Source: Mesostigma viride (lineage: Eukaryota; Streptophyta; Mesostigmatophyceae; Mesostigmatales; Mesostigmataceae). Taken from it: a stretch of 64,000 nt of DNA. The notes beneath the pieces were generated by a model that saw only the letters and a list, made by a program, of their open reading frames with translations, did no database searches and had not been told where the DNA came from. Made by a program: the position numbers and the translations under genes. Numbering within the stretch: position 1 is the stretch's first letter; the number at the start of each line of letters is the position of its first letter. The stretch spans positions 5,884,884 through 5,948,883 of the forward strand of contig RPFO01000027.1 in NCBI GenBank assembly GCA_009746045.1, given 5' to 3'. Shown here one piece after another: positions 1 to 64,000 of the stretch.

Positions 1-1269
1 CAGGGTGCCTGCTGTATGGAAAAGGGACATTCACACTGAGTTCCTTAAAATCCTCAAGGGCCTGGAGGGCCTGAGGTCAAGTCCAATAATCTGGAGGGAG
101 ACTCTCAACCGTTTCCTGAAGGAGCATTGCAACTTGAAGGTCTCTCCTGTAGACCCCTGTCTGTTTCTGGGGCAATGGGAAGGCCTACCAGTGTATGCTT
201 CGCTGCACGGGGACGACCTGCACCTGCTGGCTCCCACGTCGTGGCTTAAAGAGCTGATCTCCATCATTAAGTCCAAGTTTCCTCTGGGTAGGGAGCAGTG
301 GCAGGTGGAGAATGAGCCTCTGCTGTTTGTGGGCATGGAGGCCACACTGGTGAAGAAGGAGGGGGAGTGGCGTATGCTGCTGGTGGGGGGCAATGATTAT
401 CAAGAGACCCTCATTAGCAAGCTTCCTCCAGTCATCACACAGGCACTGTGTCCCATGGTGAGGGGCATGGTTGCTTGGGTGGCAGGCATTTCCAGGCCAG
501 ACCTTATGGTCATAGCCAGGTTGCCTGATGATATGCTGATGCAGGAGCTGGAGCAACGACTCGACGGCGCCGTCACCAAGATGCTGCGCAAGGCCCTTAA
601 CATCCCCTTTGGTTTGCACATTAGTAATGAGGATTTGTACGCTGATTTGCCCTATGTTTCCCACATTATTAGGCACAGGCGCCTGGGCCTAGCCGGGCAC
701 CTGGCCCGCACAGATCAGGTAGATACATCAGATAGACTAGCTGGCACCAAGCCCGCCCAGCCTGGGCGATATGTCCTCACCTGGCGTGCCCCCGGCCGCG
801 CGCGGCAGGGCCGCCACCCGTGGACTTTTCGTGATAGACTCGGCATGGACATGTGCTACACTAGACGTGACGGGCTCACCCCCGGGCAGCCTCCTGGTTT
901 GTCTGTAATATGGAGGCAGATGGTGCGCAAGGATAGATGGCAAGTAGTGATGAAGGAGACCACCCCCAAGCCTGTGGGGGCTCCGCGTGTGACCAAGTAT
1001 GGCATTCATAGCGATTCGGGCCGCGGTGCCCACACCCCTGTAACTAGGACCTAGATAGCTTATACCATCCATTCCATCCCATGTTCCCCTCCCACTGAGG
1101 ACTTATGCTCACGTGACGCAGTCACGTGTCTATTAATTAATTAATTAATGCTGATGGAGCTAGGGTCTGCCAAGGTGGCTGATCAGGTCAGGGCTTCATC
1201 TGGCATTCTGTTGTCTGCAGTGGATTTATCACAACCCATTTGCATGGAGCTGTATGTGGATAGCTCAAT
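1..1269 (+). pseudogene. Copia-like pol 3' fragment (RT to start of RNase H), split by a LINE
   Basis: The reading frame enters the window inside reverse transcriptase. Visible are the block LKGLEGLRSSPIIW (equivalent of copia LYGLKQAPRQW), SPVDPCLF and the catalytic-site block LHGDDLHLL (copia YVDD equivalent, here HGDD), then the region preceding RNase H (ISRPDLMVIARLPDD). The frame is broken at 541 by a LINE insertion and resumes at 1157 as the RNase H start (AVDLSQPICMELYVDSSM). It stops being copia-like at about 1269, where an intact relative in this window continues VDSSMDSRKVTDVRG. So the gene is truncated inside RNase H and lost its 3' end and LTR. The same truncated gene recurs at 60826-62088. 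Confidence 0.85.
542..1147 (+). mobile_element. 5'-truncated non-LTR retrotransposon (LINE) 3' end
   Basis: Inserted in the copia RT/RNase H coding region with an exact 9-bp target duplication ATGCTGATG (533-541 and 1148-1156). Its ORF (in frame with the host by chance, stop at 1052-1054) carries the C-terminal region typical of LINE proteins: MLRKALNIPFGLHISNEDLY, then RHRRLGLAGHLAR, a basic Pro/Gly stretch, and a tail with IWRQMVRKDRWQ. After the stop comes about 90 bp of 3' UTR with a perfect hairpin CACGTGAC-GCA-GTCACGTG (about 1111-1129), then a (TTAA)n tail. The 5' truncation, TSD and short-repeat tail are the signature of target-primed reverse transcription. The exact clade is not identified. 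Confidence 0.85.
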
Positions 1270-1460
1270 GCCACCGCAAGGGGAAAACGAGGGTCCTCGG
1301 GTTGCGGCAGGGGCAGGGGAACCCGGGGCAGAAAGGTGATCTCTACCTGTTCGAGGGGATTCATAAGTGTTTGCTCAATTTCATAAATTTTACTCAATTT
1401 TTCCACATGTGATTAAATCCTTATATTTGTCAATAAAGCAGGGGTCATCCAGCCTTCAGA
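1270..1460 (+). other. Junction segment between copia fragment and satellite
   Basis: Contains in one frame FEGIHKCLLNF (about 1350-1385), which matches EEGIHRCLLNF at the end of the minus-strand gene at 6598-8553. AATAAA occurs at about 1432. In both places the coding tail runs directly into the 173-bp satellite, in opposite orientations, so this is probably the broken 3' end of a second copy of that gene. Confidence 0.5.
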
Positions 1461-2498
1461 CCATGAAAATAGACCACCCACAAAAATTGGGCTCATTCTG
1501 AGCTCAAATGGTGACATGTGACAGCATACATGTGCAGTTTTTCGTCATTTTCCCCCTTTTCTGACATGAAACAAATATGAATAGTGAACAAATGAACTCA
1601 TATCAGGCTGGATTCTTGCAGGCAGCATTTATACCATGAAAATAGACCACCCACAAAAATTGGGCTCATTCTGAACTCAAATGGTGACATGTGACAGCAT
1701 ACATGTGCAGTTTTTCGTCATTTTCCCCCTTTTCTTACATGAAACAAATATGAACAGTGGACAAATGAACTCGTATCAGGCTGGGTTCTTGCAGGCAGCA
1801 TCTAGACCATGAAAATAGACCACCCACAAAAATTGGGCTCATTCTGAGCTCAAGAGGTGACATGTGACAGCATACATGTGCAGTTTTTCGTCATTTTCCC
1901 CCTTTTCTTACATGAAACAAATATGAACAGTAAACAAATGAACTCATATCAGGCTGGGTTCTTGCAGGCAGCATCTAGACCATGAAAATAGACCACCCAC
2001 AAAAATTGGGCTCATTCTGAGCTCAAATGGTGACATGTGACAGCATACATGTGCAGTTTTTCGTCATTTTCCCCCTTTTCTTACATGAAACAAATATGAA
2101 CAGTGAACAAATGAACTCATTTCAGGCTGGATTCTTGCAGGCAGCATCTAGACCATATAAATAGACCACCCACAAAAATTGGGCTCATTCTGAGCTCAAA
2201 TGGTGACACGTGACAGCATACATGTGCAGTTTTTCGTCATTTTCTCGGTTATCTTACATGAAACAAATATGAATATTGAACAAATGAACTCAGATCAGGC
2301 TGGAAACTTGTAAGCAGCATGTAGACCATCAAAATAGACTGTTTACAGCTCAAAAGGTGACAAATGAAAGGAAAACAATGCAGTTTGATGCCATTGCCAC
2401 TGTTCTCTTGAATAAAACATTTTTGTGCGACCAAATGAAATTCATGGGCATTCATTGACAATCCTCGAGGTTCGTGCAGTCTGAATTTCGTACAACGG
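1461..2498 (+). repeat. 173-bp tandem satellite, forward array
   Basis: Units start CCATGAAAATAGACCACCCA at 1461, 1634, 1807, 1980, 2153 and 2326, an exact 173-bp spacing. Units are near-identical except the last, which decays. The same satellite in reverse orientation fills 4580-6595. The length is close to a nucleosome repeat. Confidence 0.95.
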
Positions 2499-2507
2499 TA
2501 GTATGAA

Positions 2508-3595
2508 GTTCAGACTGGACGGGCAGTCTCGGGTCTTCGATGAATGAATTCCAGTGAATGCAAGATGAATTGCCGAGACCGACCTGTTAGCAAGGAAATT
2601 CGTCCTTTTCGTATGTTCAGACTGGACGGGCAGTCTCGGGGCTTCGATGAGTGAATTCCAGTGAATGCAAGATGAATTGCCGAGACCGACCTGTTAGCAA
2701 GGAAATTCAAGTCCTTTTCGTATGTTCAGACTGGACGGGCAGTCTCGGGGCTTCGATGAGTGAATTCCAGTGAATGCAAGATGAATTGCCGAGACCGACC
2801 TGTTAGCAAGGAAATTCAAGTCCTTTTCGTATGTTCAGACTGGACGGGCAGTCTCGGGGCTTCGATGAGTGAATTCCAGTGAATGCAAGATGAATTGCCG
2901 AGACCGACCTGTTAGCAAGGAAATTCAAGTCCTTTTCGTATGTTCAGACTGGACGGGCAGTCTCGGGGCTTCGATGAGTGAATTCCAGTGAATGCAAGAT
3001 GAATTGCCGAGACCGACCTGTTAGCAAGGAAATTCAAGTCCTTTTCGTATGTTCAGACTGGACGGGCAGTCTCGGGGCTTCGATGAGTGAATTCCAGTGA
3101 ATGCAAGATGAATTGCCGAGACCGACCTGTTAGCAAGGAAATTCAAGTCCTTTTCGTATGTTCAGACTGGACGGGCAGTCTCGGGGCTTCGATGAGTGAA
3201 TTCCAGTGAATGCAAGATGAATTGCCGAGACCGACCTGTTAGCAAGGAAATTCAAGTCCTTTTCGTATGTTCAGACTGGACGGGCAGTCTCGGGGCTTCG
3301 ATGAGTGAATTCCAGTGAATGCAAGATGAATTGCCGAGACCGACCTGTTAGCAAGGAAATTCAAGTCCTTTTCGTATGTTCAGACTGGACGGGCAGTCTC
3401 GGGGCTTCGATGAGTGAATTCCAGTGAATGCAAGATGAATTGCCGAGACCGACCTGTTAGCAAGGAAATTCAAGTCCTTTTCGTATGTTCAGACTGGACG
3501 GGCAGTCTCGGGGCTTCGATGAATGAATTCCAGTGAATGCAAGATGAATTGCCGAGACCGACCTGTTAGCAAGGAAATTCAAGTCCTTTTCGTAT
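2508..3595 (+). repeat. 109-bp tandem satellite, 10 units
   Basis: GTTCAGACTGGACGGGCAG starts at 2508, 2615, 2724, 2833, 2942, 3051, 3160, 3269, 3378 and 3487 (107 bp once, otherwise 109). Internal units are almost perfectly identical, implying recent homogenisation. Each unit carries GTCTCGG and CCGAGAC about 50 bp apart, so it can fold into a weak hairpin. Confidence 0.95.
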
Positions 3596-3651
3596 GTGCG
3601 CGAAACATGAGGGGTGGGAAAACGGAATAAGCACAGAAAACGGAATCAGCG

Positions 3652-3942
3652 ATGGCGGAGAAGACGGCGATGGCACTTTTCAAATCGCATGTCATGGACG
3701 TGCACGAGCCGGAATGGTTGGTGGGGACCCCGGTATGCAAGATATTTTCAGGCCCAAACTCAGGGGAGAAGCGGTATCATGCCCATGTGACGGCGTTTAA
3801 TAAGGAGCACAACATGGTCCATGTGCTCTACACAGACGGGGACGATGAAATAGTAGGGTTAGATGAGGTGCGAGCTGCGCTTTGCGCATGCCCAGGTGTA
3901 GAGTTACCCAATCTGCCACCCGACTCGACTGCGCGAGGTTAG
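3652..3942 (+). CDS. Small ORF with Tudor-like domain
   Basis: A 96-aa intronless ORF between two satellite blocks. Residues about 24-72 read like a Tudor-type chromatin reader fold: VGTPVCKIF, then RYHAHVTAFN, then HVLYTDGDDEIVGLDEV. The aromatic and acidic YTDGDDE stretch is typical of Tudor/DDT-associated Tudor domains that bind methylated histone or DNA-associated proteins. No other domain is visible and the ORF ends soon after the domain, so it is either a small gene, an exon, or a captured gene fragment carried by the repeat block. ATG at 3652 is preceded by AGCG. Assignment rests on pattern only. Confidence 0.4.
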   Translation: MAEKTAMALFKSHVMDVHEPEWLVGTPVCKIFSGPNSGEKRYHAHVTAFNKEHNMVHVLYTDGDDEIVGLDEVRAALCACPGVELPNLPPDSTARG

Positions 3943-4375
3943 GCGGAGATAGTAGAGTGCGTTCGGATCGAAGCAGGTCGCACACCGGGGCACGGCTAGC
4001 AAGCAAGCGAAGGCGACCCCGCGCCACAAGCGCCGCCCTCCCCACATAATTGATGACTCAGACTCAGACTAGCCTTATTGATGTGAGTTTAAATTTTTCA
4101 GTTTTAGATCCCAGCGTGCAACATACAGGGATGAAAAGCACTTTAACATGTATTATTGTGCTCTGCGACTCCCCAATAGGAGCGCGTGTTTTATCAATGA
4201 ATTATTTAATTAATAATTTTTTCAGTTGGAAATGACGTCAAAACTGGGCTGAGTTTAAATGTTACTTATATATATATATTAAAAATATAATTACTTACAG
4301 CAGAGTGATATATATACTGTCCTGAGCCAGTAGACATCGCGCCTTACGCGGATCCGCGCTTTTTACGTTTCAGTT
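3943..4375. other. Intergenic DNA with LINE-like 3' tail
   Basis: No gene seen. 4158-4222 has a GCTC..CTCCCCAATAGGAGC hairpin-like segment followed by TTAA-rich sequence, resembling the hairpin plus (TTAA)n tail of the LINE at 542-1147 and the similar tail at 28333-28392. An AT dinucleotide run lies at 4267-4280. Confidence 0.4.
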
Positions 4376-4578
4376 CAGACAACTGGTCTCAGACATGCAC
4401 GGGGCTCGGCGTGCCATGCTTCCACGTTTGTTGTCTCTTTTCAGACAACTGGTCTCAGACATGCACGGGGCTCGGCGTGCCATGCTGCCACGTTTGTTGT
4501 CTCTTTTCAGACAACTGGTCTCAGACATGCACGGGGCTCAGCGTGCCAATGCTTCAGTCCACGTTTGTTGTCTCTTTT
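4376..4578 (+). repeat. 66-bp tandem repeat, 3 units
   Basis: CAGACAACTGGTCTCAGACA starts at 4376, 4442 and 4508. The third unit is slightly longer and leads into the inverted 173-bp satellite. Confidence 0.9.
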
Positions 4579-4579
4579 C

Positions 4580-6595
4580 ATATACTGTCACATGTCACCA
4601 TTTGAGCTCAGATCGAATGAGCCCAATTTTTGTAGGTGGTCTAGTATTATGGTTTAAATGTTGCTTGCAAGAATCCAGCTTGATATGAGTTCATTTGGTC
4701 ATGATTCCTATTTGTTTCATGTAAGAAACCGGTGCAAATGGCGTAAAACTGCATATTCATACTGTCACATGTCACCATTTGAGCTCATAATGAGCCCAAT
4801 TTTTGTAGGTGGTGTAGTATTATGGTTTAAATGTTGCTTGCAAGAATCCAGCTGGATATGAGTTCATTGGTTCATGATTCCTATTTGTTTCATGTAAGAA
4901 ACCGGTGCAAATGACAAAAGGTTGCATATTTACACTGTCACATGTCACCATTTGAGCTCATAATGAGCCCAATTTTTGTAGGTGGTCTAGTATTATGGTT
5001 TAAATGTAGCTTGCAAGAATCCAGCTCGATATGAGCTCATTTGGTCATGATTCCTATTTATTTCGTGTAAGAAAACGATGAAAATGGCGTAAAACTGCAT
5101 ATTTATACTGTCACATGTCACCATTTGAGCTCATAATGAGCCCAATTTTTGTAGGTGGTGTAGTATTATGGTTTAAATGTTGCTTGCAAGAATCCTGGCA
5201 GCTCGATATGAGTTCATTTGGTCATGATTCCTATTTGTTTCATGTAAGAAACCGGTGCAAATGACGAAAAGCTGCATATTTACACTGTCACATGTCACCA
5301 TTTGAGCTCAGAATGAGCCCAATTTTTGTGGGTGGTCTATTTTCATGGTCTAGATGCTGCTTGCAAGAATCCAGCCTGAAATGAGTTCATTTGTTCACTA
5401 TTCATATTTGTTTCATGTCAGAAAAGGGGGAAAATGACGAAAAACTGCACATGTATGCTGTCACATGTCACCATTTGAGCTCATAATGAGCCCAATTTTT
5501 GAGGGTGGTCTATTTTCATGGTATAAATGCTGCCTGCAAGAATCCAGCCTGATATGAGTTCATTTGTTCACTATTCATATTTGTTTCATGTCAGAAAAGG
5601 GGGAAAATGACGAAAAACTGCACATGTATGCTGTCACATGTCACCATTTGAGCTCAGAATGAGCCCAATTTTTGTGGGTGGTCTATTTTCATGGTCTACA
5701 TGCTGCCTGCAAGAATCCAGCCTGAAATGAGTTCATTTGTCCACTATTCATATTTGTTTCATGTAAGAAAAGGGGGAAAATGACGAAAAACTGCACATGT
5801 ATGCTGTCACATGTCACCATTTGAGCTCAGAATGAGCCCAATTTTTGTGGGTGGTCTATTTTCATGGTATAGATGCTGCCTGCAAGAATCCAGCCTGAAA
5901 TGAGTTCATTTGTCCACTATTCATATTTGTTTCATGTAAGAAAAGGGGGAAAATGACGAAAAACTGCACATGTATGCTGTCACATGTCACCATTTGAGCT
6001 CAGAATGAGCCCAATTTTTGTGGGTGGTCTATTTTCATGGTCTACATGCTGCCTGCAAGAATCCAGCCTGAAATGAGTTCATTTGTCCACTATTCATATT
6101 TGTTTCATGTCAGAAAAGGGGGAAAATGACGAAAAACTGCACATGTATGCTGTCACATGTCACCATTTGAGCTCATAATGAGCCCAATTTTTGTGGGTGG
6201 TCTATTTTCATGGTCTAGATGCTGCCTGCAAGAATCCAGCCTGAAATGAGTTCATTTGTCCACTATTCATATTTGTTTCATGTAAGAAAAGGGGGAAAAT
6301 GACGAAAAACTGCACATGTATGCTGTCACATGTCACCATTTGAGCTCAGAATGAGCCCAATTTTTGTGGGTGGTCTATTTTCATGGTCTACATGCTGCCT
6401 GCAAGAATCCAGCCTGAAATGAGTTCATTTGTCCACTATTCATATTTGTTTCATGTAAGTAAAGGGGGGAAATGACGAAAAACTGCACATGTATGCTGTC
6501 ACATGTCACCATTTGAGCTCAGAATGAGCCCAATTTTCGTGGGTGGTCTATTTTCATGGTCTACATGCTGCCTGCAACAGTCCAGCTTTAGGTAC
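4580..6595 (-). repeat. 173-bp satellite, inverted array, 12 units
   Basis: TGTCACCATTTGAGCTCA occurs at 4593, 4770, 4943, 5116, 5293, 5466, 5639, 5812, 5985, 6158, 6331 and 6504. Spacing is 173, with three of 177. It is the reverse complement of the array at 1461-2498. Divergent units (GTAGGTGGT, CCGGTGCAAA variants) lie on the left and homogeneous ones on the right, as expected for an array homogenised on one side. Confidence 0.95.
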
Positions 6596-6597
6596 CC

Positions 6598-8553
6598 TCA
6601 GATCTGAAAGATTTTTTTTTTACTCATTTGAAGACTTGTGAAATTGAGCAAACACCTATGAATCCCCTCTTCCCAGTAAGCCCCGCGATCCACCGCGAAC
6701 CAAGGACCCGCTTGAAACACCAGAGGAGCGGGTAGGTGCGTGCCCGGGGGCACCTGAAAAGCCGGAGGTCCCTCGAATGTCACACACAGCTTCTCCGTGC
6801 GAAGTCCTGGCCCACCATGTCTCACCGCTCTGCCCGGTACCGGTCGTATGAAGTCCCCCAATGACCACTCCTCGTGACCAGGAGCTCTGGAAGCCGCATC
6901 ATAGCCCACTGAGGTGGCCGCAGAATGATCGCCTTGACGACCGTGCTGGACCATCAGGCGCTGTATCAGGTCCTGTCCTGATTGTACCGCAGCTACGAGC
7001 GCTTCCAGGCGCATCACGGGCTCCGCTGGTACCAGAATGTCCGTTCCGCTGGGGCCCTCCGCGCCCCGAGGTGGAGTCTCTGCCATGGTGCGTCGGCACG
7101 GTTCCTCCGCAGAAGGGTGCGAGGGTCGGCCCGACGAAGTGGGCCGGGTGTGACCCTCCGCAGGACGTGGCATTGATGAGCCGGCTGGTGCGGGCCGGGG
7201 ACGTGGTTCCAGGGAGACCAAGAAGGTAGGCTCCGGTGGTTCCAAGGAGACAAGGAAGGTAGGCTCCTCTTGGCCCACATCCGTCGGAGGACCCACGGGG
7301 GCCGCAACCGGGGCTCGCCCCCGGCCGGCTGTTCTGTCCTAGTCGGAACTGCTCCCGTCGTATCCGACCGCGGTCGCCTAGACTCTCGCTCCAATTCCAC
7401 CGCCGACCCCCACGTGCGCTCCCAGTGCCGATCAACCGGGCGACGAGGTGGTGGTGACGCGCGGCGAGCAGGACGTACCTCCGTTCCAGAGTCCGAACGG
7501 GAACGCGAGCGCGATGACGGTGAAGGCGAGCGCCGACGTGCAGGCCGGTCTGGAGCACGCCGAGAAGCTGGTTGGCTGTCCCCGCCCCAACCCGTGGACC
7601 GCGGGCGAGACCCTCGCCCAGAGGGGCGCCCCCAGCCCAGCGCCGGCGGTGGCGCCTCGAAACGCGTCACAGGACGATGTCCTGCGCCGCCCTCCAAGGA
7701 ACCCCCAGAAGGTGGATCCCTTGAAGGAGGACGAGGAAGAGGGCGGGGAGGGTAGTCATCAGAATCGGAGTCGTCACCCTCGCTCCCATCATCCTGGTCC
7801 TCGTCGTCCATCGCCACGATGCGATCCAGGGCCTGCCGTAACGAGTACTGACCCGCGCGCATACACTTCTCGCCCCGCAACGCCCCTTCAAACGGGAGGT
7901 ATCGAGGGAAGTAGTTCTCCAGATGCTTCCGCACCTCGGGCGGAATTAGGAGGAGCAACAGCCGTGGAAATACCAGACCTGCATCTAGCGTGTTCACGCA
8001 CGCATGACACAGACACCCCTGCTCATGGGTTTCCCAGTCGATACCGACCACCACGCCGTCGCGCTCGGCGGTGCGGGTCTCGATCTTGAACCCCACATTT
8101 CTCCGCACGAACCATCGAAAATCCTCCAGCTTAGCGGGGCCGACCCGCGCCAGAATGGAATCGGCGCGGAGATCTGACGGCATCTGGTTACGGCGCCGAC
8201 GACGCCGCTCCACCAAGTCACCCGCCCGACCATAGTCGCGCACGAACACTCGGGGGTTGAATGTCTCCTCATTCAGCTCCTTCACTATCTGCAGCGCTCG
8301 CGCGTCCGGAGCTTCGGGTCTGGACGACGTCTCGCGCCGGCCACCACCTCCCGAGCCCCCGGCCCTTAAAGCACCCCCTCGGACTGCAGGCTCTCCGCGA
8401 GCTGTCTGCATCCTGTCATCCTGTTCTGGTAGAGGGGCCTCCGGGTAATCTGTCGTGTCCATGGCCACCAGATCTTCCTCACTCGACTCCCCGTCTACTA
8501 CCCGGATTCCTGCCTCTACGGCCTCCGCGGCGCGGGCAGAAGTCTGGAGTTAC
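6598..8553 (-). pseudogene. Unidentified SR/Pro-rich protein gene, frame broken
   Basis: Not recognised. On the minus strand the frame opens at about 8553 without an ATG. The first ATG is at 8468 (MAMDTTDYPEA), but upstream codons still read protein-like (acidic DGESSEEDLVA). Residues about 60-200 look globular (FNPRVFVRDYGRAGDL, FRWFVRRNVGFKIETRT, a Cys pair in GCLCHAC, LLLLLIPPEVRKHLENYF). An acidic stretch and a long Arg/Ser/Pro-rich tail follow. At about 7296 the natural continuation shifts frame (GPPTDVGQEEPTFLVSLEP, with an internal 11-residue duplication) and ends in EEGIHRCLLNF and a stop at 6598. It could be a gag-like protein of an unknown retroelement: the 5' junction (AGTTACGTTAA at 8550-8560) resembles an LTR edge. 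Function unknown. Confidence 0.45.
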
Positions 8554-8655
8554 GTTAAATAGTGCCGGAACCTTTTGCCCACTGAGGCAAATCGGGCCGG
8601 AACACTATTTTGCCCGGAATAACCACTTCCGAGCACCCAAGTTAATTCGGCCGAT

Positions 8656-9714
8656 ACACCGCGCACGCAAGGGGCCAGTGCAAGCACATGTACATACACC
8701 ATGCACGCAAGGGCCGGCATGCACAGAAACGTACATACACCGCGCACGCAAGGGGCTGCTGCACACACACGTACACACACCATGCACGCACGGGGCGGCT
8801 GCACACACACGTACATCCACTGCGCACGCACGGGGCCGGCGACTGCACACACATGTACATAAACCATGCACGCAAGGGGCGGCTGCACACACATGTACAT
8901 CCACCGCGCACGCAAGGGGCGAGTGCAAACACATGTACATACACCGCGCACGCAAGGACAAGGATGCACACACATGTACATACACCGCGCACGCAAGGGG
9001 CGGCTGCACACGCACGTACATACACCGCGCACGCAAGGGGCGGCTGCACACACACGTACATACACCGCGCACGCACGGGGCCAGTGCAAGCACATGTACA
9101 TACACCATGCACGCAAGGGGCGGCTGCACACACATGTACATACACCGCGCACGCAAGGGGCGAGTGCAAACACATGTACATACACCGCGCACGCAAGGGG
9201 CAACTGCCCGCACATGTACATCCACCGCGCACGCAAGGGGCGGCTGCACACACATGTACACACACCATGCACGCAAGGACAAGGATGCACACACATGTAC
9301 ACACACCATGCACGCAAGGGGCGGCTGCACACACACGTACACACACCGCGCACGCAAGGGGCGAGTGCAAACACATGTACATACACCATGCACGCAAGGA
9401 CAAGGATGCACACACATGTACACACACCATGCACGCAAGGGGCGGCTGCACACACACGTACATACACAATGCACGGTTGGGGCGACGGCACTCACATGTA
9501 CATACACCATGCACGCAAGGACAAGGATGCACACACATGTACATACACCGCGCACGCAAGGGGCGGCTGCACACACACGTACATACACCGCGCACGCAAG
9601 GGGCGAGTGCGCACACACGTACATCCACCGCGCACGCAAGGGGCGGCTGCACACACACGTACATACACCGCGCACGCAATGGGCGAGTGCAAACACATGT
9701 ACATACACCGCGCA
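8656..9714. repeat. 40-bp minisatellite
   Basis: About 26 units of a 40-bp motif such as CGCGCACGCAAGGGGCGGCT followed by GCACACACATGTACATACAC. Variants alternate GCGAGTGCAAACACATG, GACAAGGATGCACACA and CCAGTGCAAGCACATG. The unit has almost no stop codons and is not a multiple of 3, so ORFs up to about 500 codons are open in several frames on both strands. These are not genes. It continues after element 1 at 23379-23547. Confidence 0.95.
9710..9714. repeat. Target-site duplication of element 1 (left), GCGCA
   Basis: GCGCA here and at 23379-23383 flank the two LTRs exactly. Removing the element restores an uninterrupted 40-bp minisatellite unit. Confidence 0.9.
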
Positions 9715-10358
9715 AGTTAGCATATTGGTGATGCAATATGCTAAGCATATCATACTTGAAGTGGCCTTTCCAACGCCGTGCTAGACGCCTCATTTGGACA
9801 AGGAACTTGAGAGTTATCAAGTCCCGAAGTAATGCCGCCGGACGCTACAGCAGTACCAGGACTAAGGACACGTGAGGGACAGGGCACGTGGCAGTGTTGG
9901 GTGAACCATCACAAGTTACGTGTCACAGGACCGACTGTCACTAGGAGGTACTGTGGTCAATATTGGTTGATGGTACCAAGAATGTCACTGGACTTCAGGA
10001 CTGGCAGTCCTGCAGGCCTGGGATGGACGGGTACTTGTCATGACGGATAAATCCAGAGCGTTACTGTCATTCATGGAAGGACAGACGTCCTGGATTGATG
10101 CAACCAAGGAAATTGACAGTGGCGGACCTGCCAAGGCGTGCAAGGCCTGGCAGCAATGGTGAGACCTAGAAAGGCTCGGACACAGCAGTGGCCAAGCGTC
10201 TTTTCCCAACACCGTCCGTGGGTGCTGCCGCCTCAGGCTAGTGACCACAGGGTAGTGAGGCAACTGTGGTAAAGGTTAAAAGCCGCTGGTTGAAACCATG
10301 GCTCCATTCATCACATCTTGGGAAGACCAGAAACTCACTGATCCGCGTTCATCTAAAT
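9715..10358 (+). repeat. Element 1 5' LTR
   Basis: Starts AGTTAGC and ends CTAAAT, not the usual TG..CA. The first 30 bp fold into a perfect hairpin, TTAGCATATTG / CAATATGCTAA (9718-9745). Downstream box CTTTCCAACG..ACGCCTCATTTGG (about 9767-9800) is shared with the LTR of element 2. The LTR carries the promoter and polyadenylation functions by family knowledge; no TATA box is obvious. Confidence 0.9.
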
Positions 10359-10376
10359 CGTATTACAGTCTGGTCG
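10359..10376 (+). other. Probable primer-binding site region
   Basis: CGTATTACAGTCTGG directly follows the LTR. Element 2 has CGTATTACAATCTTC and element 3 CAAATTACAACCAGTC at the same place, so ATTACA just after the LTR is conserved. The priming tRNA is not identified. Confidence 0.45.
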
Positions 10377-10382
10377 ACGGAT

Positions 10383-11347
10383 ATGTCGAATTCGGACTCT
10401 GAAGCTAGGACAAACACCTTTGCGCGTGCAGCAACGGTAGCGGCGTCCAGTCCAGTACCCGCAGGAGGGCACGAGGACTCGGGGAAGTGCGCCGAAATAT
10501 TCGTGCGGTGTCGGCACCGGGCGAGTACGTCCGAGGAGCAGCCGAGCAGCTGCTGAGATTTCGCGAGGACCTCGCGGAAATCATCAGAAGGCTGCCAGCG
10601 TCTTGGCGGGCTGGCCACACAAACGCATTCGCGTTTGAGCAGGTGGTCACTCTGCTTTTGCAGATAATTGCCATAAGCCTCGGGGGTGCCCGAGAGATAA
10701 ACGACCTTGTCGCCAATCTCCGCCTTGGGGACGACTACACCGGCGTGCCAAACGTGGTGCAGGTCGCCCGGGACAGGCGGGAGGCCATCGTTCGTGGCAG
10801 TACGCAGGCGTTGGTGGCAGAGTGCCAGAATCTGGCGCACTCTGTCTTAGAGTTGACCAGAGGCGCTGCTGATCGTGTCTTCATTACTCTTAATCCCTTC
10901 TCCATCTACACTAGTCGGGATACTCCACATTCTCGCCGAGAGTTAAACCAGCTAAGTTTGACTGTCGACGTGGTTGGCGGTCGAGAGGTCTCAGCCGACG
11001 ACGCCTTCTACGACTTCGTAGATCAGCCAGCAGGGGCGGTAGTACAGCCGGCCCAGAGGCGTCACGAGGGCGACGGCTCTCAGGAGGGCCGTGAGCAGGC
11101 GCAGCGGGACGAGCTTAATCGCTACCACATTGACGACAACGTTGGTTTAGGTGAGGCCCATTTGTTGAGGTGGGGGCGTTCTCGCTGGATACGTGATTAC
11201 GCGTATGGTTTGAGGCTTCCGGTGGTTATTAGGCCTGTGCCTACTCACGACGACCAGGGGCAGCCATTGAATCCGGTGGAGGGACCGTTCCACGAGCCAG
11301 CACCTGCACCGGTTGCAGGAGAAGCTTCGTCTGAAAACGAGGCTTGA
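10383..11347 (+). CDS. Element 1 ORF1, unknown protein preceding gag
   Basis: Unrecognised protein of about 320 aa. ATG at 10383 gives MSNSDSEARTNTFARAA, then a one-base frame change near 10485 leads into the long frame (RRNIRAVSAPGEYVRGAAEQLLRF and onward) ending at 11347. The middle is helix-rich (RFREDLAEIIRRL, FEQVVTLLLQIIAISL). A segment VFITLNPFSIYTSR matches the FLTILTNPLRIVTRR region in ORF1 of element 2, and the C-terminus is acidic and Pro-rich. Elements 2 and 3 carry an equivalent ORF between the 5' LTR and gag, so it is a constant component of the family. No zinc knuckle, protease or enzyme motif is visible. A capsid-like or RNA-binding accessory role is only a guess. Confidence 0.7.
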
Positions 11348-11415
11348 GGGGGTGGAGGATAGGTGGAGAGTTTGCTGTTTTCTTGTTGCAAAGTTGGTCG
11401 CAGCCATTGTATATA

Positions 11416-12735
11416 ATGCCTAGGAGGGCAAGCCGGGGTGCGGCGACATTCGAGGAGCAACGGGAGCGAACGGCAGAGGAGGACATCGCCAGAGAGGAAG
11501 GGGAGGCGATGGAGGAGAGGGGCGTGGAGGCGCCAGCTGGGCAACCTATCCCAGAGATGGACCCCAGGCCGGGAGAACACACAAGCGGTGGCGTGATGGG
11601 CAAGCTGAGGCGGAGAAAGTCAAGCGTGCCAGGCGACCTACGGATGCAGTGGTGCTCACAACGCCTGGTGAGGAGGACGCCATCGTCACCCCAGGTGTGC
11701 GTGCTGCAAAGCAAGCTGCTGTTCACGATAGGGTGTCTGGTATGTTGCCCGAGCGTTTGGAGGCTAGGATTGACCCTCCCCAGGCACCACCAGTGCGTGT
11801 GGGGAGTGTGTTGCCTGGCACCCGTCCATTTTCTGATGCTGTGACAGTCATGAATGGGCAGAAAGCGCTCAACCCTCCCTGAAGCAAGACAACCTGGATA
11901 AATGGCTTGATGACATGAAGCTAGTTGTGGGCTCTGTCGCAGCAGGTGTGGATATTGTCAGGGTGTTTCACTCTTCCACCGCAAACAAGGGTCGTCTGAA
12001 AGGGTCAATGACATGGCTAGGCATGCTCTGAAGAGGGGCACACTTGGCTGCAGTTCCTGGATGACATCAAGGAGGAGTTTTCTGACAGGGTTCACAATCT
12101 CACCATGGAAAAGAAGAGAGAATTTGATGAGTTTGAGATCAAGGGTGAGGTGGCTGCTGAGCTGGCCAGGTTTGAGTTGATCGTGGAGGCAGGCAAGAAG
12201 CAGGGCTTCAGTGTGACAGTCAGGGCAGCAGCAGACCACTTCTTGATAAGATGGGCTTGTCAGAGGAAGGTAGGGCTACTGCTAGGCAGCTCTGTGATCT
12301 CACTGATGGCACCTGGGGGGCTCTGAAGCGTGTGATACTAAACTTCAGGACCCGGGTCCCTACCTGCAAGGGTATCAGTTCTCAGGGAGGGTCAGCGTCT
12401 CAGGCTAGCCAGGGCAAGAACCGTACCCCATCTGGGACACGGTATGGCAGCAGGAGAAGGAAGCAGGCCCAGAAGGAGCAGAACCAGGGTGGTGGAGGGG
12501 TCAGCAGGGGAACCAGAATCAGGGGAACCAGTCTGGCAACCGTAACAGCCATCAGCAGGGTAAGGGTGGTGGCCAGGGGCAGAATAACAATCAGGCCTCA
12601 GGCAACCAGAACAAGCAGGACAGCAAGGCCCCAGGGGGAGGGTCTGGCAAGAGCAAGTGTTTTGCTTGTGGCAAGGAAGGTCACTGGAAGAGGGATTGCC
12701 CAAACAAGAAGAAGGGGCAGTCTGATCAGAAGTGA
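11416..12735 (+). pseudogene. Element 1 gag with CCHC zinc knuckle, frameshifted
   Basis: Gag packages retrotransposon RNA in virus-like particles. ATG at 11416 starts MPRRASRGAATFEEQRERTA. The frame changes near 11640 (to VLTTPGEEDAIVTPGVRAA) and again after about 11880, so the coding region is broken in several places. The end is clear: Gly/Gln/Asn-rich basic region, then the knuckle CFACGKEGHWKRDC (CX2CX4HX4C, about 12657-12700), then basic tail and TGA at 12733-12735. The gag of element 2, intact in one frame, shows what the uninterrupted protein looks like. Frameshifts in homopolymers could be sequencing errors given identical LTRs. Confidence 0.8.
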
Positions 12736-12738
12736 CTA

Positions 12739-15700
12739 GTGAAGCAGTCCCGTGTACATAGTGAGACACCCTGTGGGGACACAGCTTCACATGTAAATAA
12801 ATCTGGGCAGGGTGCCACCTCTGATCAGCACCAGGGGTGTACTGATGTTCTCATTCCACAAGATTGCATGCATGCTGCAGCACAACAATCCCCTCAACTG
12901 TCAACAGGTGGAGGGTCCCCAGACAGGGTTGGCTCTGGGAGCCTAGATGCTCTGCTGGGAGGGTCTGCTGGGTCCTCTGGATCCAAGATGCAGAAGGTGG
13001 ATGTTGCGTCCTCACACGCAGGGCCCGTCCAGGCGTCTTCCCAGGTGCGTAATCTGGCTAGGCAACTGAGCTACACGGATGCTGGACGCAGGCTGCACAA
13101 TATCTTTGGTCACACAGCCATGGCTGAGATGTTTGGTTGGAAGATTGGAGATGAGCCACTGAGGGAAGCATGCAGGGCTGCAGCTGAGCAATGTGCTTGT
13201 AAGGAGAATGCTGCCAAGAAGCCAAGGTCCCATGCTAGGGAGCCTGCCAGGGAGAAGGGGGACATCCAGGTAGACGTCCAGCATATCAGGGGCTTATACA
13301 TTTTGGTGGCAGTGGACAGATTTAGCAGGTACAGGCTGCTCCAGATTCTGCCAGATATGAAGGGGAATACCCTGCTGCTGGGCTTGCAGACTCTCTTACC
13401 AGGCTTTGGGGTGTACAAGACAGTACAGGCTGATATTCAGTTTGAGTGCCTACTGTCACAGCAGGAGCAACTGCCATGCAAGCTGCTGGTCACGCCCAGG
13501 GAGAGCCATGGACAGCAAGGTGCTGTGGAGAGATCCATCAGGGAGGTCAAGACCGTAGTGCTGGCAGAACCTAAGGTGCCACTGGTAGCATCTGCTTTGG
13601 AGAGGGCAGTGTGGACCAGGCAGGTGGAAGAACAGTTGAACCTCAGAATAAACTACTATTATGACGGGGTGGCTGTCAATCCTGTAGCACTGCAGTTTGG
13701 ATGCTAGCCCAGGAAGTGGTCCAGGCATGCTTGAGGAAAGCAGACAGGGTGTTTGCTCAGTTGAGACGCAAGGATAGGGGCTGGAATGTGCTGAGGCCTC
13801 AGGTGGGGCTGAAGGTCAGAATGTGGAAGGAGCCATCAATGCAGGGCAAGAGGGGCAAGTGGCAGAACGGGGTGGTGACCTGTGTGGAAGATGCCAATCG
13901 TTCCTGCCTTGTGGCCTTGGAGAGTAATCCCAGGCATGTTTACAGGTTGAGCTGGGCCAACGTCAAGGAACGCAAGCCACATGCAATCTGGCCTGCAGAC
14001 GGGCCTGGACCCCAGTGTTGGCTGGAGGGCCAGGTTAAGGACCAGGTAGTTGATGTGCCTGTCACTGACGTGGGAGGTGGCTATCCCTCTGATGATGATG
14101 AGGTGCAGGAGGCAACTGCATCACCTGTGGTGGAGCCAACGGGGGCTGGGCCTGCACCAGGGTCCAAGAGGCCACTCATGGCAGACATTGTCCGGTCGCT
14201 CATGTTCAACAAGCACAAGGATCCCAAGGTATCTAAGTTGACTGAATGGGGTTCTTGCTGGGCTGCTACCCTAGAAGTGGATACTAACTCAGAGGTGTCT
14301 ATCATCAGGGTGGAGGATGCTCAGGGCCTGAAGGTGAATAAGGCTGGCTGCAGGGCAGTGAGTGACTTTACGGGCACTGTAACAATGAAGATCCTAGGGG
14401 AAGTGACTGTGCCTATCCTGGGTGTCCCCACTGCGTTCTGTGTGGTGGAAGGGTACCAGGGGCCTGCCATTTTGGGCCAGAATTTCTTGTGCATGCCAGG
14501 AGTGACTCTGTCAGCAGATGAGCTTGCACTAGAAGGTCATGGCAGTTTGCCCCTCCAGAGATATCACTACTCCAAGGGTCTAGCTGTGGCAGTCAAGGCT
14601 GTGAAGGGGCAGCAGAGTGTGGGGCCTGAAGGCAAGGAGCCCATTGCTGAGGACTTGTTGATCATCCCAACCACCCTAGATCCACGGGACTTGGGGGTGC
14701 ACAAGTACCAGATTGCTGGTCACAGTCCTATTTCCTGGCACCAGTTGGTAGAGTTGATGCAAAGCCCCAAGATGGCTAAGGCATGGATTCTAGGGTTTGT
14801 CTCCAGTGGGCATGACTGGATAGTGTCTAACTGTGCTGAGCCTGTGGATGAGTTGCCCAGGGAGCATCAGTTGCTAAGGCTCTTGTTTGTGCTCAAGCTG
14901 AAGGAGATAGACGGTGTGCAGGTGCCACATGTGAGGCCAGTTGTGACTGAGTACCATGGCACGGGGGAGCTGACAGATGAGGAGTTGTATACGCCTGGGA
15001 TGCTGCATGATACCTGGAGGATTGTTCTGTGTATATATCTGTCTTTCCTGGTCAAGGGCATTGCGTACAGCTCTGTGCTGATTGATTTCAAGAGGGCTTT
15101 TCTCAAGGTGATGTGGAGCAGGCCAAGGAGACGTGGCGTGATATCCCTCCCTTCTTTGTAACAGTGCCCAAGGTGTGGAGAGCAGAGATCAAGTCAAAAT
15201 ATCTCAGAATACTCAAGGGTTTGGAGGGTCTCAGGTCCAGCCCTATCATCTGGAGAAAGAGCCTGGAAAAGTTTCTGAAAACTCACTGTGGCTTTACTGT
15301 GTCTCCAGTTGATCCTTGCTTGTTCCAGAGTACTCATGAAGGGTTGCCTGTGTTTGCATCTCTGCATGGAGATGACCTGCACCTTTTAGGGCCTCCTGAG
15401 TGGGTGGATTCAGTACTGTCCAAGATCCAGAAGAGGTTTGAGTTAGGAAAGGTCCAGCACATGAAGCAGGATGAGCCCATGGTGTTTTGTGGAATGCAGG
15501 CCACGCTGATCAAGAGGGCAGGTACTTGGTTTATCAAGATGGAGGGTGGCAACAACTATCCTCAGCAGATCATTGATGCCCTCCAGCAGCCCATTACCCA
15601 GGCCAGGTGTGCCACAATCAGGGGAATGTTGGCTTGGCTAGCTAGCATTTGTGCCCCAGATTTGTTGGTGCTGAGTAGGCTCACAGATGCTCAGCTGGTT

Positions 15701-16273
15701 GAGGTAGGGGCAGAGCAGGTGGTTGAGTCTGTCAGGAGCTCACCTCCACTCATACTGGCAGCTGTGGACTTGTACAAACCACTCAACATGGTGCTTTTTG
15801 TGGACAGTTCCATGGACAGCAGGAAGGTGACGGATGTCAGGGGTAGGGCAGCAGCACTCATTACACTACAACAGGAGCACACTTCTCTGGTCAGCTGGTA
15901 CAGTAGGTTACAGAACAGGGTGACGCCCAGCAGTGACATTGCTGAGTGCAGGGCAATATGTGAGGGGCTACACACTGCTCTTTACCTCAGGGAGTTATTC
16001 TACCAGCTCTGTCAGGTAGCTTCCTGTAGCTTGCAGCTGCACACACTGGTCAAGACAGACAGCATGGGCATGGTGCAGTTTGTGCACAGACAGCTCGCCA
16101 GGAGCAGGGATCTGGATTATTTGTTGCTGAAGGAGATGTCTTACCTTGCTCATCTTGAACATGTGCCTGGTGTTGACAACCCAGCAGACGCCCTCACCAA
16201 GCTGGAGAGCAAGGCTGAGCTACAATACCCTGTGCTCAAAGGGCTCATGGACCCCTTTTCTGGTGGGACTTGA
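12739..16273 (+). pseudogene. Element 1 pol: integrase - protease - RT - RNase H
   Basis: Frame opens right after the gag stop with no ATG. Integrase: zinc-binding H/H in RLHNIFGHTAM and C/C in CACKEN; catalytic D in IQVDVQ, D in VQADIQFE, E in GAVERSIREVK; C-terminal SH3-like region (VRMWKEPSMQGKRGKW). Protease-like domain follows: LEVDTNSEVSII (D-T-N, 14280-14288) and AILGQNFL (about 14467-14490). RT: LIDFKRAFL, LKGLEGLRSSPIIW, LHGDDLHLL (GDD at 15367-15375). RNase H: LFVDSSMD, SSDIAECRAI, VKTDSMGM, NPADALTKL, stop at 16273. Single-base frameshifts at about 13703 and 15112 split it into three frames. Ty1/copia pol normally has protease before integrase; here no retropepsin motif precedes the integrase. 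Confidence 0.88.
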
Positions 16274-16681
16274 AGTCCAGCCTTTGCCAGTTGGTGGCTG
16301 ACCAGTGCTGTTGTCCCCAGGGGGGAGGGCAACAGGTAGCCTACCTGTCACCAAGCAGGTAGAAGGCTCAACAGGAGCAAGCTCTTCCTGTAAAGGATTA
16401 GCACAGTGGGATGCCTTTGGCCTCGGGCAGTTAGGCCATGACAGGGCAGGCCATGTTGAGAGTTCTTCCAGGTTGTTTGTATATATCTCTCTTGTTTAGT
16501 TTTCTTTAGCTGTGAATAAGTGACAACCTTGGATATTATGGTGTTGTAACCTGACAGTTGGGCCTTGCTGGTGCAGGCTGGTCCACTGGGAACACTCAAC
16601 ATTGGTTTTGGTGGATATTCTATAATAAACCATAATCATGTTGTATGCCAATCTCTCTTGTTGTCTGTCATGTGACCAGGT
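16274..16681 (+). other. Element 1 3' noncoding region, left part
   Basis: No coding sequence. It continues at 22180 after the DIRS insertion. The DIRS junction falls in CCAGGTTT / AAGTTTAACCTGG, which would have formed a short inverted repeat before insertion. Confidence 0.7.
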
Positions 16682-16818
16682 TTCTATTAACCGTGGAACT
16701 CCAGGGTAACCAGACTCTTTATTAAAACAATGAGTGGAGCACATACAAAAGGCAGGCCACATCCCGGCCGCCGATGCTCATGGGAACACTTATTGCTTGG
16801 CAAAGGCTAGCCTTACCC
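16682..16818 (-). repeat. DIRS split direct repeat A1
   Basis: TTCTATTAACCGTGGAACTC through GCCTTACCC; same sequence at 17277-17412. Confidence 0.9.
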
Positions 16819-16843
16819 CCAAACACGCAGGGAGGGTGGGGGG

Positions 16844-17276
16844 GAAAAGAAAAGAGGCCGACCTTAGCTAGGTGGGTTTGTTTTTGTCCTTTTTTGCGTG
16901 TCATGCGGCCTTGGCCCGGACGGCATTTTTTCGCCACGCAAATGTTGCGTCTGAACAAATGACGCCATGTGGCGTTCTAATTGCCGGCAGCTTACGTAAG
17001 GCTGCCGGGGCTATTAGGTCACATATTGCGTGAGAGAAAGAATCTAGATCTAGTTAATCACTACGCCATGAGCCAAGAAACCTAGACAGTGGCAGGTTTA
17101 TATCTCAACGTAGCTCCTGCCACCTGGCCAAGAAAAACTGGCCAAAGCTTTGGCCACGACTGATCCGGATCAGGCCGCACCGGCCTCAAAAGGTTTGTCA
17201 CGTGAACCCAATAACCTAGCTATAGCGGCTACCCTTCCATCTCACTATAAAGAAACTATGTTCAGAGAACCACGAT
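16844..17276 (-). repeat. DIRS split direct repeat B1
   Basis: GAAAAGAAAAGAGGCCGACC through GAACCACGAT; same at 21746-22179 with one extra A. It abuts A2 directly, the expected circle-junction arrangement. Contains GCCGGCAGC..GCTGCCGG inverted repeat at about 16983-17009. Confidence 0.9.
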
Positions 17277-17412
17277 TCTATTAACCGTGGAACTCCAGGG
17301 TAACCAGACTCTTTATTAAAACAATGAGTGGAGCACATACAAAAGGCAGGCCACATCCCGGCCGCCGATGCTCATGGGAACACTTATTGCTTGGCAAAGG
17401 CTAGCCTTACCC
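17277..17412 (-). repeat. DIRS split direct repeat A2
   Basis: Second copy of A; lies between B1 and the 3' end of the pol ORF. Confidence 0.9.
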
Positions 17413-17484
17413 TTATATCCCTCCCTGGCGATCCATGCCAGGGGCAAAGAACCTAGCATAATGACAGAGAAATGAACAACCAAA

Positions 17485-20400
17485 TTAGGTGGAGGGCAAT
17501 TTCAAAATAGCCCGCCAGGCCCGAGGGGGGCAGGCGGCCATGGCCCGAAGAATAACCTCAGGCAGCTGCACCTCCAAACTGCGGTGCAAGCCCACATAAT
17601 GGGCAACCGTGGAGCTGCTAAGCCAGCGCCCCCGGCCCTGGATGTCCCCCATGCTGCGACCCGCGAGGAAATCGTGAGTGGCACCTCCATGCCGCAGCCC
17701 GTGAATGGTGAAAATCTGGGCGACCCCCAAGGCCTGACTCGCAGCCTGCCAAATGCGCCGGAATTGCGGGTAGGTGAAAGGGAACACGGCCTCCCAAGCG
17801 TGCTTACCCGCGATGCAGTGACGGAGGATGGTTTCAGACATCACATCTTCTACCACCACTGACTGAGTCTTGCCCTTAGAGGTCTTGGTAGACCTCAGCA
17901 GTAGGGCGCCCCGTTGAGCCGGCCCAAGCCGAACGTCAGGCTGGAGGCGCACATGGCCAACACGGAGGTTCAGCGCCTCCGAGATTCGCAGGTAATGGCG
18001 GAACACGATGACAACCAGCAGGCCCGCAAGGCGCTGACCTTGCATGACCATCGTGCTGGCAAGTGCAAACGCCGCCTCCCATGGAATGGGAGGAGGGGCA
18101 CGGGGGGGCACAAGTGTTTTCCACCCAGCGAGGACGCCACGGGCCAAGTCCCACCGCTTCACCATACCGGGATAATAAAGTTGCAACCCCATCAAGGCAT
18201 TGACACACACTTGGCGGCTGTACCCCCGAAAATGAGCCCAGGCGACATACGCACAAAATGTCTCCTCAAGGGTGTCAGCTCGTGACGATGACCCGTCCGC
18301 CCGCCCACCAGCCTCCCACCAAGTCAAGAGGGAATCAAGACCACGACGGTAGGCCAGCAAAGTAGCCGGCTTTACTTTCCCCTCTAGCAATGGAAGGTAG
18401 CTAACAGGTGCAGGGGGCCCCGGGTTAGGATGGATGCCTTCCGCGGTCAGGTCGCGCACCCAGCCTGCCAAGAAAGTCGCCATGGATTGGCCGCGAGAAA
18501 CGCCATCGGCTGGTTGAAGTGCACTCGGCGTCCACACCCACTGGGAACGACTCCCCGTGGCGAGGGTCAGCGCGCACAAGCGGCGGCACTGCTTGTTGAG
18601 CTTGTGGGATGAGGACCGCCCCTTAGCCAAGCAGCCCAACGCCGCGGTGGAGTCCACCAACCTCACCACCCGCTTGCCTCGGTTTGCCAAGCTGCGCGCA
18701 CTCCTCTCCACGCCCTTCACTGCAGCCCGCACCTCCTTCTCGTTGATGTGCATCCCCGGATCCCGCCAACGACTCCGGACCCCAACCCGCCATTGCTGGC
18801 TAGTGATTGCTTGTTGCGCCCGCGCGCTCAGTGGCCTAGGGCCAGCGTAGGCCACCTCACTTGGTATGAGCAAAGTCGGGTACCCCCGCACCTCTCGTGC
18901 CCTCGCCAGCTCCGTCACATCGCCCGGCTCCATGGTTGCGTACACGACACCTTGCCCGTAGGTGGACGCGTCAGATGCAACCACCTCACGGGCCAAAGGT
19001 GCGCTTCGGTCAACCCTTAGCATGGGAGCCAAGGCCAGGGCACACTCTAACTCCTCCCGCACCCCGGCCCACAGCACCCAGGATCGCTGCCCCCACCCTT
19101 GCAGGCTGATGAATTTGAAACATTGCTGCCAAATGGACAAGCAGCTGCGGCTTAACATCTGCAGCCACAACCACCGCCCCAAGACGGCAGCCAGCCCCTC
19201 GGCCGTAGCTCGGCCTCGAGTGAGTATAGCCTGCGTGTGGGCGATCACAAGGTTGAGCTGCTTGACCGTTGGTTCCAGCACGCCGTTCCGTCGGTGCACC
19301 ACCCCTAGGGCTTCTAGCTCGTCCCCTTCCAGGCTCGCCATCTTAGTCTTCTCCTTAGACGGCACAAGGTTGTTAGGGAGGTAGCCTTCCTCAATAGCGC
19401 GCGTGATGAGCTGGTTCACCGCCTCGCAGGTCCGCCCGTTGCTGGCCACCAAGTCATCAATAGTGATGGACAGCATGGGGGCAGGGGGGTTTTCCAGGTC
19501 AATCTGAAGCTCCCCGGCGCGCTCCTCCTTGTACTCGATGGCCAAGCGCAGTGGCTGGCCACACTCGTCGCGCACCAAGGTGAGCTCACCTGCGCTTGAG
19601 AGGTAGTTGACCTGGCGCCTCGGATCCAGGGCACCGGTCATGTAGAGCACCATCTCATGGATGGCCTCCCCCAGCGCCACCGCATGGGAATGTCCCATGG
19701 CCAGCACCTTGAGCACGGGCCACACCTTCCGCCTGGGCCCTGCCAGACCTACGCTAGTCGACCACACACTAGGAAGCCCTTGGTAGTCCCACCACCACTC
19801 GGGCACCTCGATGGAATAGTAGTATGACACGAGGTCGCTCTTGGCGCAGTAGCACCAGCCTTTGATGTAGACCTCCACGAGGATGCCCAGGTGGGGTAGC
19901 AGGATCTTGGGGGGGTCCACCCACAGCAGGTTGCCCAGCTTCCTGTTGACGATGAACCGAAGCTCACCCACCCCCTTGGCCACTCCAAAGCAGCCATCCA
20001 CCCACTTGGGCCGCCTCTCCCGGAACGCCACCATGCCCACGCCCGCTGCCCGGCTCATGAGCTTGCCCCATTCAGCCATGGAGCATCCCCGGCTGGGCTT
20101 GGGCACATTCCAATACTTTGCGCTCGCCACGACCGCTGGCTTGATGCAGTTCTCTTCGCTGGCATATATCTCCCGCCAGCTCGGCCGCATAGCCAACAGG
20201 TCGAGCAGCCGTGCCTTCCCCGCCACCTCCGCCTTTGGTAGACTCACCGCGTCCGCGCGCAGTTGTTCATACTTATTCTGCTTCCCATATATTGCATCAG
20301 CACCTTCTTGCTCCTGGCCTGTCGCAACGCCCCCTACGCGGCGACTGTGCCAGGTGCAGTGCCTCTTGACCCTCGCAAGGGCCTCCTCCCTCCCCTTAGA

Positions 20401-20739
20401 GCACGCCCCTCTAGGGTTAGGAGGAGGGTCTTGCCCCCCTCCCCACAGCCAATTAAGCCAACGCACTACCTTGCATTGCAGTGTGTACTCGCGGTGGCGG
20501 CGCGTGGCACGCTGTCGCCGGCGTGCCGATCTCACCCTGCCCCACGCGGTGTACGCTGGCCTAAGTGGGTATGGCAGCGGGAAAAGGGAGCGGTCCCGCT
20601 GGGATTCTATTTCCCTACTTGTTGAGCCTTGCTGAGCTTGTCCAAGAGGATGGCAGTTTGGAGAGCTGCCTTGACAGCCGGGGTGGCTGACAGTGCAGCC
20701 TCCTCCCCCAATGGCAGGAGGTGGCTGGCCACCTTCCAC
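17485..20739 (-). CDS. DIRS pol: RT - RNase H - 2A-like - tyrosine recombinase
   Basis: One 1,084-codon frame; the first about 150 codons overlap the gag ORF and may not be the true N-terminus. RT: LRFIVNRKLGNLL (about residue 260), AKSDLVSYYYSI with catalytic D (about 303), LSITIDDLVASN with DD (about 425). RNase H: VVASDASTYGQG (about 585), HINEKEVRAAV (about 664), RLVDSTAALG (about 695), QPADGVSRG (about 742). Then GIHPNPGP at residues 768-775, a 2A-like ribosome-skipping motif. Tyrosine recombinase: RISEALNLRVGHV (R, about 918), HGLRHGGATH (H..R, about 1015), and VAHYVGLH (nucleophile Y, about 1043). All catalytic positions are present, so the element may be active. The recombinase inserts the circular cDNA. 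Confidence 0.92.
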   Translation of the reverse strand: MEGGQPPPAIGGGGCTVSHPGCQGSSPNCHPLGQAQQGSTSREIESQRDRSLFPLPYPLRPAYTAWGRVRSARRRQRATRRHREYTLQCKVVRWLNWLWGGGQDPPPNPRGACSKGREEALARVKRHCTWHSRRVGGVATGQEQEGADAIYGKQNKYEQLRADAVSLPKAEVAGKARLLDLLAMRPSWREIYASEENCIKPAVVASAKYWNVPKPSRGCSMAEWGKLMSRAAGVGMVAFRERRPKWVDGCFGVAKGVGELRFIVNRKLGNLLWVDPPKILLPHLGILVEVYIKGWCYCAKSDLVSYYYSIEVPEWWWDYQGLPSVWSTSVGLAGPRRKVWPVLKVLAMGHSHAVALGEAIHEMVLYMTGALDPRRQVNYLSSAGELTLVRDECGQPLRLAIEYKEERAGELQIDLENPPAPMLSITIDDLVASNGRTCEAVNQLITRAIEEGYLPNNLVPSKEKTKMASLEGDELEALGVVHRRNGVLEPTVKQLNLVIAHTQAILTRGRATAEGLAAVLGRWLWLQMLSRSCLSIWQQCFKFISLQGWGQRSWVLWAGVREELECALALAPMLRVDRSAPLAREVVASDASTYGQGVVYATMEPGDVTELARAREVRGYPTLLIPSEVAYAGPRPLSARAQQAITSQQWRVGVRSRWRDPGMHINEKEVRAAVKGVERSARSLANRGKRVVRLVDSTAALGCLAKGRSSSHKLNKQCRRLCALTLATGSRSQWVWTPSALQPADGVSRGQSMATFLAGWVRDLTAEGIHPNPGPPAPVSYLPLLEGKVKPATLLAYRRGLDSLLTWWEAGGRADGSSSRADTLEETFCAYVAWAHFRGYSRQVCVNALMGLQLYYPGMVKRWDLARGVLAGWKTLVPPRAPPPIPWEAAFALASTMVMQGQRLAGLLVVIVFRHYLRISEALNLRVGHVRLQPDVRLGPAQRGALLLRSTKTSKGKTQSVVVEDVMSETILRHCIAGKHAWEAVFPFTYPQFRRIWQAASQALGVAQIFTIHGLRHGGATHDFLAGRSMGDIQGRGRWLSSSTVAHYVGLHRSLEVQLPEVILRAMAACPPRAWRAILKLPST

Positions 20740-21658
20740 CCCCCCCTCCTTGCCCTTCCACCTGCAGCAAGGCCGCCACCACCCTCATTAGGTACTCCAT
20801 GCCCACAAGCTCCCCGGCTGCTGAGCCCAGCTCCTTGAGAAGGGTGTCCATGGCCAATGCAATGTTCATGACAATTTTCCTGTTCTCCATGTTCCGCCAA
20901 TTTCCAGGCTTTACCGTCATGACCCACGACCGGATTCCCATCCCATTGTCGCTGGCGTCCTCCAACACCCCCGGCAGCACCCGCTCCGAAACCCGATATT
21001 TCACGCTCTTGGCTCGGCTTGGCAGCGCCACCCCTTTCGAGGCCTTGAAGTGGCTTCCCGCCCCCTCCATTCCTCCCAGCGCTGCCTTCAAACCTTGCAT
21101 GAATTTCTCGGCTGCGACCTCCCCCTCCTCGTCCTCCTCGTCGTCCTGATTTTCGGTTTCCGGAGGTGCCCCAACGAATGTCGCCAACCTCGCCCTCATT
21201 TCCTTTCCGACAGCCCCCCCACCTGCCGAAACCTTGGCCGCGCCTTTCGGCTTGGCCATTTTTCGCTGCGCAGGTGTCGTTGGTGGCAGCGCCTGATCCT
21301 CCTCGTCCGCCGCGAGATCTGCCACGGCCAGCAGTTTTGCCACCAACGTTCCGTTTGGGTCACGTGCGTCCAACACGTCGCCAACATCAACGTGATCGGC
21401 CAGCAACTGCACGACAGACTTCAGCTGGCTCGAGCTCCACGAGCTGGCGTCCGTCACCCAGTCCTCGGCACCGAAGACCTGCTCGACTGCCCCCACCGCC
21501 TCTGCGGGGCTGATGCACTTGGCGAGCAGAGTGGCGAGCTGCTTCTTTTTGGCGCTGAAGGCGACTGGCGCGTGACTGGCGGCAGCAGCCCGCGGTGTGG
21601 GCGTCCCGTCCTCCCCGCGCGCTGCCTGCCCTCCTGTAGCTTTGCGCCCCTTCGGCAT
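20607..21658 (-). CDS. DIRS gag-like ORF
   Basis: First ORF of the DIRS element, ATG at 21658 (MPKGRKATGGQAARGEDG). It encodes an Ala-rich N-terminus, a probable coiled region (KKKQLATLLAKCISPAEAV), an acidic stretch (ENQDDEEDEEGEVAAEKF) and a conserved-looking core (SVKYRVSERVLPGVLED, GIRSWVMTVKPGNW, NRKIVMNIALAMDTLLKEL). Near 20760 a Gly-rich homopolymer run allows a frame change. The alternate frame ends plausibly (ALSATPAVKAALQTAILLDK, stop at 20607), while the straight frame ends at 20615. No zinc knuckle is visible. The position 5' of RT-RH-YR fits the gag-equivalent of DIRS elements. Confidence 0.75.
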
Positions 21659-21745
21659 TGCTGCTCAGGGCCAAAAATGGCTCCGACAGTACAGGTTCGT
21701 CAAACCAGAGGTTCGTTTCCCCTGGCTTGCTGTCGCCGCCCTCGT

Positions 21746-22179
21746 GAAAAGAAAAGAGGCCGACCTTAGCTAGGTGGGTTTGTTTTTGTCCTTTTTTGCG
21801 TGTCATGCGGCCTTGGCCCGGACGGCATTTTTTCGCCACGCAAATGTTGCGTCTGAACAAATGACGCCATGTGGCGTTCTAATTGCCGGCAGCTTACGTA
21901 AGGCTGCCGGGGCTATTAGGTCACATATTGCGTGAGAGAAAGAATCTAGATCTAGTTAATCACTACGCCATGAGCCAAGAAACCTAGACAGTGGCAGGTT
22001 TATATCTCAACGTAGCTCCTGCCACCTGGCCAAGAAAAAACTGGCCAAAGCTTTGGCCACGACTGATCCGGATCAGGCCGCACCGGCCTCAAAAGGTTTG
22101 TCACGTGAACCCAATAACCTAGCTATAGCGGCTACCCTTCCATCTCACTATAAAGAAACTATGTTCAGAGAACCACGAT
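21746..22179 (-). repeat. DIRS split direct repeat B2 (5' end of the element)
   Basis: Matches 16844-17276 with a 1-nt A-run difference. Precedes the gag-like ORF in sense orientation, so it should hold the promoter. Confidence 0.9.
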
Positions 22180-22734
22180 AAGTTTAACCTGGGGTTCTGG
22201 GGTAGGGTTCGATTCCCTAGTTGAGCCACAGCCTGGTATGTATGACTCCTGGGCTTTAACACCCAGTGATGACATGGGCTCCCCATCAAGCAGTGGCACA
22301 GTGGTGTTGAAGTGGTTTCCATTGGTGAACATTTGGATGGATGATGCCTGGAACGCTCGGGGCGGGCGCCATGAAACGGGCGCCAGTGATAACTGGGAAG
22401 ACCAGGAACTCACTGTAATACGTTTCCTGTAGTCAGGGCCTCTCATTCAGATATCCAGGATATGTTGCCTAAGGAATATTCAATATCCTCCTTTAAGCCC
22501 AAGCCAAGGTACAGTTGCAAAAGAAAGGGTTGGGGATGACCTGCAGGTCAAGTTAATGATCAGATGGCAGGGTTGAACCATAGATCCCTAAAAGAGGATA
22601 CCATTAAGGTGGCAAAAGGGGTGCTCATGAGGCTTATTATAAGTCCAGGGTAACCAGGTGTCCATTTCACAAGGCAGCAAGGAATGGGTTGGTCATGGTG
22701 TGAAGCTTGCAGCTCCAAAACAAGAAAGGGTTGG
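22180..22734 (+). other. Element 1 3' noncoding region, right part, with B-box-like motif and PPT
   Basis: GGTTCGATTCC at 22206-22216 matches the Pol III B-box/tRNA T-arm consensus and sits in a GGG..CCC stem. Element 3 has the same motif in the same orientation at a similar distance from its 3' LTR (519 versus 546 bp). The last bases, CAAGAAAGGGTTGG just before the LTR, are a polypurine tract that would prime plus-strand synthesis. Confidence 0.65.
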
Positions 22735-23378
22735 AGTTAGCATATTGGTGATGCAATATGCTAAGCATATCATACTTGAAGTGGCCTTTCCAACGCCGTG
22801 CTAGACGCCTCATTTGGACAAGGAACTTGAGAGTTATCAAGTCCCGAAGTAATGCCGCCGGACGCTACAGCAGTACCAGGACTAAGGACACGTGAGGGAC
22901 AGGGCACGTGGCAGTGTTGGGTGAACCATCACAAGTTACGTGTCACAGGACCGACTGTCACTAGGAGGTACTGTGGTCAATATTGGTTGATGGTACCAAG
23001 AATGTCACTGGACTTCAGGACTGGCAGTCCTGCAGGCCTGGGATGGACGGGTACTTGTCATGACGGATAAATCCAGAGCGTTACTGTCATTCATGGAAGG
23101 ACAGACGTCCTGGATTGATGCAACCAAGGAAATTGACAGTGGCGGACCTGCCAAGGCGTGCAAGGCCTGGCAGCAATGGTGAGACCTAGAAAGGCTCGGA
23201 CACAGCAGTGGCCAAGCGTCTTTTCCCAACACCGTCCGTGGGTGCTGCCGCCTCAGGCTAGTGACCACAGGGTAGTGAGGCAACTGTGGTAAAGGTTAAA
23301 AGCCGCTGGTTGAAACCATGGCTCCATTCATCACATCTTGGGAAGACCAGAAACTCACTGATCCGCGTTCATCTAAAT
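22735..23378 (+). repeat. Element 1 3' LTR
   Basis: Same 644 bp as the 5' LTR at a constant offset of 13,020. I found no mismatch. Followed by TSD GCGCA and the minisatellite. Confidence 0.92.
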
Positions 23379-23547
23379 GCGCACGCAAGGGGCGGCTGCA
23401 CACACACGTACACACACCATGCACGCAAGGGCCGGCATGCACACACACGTACATACACCGCGCACGCAAGGGGCGGCTGCACAGAAACGTACACACACCG
23501 CGCACGCAAGGGCCGGCTGCACACACATGTACATACACCTTGCACGT
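23379..23547. repeat. 40-bp minisatellite, right remnant
   Basis: About four more units of the array at 8656-9714, continuing it across the element 1 insertion. Confidence 0.9.
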
Positions 23548-23715
23548 ACAACACACAACACACACACACAACAAAAAATTATATACACACACACACGCAC
23601 ACGCACACGCACACGCACACGCACACGCACACGCACACGCACAACACACACAACACACACAACACACACAACACACACACGCACACGTGAACAACACACA
23701 CACACAACAATTATA
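23548..23715. repeat. CA/CACACG-rich simple sequence
   Basis: AACACACAACACACAC and (CGCACA)n runs. ORFs across it are artefacts. Confidence 0.9.
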
Positions 23716-23817
23716 ATATTAGTGTAGTATATCAAACAAAATAGTAATAAAGTATTTGCAAGCGTACTTCGTGTGAATTATGTGTAGACGAGAATAGAAG
23801 CTAAACAAAACTCTAAT

Positions 23818-23885
23818 GGAGAAAGAGGGATTCGAACCCTTGGGAAAGTTACCCCATACATAGCATTCCACTCGGACATTTCTCC
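23818..23885 (-). pseudogene. tRNA-Ser-like pseudogene, internally deleted
   Basis: On the minus strand the acceptor GGAGAAA (23885-23879) pairs with TTTCTCC (23824-23818). A D-arm start TGTCCGAGTGG follows, and the T-arm AGGGTTCGAATCCCT is intact. Between them only the 3' half of an anticodon arm (ATGCTATGTA) and a variable arm remain, so about 20 nt including the anticodon loop are missing. The remnants resemble a class II, plastid-type tRNA-Ser. Non-functional as it stands; possibly organelle-derived DNA. Confidence 0.6.
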
Positions 23886-23920
23886 GAAAAAAAGGTCACG
23901 TAAGCTAAGGGTGGAGAGTT

Positions 23921-23978
23921 AAGGGTGTAGGTTGTAGGATGTATGGTGTAGGGTGTAGGGTGTAGGGTGTAGGGTGTC
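23921..23978 (+). repeat. TGTAGGG heptamer repeat
   Basis: Degenerate then regular GGTGTAG / TGTAGGG units. One base from the TTTAGGG telomere repeat of plants and many algae, but that exact unit is absent, so it may be unrelated. Confidence 0.7.
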
Positions 23979-24307
23979 TTGAGCTTTCTTTTTTGAGATC
24001 AATAGAGTCCCCTTCCATGATCATGTGCGTGATCTGGTTATGATTTTCATCTATGGCGTGTGTGGCCACATCGTGTATTTACAACTTTCTAGCCATGGAT
24101 AACTAGGTAACCATAAATTGGTTACCATGATAACTAGGTAAAAACGTGTTGGTTTCAGAATACATGTGATCGCTGCATTGTCATCTACAATGTACAAATC
24201 AATCACGGATTTCGGGGCTACGGATTTCGGGGCTAAGTTTTTGTGGGTAGAGATTGGCAAGGGTGTCTTTATCTTGCCACTTGGTCACTTGGTGTGCATT
24301 ACGTCTG

Positions 24308-25147
24308 TTCTTGCGTTGGAGTCAAAAAACTGTCCGTGTGTGGTGGTGGACTTTTCCTCACGGGCAGTCGCCATATGTCATACAAGCACTTGTTCGGCGT
24401 ACCACTAGCTCATGTATGTCACCATTGTAATTTTGCGTTGTAACAGCATTTCTCGGAGCCAACGGCCGTTGGACTCAAAAAACTGACCGTGTGTGGTGGT
24501 GGACTTTTCCTCACGGGCAGTCGCCATATGTCATACAAGCACTTGTTCGGCGTACCACTAGCTCGTGGATGTCACCATTGTAATTTTGAGTTGTAACAGC
24601 ATTTCTCGGAGCCAACGGCCGTTGGACTTCGAAAAACTGATAGCCTTGTCTGAAGGTGTGTGCGTGAATGGCACATGTGCATCGTCGGGGGGAGTTTTCT
24701 CAAGAGCCACATGTGGTAGTGTAAGGTGGGCATGCTTAGTGCGTACGGGTGGGAGGGACAAGAGGTGCAGAAGTTGACGGCTTTTGACCTTGGGAAATGA
24801 CACGGCACACATAAGACAACAAAGTGATAATTTTAATGTCTTTACGGGTGTACTGTCAATTTCTCCGAGCCAACGGCCGTTGGACTCTCGAAACTCTCCT
24901 GTCTACAAAGTGTGTGCGTGCGATGGCACTTGTTCCATGTGCCGGGGGGGGGTGAGAAATCTGTCGTTCATTAATTTGTGCCTCGTCGGGGTGGGCATGC
25001 ATGAATTTGTGCCTCGTCGGGGTGGACATGCATGAAAGCATTTTCATTGGTACTCGGGGTTCAATATTTTTGTCTTGCTGTTGAAACGTCGACGTGCTCT
25101 TCTCCTGCTCTTTTTTTTTCCTACTCAACGGCCGTTGGTGCTTTTAA
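24308..25147. repeat. Diverged ~153-bp repeats with palindromic AACGGCCGTT motif
   Basis: Two good units (about 24308-24460 and 24461-24613) and decayed further ones. GCCAACGGCCGTTGGA-type motif at 24460-24471, 24613-24624 and 24871-24882, with a related CAACGGCCGTTG at 25136-25147 and a one-base variant at about 26181. No convincing ORF. The motif is two inverted AACGG cores, the core bound by 3R-MYB factors in plants, but a regulatory role is inference. Confidence 0.65.
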
Positions 25148-25445
25148 ACTTGCCCAGCGTTATGACTAGGATGCCCTTCTTTACTGCTAGCCACCGCCCC
25201 TTGTGTACAATGCTAGAATTAGGCCGGGGTAATGGTACACGTCCACCGCGTCCCCAGTGCAAGGTTCGTGAATGCGCTGGTTCGTAAAAAATTCGGCACT
25301 TGGAAGGTTCGAACACCTGACCCCACTTTCGTTATTTCAACATGCCCTGAACGAAAAAGCTGCGTAAAGGATACATTAACCGTTCCCTGTTATTCTTGAT
25401 TATATTATTGCGATATCATGGACGTACACACGCGGTTGGTGGTCC

Positions 25446-25561
25446 GTACTTGCCAACTGCACTTGCAAACTGACTGACTGACTGCCTCCGTTACGCACTT
25501 GCGTGTGTTTCCGTACTTGCCAACTGAACTTGCAAACTGACTGAATGACTGCCTCCGTTAC
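25446..25561. repeat. 68-bp direct duplication
   Basis: GTACTTGCCAACTG..CTGCCTCCGTTACG occurs twice, starting at 25446 and 25514. Confidence 0.85.
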
Positions 25562-27120
25562 GACTAACAAGTGAACGACGAGTGAGCTACTAAAGTTTTG
25601 TTCAGTTCATTGTGTCTATATGTACATAGCCGTTTCTTCAAAACCGTTGCGTGGATACCTTGATTCTGGGTTCGCTGATACTTGTTTCCCATTTTAAATC
25701 TCCCGTCCATAATTGGATACATGTAATGTAGGAGGATACCCACTTGCCCGAAATCCGCGTAACGGGTGATTAGTACTGCTGTAAGCGGAACCACAGACAA
25801 ATCTGTCTAACGGGCTAACATTATTGTCCTTCATGTACTGGTTTTTGCACGCAGGACGCCATTCGCAACACCGCCTGACGGAGTCGGATGGACCGGACGT
25901 GCGTGAGGCTGCTGTTCACAGTCGTGAAGTTGGCAGACATTAATATCAACACGGTCACGAGAATTCGTCCAGAGAATAATTGATGCTTGTGACGTGCTCG
26001 ACGGCTGCGATGACCGAGATGATGCGTGTAGTGCACAGCGTCCGAGACGTCGCGACACCCGTGGCTGTCCTGTTGATGCGAACGCACGGTGACGAGACGG
26101 AGCCCATTATATAGGTGGATTACAAGTTAGAACGGCCCTCGCGGTTGCACTGTTTAATCGCGAACGTGGATTTTGCGGAGCCGACGGCCGTTGGGGATTG
26201 GAAATCTGATGATATCGGGGCTGCGCACGACATCGAGGAACTGGGGATCGACGTAGGTCTACAGGCTCACTTGTCCGTCAACATGTATGGCCTCGCTTGA
26301 CTGTCATCATCTTGACATGTACATAACTAGTTCATATACCATGCATTTGACACTGCCTGCACGTGGATTTTCCAGACATACATTGAGGGTAATTATAACT
26401 CGAAAGCACTACGTACGATTGAGACGTCCGGTCGTAGAGCAGATAGTTAGATGAGATGCTTAGGCTGACACACGGATTTCCGGCCTGCGCGCCGCGTATT
26501 GCCTACCGCGGCTGAGCGGGACACCTCAGTACAGTACGGCAGGGTGTACGGTACTGCGGTGTCAGGTGGACCGATGTGCGGTTAGTGCCAGACTGTTCCT
26601 AGGTGCTAGCTCGACCCGCCAGGTCCGGTGTAGCCGGGCCTGACGGGCCGAGTCTTAGCTGGATGCTAGTGACGTGGTCACATGGCATTGCAGTGTACAC
26701 TTGTCCACTGGTCGTGTGCTGCAGGTAGCACCGCCATAGGCATATAGGCGTAGCACTGGGGAGTGCCACAGCACCCGAGTCTGCCCAGTTCCATTCTGAG
26801 CCCTCAGCTTTCATCTCTCTCTCATTGTATTATTGTAATACAATCATCATTCGCTCTCAGCTTTCGCAGTTGTTCGTCGTCCCTAGTCTCCATCCAACTT
26901 GGACTGAAAAGTTCGTTATTTTTTTTTTTTAAGCAAAAAAAAAAAAAAGACTCTTTCGCGATTGCACTGGAGCTTTCTGATCTTCCAATTGATGGGTCTG
27001 TAATTATGTAAGATATTCAGATATCGCGATGACTCGAGCATCGATGCATGGAATGTAATAATGTATTTCATTCAATTATACATCCAATTTAACTCCGCAA
27101 GTGAGGGGCACACATGTCCA
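25562..27120. other. No gene recognised
   Basis: Only short ORFs without domain character. 26500-26760 has several GC-rich inverted repeats (for example around CCGGGCCTGACGGGCC). A T-run/A-run inverted pair lies at 26920-26952. Confidence 0.5.
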
Positions 27121-27897
27121 TCAGCCCGAGACAACATTTCCCAAGTAATTTTCGATTAGTGATTTAGTGTGGGCCTTCCCCACATTCTGTGACGCGACTG
27201 CGGTGGCAGCTGACTTAGCCGCCTGGGCGACTATGGCATCCAGGTTCTTCCCCGCCGCATCCGCGAACGTGACCCGCTTGGGGGGGGAGGTGGCCATGGC
27301 CGCCTTTAATTCCAGCAATGTGGCTTGGGTGACAGCAGAGTTAGCAGCCAAAGACTTGAGCGCACCTTGCACAGACTTGAGCTCAGAGGTGAGCGCCTGC
27401 AGCTCAGTGGAGTCGGCTGCGCCGGCAGGGGTGTCGGCATCGGCCGAGGTGTCGGATGCGGCCGCGATGGGCGCCAGCGGTTTGCAGAGTTCAGGGCAGC
27501 ATGTAAAGAGGCAGGAGGTGCGTAGCTGGTCGTCGCCCCAGTGCTGCCACCCCTCGGGGGGGTCATCCACAACTGCGCCGGTGTTGGGGTGGCGGATGGT
27601 CTCGTCGGCGGCGTATCGAAGTTTGAGGATTTGCAGCACGTTGCCGACCGGCATGGTGAAAATTGCCGCAATGTCGGCCGGTTGCAGGCGATCGAGGCTT
27701 GTATATTTGGTTAAATCAGACGGTGAGGGCGGTGAAGTTTCAGGCGTGGGGGTAGCCTCGGCGGCCATGGAAGTGATTTCCGTGGTACGCGGCTTCTTGG
27801 GAGCGGCGGGAGCGGTGCCGACGAGGGGGCTGGCTGCGGCAAGAACGTCTTCCAGCGAGCGGGGTTCTCGGGCGGCAGGTGTCGTAGCAGTCTCCAT
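27121..27897 (-). CDS. Hypothetical 258-aa protein
   Basis: Uninterrupted single-exon ORF from ATG at 27897 to a stop at 27121. The Pro/Thr/Ala-rich N-terminus (METATTPAAREPRSLEDVLA) is followed by a possible small folded part (YTSLDRLQPADIAAIFTMPV, HPNTGAVVDDPPEGWQHW, a Cys cluster CLFTCCPELC). Then comes a long Ala/Leu/Ser helical region likely to form a coiled coil (ELQALTSELKSVQGALKSLA) and a basic turn PPKRVTFADAAGK. I do not recognise the family. The architecture (disordered N-terminus, small fold, coiled coil) would fit the first ORF of a retroelement or a small host protein. No transposon coding lies beside it. Confidence 0.5.
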   Translation of the reverse strand: METATTPAAREPRSLEDVLAAASPLVGTAPAAPKKPRTTEITSMAAEATPTPETSPPSPSDLTKYTSLDRLQPADIAAIFTMPVGNVLQILKLRYAADETIRHPNTGAVVDDPPEGWQHWGDDQLRTSCLFTCCPELCKPLAPIAAASDTSADADTPAGAADSTELQALTSELKSVQGALKSLAANSAVTQATLLELKAAMATSPPKRVTFADAAGKNLDAIVAQAAKSAATAVASQNVGKAHTKSLIENYLGNVVSG

Positions 27898-28202
27898 AGC
27901 TACGGGGAAGATGTCGAATGCTGGGCGGGGGGCGCAGGCGTGCTGTTCACGAAGAGAATGCCGCCATATCGAGTCGAAAATAGCGATATCTGCTGGGCAG
28001 GCCGAGGTCGAGAACGTACGAAATCGGGGACGATAGCTGCCGGAAATTATACCAGCATGTTCGTCGTCAAAAGACGAGTCGAATGCAACAAACCCGACTA
28101 AATTTCATGGCCTGAGTCGAAAGTTATGAGCATTCTCGGCAGCCATAGCTCGGCATAATTTTCGCGCCTATTTTCGAGACTGACAATTGGACCACAAAAA
28201 CT

Positions 28203-28310
28203 GTCGCGTATTTTACCGCCGCGTATTTTACACCCCCACGTATAATACGCGTATTTTAGGTCCGCGTATTATACCCCGTACACGTATTTTCTGATCACGT
28301 ATTTGCCAAC
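28203..28310. promoter_or_regulatory. Array of CGTATTTTA-like boxes
   Basis: CGTATTTTA, CGTATAATA, CGTATTATA and close variants occur seven times at 12-18-bp spacing, about 300 bp upstream of the minus-strand ORF ending at 27897. It could be a regulatory cluster or a simple degenerate minisatellite. Confidence 0.35.
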
Positions 28311-28332
28311 CCGGCGTCCATCCATCAGGGTT

Positions 28333-28392
28333 AATGCTCCGTGACTCCCCAACGGGAGCACGAGTCTAATTAATTAATTAATTAATTAATGT
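28333..28392 (+). repeat. LINE/SINE-like 3' tail (hairpin plus TTAA run)
   Basis: TGCTCCGTGACTCCCC..GGGAGCACGAG hairpin followed by six TTAA units. Same design as the LINE tails at 1111-1147 and 41795-41831. No coding part is left. Confidence 0.5.
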
Positions 28393-29253
28393 AATCCCAA
28401 TGGAGATCTGTTACAATTTAATAATCTAGTGAAAAAATAATTCCCTAGATGCTATGAAGTGTTCTATAAATAGCTCGCAATGCAATATATCACGTTCTAT
28501 GAAAAAAAAAACAAAAAACACGGGTTTATTTAATTTTTAAATTATCAGCCACAGCTTTCGTCAGGTGCCCATCCTTGCCGGGGATAGGCAATAAGGTCAA
28601 AAAGTAATTTGTGGCTATGCACACAGATCCGCAAAGGATTGCGCTGAGTCATCCATTAGAAATGAATGGCTTGCAACGAATGTCGCACTAAGCGCAATTA
28701 TGAGCACACTTGTTCCATAGTAACGAGCGCTGCCACATGCCAGCAATAAAGACAAACAGGTGCGAAAAACCTGGCGTATCTCACAGTCAACGCCACTCAC
28801 AGTCGGCACTTACATGCCTTACTCCATACTACATCCAATCTAAATCTGAAAAGAGCGTCAGAAAGCTTGTTATCAACTCTATGTCACTAGTGATGCCTAA
28901 TTGCAGCAAAGATACCAGTCGTATATTTGCCGCTACCAGCGGCGTTTCTCATGCGACACTGTCAACAACAGTATAATACAGGTGAAAGAGACTAGGGCAA
29001 AATAGGTCAGTTACCACAATACACGAAGGATGTGGTAAACTGCCTGTACAACAGTTGCCCATGTTTGTCACACAAACGATGGCTACTCCCGACAGCACAC
29101 GTGGTCAGTGATGCACCTCCTTGTCATTGAGCCGTAAGAAGAGCCGTAAAAAGAGCCGTCAACGGAGCCGTAAAAAGAATCTTTCCTTTCAGTGCAATCC
29201 ACGACGTTGCGAGGTGTGGTGAAACGAAGAGCTAGTGACAAGAGCACACTGAA
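28393..29253. other. No gene recognised; downstream of the RTX gene
   Basis: AT-rich. 29140-29180 has a short triplicated AGAGCCGTAAAAAGAGCCGT motif. It contains the presumed 3' UTR of the minus-strand gene ending at 29254. Confidence 0.5.
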
Positions 29254-29445
29254 TTACACCCTTGCCGCCCCGCGCTTAGACCGCGGCACGAACTTGGCAA
29301 AGCGGCAGTCGGCCGCGAACATGCCGCTGGTCGCGTAGTCCTCGTCAGTGCCCTCCATGGGCACCTCTGCGCCCTGCTTGGAGAAGGACTGGCCCAGGAT
29401 GCCGTGGACCGCACCCGCTGCCTCGAACTCCTTGACTTGGAAGTT
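29254..29445 (-). CDS. RTX gene last exon
   Basis: Acceptor CCACAG before 29445; NFQVKEFEAAGAVHGILGQS, later MFAADCRFAKFVPRSKRG, and stop TAA at 29256-29254. 'HGILGQS' is typical of the end of vWD/root-cap-like domains, which supports joining this exon to the one at 32472. Confidence 0.75.
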   Translation of the reverse strand, partial: NFQVKEFEAAGAVHGILGQSFSKQGAEVPMEGTDEDYATSGMFAADCRFAKFVPRSKRGAARV

Positions 29446-32400
29446 CTGTGGAGTTGAAGCACGGCGAGCATGTTTTTGGATTGGATGGCATTAGTTGGCT
29501 GCCAGCAGAAGGAAAGTTGATCGATGCTTTGGCAAAAGAATGTCTTCTATATATGCACTGCAAGGTTGGCATCCCATTAGGGTCTATAACGTGCATTACT
29601 ACTATGAACCTGCACTGAATGCGGCTGCAGTTAAAACTGCGAAGTTATCACAAACAGCAAGAGTTGTCCCACCATGAACCCCCAGCGATGGACACGGAAG
29701 GAGCTGGCATGCATGCAAACACGAGCTTTGAGGCATGCAATACAATTAAGCCCACAGAGAGCATTTAATAACAGCAAATGCAAACCTTGACTAACGATAT
29801 TTTTCTGAAAAGGAAGTGCTTGTGACCCCACCATTCAGGGCAGAAACATGACGAAACTAGACATGCTCCGCATCATTCTCATCAACCCAAGTTATTTCTA
29901 TCTGTAATCTAAACAGCTTTTACTTTCTATAGTTGATCAGTCTGAGTGCCTGCCGGCACCTAGAACCTCGCATGAAGTGTCTTATACTGTGCAATGATGA
30001 GCGAGTATCCAGCATGCCTGCTATCAGCCATGATCATGCCTAATATGAGACCAAAGTGAGATGGGTCCTGCAACGTTTGCATAACAAAGACAGAGCCAAG
30101 CAATCTTGACCGCTTGCTTGCTCGCAAGAGCAAGGCTCTGTGACACCATGCAGCGCGCGGTCGAGGCATATTTTGCATAATAAGTGCACACTATTTCCAA
30201 TGGGAGAGGTGCCTGAAACAGAAAACGGAGCCTCAGCATCACCATTGGACGTGAGTGCTACTCCAACGTGGTGGATAAAAGACAAGGTTTTGGCATCTGC
30301 GGCTCAAATTTATGATGCCCTACAGGGTCCATCCATATGTGCCAGCACAATGCCAGGCTTAGCTGCCGAGATGTGCCCGGCGGGCGCCCACCCACTTCAT
30401 TATGCTTTTACAAGAGTGGCCAAGTTCCACAAGCTCTTGTTAACTTAATGCTGATATTGGGACAGGATTGGGACCACCTATTTGCCCAGCTGCACCTTGT
30501 CTGTTTCATGTCCACACTACTATCCTGCCGTCCCCACTCCACCATATAGTGTCGAAAACGGGGCTCGAACCACACCATGATTCAACCCATCCCATACAGG
30601 CAGGCGCCTGGGACCGGTTCCTTGATAATGGGGGGGGGGGGGGGATAAGGGGGGGACGCCCCAGCTAAACTGATCACTCCAAATTAGGTCCGACGTGGCT
30701 CTGTCAGACATGAAGCGAGCGCCAAAATTGCCCCGGCGCCAGAATTATTCAAAAGGTGTGCGCTCAAGTTGGCTTTCTGAAGACGGCGGTAGGTTAATAG
30801 AACCCGAGTGCGCTCGGCAAACACACCTGGCGCCTGGTGAGACTAGGGATACATCGATATTGGTCCGGCGCTTTGGCTTACATCCCAAAGTGAGGTACTT
30901 GTGGAAGTACTAATGCACATATATGTACTACGGTAATCATACGGAACATAATTTATAGGACACGTGGCGAAACTGGGAGTGATCTAGGTGGCGTCAGATA
31001 CAAGTCCTGACTGTGCAGACTCTCTCTTCTGCCCATGTGCAGCGTGGGATCCAACTGACTGACTGACTGACTGACTGACTGACTGACTGACTGACTGACT
31101 GACTGACTGACTGACTGACTGACTGACTGACTGACTGACTGACTGACTGACTGACTGACTGACTGACTGACTGACTGACTGACTGACTGACTGACTGACT
31201 GACTGACTGACTGACTGACTGACTGACTGACTGACTGACTGACTGACTGACTGACTGACTGACTGACTGACTGACTGACTGACTGACTGACTGACTGACT
31301 GACTGACTGACTGACTGACTGACTGACTGACTGTGCCGACTACCTCCCTAGCGTATAGTGCCGCCTGTCACACTTCCAACGTGCACTCTGTTTCGCCCCA
31401 ACGGCACCATTTCGGCAAAGGTGTACGCTCAGCCATTTTTCACTTTGGCTAGTGACGGACGGCCCTGGACAGCACTAAAGAGGTGTGCGCTCAAGTAGCG
31501 AAATAGGGGGGTATGCCCCCCCCCCCTACATTCTTTAACCTGTCGCTTTGAACCGAACCAGAACTTAACTGTGCACTTCTCAAGGCAGGAACTCTTCCCC
31601 ACACCAAGTCTTGTGCATGCACCCCCCCGACTCACCAGGAAGTTCTTCCCGGGTCCCTTGTCGGCCTCCCAGAAGGCCGCGCGCACAACCTCCACCACCA
31701 TCTCCACCATGCCCGGCGCGCTGATGAGCACGCGCGTCCTCCTGCGGGTCACCACCAGCCCCGAGGGCAGCCGGCGGGTGCCCAGCTTGCCCTCCAGGGG
31801 GACCTGCGTGGCACCGACCAGGCCACGCATGCCAATGTTAGATAAGAACAGCCCCATATCATCAGTATATGTACATAGGCACCGACCAGGCCACGCATGC
31901 CGATGTTGGATAAGAACAGCCCCATATCATCAGTATATGTACATAGGCACTGACCATGAGTTTGCTCATCAGTGGCAAGGAGCCAGCATCTTAAATAAAA
32001 AGAAGAACCCCCCAGCATCTCAAATTAAGGGTGCGATGACACATGCGAATGAAACAGACAGGGGGTGACTACGCGCCTATAAATGACATGGCATCAGCAT
32101 GCTTAACTTTGGTTTACAATGTCCCCTCTTACGATTAGGAGGAAGCAGTTGAACTGGCCACTGTAATCTATCGGGACCCGTTCAGTCCCAGAGTTGAGGA
32201 TAGCAGGCGCCAGTGCGCGTATGCACTCAAAACTTAGTCGTTGAATCGTTACCAACATGAAGGCTGGCACATCGCGAGCTGGCACAAGATTTGAGTCTTT
32301 GCAGTAACGCGAGAGCCACTACACCTCTAGGTGCAGGGAGTGGTCAACATGGATATTTCCCAATAACAAACAACCCCTATGAACCTGTCATGACATTGAC

Positions 32401-35400
32401 ATGACCATGGACAAGTACTAGAAAGGCTTTCCCCCGCCGGTAAGCTCTCCCTGCCCCCGCCCGCGACTCACCCCGTTCAGCAGAACGGTCCCAAACGATG
32501 CAGCGTAGGGCGCCCCTGGGCGCGAGTTGGCGTCCACCAGCACGCGGTCGTTCCCGTACATGACGCTGATCTGGTCCATCCACGTGCGGGCATCGCCGCC
32601 CTTCTTGGAGACACGGCGGGCACTGGCCGCCTTAATGCTGGCACCACCAGTGGCATCGGATGCATTAGCGACACCCATGAGCCTCGCGTTCACGTGCACC
32701 CTCTCGTCCGACAGCACGCAGTACGAACGCTCCGCGCGGCCCACAAAGTCGAAACGGTCGCCGCGCGCGCTCACAAAGTGGGGGTCAGACTTGACAGACG
32801 ACAGATCATCTACGACCAGCGCCCTGAGTAGCGTCTCTGCCACGGGGCCAAAGGACTCAAACAAGCTCGCCAGGAAGGCGGTGAAATCCGCTGACCGGAA
32901 GATGTCCTGGATGGACTGCGCGCTGTGATCCAACGATGCAAATGCCTCGATCGCAATTTCGATCTGGTCCTCTGCCAGCTCACCCAGCTGCAGCAGGTGC
33001 CGCCGGCGGCTGCTGGTGCCACCGAGGGTGGAGTTCACGCCCACTTGGCAGGGGGGGACGCCCAACCAGGCGGCCACCCCCTCGCGAACCAAGTCAATAT
33101 TGAGGGTGTAGGTATAGTTGCAGGTGGCAAAGGACAGGAGGTAGATCGCCTGGACAAACGGGCCATTGCCATAGCAGGAAGAGGCGATCGAGGTGTTGCC
33201 CACGACCGGGATGTTGTCCACCAAACAAGCTGCGGAATGCAGGGAGCCGCGTCAGCCGGTGGCCAGGGTCCCAAATGGCCGCCAACACCGATTCGACAAA
33301 AGGGAATTAGATATGGACCAGGTGACGATGGTGGCAATGAAGGGGGACGTTGCTGTGTGGGCAGACATTGGGACCATGAAATTTAATAATTTAATATATG
33401 TAGTATATAATGTACTTATTATCAATGAGACAACCATAATAATCAATATCAAGGAGACAACCAGCGCAGGCCAGAAATCGGGAGAATCCGGACCATGGTA
33501 GCTCGAGTCTGCCGTTACATATCTTTTCCGCGTTTTCGAGTCGTTCATGATAATAAATATGTTCATCGCCTGGTAGTGCGTTAACCTCCAGTGGCCATTA
33601 AGCCCATGTAATGATTAGCATTTCAGTGAAGCCTTCTGGGGAGATGCACACATGTACAAAGTAAAGTGAAATGACTCAAGCGATTGATGACAGGTCTTCA
33701 ACCTTGAGTTGAGAAGGCAGCAACTGCATGATCTGGCACGCTGGGTCGAGGTGACCACCATGTGGTCAATTTGCTCGCACTGGATGACTTAATTGGTGAA
33801 TCAAATGAAAAGCCCCCACGCCAACGGTATACCATCACCAAAGCAGAGGTCACGATAGGTTATAGTAACACGCTGCAGCCTACATAGGAGCTAACTGCTG
33901 TGATCTGGGGAAGATCGAGGACATTCCAATCTGACACGGACCACCCGGCAACACAGACAATCTGTTCTACCATCACCCTACCACGTACCAATGTGCTGAC
34001 AACACTCCAAGCTACTACGTCCAATCATTTGATATCAACAGCACAAACAAACCTGGGCCTTCCTACAAAAGATTCCTTGATCGTCTGCCCTTTAGTCAAT
34101 CGACTGTCCAAATTGTACAGTATCAAGTGTTTTACTGTGTGATGGTGACACACGGCCGGGGTCAGACTGCAGTGATCCTCTCCTTTCCACAGCAATGCGC
34201 CGCCCTAATCCTTGCCATAATTGCTGCTATACAGAACAATGCACATTGTGTGAACCCTAGGTGCGTACTACGATGCATGAAGAGAAGATTCATTGCATGA
34301 ACCTAAAGCTCTGACATCAACATACATATTTTTCACCTGACTATGATCACCATTTAATAAGCAATTGACAAAACAGAAGGGGAGGGGGAAGGGGGACGAG
34401 ACAGGACTGTAGCGAACACGAAATGGTAATCATGGACCAAGTGCATGACCACCAGCACCTGGAAAACAAGAGCTCTGAGGAACATCGAACTTAATTATAC
34501 CAATACAAACAAGGGCTATATGAAGTTTCCCAAACTAGGCCACTACTAATACACGCACCGATGTGGTTTCAAGATCAACCGGTTTTGAATCTGGCTGTCA
34601 CTAGATTGCCCACAATCAATGTTTTAAATAGAACTCCAGGACTTCCCCTTTCATGCTTGCTAATCTCACTAGTTACACAATGTGCCATGCATATATGCAT
34701 ATGCAAGCATGCGCATTCATGGATGCAGTGTGTAGAATGCCGTATCTGCCCCTGCCTCATGCATGCATTCAGTTCAATCCCCGTACAGATAGATATCTAA
34801 AAGAAGCACGCACCTTGCAGAAATCATAAATTATACAACTCAGGCGCGCGTGAACAAACCTGGCAGGCACTGATCCCCCGCCTTGCGGTTGCCCGGAGAG
34901 CGCCCGTCACTCAGCTTGCAGGCAAAGCCGGTGAGGCAGCCCCAGTCCTGCCCCCTGCGGTTGTCGGCGCAAACTGGTGGGGTTGACAGGGTCCAGCACG
35001 ACCATGGGACAAGGTGAGGCATGACCAACAATAAGTACGCAGACTCAGGCACTGGAATGCATGCATACACAATTAATGAGTTCTCCGGTCAACTTTAAAC
35101 TTTGAACCAGCATTATGTAGCTTAGTGGGTCCGAGATGCACGCTTCATGATTTACCTAGTTTCATAATGAATGCACACACAGGTGTGGGCTCAAATGATC
35201 GAGCCCCTACAGGCGACAGCGCTCCCAAGACAGCCTACACTGCATGCAATTACTATATTAAGCCACGCGTGTTTGGTAAAATGCAGAGTCCAACTCCAGA
35301 ACTTCTTTGTGAGCATTTATACTCAAATCCCTCAACTTGCAAGGCATGCGGACCAAACCAGATAACTCACGCGCGGCAAATATTCCGGGTCGGCATTGGG

Positions 35401-38400
35401 CCCGGCCCGCAACCCGTAACAGCACTACCCCATGATTAGAGGTGACACATCTTGTCCATGCTAACAGCAGCCTGCCAGGGATGCAGCCACCATCAGCTGT
35501 GACAGTATCAAAGCAACAACCAGCGCAGGCCAGAAATCTGGAAGAATCCGGACAATGGTAGCTCAAGGCTGCTGTGATGTTATCGGCGTTTGTCGAGTCG
35601 TTCGATCAGGAGGATGGAAATGAAAGCAGGTGGATATGTGTAGCCTTGTTCGTTGAAATCATCGCTGGCTAACGTTCATCAAGACCTAGACGTATGACCA
35701 TACATAATTCTGATGGCTCAACTCAATAAGATTGCTAAGTGGCTTTGAACTACAAAACATGTTATTCCGGAGTGCTTAGTTAAGTAAGTTTATTGCCATG
35801 CACTCTCTACAATAAACAAAACGTCCGCTGTCATGTAGTGGTTGTTTATAGCATAGTGTGCCTCCCTCAGATGGCATGTAAGTTGAAATAGCTTTTAACT
35901 ATTACTTTTTGTGCGCCAACTCAAGGTTAACGCACATCCTGCCCAGGATGTGCATGAACCTTGAGTTGGCGCAAAAAAAGTATTAGTTAGCTATTTCAAC
36001 TATGTACGTAGGTGGCAATAAAGCCACATGCAACCATAGGCAGACATGGACAATTCATTGATCATTCAAAAGGCCAGGTATTCCAAGCAGTACAGCAGGC
36101 CACCTGGCGGGTTCAAGCCAACAGAATGGTATCCCACTAGCTCCCACATGCATAATGAACGCCCACAACATACCCGGCAGCTGGCATACTGGGTTCTAGC
36201 TACCATATTATATAAACTTTACATAGAAAAATACTAGCAAGTCACGTACGAATGCCCACCATGCAGCACCAACGGCCCACATCACCCGGCCCCTACCTGC
36301 ATACTTGTCCACGCCCCCGTTCGAGTTGCTAATCGTGTAGTTGAGCCCGCGCCCGTCGATGATGATGTTCAGGCCCGGCCCACCCACGAACCGCGTACTG
36401 CCATCCACGCCAATCATGATGTCATCGTCCTCTCCACCGTTAAGGAGGTCACTCACTCCGCCCACCAGGACGTCGCTGCCCGTATCGCCATACAATTTGT
36501 CGTAGTCCACATCATCCTCCCCGTGGAGGTAGTCGTCCCCCCTCGCGCCAGATACGGTGTCGTTGCCCGCACCACCCCACAGCGTGTCAGACCCGCTCCC
36601 ACCCTGCAAACGGTCAGTGCCTTCGCCACCTAACATGGTCAAGCTGCCACTCCCGATGTTAGTGAGATTGTCATCACCGTTGTCGCCCGATATGACAATG
36701 TTGTTACGACCAAAGGACCAAACTTGCATGTCATCGTTACCGTTGCCGCCCGATACAGCAACATTGGTGATGCTAGAGTAATCGGTATCGATGCCCGTAA
36801 TTATGTAATCGCTACCATTGCCGCCCGACACAGCAACGTTGCTGACGCTATAGTCATGGGCAGCGATGTTCGTTCTTATGTTGTCGTTACCGTCGTCGCC
36901 CGATACGCCAGCAGAGCTGACGCCATAATAGTGAGTGTCGATGTCCGTTCTTATGTCATCATCACCGTCGCCGCCCGATATGCCAGCAGAGCTGACGCCA
37001 GAATAGGGAGTGTCGATGTCCGTTCTTATGTCATCATCACCGTTGCCGCCCGATACGGCCATGACGTTGGCCCCATAGTAGGTGTAGGTGTGGGTTGTTA
37101 TCGTGTCGTTACCGTTGCCGCCCGATACGGCAACGACGCTGGTGCCAGATGCGGCGTAGGTGTTCGTTGTTATGTCATCGTTACCGTCGTCGCCCGTTAC
37201 GCCAACGCTGCTGAAGCCAGACGAGAGGCCAATGTCTGTGTCCACGTGATCGGCACCGTCGCCGCCCACTACTACAACGGTGCTGAAGCCGCCATCAGAA
37301 GTGTGAACAACCGTGTGCACGTCATCGTTACCATCGCTGCCCGATACGAAAACGTTGCTGGAGGCATAAGGCGCAACCGTGCCGATGTGCGTGTACACGT
37401 CATCATCGCCGCCGCCGCCCGATACGCCCATGATGGTGTCCCCATAGTAGGCGTAGGTGTTGGTTGTTATCGTGTCGTTACCGTTGCCGCCCGATACGCT
37501 AACGGCGTTGACGCCACCAAATGCGGCGGCGGTGCGCGTGTCCACGTCATCATTCCCATCGCCGCCCGATACGTCAACGAAGCTGGCGCCGTCATACCAA
37601 GTGTCGATGAACGTGTACACGTCATCGCTACCATTGCCGCCCGACACAGCAACGTTGCTGACGCTATAGTCATGGGCAGCGATGTTCGTTCTTATGTTGT
37701 CGTTACCGTCGTCGCCCGATACGCCAGCAGAGCTGACGCCATAATAGTGAGTGTCGATGTCCGTTCTTATGTCATCATCACCGTCGCCGCCCGATATGCC
37801 AGCAGAGCTGACGCCAGAATAGGGAGTGTCGATGTCCGTTCTTATGTCATCATCACCGTTGCCGCCCGATACGGCCATGACGTTGGCCCCATAGTAGGTG
37901 TAGGTGTGGGTTGTTATCGTGTCGTTACCGTTGCCGCCCGATACGGCAACGACGCTGGTGCCAGATGCGGCGTAGGTGTTCGTTGTTATGTCATCGTTAC
38001 CGTCGTCGCCCGTTACGCCAACGCTGCTGAAGCCAGACGAGAGGCCAATGTCTGTGTCCACGTGATCGGCACCGTCGCCGCCCACTACTACAACGGTGCT
38101 GAAGCCGCCATCAGAAGTGTGAACAACCGTGTGCACGTCATCGTTACCATCGCTGCCCGATACGAAAACGTTGCTGGAGGCATAAGGCGCAACCGTGCCG
38201 ATGTGCGTGTACACGTCATCATCGCCGCCGCCGCCCGATACGCCCATGATGGTGTCCCCATAGTAGGCGTAGGTGTTGGTTGTTATCGTGTCGTTACCGT
38301 TGCCGCCCGATACGCTAACGGCGTTGACGCCACCAAATGCGGCGGCGGTGCGCGTGTCCACGTCATCATTCCCATCGCCGCCCGATACGTCAACGAAGCT

Positions 38401-40807
38401 GGCGCCGTCATACCAAGTGTCGATGAACGTGTACACGTCATCGGTACCGTTGCCGCCCGATACGGCAACGTAGCTGGCGCTGCCATCCCAAGTGGCAATG
38501 TCCGTGTGCACGACATCATTACCATCGCCGCCCGATACGTTAACGTTGCTGATGCCAAAACCGTAAGTCTCGATGTCCGTGTGCACGTCATCATCACCGT
38601 CGCCGCCCGATGCGTCAGCGTTGTTGACCCCATCATAGACGGTGACGTCCATTTCTATTTTGTCGTTACCGTCTCCGCCCGATACGTCACCGTTGGTTTC
38701 GGAATAAAAGGCATAGAGGCCCGCTGTTACGTCATCGTTACCGTTGCCGCCTGATACAGCAACATGGGCGCCGGCAACCTGGGCAATGATGGTGTCATTG
38801 CCATCGCCACCCGCTACCGTGACGTTATGGCCGTACAGATTGACCACCATGATATCGTCACCAGCGCCGCCCTGCAGCTCAACTTGATCGTAAATAAACC
38901 CTTGTAAGCCCAGGAAGTCATCACCAGCGCCACCAGTCATAGTGACACCATCAACACGATACACATATGCGCCCACTGTGTCATCGCCCTCGCCACCGTC
39001 GAGATGGACCCTGGTCCCGGGATCCTCGATATCATCCACATGAATGGTATCATTCCCCGCGCCTCCCGAGACGTGCAAGTCTTTGCTCTCAGCATCAATC
39101 ACCAACACGTAATCGTCACCATCGCCGCCTGAGACCGACAACGCATTCAAGCCGACGGTGTGGAATATCGCGATCTCGTCGTGCCCTGAGCCGCCGGACG
39201 CCGTAACGTTGTCAGCAACCAACTCATAGGTACCAAGGTAATCATTGCCATTGTCGCCCAACAGTGTCACGTTGGCCCCATCACCAAACGACCTGTACAC
39301 GAAATCGTCCCCGTCCCCTCCGGAAACCACCGCGTTGGCACCATCGCCGTACTGCCCGAGATCGTCATCGCCCCCAAGACCGTATATGTATACATTATCC
39401 GAACCCGGAGGTGCTACGATAAACTCGCCTTCATCCGTGCCTGCACCGCATGGGGAAGCATACACGTGGCATGCACTGGTGACAATATTAGTAGTAGTAA
39501 CATCATCATGGGGAAGCATAAACGTGGCATGCACTGGTGACTATATTAGTAGTAGTAACATCATCATGGGGAAGCATACGCGTGGCATGCACTGGTGACT
39601 ATATTAGTAGTAGTAACATCATCATGGGGCACCATACATGCATGGCATGCACTGGTGACTATATTAGTAGTAGTAACATCATCATGGGGAAGCATACGCG
39701 TGGCATGCACTGGTGACTATATTAGTAGTAGTAATATCATCATGGGGAAGGATACGCGTGGCATGCACTGGTGACTATAATAGTAGTAGTAACATCATCA
39801 TGGGGAAGCATACACGTGGCATGCACTGGTGACAATATTATTAGTAGTAACATCATCATGGGGCAACATCCCGATGTTGCTAACACGCCATGCTAGTACA
39901 TGCTCAAATGCGCGAAAGATTATTACAACAAAAAAGATTTTCAAAAGACTGCCAGGACGGGAGACAAGGGTGACGGGCACACGAGCCCAGGTGGTTTGAA
40001 AGAGGTAAAAGCCGCGGCAGCATTGCCCTCCACTTAGTAGTAAGTAAGTACTAGTTAGTAGGAGATATATGTTCACATTATGCACTGACACTAATCTTTC
40101 AATTCATTCCTGTTAAAAGCGATCGCAGCTGCTACTAGCACAAAGTTAGAAAAACCATACATAAGAGTCTATGACAACAAGGTCCACTAACAACGCATGA
40201 TGAGCTTGCTTGAGGGATGGCGGGGGGTATTACTACGGTGTGTAGGGTTGATCGGCGATGGTTAATTGTGCGCTCGCACAGTGGCCACTGGCCAGGCCTA
40301 ATGATCTGTATTCGGGAGAGTCGCCGTACTAAAAGACTGTCCTACATTCATTACCTACGTGACCCAGCGTCTAGGACGATCATGAAGAATAACATGGATG
40401 AGCTAGTGATGCATGACTGCGCCGACCGTGCGTTGCTTATGTACTGCCAGGGTTGAATTAAGGTCGATGCAACCGTTATTCAGGTGGCTGTTTGAAGCAG
40501 GGGCGAGCAGTGGACTAATAGAGTCCCTTAGAATGAATTAAGCAACACAGCTTAGGCCATCATCGCGCTTTCTTATCTGTGGGCACTGGTAGCTGTGCTG
40601 TACTGCTACTAGTGCGGGGTAGATATTATTATTAGTCATGAATTACAGCATCAATCTCGCTGGATTCATCACGTAGCTATCAACGTACCTGTATAGACCA
40701 CGTTGTAAGCCATCCCAGGCTGCTGCAGTGGGAACGAGCAAAAACAAGAAGATACCAACTAAGGTCAGGGCGGCAACCGTGCTGCCAGCGAGGATGACAT
40801 TGTCCAT
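29254..40807 (-). CDS. Spliced secreted RTX-repeat protein with vWD-like C-terminal domain
   Basis: Minus-strand gene; exons inferred from frame, phase and GT/AG sites: 40689-40807, (at least one unidentified exon), 36297-39440, possibly 35371-35424, 34860-34973, 32472-33229, 31636-31803, 29254-29445. Phases agree at every join from 39440 onward. Predicted protein about 1,500 aa: signal peptide, about 30 RTX-like units with SGGDGNDD motifs that probably bind calcium, a Cys-rich linker, RRRHLLQ, a domain with SDPHFVSARGDRFDF and YCVLSD as in vWD/root-cap-like secreted proteins, and a tail with VHGILGQSFS. Likely extracellular or wall-associated. RTX repeats are mainly bacterial, so this gene could be an old transfer fused to a eukaryotic domain; the introns show it is now eukaryotic. 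The introns are rich in repeats. Confidence 0.75.
29446..31635 (-). other. Large repeat-filled intron of the RTX gene
   Basis: Contains a G15 run at 30630-30644 with a second G-run nearby (a possible quadruplex) and the 280-bp (ACTG)n microsatellite. No gene seen in it. Confidence 0.6.
31054..31333 (+). repeat. (ACTG)70 microsatellite
   Basis: Perfect tetranucleotide run of 280 bp inside the last intron of the RTX gene. Confidence 0.98.
31636..31803 (-). CDS. RTX gene penultimate exon
   Basis: 56 codons, phase 0 at both ends (CAG acceptor at 31806-31804, GTGAGT after 31636). Codes VPLEGKLGTRRLPSGLVVTR then a hydrophobic VLISAPGMVEMVVEVVRAAF. Confidence 0.75.
31811..31947. repeat. 68-bp tandem duplication at intron 3' end
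   Basis: GCACCGACCAGGCCACGCAT at 31811 and 31879, with a partial third start at 31947. It duplicates the intron sequence next to the acceptor of the 31636-31803 exon. Confidence 0.9.
32472..33229 (-). CDS. RTX gene exon with vWD-like domain
   Basis: Acceptor CCGCAG before 33229, donor GTGAGT after 32472. 758 bp. The N-terminal part has Cys pairs (CLVDNIPVVG, SSCYGNG, CNYTYT), SSRRRHLLQLGELAEDQIE, then SDPHFVSARGDRFDFVGRAE, SYCVLSDERVHVNARLMG and WMDQISVMYGNDRVLVDAN. DPHF.. and YCVLSD..HVNA are hallmarks of vWD-like secreted domains. Confidence 0.75.
33230..34859 (-). other. RTX gene intron
   Basis: No coding seen. 33456-33550 shares a roughly 80-bp segment (CAGCGCAGGCCAGAAATC..GAATCCGGAC..ATGGTAGCTC) with 35517-35600 in another intron of the same gene. 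Confidence 0.55.
34860..34973 (-). CDS. RTX gene Cys-rich exon
   Basis: Acceptor CCAG before 34973, donor GTTTGT after 34860. Codes CADNRRGQDWGCLTGFACKL and on to DQCLP, with four Cys in 38 residues. It starts with two bases and ends with one, in phase with the exons at 36297 and 33229. Confidence 0.7.
35371..35424 (-). CDS. Possible 54-bp exon of the RTX gene
   Basis: Flanked by TAG and GTGAGT, length a multiple of 3, phase-compatible with both neighbours; would add LLRVAGRAQCRPGIFAA. The gene also reads through if it is skipped. Uncertain. Confidence 0.3.
35882..36000. repeat. 119-bp near-perfect palindrome (foldback element)
   Basis: GTTGAAATAGC at the left and GCTATTTCAAC at the right; arms of about 55 bp include GCGCCAACTCAAGGTT and AACCTTGAGTTGGCGC, with the centre at CATCCTGCCCAGGATG. 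It lies in an intron of the RTX gene. It is either a foldback MITE or a hairpin RNA precursor. Confidence 0.85.
36297..39440 (-). CDS. RTX gene main exon: Gly/Asp repeat domain
   Basis: 3,144-bp exon, open throughout. Acceptor CAG at 39443-39441, donor GTAGGG after 36297. It codes about 1,048 residues made of units near 34 aa built on VSGGDGNDDVxT, equivalent to the GGxGxDxxx calcium-binding nonapeptide of hemolysin-type RTX proteins. The last units (LQGGSGSDTLWGGAGNDTVS) match the canonical nonapeptide best. N-terminal units are the most diverged (NVYIYGLGGDDDLGQYGDG). Eight central units are duplicated exactly (see 36809-38440). Such repeats form a beta-roll with calcium. A long plus-strand ORF here is a shadow. 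Confidence 0.85.
36809..38440 (-). repeat. 816-bp exact tandem duplication within the RTX exon
   Basis: 36809-37624 and 37625-38440 match at constant offset 816 with no difference that I can find. 816 bp is 272 codons, eight repeat units, so the frame is kept. Confidence 0.92.
39427..39880. repeat. 58-bp intronic minisatellite
   Basis: GGCATGCACTGGTGAC at 39468, 39526, 39584, 39644, 39702, 39760 and 39818 with TAGTAGTAACATCATCATGG between. It abuts the acceptor of the RTX exon. Confidence 0.92.
40689..40807 (-). CDS. RTX gene exon 1: signal peptide
   Basis: ATG at 40807-40805 gives MDNVILAGSTVAALTLVGIF, followed by a hydrophobic LFLLVPTAAA, a classical secretory signal with an AAA-type cleavage site. 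The exon ends TACAG before donor GTACGT (40688-40683), leaving two bases. The next known exon (ending at 39440) needs one base, so a small exon between 39441 and 40688 is missing from this model. I chose this exon by its signal sequence and donor. Confidence 0.6.
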
Positions 40808-41593
40808 TTGCAGGGGAGTAAAACGCTGGACGGTTAGCAGACTGAGATATTGTTATAGTTAAGAAACAATACTGCACGCGGATGTTCCCCAAATGAGGTT
40901 CCATTTGCTGCAGATACTTCTGCCCGGCATGATCAGCAAGCAGCACGGGCTCTGCTGCAGTCTACAGCTTATTCCTGCAACGTCAATGCATGTTCATCCC
41001 AGCTGCTGCACATGCATGGCACTGTATAGCCAGTACATACGGACGCTGATTATAACTAGGTGATGAGCGCACTAGTTGGCCCGCAGTAGATAGCCGTAGT
41101 TGGCCACTGAAGAGAAAGCATGCAGGCAGAAATGCTATATACATAGCGATTATATATGCTAACATTACTACTACTAGTTGTTCTATAATACGTACATATG
41201 TGGCGTGAAAAAAGATTATTTATTAGCTGATGGTACGCAGGAAATTCACATCAACAGACACCACGTTAGCCATAATGTCCAAGGTATCCCCTTTAATAAA
41301 TGCTTGCAGGTATTTCTGTAACTTAAGTTATACGATGTCATATCGGCCCCTGAACTGGCCATTGATCGCCTTGAGCTGCCTGTAAGTATCATGGTTATAG
41401 TTTATCACATGCCGGATTAAATCTTAGACGTACACATCCTTAGGTGTATTAAAGCGTGTATACGATCGTCTTTGTGGTTGATCAACCAGCAAATCAATGA
41501 CTACTACTATATGAATAACAGGCGCGCGGATGACTGACAAGAGCTGAAGTTGCCGCAACAAAATGCAAACTGGGGCTGATCATCTACTGACTT
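40808..41593. other. No gene recognised; 5' side of the RTX gene
   Basis: Presumed promoter and 5' UTR of the RTX gene at the left. Nothing else supported. Confidence 0.5.
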
Positions 41594-41831
41594 GGTGCGC
41601 AAGGATAGATGGCAAGTAGTGATGAAGGAGACCACCCCCAAGCCTGTGGGGGCTCCGCGTGTGACCAAGTATGGCATTCATAGCGATTCGGGCCGCGGTG
41701 CCCACACCCCTGTAACTAGGACCTAGATAGCTTACTATACCATCCATTCCATCCCATCATTCCCATGTTCCCCTCCCACTGAGGACTTATGCTCACGTGA
41801 CGCAGTCACGTGTCTATTAATTAATTAATTA
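41594..41831 (+). mobile_element. Severely 5'-truncated LINE copy
   Basis: Last 238 bp of the same LINE as 542-1147 (GTGCGCAAGGATAGATGGCA onward), with the CACGTGAC..GTCACGTG hairpin and (TTAA)n tail. Exact 12-bp target duplication ATCTACTGACTT at 41582-41593 and 41832-41843. Confidence 0.92.
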
Positions 41832-42381
41832 ATCTACTGACTTATGTAAAGTAGTAGGACTATATAGTGCCTAGCTCTTGCTGCCATGAGCACAGCTGTG
41901 AATGGTGATTAATATAGCCCAAAACATATAAGGCCCGCTGCAAGTACTCGGATAATCGATCGATCCGCCAAACGCCTAATGTGAGATAGCTTACCACCAA
42001 CATGCATTGGAGGGTAGCCAAGAAGGCCAGAACGAAGGCCCATGAACACTGCACCCGGCGGCCGGCCATCCGCCCCGGCATTAATGTGCGCATTAATGTG
42101 AAGACAAGCCAGGAAGCGTGGAACTCAGGTCGAAGTTGAGTTGAGATGAGTCGAGTTTTATCACTTTCATGGGAGGCTATTCCCACGCCGTTAGGTCGTG
42201 AATTTTTTTATTTTTTTTATTTTTTTTTTCCTTTCAAGTGAGGACTCGCGATCGCTTAAGATCTTCTGTACGATCTTCCTTGCTGCGATGGGGCCAACTT
42301 CAGTCCCTGCAGCATAACGCACGCGCGCCGCGTGCTGAACGGCTGTACGTTGTTGTTGTCGTCGTCGTATAATGTCGTTAC

Positions 42382-42382
42382 G

Positions 42383-42433
<51 letters not shown>

Positions 42434-42434
42434 G
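42382..42434. repeat. (GTT)n microsatellite
   Basis: About 17 GTT units. A shorter run lies at 42571-42590, both next to similar CCACGCC/CGCACAT sequence, suggesting a local duplication. Confidence 0.9.
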
Positions 42435-43074
42435 TCCCACGCCGCACATGGGCAGCAGAGAATCGTCGTTACGTGTGTGGCGTACGGGCCACAGGATGCC
42501 CGTCGGTCTTTCATATGTTTAGATATGCGCCGCACGTGGACAGCAGAGATTTGGAAACGGCGAATCCTCTGTTGTTGTTGTTGTTGTTGTGTCCCACGCC
42601 TGACGCCGCACATAGATTCTGGGAATTTTGTCCCTTTGGCTTGCTTTTGGTGTTAACTTTTAACACCACGAAACCGCCAAATAACACCAAATCAGCATAG
42701 ATTCTCTCGGGTGTATTGTAATATCGTTGGTTAATACTAGAAATCGCACAGAACAATCTCGTTGCGCCGATTGGTCCATTTTTAACACCAAATCCCTTAA
42801 AACACTCCGTCTTAGCCTAGGCTTAGCAGGGATTAAGGCCCAGTCTATACGGATTTTAAGTAAAACCGAACCGGACATTTTTAGCTGAAAATTGGGTCCG
42901 GAGGTAAAAATTTCAGTCTATACGAAACTCAACTGTCTGGACCGCAAGTAGAGTGGTTCCCGCCAAGTCGATGACGTGGCGCCAGCTCCGTGCCCGGGCA
43001 ATCAGGCAATTACAGGCAATTAAACCCAAAACACTGACGGCGGGGAAGGGGAAGATGACCCGCGGTCGCCAGCC

Positions 43075-43326
43075 ATGGCGGACAATGCCGAAGGAGATGG
43101 ACCATTGCTGCCACCCGAAGCGCGAAATCATTGCGTGCCATGCGGAGTCGCCCATGGGAAAACGCCGAAGTGGACGATGAGAGAAAAAGCGCGTTTCGGG
43201 CATGTCGTAATTGACGAAAGCATCCGAGCAGCGTATTCAGTTAAAGGATATATCGGTTTCTTTTTACTTTTTATGATGATTTGTAGTCGTAAACTTGCAA
43301 GGGTGGCCAGAGATCGCCGAATCTAG
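43075..43326 (+). CDS. Possible accessory ORF of the Harbinger element
   Basis: 83 codons, starting MADNAEGDGPLLPPEARNHC. PIF/Harbinger elements usually carry a second, Myb/SANT-like protein; KTPKWTMREKARFG here faintly recalls a Myb helix start, but there is no full domain. It may be a first exon. Confidence 0.3.
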   Translation: MADNAEGDGPLLPPEARNHCVPCGVAHGKTPKWTMREKARFGHVVIDESIRAAYSVKGYIGFFLLFMMICSRKLARVARDRRI

Positions 43327-44562
43327 CGACCATGCTGCACAACTTTGGTGTGCCGCAATGCGCCATTATGCGGCCACCGCCTGGGCTAAGGTAATGCCAG
43401 CCATGCCAGGTAAAGCTGAGTTATCGTTTCCTTGTCGACGTATGACGTTTAGGTATACGTTCTAGCTTGTGTAGCACATTCTTTTTGCATTATTCATGTT
43501 CTTTCTTGACCCTGGCCTGGCCCCTTCCTAAAACACCATTCATAGATGCCTCCCTCAGTCAGTTGACCTGCCATAGTGTGATGGTGATAAGTTTTAGAGG
43601 CTGTATGGGCTTGAATACCTCCATATATGTTTGTTATACATTTCCCACACACATATTGCATGAGTGAGAGGCAGTTGGCTGGTTTCTGTGGCATCATCAA
43701 GCACGTAACCGGTGAGTAGAAGCTTCCCATTGTCAGTGAGCATGTGCCACCAGGCGTGCTGCAGGCCATCACCTGGCAAGCTATAGCAGCTTAGGCCTAG
43801 TTTATCCTTGCTAGGGCAAGCTGAAATAGGCTTAACATCACTAGTTTGTTGGTGGCTGCCTCCTAGAATGCATGCCTTGCGTAGGGTGTCTGTACCACGT
43901 TACCTACGTGCATGGACAAGGTGGCAGCTGCACATAGGTGCCATGTAAGGGCAGTGTGATGATGCAGTTATGTTTCCCCATCATTGTGGAAGGGAAATGT
44001 ATTGTATGGCATGGTTGGTGGCCATATTAGTAGGTATAAGTAGGTAGTATGCCAAGCCCTACCCCCTTGGTTGCTTTTTACCAACGGTACCCCTATGGGC
44101 TGTACTGGGTGTAGCTGCTGGTATACCCAACCAAGTGATGACCCCAAAGGCTCAAACTGCTCAGCAACTAATTGTTTATCATCCCTGAAGTGGTAGGTGC
44201 CTAGCTCTCATAACATGATTCAAAATGCACATTCTACCAAAACTGAAAACGCGCGTCTTGACCGCCCTGACTTTGACGGTAGTTATACATGGCCTACCCT
44301 GCATATATGTAAGGTTGTGATGTATCAACCCGAAGAGCAACTCATGGACATGCTTGGCCCCCAAGGACAGCCATTGGATATGGGTAGGTTGGATGGCATC
44401 TGGTTTGCAAAGTTGTGAAGTTACAGCCGATGCATCGGCAGTATTTCTGCCCATTTAGGGGTTAAGTTTGACAACTGTGATGGTCATCAACTACCATTGC
44501 ACATGCATCCTTTTTGACGTTACAATAGCGGGATTAGGCAACATTCTCATCCTCACCGCTTG

Positions 44563-45043
44563 TGGGTAAAAAAAAAATGGCAACCAAACACCATGCCACA
44601 CGTGGCACACTCAAGCATACACCAAGGTGGGTAAAAAAAACTGGCAACCAAACACCATGCCACACGTGGCACACTCAAGCATACACCAAGGTAGGTAAAA
44701 AAAACTGGCAACCAAACACCATGCCACACGTGGCACAGTCAAGCATTATACACCAAGGTGGGTAAAAAAAATTGGCAACCAAACACCATGCCACACGTGG
44801 CACACTCAAGCATTATACACCAAGGTGGGTTAAAAAAAACTGGCAACCAAACACCATGCCACACGTGGCACACTCAAGCATACACCAAGGTGGGTAAAAG
44901 AAACTGGCAACCAAACACCATGCCACACGTGGCACACTCAAGCATTATTATACACCAAGGTGGGTAAAAAAAACTGGCAACCAAACACCATGCCACACGT
45001 GGCACACTCAAGCATTATACACCAAGGTGGGTAAAAAAAACTG
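44563..45043 (+). repeat. 64-70-bp tandem repeat in the Harbinger element
   Basis: About eight units of GGTGGGTAAAAAAAACTGGC followed by AACCAAACACCATGCCACAC and GTGGCACACTCAAGCA. ATTA insertions make unit length vary. Each has a CACGTG-containing GCCACACGTGGC. Confidence 0.92.
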
Positions 45044-45044
45044 G

Positions 45045-45611
45045 CTAGCATGTTGCATGTCGTAGGTCACATGTCAATGCACGGTGAAGGATGCCAAAGC
45101 GGTGAATAAGAATCCCAAATGCACGCTCTATGACCTGCCTGTACAAAGAGATGTAATAGTTACATGCGTCCTCTTGGACGTTGAGACCCCTTCCTGGGTA
45201 GGGAGTCACAAGCCAAGGCTTGATGGTGTATGCCTCATCTGCCACTATGTAGAATCCTTCTGGCAGGCCAACACGTGCCAATTCCGTGTGCAAAGAGCTG
45301 ACACGAAATGCGACACTGTCATGGGTACTGCCGCAACATTTGTTGGAGCCATACAGAAAACGACATTCCGAATCGCACACAGCTTGCATGACAAGCGCAT
45401 AAAACCCCTTACGATTGTAGTACTGCCTGGGGTTCGCTACCTCCGACTTGAAGGTTTTTTTTATCTTGATTGCGATACCATCGAGCGCACCAACACGACC
45501 ATCAACAACTCCCCTGGTCGTCTGGTTGAAACCATCGGCCAAACGCGACAGTTCGCCCGAATCATCCGTGGTTGCGAGTGCGCTTCTCATTAGCAGCTCG
45601 CGGCAAGCCAA
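45045..45611 (-). CDS. Harbinger-type DDE transposase (nuclease part)
   Basis: DDE_Tnp_4-type endonuclease that cuts and pastes the element. Visible blocks: GALDGIAIKIKK (first D), YNRKGFYALVMQAVCD, CCGSTHDSVAF (D), FYIVADEAYTIKPWLVTPYP, and IERAFGILIHRFGIL (E). 188 codons from ATG at 45611. Family members are about 350-400 aa, so the N-terminal helix-turn-helix part is missing from this frame. Upstream minus-strand frames (45844-45662, RKHSAIMSRQSYHLMRK) look like that N-terminus, separated by an intron or frameshift. Confidence 0.85.
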   Translation of the reverse strand: MACRELLMRSALATTDDSGELSRLADGFNQTTRGVVDGRVGALDGIAIKIKKTFKSEVANPRQYYNRKGFYALVMQAVCDSECRFLYGSNKCCGSTHDSVAFRVSSLHTELARVGLPEGFYIVADEAYTIKPWLVTPYPGRGLNVQEDACNYYISLYRQVIERAFGILIHRFGILHRALTCDLRHATC

Positions 45612-46110
45612 ACCGACTTACGAAGGGCTTGGAAACGTGCACCACGCCTTGAGAGACGTCTTTATCCTGTACGCCTTCGCATCATCTTCAAATCCTGCAA
45701 ATCATTCCAGTCCTCCCTGTCAATCCTGTCCTCGTCGGGCTTGCGCATAAGGTGGTATGACTGGCGAGACATTATGGCCGAGTGTTTTCGTGCTTTAAAT
45801 ACGCAACTGAAATGGTCGGAATTACCAACTGCAATGGCACACACAGCTATGGCAACCAGCCTTCACGTCGGTAGTAGCAGCCCGACCACCAGGGTTTTCC
45901 CGCCAATTATTCCTTTTTAACTTTTAACTCCGAAAAAAAAATAACAGGGGTCCGTGGCCAAGCCCGTCTGGAGTTATTTTTTATCTCCGGTGAGTTAAAA
46001 CCGCAAGTTATTTTTCACCGTTGGATGAAAACCGGCCCTCAATCTCACCGTCCATTGTTTCCCGCCACTTTTAACTCCGCGAAGTTAAATCCCGTATAGA
46101 CCGGGCCTAA

Positions 46111-46232
46111 CTACTGGCTATATTTGGAATAAACGTACACCTATTTACCTGGAAAAACACTCCGTCTTAGCAGGGATTAACTACTGGCTATATTTGGAAT
46201 AAACGTACACCTATTTACCTGGAAAACACTCC
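46111..46232 (+). repeat. 68-bp duplication flanking the Harbinger element
   Basis: CTACTGGCTATATTTGGAAT..ACACTCCGTCT occurs twice. AACACTCCGTCTTAGC is also found left of the element (about 42800), so the transposon landed in a small tandem repeat. Confidence 0.8.
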
Positions 46233-46323
46233 GTCTGAACAAAACAAAATCTGGGACCCTGGCGCGGACCAGGATAAGCCCAGCCCACACTACAGTACTG
46301 TACAGGTAGGAACTCAGGGGTTG

Positions 46324-46911
46324 TGTTACGTCCCTGCCCAGACACTCCTAGCCTGAGCTACGTAGCGAAAGACCCTCCTTGCCGGAATTAGGAATAATTC
46401 AAGATAGCCTAAAGTAGGTTGCGCTTCACGACGTGAGTCGTGAGATATCTGGCATCACGACTTAATGCCAAGCTAATTATTACACACTTATATTGGCTAG
46501 CAATACCAATTACAAATGGATAGTGCCCCGGGCTCAATGTGTAGGCGTATTCGCACTTATCATTCATTAAACCAAGAGGACGAGACCCTCGTCCTCGGAC
46601 CATGCAATTTAACCTAGGTTGGTTGCGGCGCAGATACACGCCAATTTCCCTAGAACAATCCGAGTCACTCATTCCACGTAGGATCCGGGCCGACATCGAC
46701 CCTCAACTATAGGATCCACGCCTAGAACTACTGACAGACTCAGAACTGGCGCGGCGCCACAGCGCCGGCCCCTAAAAGGACAACCTAGGACCAAAATAAC
46801 TAGTCCAATTCACACAATAGCCAAGGTCCATAAAACCCAAGTCCAATAGACCCAACAGCCTTAGTAATTTATTCCATTGTTACGTCCGACCAAAAGGGCA
46901 GGGACGTAACA
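46324..46911 (-). repeat. LTR of a different retrotransposon
   Basis: TGTTACGTCCCTGCCC at 46324 and GGGCAGGGACGTAACA ending at 46911: a perfect 16-bp terminal inverted repeat with TG..CA ends, 588 bp. Minus-strand orientation is set by the purine run next to it. The partner LTR is not in the window. Confidence 0.8.
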
Positions 46912-46926
46912 CTCCTCCCCCCCCAT
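46912..46926 (-). other. Polypurine tract of the minus-strand LTR element
   Basis: On the minus strand ATGGGGGGGGAGGAG lies immediately before the LTR, the position and composition of a plus-strand primer. Confidence 0.65.
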
Positions 46927-47130
46927 GGGGGTCGGTAGTCCCTACCGAACAAGTGAGATTGGAAAACAACACTACTATAAGAGTACTATGTCCCAACCTC
47001 GGTTCACCCGCAGGTTAGTAATGCCAGTTCCTCTAGAAGTTGATACACAGGACCAACTCTGACGTAGTAGGAAGACTCTGATGGTGACTGGATCAATCCG
47101 CTATCCGTCACGAAAACTATTCTAACCACT

Positions 47131-47607
47131 CTAGCGTCCGCCGCTAGTGGCACGTCGCTGCGACAGGATTTCAGTGAAGGCCCTACGCCCCGCGTGGGTC
47201 ATCTGTGAAGTCATCACCCCAGGGTGCGAACACAGGTCAACCTCAAAAGCCACTTGGTAGGGGGACACCTTCTGCCGGCCCAGCCGGGACAGCTCCACCC
47301 ACGACCCTCTGGGCCACAGAGACAGGAACCCAGCGAAGTACTGGGGATGGGTGAATAGGAGTGTCAGCGCCGACCGATCCACCACCCCACAACGGTGCTC
47401 TCGAACAAAGTGCACCCCCATCATGAAAACCTCCATACGCACGTGATCATCGTTGATCGACACCGTCCGGGCCCCTACAATATCGGGCGCCACCAGATTA
47501 AGAAAGACACTCCCCTCCGCTGGAGCCACCTTGGGAGGCGTCACCACGTGCCCCACCCCGTCGACCTGATATCGCCAATCCCACCAGTCTTCGGACCCGA
47601 ACCGCAC
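47131..47607 (-). CDS. C-terminal ORF of the minus-strand LTR element, truncated
   Basis: 158 codons ending at 47131, open at its 5' end right up to the LTR of element 2 (47614), which interrupts it. It contains MRFGSEDWWDWRYQVDGVGH, GSVFLNLVAPDIVGARTVSI, RCGVVDRSALTLLFTHPQYF and GRQKVSPYQVAFEVDL. No retroviral enzyme motif is recognised; as the last coding part before the PPT it could be the end of a gag-pol or an extra 3' ORF. Function unknown. Confidence 0.5.
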   Translation of the reverse strand: MRFGSEDWWDWRYQVDGVGHVVTPPKVAPAEGSVFLNLVAPDIVGARTVSINDDHVRMEVFMMGVHFVREHRCGVVDRSALTLLFTHPQYFAGFLSLWPRGSWVELSRLGRQKVSPYQVAFEVDLCSHPGVMTSQMTHAGRRAFTEILSQRRATSGGR

Positions 47608-47613
47608 AGTATG

Positions 47614-48229
47614 AGTTAACGTAAAGGATTTACGTTAGATGGATAGAGATTGTTACGCTCTTTCCAACGGCACCTTGAACGCCTCATTTGGTTATGGGAC
47701 GTAAAAGTTAGGACGTTTCCTAGGCTGTGCCGACAGTTCCCGGCGCGCCACTGTGGGCGCGTACGGACACAGGATGTACAAGTGTCACTTTGATAGTCCG
47801 CAGGACGTTGACAGGACTTGTACAGGACTTGATGGTCAATTGATAGGTAGGCGTGCTGTAGCGCGCCAGGACCTATGAGACAATTGATGCTGAGTAGTGT
47901 ACGGATAGGTCCACAGGACTAGCCGTATGAACAATTGATAGATCTGCGCGCCAAAGGCGTGCCAGAGTCTGTGTAATCAATTGATTGACAGTTCAGCTGT
48001 GACAGTGCAGCTGAATACTTGGACGCGTCCCTAGCAAGCTATATGTGTGACTTGGTCGCACCGGGACGCTAGCTCTTGCGTGCACGCTCTCTTGGCACAG
48101 CGACCCTGTCGCCTGTGCTACGTGCAGTCTTGGACGAGACGTGACTTACGTCTGTGTTTGCTCATTATAATAAAGGCAACTTTCCTGCAAGAGCCATGGA
48201 TTCCCTCGGGAGTAAACTCTCATTCAACT
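47614..48229 (+). repeat. Element 2 5' LTR
   Basis: 616 bp, AGTTAACG..TCAACT. Opening hairpin TAACGTAAA-GGA-TTTACGTTA. CTTTCCAACGGCACCTTGAA and CGCCTCATTTGG box as in element 1. Followed by CGTATTACAATC. Confidence 0.82.
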
Positions 48230-48257
48230 CGTATTACAATCTTCGTAACAACAAAAA

Positions 48258-49046
48258 ATGCCGGACTCGATGGAGTTCCGCATACCGAGGGATTCTGAAA
48301 TTTTGGGCAGTCCAGCGGACATCGCCGAATCTCCGGCTGGTCCTTTGACGACTCCTGTTCGTGAAGATCGTCCGGTTCTTAATCCGGCGTGGCAGCGTGT
48401 TGTTGACCAGGCGGTAGCGTCCAGCTCGGAGCTACGCGCTCAGCAGCAGGCACTGCTGCAAGGCTTACGACTGCCACCCCCGCCTCTGCAACCTTCGATT
48501 GTTTCGGGGTTTCGCGATTATCTCGATTCCATTCGAGCTTTGCTTGCGGACTTCGAAGTCCATACCCGGGCGGGGTTGCAAGCGCCCAACGCGGTTGCCG
48601 AGGTCTCTGAGGAGATCGACAACGCGGTTTCATCGCTTACAGGTTATCAGCGCAATCTCGCTAACTGGCTGTCGGTTCGTTCGGGCGTCATTCCGACGAT
48701 CACAACCAACCTGTTTCAAGACCTTGCGATTCTGCAGTTGCTGTCGCGAGGCTTCCGGACGCGAGAGCGGCAATTGCTGCTCAACCTTGTCGCGTTCTTG
48801 TCTGCATTGCGAGAGTGGGCGCCGGACGGGTGGGATTTTCTAACGATTCTTACCAACCCGCTCCGCATCGTCACCCGCCGCCGTCGTCGCCGCATTGATC
48901 CGGTGACGGGCCGTCGGTTCATGGACCCCATCGTCATTGAAACTCCGGTGACGATTGAGGTTGGGCAAGGCCAGGAGGGGCCTGCGCCTGTCGTCAACGA
49001 TCCAATTTACGACTACGACTACTGCGATTTTCGTGGTCTCGACTGA
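48258..49046 (+). CDS. Element 2 ORF1, unknown protein preceding gag
   Basis: Intact 262-aa ORF just after the LTR, ATG at 48258, stop TGA at 49044. MPDSMEFRIPRDSEILGSPA, then predicted helical segments (VDQAVASSSELRAQQQALL, FRDYLDSIRALLADFEVH, VAEVSEEIDNAVSSLTGYQ), an Arg run (VTRRRRRRIDP) and an acidic Tyr-rich end (NDPIYDYDYCDFRGLD). It corresponds in place and layout to ORF1 of elements 1 and 3. It is the cleanest copy of this protein for structure prediction. No known motif. Confidence 0.75.
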   Translation: MPDSMEFRIPRDSEILGSPADIAESPAGPLTTPVREDRPVLNPAWQRVVDQAVASSSELRAQQQALLQGLRLPPPPLQPSIVSGFRDYLDSIRALLADFEVHTRAGLQAPNAVAEVSEEIDNAVSSLTGYQRNLANWLSVRSGVIPTITTNLFQDLAILQLLSRGFRTRERQLLLNLVAFLSALREWAPDGWDFLTILTNPLRIVTRRRRRRIDPVTGRRFMDPIVIETPVTIEVGQGQEGPAPVVNDPIYDYDYCDFRGLD

Positions 49047-49170
49047 ATTCGGCATGGTGGCGCGGTCGGCACCGGGGCAGGCGGCTTTTTGACAGATTGT
49101 ACATATATACCTGTCTTTTGTTTTACAGCTGCTTAGCTCAGGGCCATACACACAGCGAGTGTAGTTTACC

Positions 49171-50283
49171 ATGGCTGAGGGACGCCGTAGCAAGGGCCTA
49201 GCCAGTGGGAATAATAATGGAGGTGCAGGTAGTGGAACCGCTCACGTAGATGACGTGGGGGTTACCGGTGAGATTACCAATGTACCTGTTAATAATAATG
49301 CACAAGCTGTTCATGGTTTTGACCTTACCACTCAGGGCTTATTAATTGTTAATCAGCTGCAACCTGTAACATCAGACTCCAAGCCTAAGCAGGCTGAAGA
49401 GTTTGTAGAAGGGCTGGAAGGGTTTCCTAGTTTGTACGGGGGTACCAACTACTATCAGATCTGGATAGGCAGCAGCACGTTTGGCAAGTGCACTGATCAG
49501 ATCAAGGACCTAACCAGGGAATGCAAGAAGGCCAACAAGGCCTGGGCAGTATATGTAGCTGAGCTGAAGGAGCTGCTTGAAGACCAGCGCAAGAAGGTCG
49601 GCATCCATTGGCAAGACAAGTATCAAGGGTGGGAGGTCAAGGGGGATCTCATCCAGAATTTCCTTAGCTATTGCAAAATGGTTGAGGAAGGCAGGGCCCA
49701 CGGTTTCAACGTGGCAGACAACATAGCCCTGACCAACTGGTTGAAGGTCTCTGGGCTGGATAAGGCCACACGTGGATCTTTAAAGGTCATGTGTGCCCCA
49801 CACTCAACCCTCAAGGCCTACAAGGTCATAATCAAACAAGCACTCGAGGCAGAGGAGCTGTTTGAGGGTGGAGTGCCAGCAGTGAAGGCAACCCAGGCAG
49901 GTGGGCGTACCCAGCAGGGGGGCTCCAAATCGTCTGAGGCTGACAGAAGCCAAGGAGGGCGTAGGGGCAACCACAACAAGCGGAAGGCCAATCATTCACC
50001 CGACCCTGACGGGAGGTCACACTCCAAGTCGGTGTTCAGGCGGGTGGGTGGTCAGCCCAAGCAGGGCAACGCATCTGACAACGGGGGCGGTGGCCAGGGC
50101 AAGTCAAAGATCCAATGCTACCTGTGCAAGGGGTGGGGGCACATCAAGAAGGAGTGTCCCAGCTTCAAGAAGACCCAGGGCCAGGGCAGCAACAAGAATA
50201 ACAACAACAAAAACAACAAGAACAAGTCCCAGGCAGGCCAGCCTTCAAAGGGCAGTCAACAAGAAGACAGCAAGGAGCAGTGA
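49171..50283 (+). CDS. Element 2 gag, intact
   Basis: 370 aa, ATG at 49171, stop TGA at 50281-50283. A Gly/Asn-rich N-terminus is followed by the probable capsid domain (PSLYGGTNYYQIWIGSST, CKKANKAWAVYVAELKELL, KGDLIQNFLSYCKMVEEGRA, VADNIALTNWLKVSGLDKA), a basic linker, the zinc knuckle CYLCKGWGHIKKEC (CX2CX4HX4C, about 50116-50157), and an Asn/Lys/Gln-rich tail. It forms the particle and binds genomic RNA by family knowledge. No protease follows directly. Confidence 0.88.
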   Translation: MAEGRRSKGLASGNNNGGAGSGTAHVDDVGVTGEITNVPVNNNAQAVHGFDLTTQGLLIVNQLQPVTSDSKPKQAEEFVEGLEGFPSLYGGTNYYQIWIGSSTFGKCTDQIKDLTRECKKANKAWAVYVAELKELLEDQRKKVGIHWQDKYQGWEVKGDLIQNFLSYCKMVEEGRAHGFNVADNIALTNWLKVSGLDKATRGSLKVMCAPHSTLKAYKVIIKQALEAEELFEGGVPAVKATQAGGRTQQGGSKSSEADRSQGGRRGNHNKRKANHSPDPDGRSHSKSVFRRVGGQPKQGNASDNGGGGQGKSKIQCYLCKGWGHIKKECPSFKKTQGQGSNKNNNNKNNKNKSQAGQPSKGSQQEDSKEQ

Positions 50284-50482
50284 CTGTCTGAGGCAACCCC
50301 TTCACACCTTAATTCACCCAAAGGGGAGGCCAGGTGCTCCAATGCAGATTTTATATCTGGGCAACAAGCGGGTGATCTCCAGGTTCAGGATGGCCCCAGG
50401 TCACCTGGAGAGGTACAGGCTCCTATGAAGACGTCCTTGACAGCTGGTGCAGCTGTAAGAATGTCTGACCCCATGCATCCTC

Positions 50483-50717
50483 GTGCCGGGGCACGAGGGT
50501 GGACCTCTCATTTTGAGAGAAACCAATGTACAACCACAGAGGGGTGTGAAGGCCTCTGGTGGTATGCATGTGGTCCCTGCTGGCGGTCCAGGTGTTGGGC
50601 ATGAGCAGGGTGACTCAGGCTCTGAGTCAGAACAGGATGGAAGTCAGCATGGTGATGCTGGACAACCTGACAGCACAGTCCTGACTGTGCCAGGGACTGC
50701 TTCCTCCGTGTACCAGG
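50483..50717 (+). pseudogene. Element 2 pol, N-terminal part
   Basis: Frame opens near 50457 and reads to TVPGTASSVYQEL at 50717, where element 3 is inserted. Low complexity; no retropepsin motif here. Continues at 58748. Confidence 0.75.
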
Positions 50718-51413
50718 AGTTAAACGTTCTTATCACGCGCAATGTGAAGGATATGGTTGCAATGCAGCAATGTGTGATATGGTTGGAAACGGAGCTTTGT
50801 TAAAATCGGATAATGTTACAGCGCTCACACACTTGAGGCTTGTACACGCGCTTGCCAAGTCAATGCACAACACGTGAGGCGGGCTCGCAAGAGATGCCCA
50901 TTTGGCACTGGCCTATTGTTTATATACTTGTGCACTGTGCTTGCTAGTCCTGAGCAGCCTAGGAGGCCTGCTCAGTAATAACACCCCCGGTACAGTATTC
51001 ACTACCTGTACAGCGCCCAACTCCTATACAGTAGGTCTGCCATACAGGCACAGTGACCACAGAGCACAGTCCACAGTGACTATTGCATCTGCACCTAGAA
51101 GTCCAGGACTAAGCCTGCGGTACCAACAGACCACAGGTTAAGGTTCCTATTTCCTGCGTACGACGTATTAATCCAATACCGTCGTAGGTACAGCACCTAA
51201 TTCCTGTCAGCCCAGGAATTACTGTCGACCCCATATGTCGTCGGCAAATATTCACGTCCGACTTAGAAGAACAGCCGGCTCGCGCTCGCGCGCGACCGGG
51301 AAGTCGGAACGCCATAACTTTCTTGATACTTGTCGGAATGAACTCGTTCCGGTGCCGCTGGAATCGCAGAGATATGCCGAATCAGGATCACGCCAATGCG
51401 CTTGGCGTTAACT
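50718..51413 (-). repeat. Element 3 3' LTR
   Basis: Preceded in sense by the purine tract CAAGAAAAGAAAGGATTGG, cognate to that of element 1. Confidence 0.9.
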
Positions 51414-52161
51414 CCAATCCTTTCTTTTCTTGAGCTGTAGCAGCTCACACAAGTCTACATACAAACACACACAATGGGTACTGGATATCCTCCCCAGACT
51501 ACAAGTCACAACCCGCTGGGCATGACAGTCAGCTTGGATTCCTTATTATATGTACATAGCACCCATACTGGCTCAGGAGCACAAACAAATTACAATGAGT
51601 CCCTATCCCTTCACGGGAGGCTCGTTGTGTTACCCATGTACAAGAGGTTGGCCAACTGTGGCAGCCCATAGGTGTTCAGTTAAGAACTTGAGAAGTATGT
51701 ACAACCTTCAGGACCTTAGGCGAAACCCCACAGATCACCCACAACAGCTCATCAGAAAACATTGCTGACCCCCAGACGGGAGTCGGCGCCGGTCTGCTGC
51801 CCCTTATCGAACCAGACACAACATCTACGCGAAGCACATGCAAAACACAAGCTCCTATACTCGTTCCAACCGTGGAAAATCAGGGGACCTGTCGCCACCT
51901 CACCAGCATGGTGGATGGGTCAGCCAGTCCGTGAAACTCCGCCTTAAGACGGCACCAGGGAATCGAACCCCGCCCACAAACCACAGATCTGGGGAAACCT
52001 CAGACTGAGATGAAAACCCCAGATAGACATCTCTCCATCAGAGACAATGTCAGACATTCCCACACCAGAGACATGTCTCACCCCTCAAGGTGTGCTCAGG
52101 ATTATGTACAATCAAGCTCCCAGCCTGATATCCAGAGACTTAAGCACCCAGCTCTCAGCTT
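51414..52161 (-). other. Element 3 3' noncoding region
   Basis: No coding seen. In sense orientation GGGGTTCGATTCCCTGGT (about 51954-51971) repeats the B-box-like motif of element 1 at a similar distance from the LTR. Confidence 0.65.
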
Positions 52162-53772
52162 TTAGACAGATAGACCGACTTGACAGTCAGCATTCATGAG
52201 CTTCCTCAGTACATTGTACTGGGCTGGGGCCTTGTGTGGCAGCTTTGTCAATGCATCAGCAGGGTTCTCCTCGCCAGGGATATGCTTCAAGTCAACCAAA
52301 CTGGCCAACTCCTTCAGCAACAAATAATCCAGGTCCCGGCTCCTGGCCAGCTGCTTGTGAACAAACTGGACCATACCCATGCTGTCTGTTAGCAACAACG
52401 TCTCCATCTGCAAGGTCCAAGGGGTAACTGAAGCCAGCTCCAGCATTAACTCCTTTATGTACAGGCTGGACTGGATCCCCTCGCATATGGCCCTGCATTC
52501 TGCCACATCTGAACTGATACAGACCCTCTTCTGCAGTCTGCTGTACCAGCTGAACAAACTTGCCCTGCTCTGATAAAAAGCAAACAGAGCAGCAGATCTC
52601 CCCCTGACCTTGGTAACCTGGCGAGCATCCATGGAACTGTCAACAAAGATCTCCAAGGTGATAGGCTGGGTAAAGTCAATCCCAGACAAAATCAGATCAG
52701 GGGTACTCTCCACCAACCGGGCTATGACTCGAGGCTTCTCATCCTCAAGCACCTCATCAGGCATTCTGCTATGGACCATCAAAGACGGACCACAGATGCT
52801 GGCAAACCAGGCCCACATGCCTCTCAACTCAGGTCCTGCAGCCTGGGTGATCTTCTCTGGCAAGGCCTTCACAATGGTCTGTTTATAATCTCCTCCAGCC
52901 TGAAGCCTGATACTCCACTCCCCGTCCCTCCTGAACAGGGTAGCCTGCATTCCACAGAACACTACAGGCTTGTTGGGCTCCTGCCACAGCTCCTTGCCCA
53001 GTGAAAACTTGCCACTGATGACAGGAATAAACTTCTTCAGCCAGGTCGTGGGGGCTAGCAAATGCAGATCATCTCCATGCAAACTAGCATACACTGGCAG
53101 ACCCTCCCATTGGGCCAGCAGCAAACAGGGATCAACTGAAGACACTCTCAAGCCACACTCACTGATCAGAGCTTCCTGCAGCGTGAGTCTCCAGATGATT
53201 GGGCTCGACCTGAGTCCTTCCAGGCCCTTCAGAATAACCAGGAATTGTTGATGCAGCTCCAGCTTCCAGATGGCAGGCACCTCAACACAGTAAGGCTCAT
53301 CCTGCTTCCACACCCTCCTGGCCACTTCTGGATCAGATTTTAAAAATGCCCTCTTGAAGTCCAGCAGCACTGATGACATAGCTGCTCCCCTGTTCAGCAA
53401 CCCCACGTAGAGACATAGCAAAATTCTCCATGTGTCGTGTAGCATCCCTGGCGTGTATAGCTCCTCTCCTGGCAGACTCCCCGTGCCGTGATACTCATTC
53501 AGGACAGGCCTGACATGGGGCACTGATACCTCATCCACAACCTTCCTCTTCAGCACAAATCTCAAAGCAAGCTTCCTTGATGCTGGGGGACGTCTGTCTG
53601 TTGGTGCAGCACACTCAAACTGCAACCACTCCTCCAATGCCTTGGAGAAGGCGAGCTTCCAAGCCTCAAACAAAGTAGGCGAGCTCATCTCTTGGACCAG
53701 CTGGTCATATGTCAAAGGAGAGTGTGCAGCAAGGCTCCTGTGAGTTATGCCAATACTGCTGGGGTGCAACAC
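52162..53772 (-). CDS. Element 3 RT and RNase H
   Basis: 536-codon frame covering the C-terminal half of pol. It follows the integrase-protease frame by a one-base shift near 53770. RT: VPHVRPVLNEYHGTG, VLLDFKRAFLKSD (catalytic D), LKGLEGLRSSPIIW, RVSSVDPCLLL, VYASLHGDDLHLLA (DD). Connection and RNase H: EIFVDSSMDARQVTKVRG, LFSWYSRLQKRV, SSDVAECRAICEG, LLTDSMGMVQFV, HIPGEENPADALTKL. These are the Ty1/copia RNase H blocks (SSTEAEY and ADILTK equivalents). All acidic catalytic residues are present; the canonical Y-V of YVDD is H-G here. Confidence 0.92.
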   Translation of the reverse strand: MLHPSSIGITHRSLAAHSPLTYDQLVQEMSSPTLFEAWKLAFSKALEEWLQFECAAPTDRRPPASRKLALRFVLKRKVVDEVSVPHVRPVLNEYHGTGSLPGEELYTPGMLHDTWRILLCLYVGLLNRGAAMSSVLLDFKRAFLKSDPEVARRVWKQDEPYCVEVPAIWKLELHQQFLVILKGLEGLRSSPIIWRLTLQEALISECGLRVSSVDPCLLLAQWEGLPVYASLHGDDLHLLAPTTWLKKFIPVISGKFSLGKELWQEPNKPVVFCGMQATLFRRDGEWSIRLQAGGDYKQTIVKALPEKITQAAGPELRGMWAWFASICGPSLMVHSRMPDEVLEDEKPRVIARLVESTPDLILSGIDFTQPITLEIFVDSSMDARQVTKVRGRSAALFAFYQSRASLFSWYSRLQKRVCISSDVAECRAICEGIQSSLYIKELMLELASVTPWTLQMETLLLTDSMGMVQFVHKQLARSRDLDYLLLKELASLVDLKHIPGEENPADALTKLPHKAPAQYNVLRKLMNADCQVGLSV

Positions 53773-55754
53773 AGCTGGAATACCAAACTGGCCGCTGGGG
53801 GCACCTCCCCTTCATCCCATTTTACACCCTTGACCGGCTTGGCCCTGCACCTGACTGGAAATGTTGTCCTGAAATTTTCTAGGGGAATCATCCCCCAGCC
53901 ATCTCTTCTCAGAGCTGTAGCTCTGATAGAAATCCCAGGATTGCCCAGAAAATTCTGACCCAAAATCACAGGGCCATCATAGTCCTCTAGGACAAGGAAG
54001 GTCACATCCACACCCATGACAGGGGCAGTAACCTCTCCCAACACCCTTAGATGCGTCCTACCACTGAAATCAGACACCCAGGGGCAACTTGGTTCTCCGA
54101 CCAGCAGTTCTCCTGTATGCTGAGGTCCCATGACAGAAACCTGTGCATTGGTATCTATCTCCATGGCAGCTACCTCAGGTTCATCCAACTGGACAAGCTT
54201 GGACACCTTAGGCTCCTTCTTGGCTCTTTGCAAAGCCTGTACAATATCTGATAGACGCACACCCCTAGGCCTGGTGTCGGGCCGTTCCGGAGGTGCAGCC
54301 TGTCCGCCTGCTTGCCCAACCACCGTATGTGAAGGTACCCCAGGGGCCGGGCCAGGGTCACCCTGAGGGCTCGATACAGCTGTAGCACCCTGATCAGGAA
54401 GCTCCACGTCACCCCCGCCTTGTACACCAGCGGGCACCTGGAAGAGGTCTCCTTGATTACCTCCCCGGGGACGGATCTTTGACCAGGACAGACGGTGCAC
54501 TGCTTGGGAGCCATCAATGGCCACCCAGCACTTATGGCCAGCGGCTTCTACTCGGGTCACCACCCCATCATGCCAGCTGCCACGTTTCCCTGGAAAGCTT
54601 GGTTCCTTCCACACAACAACCTGTTGTCCAACGTTAGGTTCTAGGACACTCCAGCCCTTGTCTTTCTGCCTCAGCTTGAGGAACTTGGCCTCTAGCTTCT
54701 CCTTCCATGCCTGCTCAGCATCAGCTGGCAGCATCCTGGTATGCAGCATAAGAGGATTGATGGCAATGTCACCAAAGAACATGGGAGTCCTCAGGTTCAG
54801 CCTGTCCTCCACAGAACGTAGCCATGCAGATGTCACAATGGCAGATGACGTCCTTGGAATCCTCTCCACCAGCAGCACAGTCTTGATCTCTTGGATGGCT
54901 CTCTCCACCACCCCTTGCTGGCCGTGGCTCTCCCTGGGTGTAATCAGCAACTCTGGAAACTCTGGCAGGTTCTCACAGCACTCAAACTGAATGTCACACT
55001 GCAACAACTCCAACCCAGGGTACCTGCTCCTTGTCAACTTCAGAGCAGCAATCAATGTAGGCTTCTCCATGTCAGGCAGGATCTCTAGGGTCTTGTACTT
55101 GGTATATCTGTCCACTGCCACCAGCAGCTTCAAACCCCTGATTCTCTGAATATCTACCTGCACATGGCCTGGCTGCAAAATAGGAGTCCTGGCATGAGAC
55201 TGCTTGGGCTTTCTAGCAACTAGCCTGCACTTGCAAGCTTGAGCAACCTGTTGGCAGATGGAGTACAACTCACTTCCTCCCAGCCGTCTAGCAACTTGCA
55301 AAGACTGAGCTGCATGGCCAAACATGGTATGCAACCTTGAGGCAATGTCATACAAGAGAGAAAACCTTTTATTGTCATTATTAGCACTCAAGGTATGTAC
55401 AGATCCCTTATGTACAGGAGGCACCAGGGTCGTGCCTGTCAGACTGTCTCCAGCCCTATCCTCATCCTGACCATCCTGTGCCAGTCCTGCACGGTCAGAA
55501 TGCTTCTGAGATCCACCTGGGTCCACATCACCAGGTCCTACCTCAGGCTCAGCACCGCCATGGCGGGCACGTTGGCGAGTAACCACTGCAGCTACAGCTG
55601 GCATACTCTCTGTGGTAACCAAGCTTGCCCCATCGTGTCCAATAGGCTCTTTCACTAGAGCATGGGGCTGCCCCTCACTGCTGTCACTAGCAGCTTCATT
55701 ACACACCCCTGGGGGCACCCTCCAGGGTTCAGGGATGTGTGCAGGCTCAATCAA
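53745..55754 (-). CDS. Element 3 integrase and protease
   Basis: 669-codon frame opening at the gag stop, without an ATG, in the -1 frame relative to gag. The first about 130 residues are low complexity. Integrase: H/H in RLHTMFGHAAQS, C/C in CQQVAQACKC, D in VQVDIQ, D in LQCDIQFE, E in GVVERAIQEIK; C-terminal VVVWKEPSFPGKRGSWHDGV. Then the protease-like domain: AMEIDTNAQVSVMG (DTN near 54150), FSGRTHLRVLGEVTAPVMG and PVILGQNFL. No protease precedes the integrase. This order is the reverse of standard copia pol. Confidence 0.9.
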   Translation of the reverse strand: MIEPAHIPEPWRVPPGVCNEAASDSSEGQPHALVKEPIGHDGASLVTTESMPAVAAVVTRQRARHGGAEPEVGPGDVDPGGSQKHSDRAGLAQDGQDEDRAGDSLTGTTLVPPVHKGSVHTLSANNDNKRFSLLYDIASRLHTMFGHAAQSLQVARRLGGSELYSICQQVAQACKCRLVARKPKQSHARTPILQPGHVQVDIQRIRGLKLLVAVDRYTKYKTLEILPDMEKPTLIAALKLTRSRYPGLELLQCDIQFECCENLPEFPELLITPRESHGQQGVVERAIQEIKTVLLVERIPRTSSAIVTSAWLRSVEDRLNLRTPMFFGDIAINPLMLHTRMLPADAEQAWKEKLEAKFLKLRQKDKGWSVLEPNVGQQVVVWKEPSFPGKRGSWHDGVVTRVEAAGHKCWVAIDGSQAVHRLSWSKIRPRGGNQGDLFQVPAGVQGGGDVELPDQGATAVSSPQGDPGPAPGVPSHTVVGQAGGQAAPPERPDTRPRGVRLSDIVQALQRAKKEPKVSKLVQLDEPEVAAMEIDTNAQVSVMGPQHTGELLVGEPSCPWVSDFSGRTHLRVLGEVTAPVMGVDVTFLVLEDYDGPVILGQNFLGNPGISIRATALRRDGWGMIPLENFRTTFPVRCRAKPVKGVKWDEGEVPPAASLVFQLCCTPAVLA

Positions 55755-57011
55755 TGATCAGCAGCCTTGCCCTTGCCCTTGTCCTGGGATGGACCAGCCT
55801 TGTCCTTGCTGCCACCCTGAGCTGGCTTGCTCTGACCTTCCTGCCTCAGGTACGAGGGACACTCATTCCTGAAGTGACCCTTCCCCTGGCAGAAATAACA
55901 TTCCACCTGACTGATGTCCCGTGAGGTCCCACTGCTGGGCCCAGCCTTGGGAGGACCACCCACCCTCTTGAAGTCAAACTGGGACTGTGGATGTCCCGAC
56001 TTCGGCGGGGTCCCCCGTCCAGCCCTTCTGTCACGCCCCCTCCTGGACCTTCCTCGACCCCTTGAAGAGGTCTCAGGCCCTCTCGAGGACGCTGGGCCCC
56101 CGTGGCCCGATCCCCTCATGGACTTAACCGTGGGTTCAGTGGCCTCCTCATCATTCTGACGAGGGCGCTTACCCCCACGTACTTGCCGCTGAAACACTCA
56201 TACAACTGATCCGTCATGGCTGCCCAGCCATGGACCTGTCGCATGTGGATGGTCACATTATCCATGGTGACCGGATCCAGTTGCAGCGACTTGAGAAAGT
56301 CGCCCATGGCCATCCGATCTGCGACGAAGAAGCCCTTGGCCATGGCGTCCTCCCTCAGCTTGACGAAGTCTTCAAAGGCGTGGACCACTAGTTGCCCCTT
56401 GATGGGCTTGTAGTCCAGGTATTCTTGCTTCAGGTGGGACCCATCTATGGTCCTCTTGTCACTCAGGAACGACCTGAGTCGCGTCATAAACGCCGCCAGG
56501 TGTCCCCCGCCGCGTGTCGCTCCCGAACAAACTTGAACAGCCGCCTCGCCGACTGCCGTATGTAGGCACTAGACGCCAGGATGCGAAGCTTGTCACCGTT
56601 GTATATCTCCGTGTACAAGTTCATGTCCTCTAACATCCTCTCAGCATCCCGGGGCTGCCAATTGTCCTTGATGGACTGAAACTGGCCTAGCACCGCGTAC
56701 CCCTCAGCAACGGTTGGTCGCTTAGGCGCCGCTTGATCTGCGGCTGGCGCGTGCTGCCCGCCCTGCGATCCTTGGCTCTGATTATCTGGCACCTCAGCCT
56801 GGTCTCCCAGCGCCTGGCCGTCCCCGCGTCCATCGCGTCCACCGCGTCCATCGCGTCCATCTCGTCCATCCAGCCCAGCGCCGCGCCGCCGAAGCCCATA
56901 AAGCCCGCTTGTTGGTTGATAGCTCCATCCTCCATGATGGCCTCTGTTCAGATCTGCTACAGCCAGCCAAGTGGCCAAGCAGCAATTAAAGCAATATAAG
57001 CTACTGAACAA
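55751..57011 (-). pseudogene. Element 3 gag with CCHC knuckle, frameshifted
   Basis: Three overlapping frames together give one gag. A probable start near 56938 (MEDGAINQQAGFMGFGG) leads into Asp/Gly/Met-rich repeats, the capsid-like part (YAVLGQFQSIKDNWQPRD, LRILASSAYIRQSARRLFKF), a shift near 56487 to MTRLRSFLSDKRTIDGSHLK and VVHAFEDFVKLREDAMAKGF, and a shift near 56170 to the basic linker and the knuckle CYFCQGKGHFRNEC. The stop at 55751 touches the start of the pol frame. Confidence 0.8.
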
Positions 57012-57037
57012 GAAAGGAAAGTGCCAAGTGTTACCAC

Positions 57038-57955
57038 TCAGGCAAGACCACCACGGCTGGCCCCAGGCGCGTCCTGGTTCTCCTTGTCGCTGTCGTCGTC
57101 GCTGTCGCTCACCACAATCAGCTCTGGTACCCTGCTACCTGCTGCGCCGTCGTCGACCCGCTGTCGGCCCGCGATGACTGAATCGTCACCGTTGGTAAAG
57201 TAGACAGGTGACAACCCGTCGTTGGCACCTCGCGGATTGTACGTTGGCACCTCGTGGTCGCCAGTGCCTCGTCGCCTAGCCCAGCGACACCCCCTGCTCC
57301 TACCTCAAGGTCACTCTCGTACCCAAGAGGTGCAAACTCCTCCCAACGCGTCACACGAACGCGAAGGGGCGGGGGCAGTTCCTGAAAAGGAACTCTTACT
57401 CGCTCTGGAAACCTGCCGACTCTTGTCGCGCGCGTCCTCCGGCGATGGCTTCCGCTGTCGCCCCGACCTCTGCAAGCCGCCTGTGATGCTCCGCTCCGCG
57501 TCGTTCACGCCTAACTGGCCCGCTGCAACACCCTCGTCGCCGATGCCGCCTGCGAAAGCACGTGGTACTCCCGCGCCCGCTACTGTCGGCACAAACTCGT
57601 GTCGCCCTGCGCCAGCTGCCTCCGCAACCTCGCCTCGCCTTGCTGCCAACTCCGTCCGCACTCGCTCTGCTACTGCAGTAATCACCGTCTGGATGCCGAC
57701 CAACCCGTGAAGCTCCTGCTCAAGGTCGTCGATGCTCCGGTGCTCCGGAATGACGATGGTTTGTACGTGTCGCAGAATTCGCTCCCAATCTTCGACCTGG
57801 TCGTCGACGAATTGCACGAAGCTGCGATTTACAGGCGGACGATCTGCAAGCAATAAAGATAGATCCCGAACGACACGGCGTAATTCAGGAGAAATCGAAC
57901 CCCCAGCAGACTGCCGAAACCGGAAATCCTGCTGCCGTTGTTCCTCCTGCACCAT
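57038..57955 (-). pseudogene. Element 3 ORF1, unknown protein preceding gag
   Basis: ATG at 57955 (MVQEEQRQQDFRFRQSAGGS), 214 codons in one frame to 57311. Likely continuation in other frames to 57038 (ending with acidic LIVVSDSDDDSDKENQDAPG). Helical central part (VEDWERILRHVQTIVIPEHR, IDDLEQELHGLVGIQTVI). It occupies the same place as ORF1 of elements 1 and 2 with little sequence identity, showing fast divergence. Confidence 0.65.
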
Positions 57956-58047
57956 TCACCACCGACGAGCTCCTCTCGTCGTCAACGCTGCACACCGCAA
58001 CCGGCAACGACCCTCCTGGCCGTTCCGCTGAGACTGGTTGTAATTTG

Positions 58048-58742
58048 AGTTAACGTTCTTAGCACACGCAATGTGAAGGATATGGTTGCAATGCAGCAAT
58101 GTGTGAATATGGTTGGAAACGGAGCTTTGTTAAATCGGATAATGTTTACAGCGCTCACACACTTGAGGCTTGTACACGCGCTTGCCAAGTCAAGGCACAA
58201 CACGTGAGGCGGGCTCGCAAGAGATGCCCATTTGGCACTGGCCTATTGTTTATATACTTGTGCACTGTGCTTGCTAGTCCTGAGCAGCCTAGGAGGCCTG
58301 CTCAGTAATAACACCCCGGTACAGTATTCACTACCTGTACAGCGCCCAGCTCCTATACAGTAGGTCTGCCATACAGGCACAGTGACCACAGAGCACAGTC
58401 CACAGTGACTATTGCATCTGCACCTAGAAGTCCAGGACTAAGCCTGCGGTACCAACAGACCACAGGTTAAGGTTCCTATTTCCTGCGTACGACGTATTAA
58501 TCCAATACCGTCGTAGGTACAGCACCTAATTCCTGTCAGCCCAGGAATTACTGTCGACCCCATATGTCGTCGGCAAATATTCACGTCCGACTTAGAAGAA
58601 CAGCCGGCTCGCGCTCGCGCGCGACCGGGAAGTCGGAACGCCATAACTTTCTTGATACTTGTCGGAATGAACTCGTTCCGGTGCCGCTGGAATCGCAGAG
58701 ATATGCCGAATCAGGATCACGCCAATGCGCTTGGCGTTAACT
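58048..58742 (-). repeat. Element 3 5' LTR
   Basis: Sense start AGTTAACGCCAAGCGCATTG: hairpin ACGCCAA-GCGCA-TTGGCGT. Box TTCCAGCGGCACCGGAACG matches the element 2 LTR box. A few 1-nt indels and changes versus 50718-51413. Confidence 0.9.
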
Positions 58743-58747
58743 CCAGG

Positions 58748-61700
58748 AGTTGGGTGCCCGAATCCACAACATGTTTGGGCATGCCACTTCTCTGTCAAAC
58801 AACTTTGCCTTCCGTATGGGCAGGGCACCCCTTCTCAAGGCGTGCCAGCAAGCTGCCTCACGGTGTAAGTGCCAGTTGTCCTCCAACAAGCCCAGGAAAT
58901 CACATGCCAAAGCTCTACCTCAGAGCATTGGTGATCTGCAGTGTGATATCCAACACATCAGGGGCATGCAACTGTTGGTGTGCGTGGACAGGTACACAAA
59001 GTACAAGGTGCTAGAGCATTTACCTTCTATGAAGAACAGGTACTTGCTGGCTGCCCTGCAGAATGTACGAGCCAAGTTTCCTACCACAAGGATCCAGGTG
59101 GACATGCAGTTTCAGCATCTCCTAGGGTGATCCCACCCTTCCTGAGTTGCTGGTTACACCTAGGGAGGCTCATGGGCAGCAGGGTGCTATAGAGAGGGCA
59201 ATCCAGGAGGTCAAGAAATTGATCATCTCTGAAGACTGGGTACCCTTGTCTGCACCTGCACTTGTCAGGAATGCATGGCTGAGGAACGTGGAGCAGCAGC
59301 TGAACAGCAGGGTTAATTTCTACTATGATGGAGTTGCTGTCAGCCCAATGGGTCTATATCATGGCCTGTGCCCACCACATGTGCTGGAGGGCTGGAAACA
59401 TGCTGCACATGTCACCTTTGCCAAGCTGAGGGAGAAGGACCGGGGTTGGAAGATGCTGGAGCCACAAGTGGGTCAGAAGGTCCTAGCTTGGAAGGAACCT
59501 AGCCTTTATGGCAAACGTGGTAGCTGGAGTCCTGGGGTGGTTACCCAGGTTGATGAAGCTAGCCACGCATGCTTGGTCAGCATGGAGGACGAACCAAAGC
59601 ATGTGCACCGGCTGAGTTGGTCATATGTCAAGCCTAACCTGATGAATGAGGGCAGTCAGGCACAAGGCTCACAGGACCTGCAGGATTTTCAGGTCCCAGG
59701 TGACATCACTGACGCAACGACCACATCTGTTGCAGGGGAATCTGTCAGCCCTGGCCAGGTTGCAGAGGTACCTGTTGAACAGGCTGCAAGGTCAACAGCT
59801 GGGGAGTCAACTGTCAAGCCCAAGGCTCTAACCAAGCCCAGGGGGACAAGTTTGGCTGGATTGATTGGGGCTCTGCAAAGAGCCAAGAAGCAGCCCAAGG
59901 TAGCCAAGCTCAGGTGGCATGGCAATCTGGGGCTGGACACTGCCTTAGAGGTAGACACTAATTCTCAGGTCTCCATCATTGGGACCAGAGCTGCAGCAGG
60001 GTACAGCATGACTGAGCCCAGCTATCAGTTTGTGTCTGACTTCAGTGGCGGGGTACACGTGAAGGTACTGGGTGAGGTATCTATTCCTCTCCTTGGACAG
60101 GACACTGCATTTTGTGTCTTGGAGGGCTATCAGGGACCTGCTCTTCTGGGGCAGAATTTCCTATGCCAGGATGGGGTAGTGATCACGTCCTCTCTCCTGA
60201 CTAAGGAAGGGGCTGGTCAGGTCCCACTGATTAATTTCAGGACCACTCACCTATCACGTGCAGTAACCAGGACGGTTAAGCGTGTGCAAGTGTGCCAGGG
60301 GCAGGAGCCCTTGGTTGATGACCTCATATTGCCAGCTGCTAGTCATCCAAGCAGTTTGGGCATTGGTCCTCACTCACTTGCTGGACACAGCCCTATCAAC
60401 TACCAAGGCCTGGTGAAGCTCATGTCCTCTCCCATTATGTGTCCCCAGGTCACACTGGGTCTGATTAAATCTGGGGAGGACTGGATCTCCAAGAAATGCG
60501 TGGAACCTGTCAATGACCTGCCTCCTGCACGACGTCTACTCAAACTCAAGTTTGTCATCAAGATGAAGGAGGTGGACGGGGTCAAGGTACCACATGTCAG
60601 GCCCGTGCTGAATGAGTTCAAGGGTACTGGTGAGTGCACTGCTGAGGAGTTGTATACCCCTGGCATGCTGCATGACACTTGGAGGCTGCTGCTGTGTGTA
60701 TTTCTAGGCCTTCTCAACAAGGGCTTGGACTATGGCTCAGTGGTGGTAGACTTCAAGAGGGCATTTCTGGAGGGGGATGCAGATGTGGCACAGGAAAAGT
60801 GGGAGGGCAAGACGCCTTTCTATGTCAGGGTGCCTGCTGTATGGAAAAGGGACATTCACACTGAGTTCCTTAAAATCCTCAGGGCCTGGAGGGCCTGAGG
60901 TCAGTCCAATAATCTGGAGGGAGACTCTCAACCGTTTCCTGAAGGAGCATTGCAAACTTGAAGGTCTCCTGTAGACCCCTGTCTGTTTTCTGGGGCAATG
61001 GGAAGGCCTACCAGTGTTATGCTTCGCTGCACGGGGACGACCTGCACCTGCTGGCTCCCACGTCGTGGCTTAAAGAGCTGATCTCCATCATTAAGTCCAA
61101 GTTTCCTCTGGGTAGGGAGCAGTGGCAGGTGGGAGAATGAGCCTCTGCTGTTTGTGGCATGGAGGCCACACTGGTGAAGAAGGAGGGGGAGTGGCGTATG
61201 CTGCTGGTGGGGGCAATGATTATCAAGAGACCCTCATTAGCAAGCTTCCTCCCAGTCATCACACAGGCACTGTGTCCCATGGTGAGGGGCATGGTTGCTT
61301 GGGTGGCAGGCATTTCCAGGCCAGACCTTATGGTCATAGCCAGGTTGCCTGATGATATGCTGATGCAGGAGCTGGAGCAACGACTCGACGGCGCCGTCAC
61401 CAAGATGCTGCGCAAGGCCCTTAACATCCCTTTGGTTTGCACATTAGTAATGAGGATTTGTACGCTGATTTTGCCCTATGTTTCCCACAATTATTAGGCA
61501 CAGGCGCCTGGGCCTAGCGGGCACCTGGCCCGCACAGTCAGGTAGAACATCAGATAGACTAGCTGGCACCAAGCCCGCCCAGCCTGGGCGATATGTCCTC
61601 ACCTGGCGTGCCCCGGCCGCGCGCGGCAGGGCCGCCACCCGTGGACTTTTCGTGATAGACTCGGCATGGACATGTGCTACACTAGACGTGACGGGCTCAC

Positions 61701-62088
61701 ACCCCGGGCAGCCTCCTGGTTTGTCTGTAATATGGAGGCAGATGGTGCGCAAGGATAGATGGCAAGTAGTGATGAAGGAGACCACCCCCAAGCCTGTGGG
61801 GGCTCCGCGTGTGACCAAGTATGGCATTCATAGCGATTCGGGCCGCGGTGCCCACACCCTGTAACTAGGACCTAGATAGCTTATACCATCCATTCCCCCA
61901 TGTTCCCCTCCCACTGAGGACTATGCTCACGTGACGCAGTCACGTGTCTATTAATTAATTAATTAATGCTGATGGAGCTAGGGTCTGCCAAGGTGGCTGA
62001 TCAGGTCAGGGTTCATCTGGCATTCTGTTGTCTGCAGTGGATTTATCACAACCCATTTGCATGGAGCTGTATGTGGATAGCTCAATGC
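58748..62088 (+). pseudogene. Element 2 pol, main part: integrase - protease - RT - RNase H start
   Basis: Continues the frame cut at 50717. Integrase: RIHNMFGHAT, CKCQLS, LQCDIQ, IQVDMQF, then a frameshift near 59128 and GAIERAIQEVKK; VLAWKEPSLYGKRGSW. Protease-like: LEVDTNSQVSIIG (DTN about 59954-59962), LLGQNFLC. RT: VVDFKRAFLEGD, then from about 60885 the frame breaks repeatedly through 1-nt indels (LHGDDLHLLA still readable at about 61027). LINE at 61366-61965, RNase H start to about 62088, then satellite junction. Confidence 0.85.
61366..61965 (+). mobile_element. LINE 3' end, second copy of the 542-1147 insertion
   Basis: Same element at the same site with the same TSD ATGCTGATG (61357-61365 and 61966-61974). 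It differs from the left copy only by scattered 1-nt indels, so it is not an independent insertion. Confidence 0.9.
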
Positions 62089-62272
62089 CACCGCAAGGGG
62101 AAAAACGAGGGTCCTCGGGTTGCGGCAGGGGCAGGGGAACCGGGCAGAAGGTGATTCTACCTGTTCGAGGGGATTCATAAGTGTTTGCTCAATTCATAAA
62201 TTTTACTCAATTTTTCCACATGTGATTAAATCCTTATATTTGTCAATAAGCAGGGGTCATCCAGCCTTCAGA

Positions 62273-63300
62273 CCATGAAAATAGACCACCACAAAAATTG
62301 GGCTCATTCTGAGCTCAAATGGTGACATGTGACAGCATACATGTCAGTTTTTCGTCATTTTCCCCCTTTTCTGACATGAAACAAATATGAATAGTGAACA
62401 AATGAACTCATATCAGGCTGGATTCTTGCAGCAGCATTTATACCATGAAAATAGACCACCCACAAAAATTGGGCTCATTCTGAACTCAATGGTGACATGT
62501 GACAGCATACATGTGCAGTTTTTCGTCATTTTCCCCTTTTTTCTTACATGAAAAAAATATGAACAGTGGACAAATGAACTCGTATCAGGCTGGGTTCTTG
62601 CAGGCAGCATCTAGACATGAAATAGACCACCCACAAAAATTGGGCTCATTCTGAGCTCAATGGTGACATGTGATAGCATCATGTGGCAGTTTTTCGTCAT
62701 TTCCCCCTTTTCTTACATGAAACAATATGAACAGTGAACAAATGAACTCATATCAGGCTGGGTTCTTGCAGGCAGCATCTAGACCATGAAAATAGACCAC
62801 CCACAAAAAATTGGGCTCATTCTGAGCTCAAATGGTGACATGTGAACAGCATACATGTGCAGTTTTTTCGTCATTTCCCCTTTTCTTACATGAAACAAAT
62901 ATTGAACAGTGAACAAATGAACTCATTTCAGGCTGGATTCTTGCAGGCAGCATCTAGACCATATAAATAGACCACCCACAAAAATTGGGCTCATTCTGAG
63001 CTCAAATGGTGACACGTACGCATACATGTGCAGTTTTTCGTCATTTTCTCGTTATCTTACATGAAACAAATATGAATATTGAACAAATGAACTCAGATCA
63101 GGCTGGAAACTTGTAAGCAGCATGTAGACCATCAAAATAGACTGTTTACAGCTCAAAAGGTGACAAATGAAAGGAAACAATGCCAGTTTGATGCCATTGC
63201 CACTGTTCTCTTGAATAAAACATTTTTGTGCGACCAAATGAAATCATGGGCATTCATTGACAATCCTCGAGGTTCGTGCAGTCTGAATTTCGTACAACGG
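62273..63300 (+). repeat. 173-bp satellite, second copy of the forward array
   Basis: Same units as 1461-2498 with indels. Confidence 0.9.
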
Positions 63301-63309
63301 GTGTATGAA

Positions 63310-64000
63310 GTTCAGACTGGAGGGCAGTCTCGGTCTTCGATGAATGAATTTCCAGTGAATGCAAGATGAATTGCCGAGACCGACCTGTTAGCAAGGAAAT
63401 TCGTCCTTTTCGTATGTTCAGAGGACGGGCAAGTCCGGGGCTTCGATGAGTGAATTCCAGTGAATGCAAGATGAATTGCCGAGACCGCCTGTTAGCAAGG
63501 AAATTCAAGTCCTTTTCGTATGTTCAGACTGGACGGGCAGTCTCGGGGCTTCGATGAGTGAATTCCAGTGAATGCAAGATGAATTGCCGAGACCGACCTG
63601 TTAGCAAGGAAATTCAAGTCCTTTTCGTATGTTCAGACTGGACGGGAGTCTCGGGCTTCGATGAGTGAATCCAGTGAATGCAAGATGAATTGCCGAGACC
63701 GACCTGTTAGCAAGAAAATTCAAGTCCTTTTCGTATTCAGACTGGACGGGCAGTCTCGGGGCTTCGATGAGTGAATTCCAGTGATGGCAAATGAATTGCC
63801 GAGACGACCTGTTAGCAAGGAAATTCAAGTCCTTTTCTATGTTCAGACTGGACGGGGCAGTCTCGGGGCTTCGATGAGTGAATTCCAGTGAATGCAAGAT
63901 GAATTGCCGAGACCGACCTGTTAGCAGGGAATTCAAGTCCTATTTCGTATGTTCAGACTGGACGGGCAGTCTCGGGGCTTGATGAGTGAATTCCAGTGAG
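63310..64000 (+). repeat. 109-bp satellite, second copy, runs off the window
   Basis: Same units as 2508-3595; six to seven units with indels. Confidence 0.9.

Follow-up and report, generated by a model that had tools for sequence, protein, structure and literature searches.

A copia-related LTR retrotransposon family in Mesostigma viride with a retropepsin-like domain between integrase and reverse transcriptase

Three LTR elements (A, B, and C) in the window analyzed here, a 64-kb stretch of the genome of the streptophyte alga Mesostigma viride, share the order ORF1 - gag - UGA - integrase - retropepsin-like domain - copia-type reverse transcriptase (RT) - RNase H. We conclude that they probably belong to a recently mobile lineage of LTR retrotransposons related to Ty1/copia, with the pol order integrase - retropepsin-like protease - RT - RNase H and the working proposed below. 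The preliminary description had reported this order as common to the three elements, and we recovered it in A, B, and C and in copies elsewhere in the genome. Pol domain order is what separates LTR superfamilies. The order found here is neither that of Ty1/copia (gag-protease-integrase-RT-RNase H) nor that of Ty3/gypsy (integrase after RNase H). As a control, all five canonical copia frames scanned in the same genome (six regions fetched, one broken) read protease - integrase - SH3 - RT. The claim that the order falls outside the known LTR superfamilies agrees with a survey that kept 13,863 LTR elements, mainly from plants, since the family differs from both pol orders recognized there (PMC6317226). 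The extra ORF before gag, also put forward as unusual, is real, but according to the same survey certain plant LTR lineages often have extra ORFs (PMC6317226).

The three elements and their shared pol

Element A (plus strand) spans 9715-23378, as previously delimited: its 644-bp LTRs (AGTTAG...CTAAAT; 9715-10358 and 22735-23378) are 100% identical, and the element is flanked by the 5-bp target duplication GCGCA. The primer-binding-site position (10359-10367) reads CGTATTACA, without a TGG start, and the same nine bases occur in C. ORF1 (open frame 10409-11344) has no Pfam match above cut-off. Sequence and translation place an in-frame UGA (12733-12735, context UGA CUA G) between gag, with its CCHC knuckle, and pol. 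Integrase follows at 12736-13704 (zinc finger and DDE core; 38-42% identity to B), with a C-terminal SH3/Agenet-like domain at 13794-13976, aligned to B and C; the B homolog matches Agenet (E 0.002), and A itself has no match. The retropepsin-like domain lies at 14217-14573 (DTN at 14280-14288) and RT plus RNase H at 14721-16270, with one frame break inside RT. Element A also contains, on the minus strand, a tyrosine-recombinase (DIRS-like) element outside the family (16844-22179; Phage_integrase E 6.5e-7), with 434-bp direct repeats 99.8% identical (16844-17276 and 21746-22179).

Element B (minus strand) is inserted in C, and its claimed limits, 50718-58742, agree with an LTR pair (approximately 50718-51413 and 58048-58742, 98.7% identical) and the target duplication CCAGG. 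Its ORF1 (57314-57955) has no Pfam match. Integrase and the retropepsin-like domain (53871-54212, DTN at 54147-54155) form a single frame at 53748-55757; RT and RNase H follow at 52165-53811, with no Pfam match of their own, recognized through 54% identity to A and the profile comparison with copia given below.

Element C (plus strand) begins with a 5' LTR at 47614-48229, whose ends were read and which has LTR pairs of the same subfamily elsewhere. ORF1 (48258-49043, 262 aa) is present in five of six fetched C loci, and gag (49171-50283; zf-CCHC E 0.0052) ends at the UGA at 50281-50283 (CAG UGA CUG). Beyond B lie the integrase and SH3-like domain (58741-59641, frame break near 59126), the retropepsin-like domain (59894-60238, DTN at 59954-59962), identified by motif and PDB profile search, and the N-terminal half of RT (60386-60895, by identity to A), the rest being broken. 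The right limit formerly given for C, 62088, was not confirmed: there is no matching 3' LTR in 60800-62600, and the RT/RNase H end of this copy is broken. The two ends of the window repeat each other (1-3209 and 60826-63999, 97%), and Rfam and tRNA scans of the 64 kb gave no hits in either case, nor did a dinoflagellate spliced-leader pattern occur there.

The pol pieces of A, B, and C are about 35-61% identical to one another, with B and C tied to A by 54-61% identity. In profile searches, Pfam rve matched the integrase of every element (E 0.0038 in A, 0.16 in B, and 0.0014 in C), each time below the cut-off. RVT_2 was matched among window pieces by A only (E 3.3e-4) and also by relatives of C and A (P0003-P0005; L040), the best score, 30.7 bits in P0005, being just under the cut-off of 31.6. 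The full B pol frame matched neither RVT_2 nor rve in Pfam. RNase H rests on RVT_3 (E 0.083 in A, 0.032 in P0006) and on profile comparison with copia. Comparing the family RT-RNase H by hhalign with four canonical copia RT-RNase H of the same genome gave a probability of 96.7% (E 3.6e-10), in line with the earlier assignment of both domains to the Ty1/copia type. Among solved structures, the RT profile matched none, P0005 gave three weak unrelated matches, and the integrase-protease profile A1 gave four weak matches to retroviral integrase or pol (E 0.17-0.86).

A candidate protease downstream of integrase

The window has exactly three occurrences of the motif pair DTN...LGQNFL, a single one in each element. 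When the residues of the 56 stop-free stretches of at least 150 codons were shuffled 2000 times, the pair never appeared, using a pattern composed after the motif was seen; an earlier, mis-specified version of the pattern gave none in the window and one in the shuffles. The active-site motif is DTN in A, B, and C rather than the D[ST]G of retropepsins, and the hydrophobic-hydrophobic-Gly motif ([LI]LGQNFL) is at the proper spacing, with its Gly 65 residues after the Asp in all three. No D[ST]G was found in forward frames of at least 100 codons in the three full copies, no copia-type protease (Pol_BBD) was matched by Pfam in the family pieces, and in the copies tested the stretch from gag to integrase showed no protease. 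The earlier claim that the only retropepsin-like domain lies between integrase and RT stands for these copies.

In the PDB profile search, every one of the 13 matches with E of 10 or less was a protease (eight named HIV-1 protease, five only "protease"; best E 0.0041), although these matches are not independent, being versions of nearly one protein. Twelve are double chains, fused and 203 residues long; the single-chain match has E 0.1. The match spans flap to C terminus, leaving out DTN. With a wider profile, three of four matches were proteases and one was unrelated. The Pfam family gag-asp_proteas aligned along the whole domain in two of the three copies (A, 14-90/92, E 0.13; B, 14-91/92, E 0.12), at 12.5-13.4 bits versus a curated cut-off of 28.2; the C domain alone had no protease match. 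AlphaFold models, with three sequences in each alignment, were poor (pLDDT 43.6 and 36.7), and Foldseek found no match to the first (pLDDT 43.6) at E 0.001 or better. The domain is a retropepsin by motif, spacing, and weak profile match, that is, by its sequence and not by structure. Between copies, dN is 0.45-0.55 and dS 2.65-3.32, near saturation, rates by which the domain is judged to be under purifying selection.

Could the domain instead be another beta-rich linker, resembling a retropepsin by chance? The poor models without a confident Foldseek match, the sub-threshold Pfam scores, and the failure to match host copia proteases (hhalign probability 0.5%) would fit this. We nevertheless consider it quite improbable, given that proteases account for 13 of 13 and three of four PDB matches and that the motif pair keeps a constant spacing in three diverged copies and is absent from the shuffles, albeit with a post hoc pattern.

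It is also unlikely, though less so, that the domain has a retropepsin fold without catalysis, serving as a structural or dimerization module between integrase and RT while a host protease does the processing or none is needed. The departure of DTN from D[ST]G in every element is what such a module might show, but all three retain D and T, strong purifying selection acts on the domain, and the three full copies hold no other protease motif. Moreover, canonical copia frames of this genome carry DSA in four of five cases (a near-identical pair among them) and DTG in one, and two of the DSA kinds were found at many genome places of equal score; the third active-site residue is therefore not fixed in copia there either.

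We read the family as a copia-related lineage in which the protease has been replaced or moved. The domain slightly resembles the retroviral or gag-asp_proteas type and not at all the host copia protease, and for this reason we somewhat favor replacement of the ancestral copia protease over a simple move. That the ancestral protease was moved within the element, with no retroviral or gypsy-type replacement, is a less probable but credible account: the rest of pol is copia-type, and divergence could mask a copia origin. It is at odds with the lack of any profile match to host copia proteases, the host proteases that were compared, and with the domain's weak similarity to gag-asp_proteas and to proteases of HIV type.

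Copies across the genome and a proposed working

We counted copies of subfamilies B and C in the 439.9-Mb M. viride genome. Each domain query found at least 150 places, the 150 scored being 98-100% identical to the query for C and all 100% identical to it for B. Frames are broken in all window copies, whereas the order is found in single frames elsewhere. For B, pol is one 1196-codon frame with all motifs in four of four fetched loci. In one of these (L055), the zinc finger lies at 139-176, D/D/E at 200, 253, and 283, the SH3 motif at 374, DTN at 533, LGQNFL at 597, RT motifs at 797 and 892, and RNase H motifs at 1037-1163; its LTRs are 99.3% identical, with a readable 5-bp duplication. For C, integrase, protease, and RT form one 989-codon frame in four of six fetched copies, RNase H sitting in another frame in five of six. 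LTR pairs are 99.2-100% identical, with a readable 5-bp duplication, in all four of these six with both LTRs in range.

Long single frames and many near-identical copies point to a recently mobile family and not to a rearranged copy, as had been argued from the divergence of the three window elements. That the copies are rearranged, chimeric, or an assembly artifact is exceedingly improbable and, in our view, already refuted. The window copies are indeed broken and lie one inside another, and the two ends of the window are 97% repeats; but at each of ten loci outside it (six C, four B) a single frame spans integrase, DTN domain, and RT, five of these loci have their own target duplication, and 300 scored genome places carry the domain. 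Moreover, P0009, a protein from another data set, has a DTN-type domain just ahead of RT, though its source may be the same organism. Because P0009 and window A are 99.6% identical, contamination and transfer are indistinguishable, and the dinoflagellate-labeled P0004, P0008, P0009, and P0010 were not counted as independent hosts. In the protein database, the integrase-protease query (A1) matched none of 7993 scored candidates, the RT-RNase H query (A6) nine of 7994, and the protease-centered query (A7) one of 7994; five scans of viral contigs found no relative.

LTR ends, fixed by 5-bp target duplications, are AG...AT in A and AG...CT in B and C, with no TG...CA. At the gag end, UGA followed by CU occurs in A, B (L055, L056), and C. 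A programmed gag-pol frameshift was dropped because other copies have the in-frame UGA.

We propose that a promoter in the LTR would yield one genomic RNA, from which ORF1 and gag would be translated, some ribosomes passing the single UGA, in its UGA-CU context, and so producing Gag-Pol. Lying in mid-Pol, the protease, with DTN as its putative catalytic site, would dimerize, excise itself, and part integrase from RT-RNase H; integration of the cDNA, with LTR ends AG...CT or AG...AT, would then leave 5-bp target duplications. More tentatively, and with slightly less than even confidence, we suggest a superfamily-level lineage, sister to or deep inside copia, that lost the ancestral protease and acquired, after integrase and ahead of RT, a retroviral or gypsy-type retropepsin with a DTN active site. 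Such a lineage would combine this with a readthrough switch at the UGA and with LTR ends other than TG/CA, and would have been mobile recently in a streptophyte alga, reaching hundreds of copies or more.

Comparison with known systems

The family suggests that the order of parts in such elements is less rigid than usually thought. It would show that protease position is not fixed and that a retropepsin may work with Asn replacing the near-universal Gly, and it offers a direct test of DTN catalysis. According to the survey, elements of unexpected order were removed in every case as likely incorrectly predicted (PMC6317226). The present family, abundant and with long open frames, is a counter-example to such discarding, and filters of this kind may have hidden others like it elsewhere.

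The family resembles Ty1/copia in RT and RNase H type, integrase ahead of RT, 5-bp target duplication, LTRs, and the gag CCHC knuckle. It differs in that its protease-like domain follows integrase, whereas that of copia lies between gag and integrase, and in having DTN, LTR ends AG...CT/AT, an extra 5' ORF, and an in-frame UGA splitting gag and pol; TG...CA termini are usual in Ty1/copia, although not strict. With Ty3/gypsy and retroviruses it shares a protease-like domain, which has an LGxNFL-type motif and is weakly similar to theirs by profile, but its integrase is not last and its RT is of RVT_2 type. In Gmr1-like gypsy elements, too, the pol order has changed so that integrase precedes RT; unlike the family, they have a gypsy-type RT and keep protease ahead of integrase. 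Finally, gammaretroviruses likewise carry gag and pol in one frame with a single stop, which is UAG there and UGA-CU, with predicted readthrough, here.

Elements in the window

Self-comparison of the window identifies paired LTRs for two of the three elements, A (9715-10358 and 22735-23378, 100% identical) and B (about 50718-51413 and 58048-58742, 98.7% identical), flanked by 5-bp duplications GCGCA and CCAGG, respectively. Element C, whose 5′ LTR lies at 47614-48229, is interrupted by B, and its right end is broken, with no match to a 3′ LTR within 60800-62600. ORF1, gag, and pol are all present in the window copies of the three elements, with interrupted frames; Pfam matches a CCHC knuckle in C and in one full B gag, and visual inspection shows it in A and B. 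The LTRs start with AGTTA and end with AACT or AAAT, as opposed to TG...CA. The sequence after the 5′ LTR is CGTATTACA in A and C and CAAATTACA in B, of which ATTACA is kept directly after the LTR both in the window (10359-10367 and 48230-48238) and in copies elsewhere in the genome (L037, L038, L040, and L041 of C; L055 of B). Since there is no TGG start, the usual tRNA 3′-end primer site is absent; reverse transcription in this family is perhaps primed from an internal tRNA site.

Element A contains an unrelated tyrosine-recombinase (DIRS-like) element at 16844-22179, with direct repeats 99.8% identical and a minus-strand frame (17485-20739) matching Phage_integrase in Pfam (E 6.5e-7); its RT portion and an HPNPGP stretch resembling 2A were recognized by eye only. 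The two ends of the window (1-3209 and 60826-63999) are 97% identical with small indels, and L042, a second C element, straddles the left edge; the cause is either a faulty assembly or a tandem duplication of ~60.8 kb. A long frame on the minus strand (36211-39531) runs across tandem repeats and matches an RTX calcium-binding repeat (E 6.8e-11), possibly through low complexity. Inverted 173-bp repeat units, up to 95% alike, are found at 1450-2339 and 5199-6586; distinct tandem arrays, with units of 109, 40, and 8 bp, lie at 2493-3664, 8599-9746, and 30978-31353.

Domain order of pol and the retropepsin-like domain

The order integrase, retropepsin-like domain, RT, which the preliminary description reported for the three elements, is real, shared, and successful, and we recovered it within single frames at other loci. 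One 989-codon frame of the C copy L040 holds rve (208-263), Agenet (399-425), the DTN motif (547), and RVT_2 (733-930). In the unaltered B copy L055, pol is a single frame of 1196 codons, with a zinc finger (139-176), D/D/E (200, 253, 283), and an SH3 motif (374), followed by DTN (533), the second motif LGQNFL (597), RT motifs (797 and 892), and RNase H motifs (1037-1163). Profile searches of the window pieces, proposed earlier as a check, matched rve in all three elements, Agenet in B, and RVT_2 and RVT_3 in A, every match being below cut-off. Agenet is the sole Pfam match of the L055 frame, and the order in B therefore rests on identity to A and C together with profile comparison.

Several results support a retropepsin identity of the domain. 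The motif pair DTN[AS]..S ... [LI]LGQNFL, a pattern chosen post hoc, occurs three times in the window and in none of 2000 shuffles, with an Asp-to-Gly spacing of 65 residues in all three. The gag-asp_proteas profile aligns to the full length of the A and B domains (E 0.12-0.13) and gives no match in C. When a profile of the three copies was compared with PDB sequences, all 13 matches up to E 10 were proteases (eight named HIV-1 protease, five "protease" only; best E 0.0041), spanning the flap to the C-terminus; the 13 are versions of essentially one protein, 12 being fused double chains, and the single-chain match has E 0.1. A wider profile gave proteases in three of four PDB matches. Other results speak against this identity: two AlphaFold models of the domain reached pLDDT 43.6 and 36.7, Foldseek with the first of them returned no match at E 0.001, and profile comparison did not match the domain to the genome's own copia proteases. 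Purifying selection acts on the domain (dN 0.45-0.55 against dS 2.65-3.32, the latter near saturation), and its identity among A, B, and C is 44-53%, compared with 50-58% for the integrase SH3 and 57-61% for the start of RT.

Asn replaces the Gly of aspartic proteases in all three elements. The canonical copia frames carry DSA in four of five cases (L001-L004, two of them near-identical to each other) and DTG in one; two of the DSA kinds have many places of equal RVT_2 score, so other elements abundant in this genome also have an altered third residue. A protease between gag and integrase, which the preliminary description named as evidence against its reading, was not found: Pfam gave none in the B and C linkers or, for A, within its integrase piece, and the full copies L040, L041, and L055, scanned in their forward frames down to 100 codons, contained no hydrophobic-D[ST]G[AST] motif with further retropepsin positions. 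The 117-148 residues from the gag stop to the integrase zinc finger are unconserved among the three (best BLAST E 0.44).

Gag-pol junction and expression

The C gag ends in CAG UGA CUG in the window and in all six fetched loci, with pol continuing in the same frame in five (L038 shifts frame just past the UGA). In A the end is AAG UGA CUA G, and in B, in the two fetched copies where the junction was seen (L055 and L056), CAU UGA CUU, both in frame with pol; the junction of the window B copy differs from the others. A UGA with CU directly after it tends to be a leaky stop, so readthrough is predicted as the likeliest route to Gag-Pol.

RT and RNase H share one frame in A and B. In five of the six C loci (L037-L041), RNase H is encoded in the -1 frame, overlapping RT by 142 bases (196 in L038); the overlap includes seven consecutive Gs in L037, L038, and L040, where its sequence was read. 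In L042 the frame of RT stays open until it terminates in a foreign insertion. C might obtain its RNase H by slippage or by trans-complementation from other copies. Copies of C with this arrangement are nonetheless abundant.

Abundance, relatives, and classification

Using the protease domain as query, all 150 scored places were 98-100% identical for C (4648 first-look candidates, not all scored) and all 150 were 100% identical for B (4706 candidates); copy numbers cover these two subfamilies. The commonest open frames among the matches listed, as judged by eye, are 989 and 1196 codons. Four of the six fetched C loci have both LTRs in range, all 99.2-100% identical, with readable 5-bp duplications CATGG, CCGTC, CACCC, and ACGAG. 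Of the four fetched B loci, the ends were worked through in two: L055 has both LTRs, 99.3% identical, and the duplication CTTAC, and L056 shows no repeat pair. Given the many near-identical places, the near-identical LTRs, and the readable duplications, the family with this domain order is abundant and recently mobile. The genome search also placed the protease domain at G000:C1989:933451-933900 and G000:C924:9079-9525 within open frames of 14,246 and 3,551 codons.

Window A shares 98.8% identity over 244 residues with the database protein P0006, labelled jgi/Mesvir1, which we take to be Mesostigma viride. EukProt proteins assigned to Prorocentrum lima, Alexandrium andersonii, and Lingulodinium polyedra match as well. 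For one dinoflagellate-labelled protein, P0009, identity to A reaches 99.6% across 241 residues, which suggests contamination, though transfer might also account for it. The word "copia" is absent from the main text of two Mesostigma genome papers (PMC6947507, PMC7027972), and searches of open-licence papers for an integrase, protease, RT order brought up no such element, as judged from the titles and abstract openings of the papers listed.

As a control, six canonical copia regions of the same genome were fetched and, leaving out L006 with its broken frame, scanned with the same Pfam library: Pol_BBD (protease) precedes rve, SH3, and RVT_2 in all five frames. The A/B/C lineage fails both the copia order and the copia protease tests, and we file it as a copia-related lineage of LTR retrotransposons that departs from copia in these two respects.
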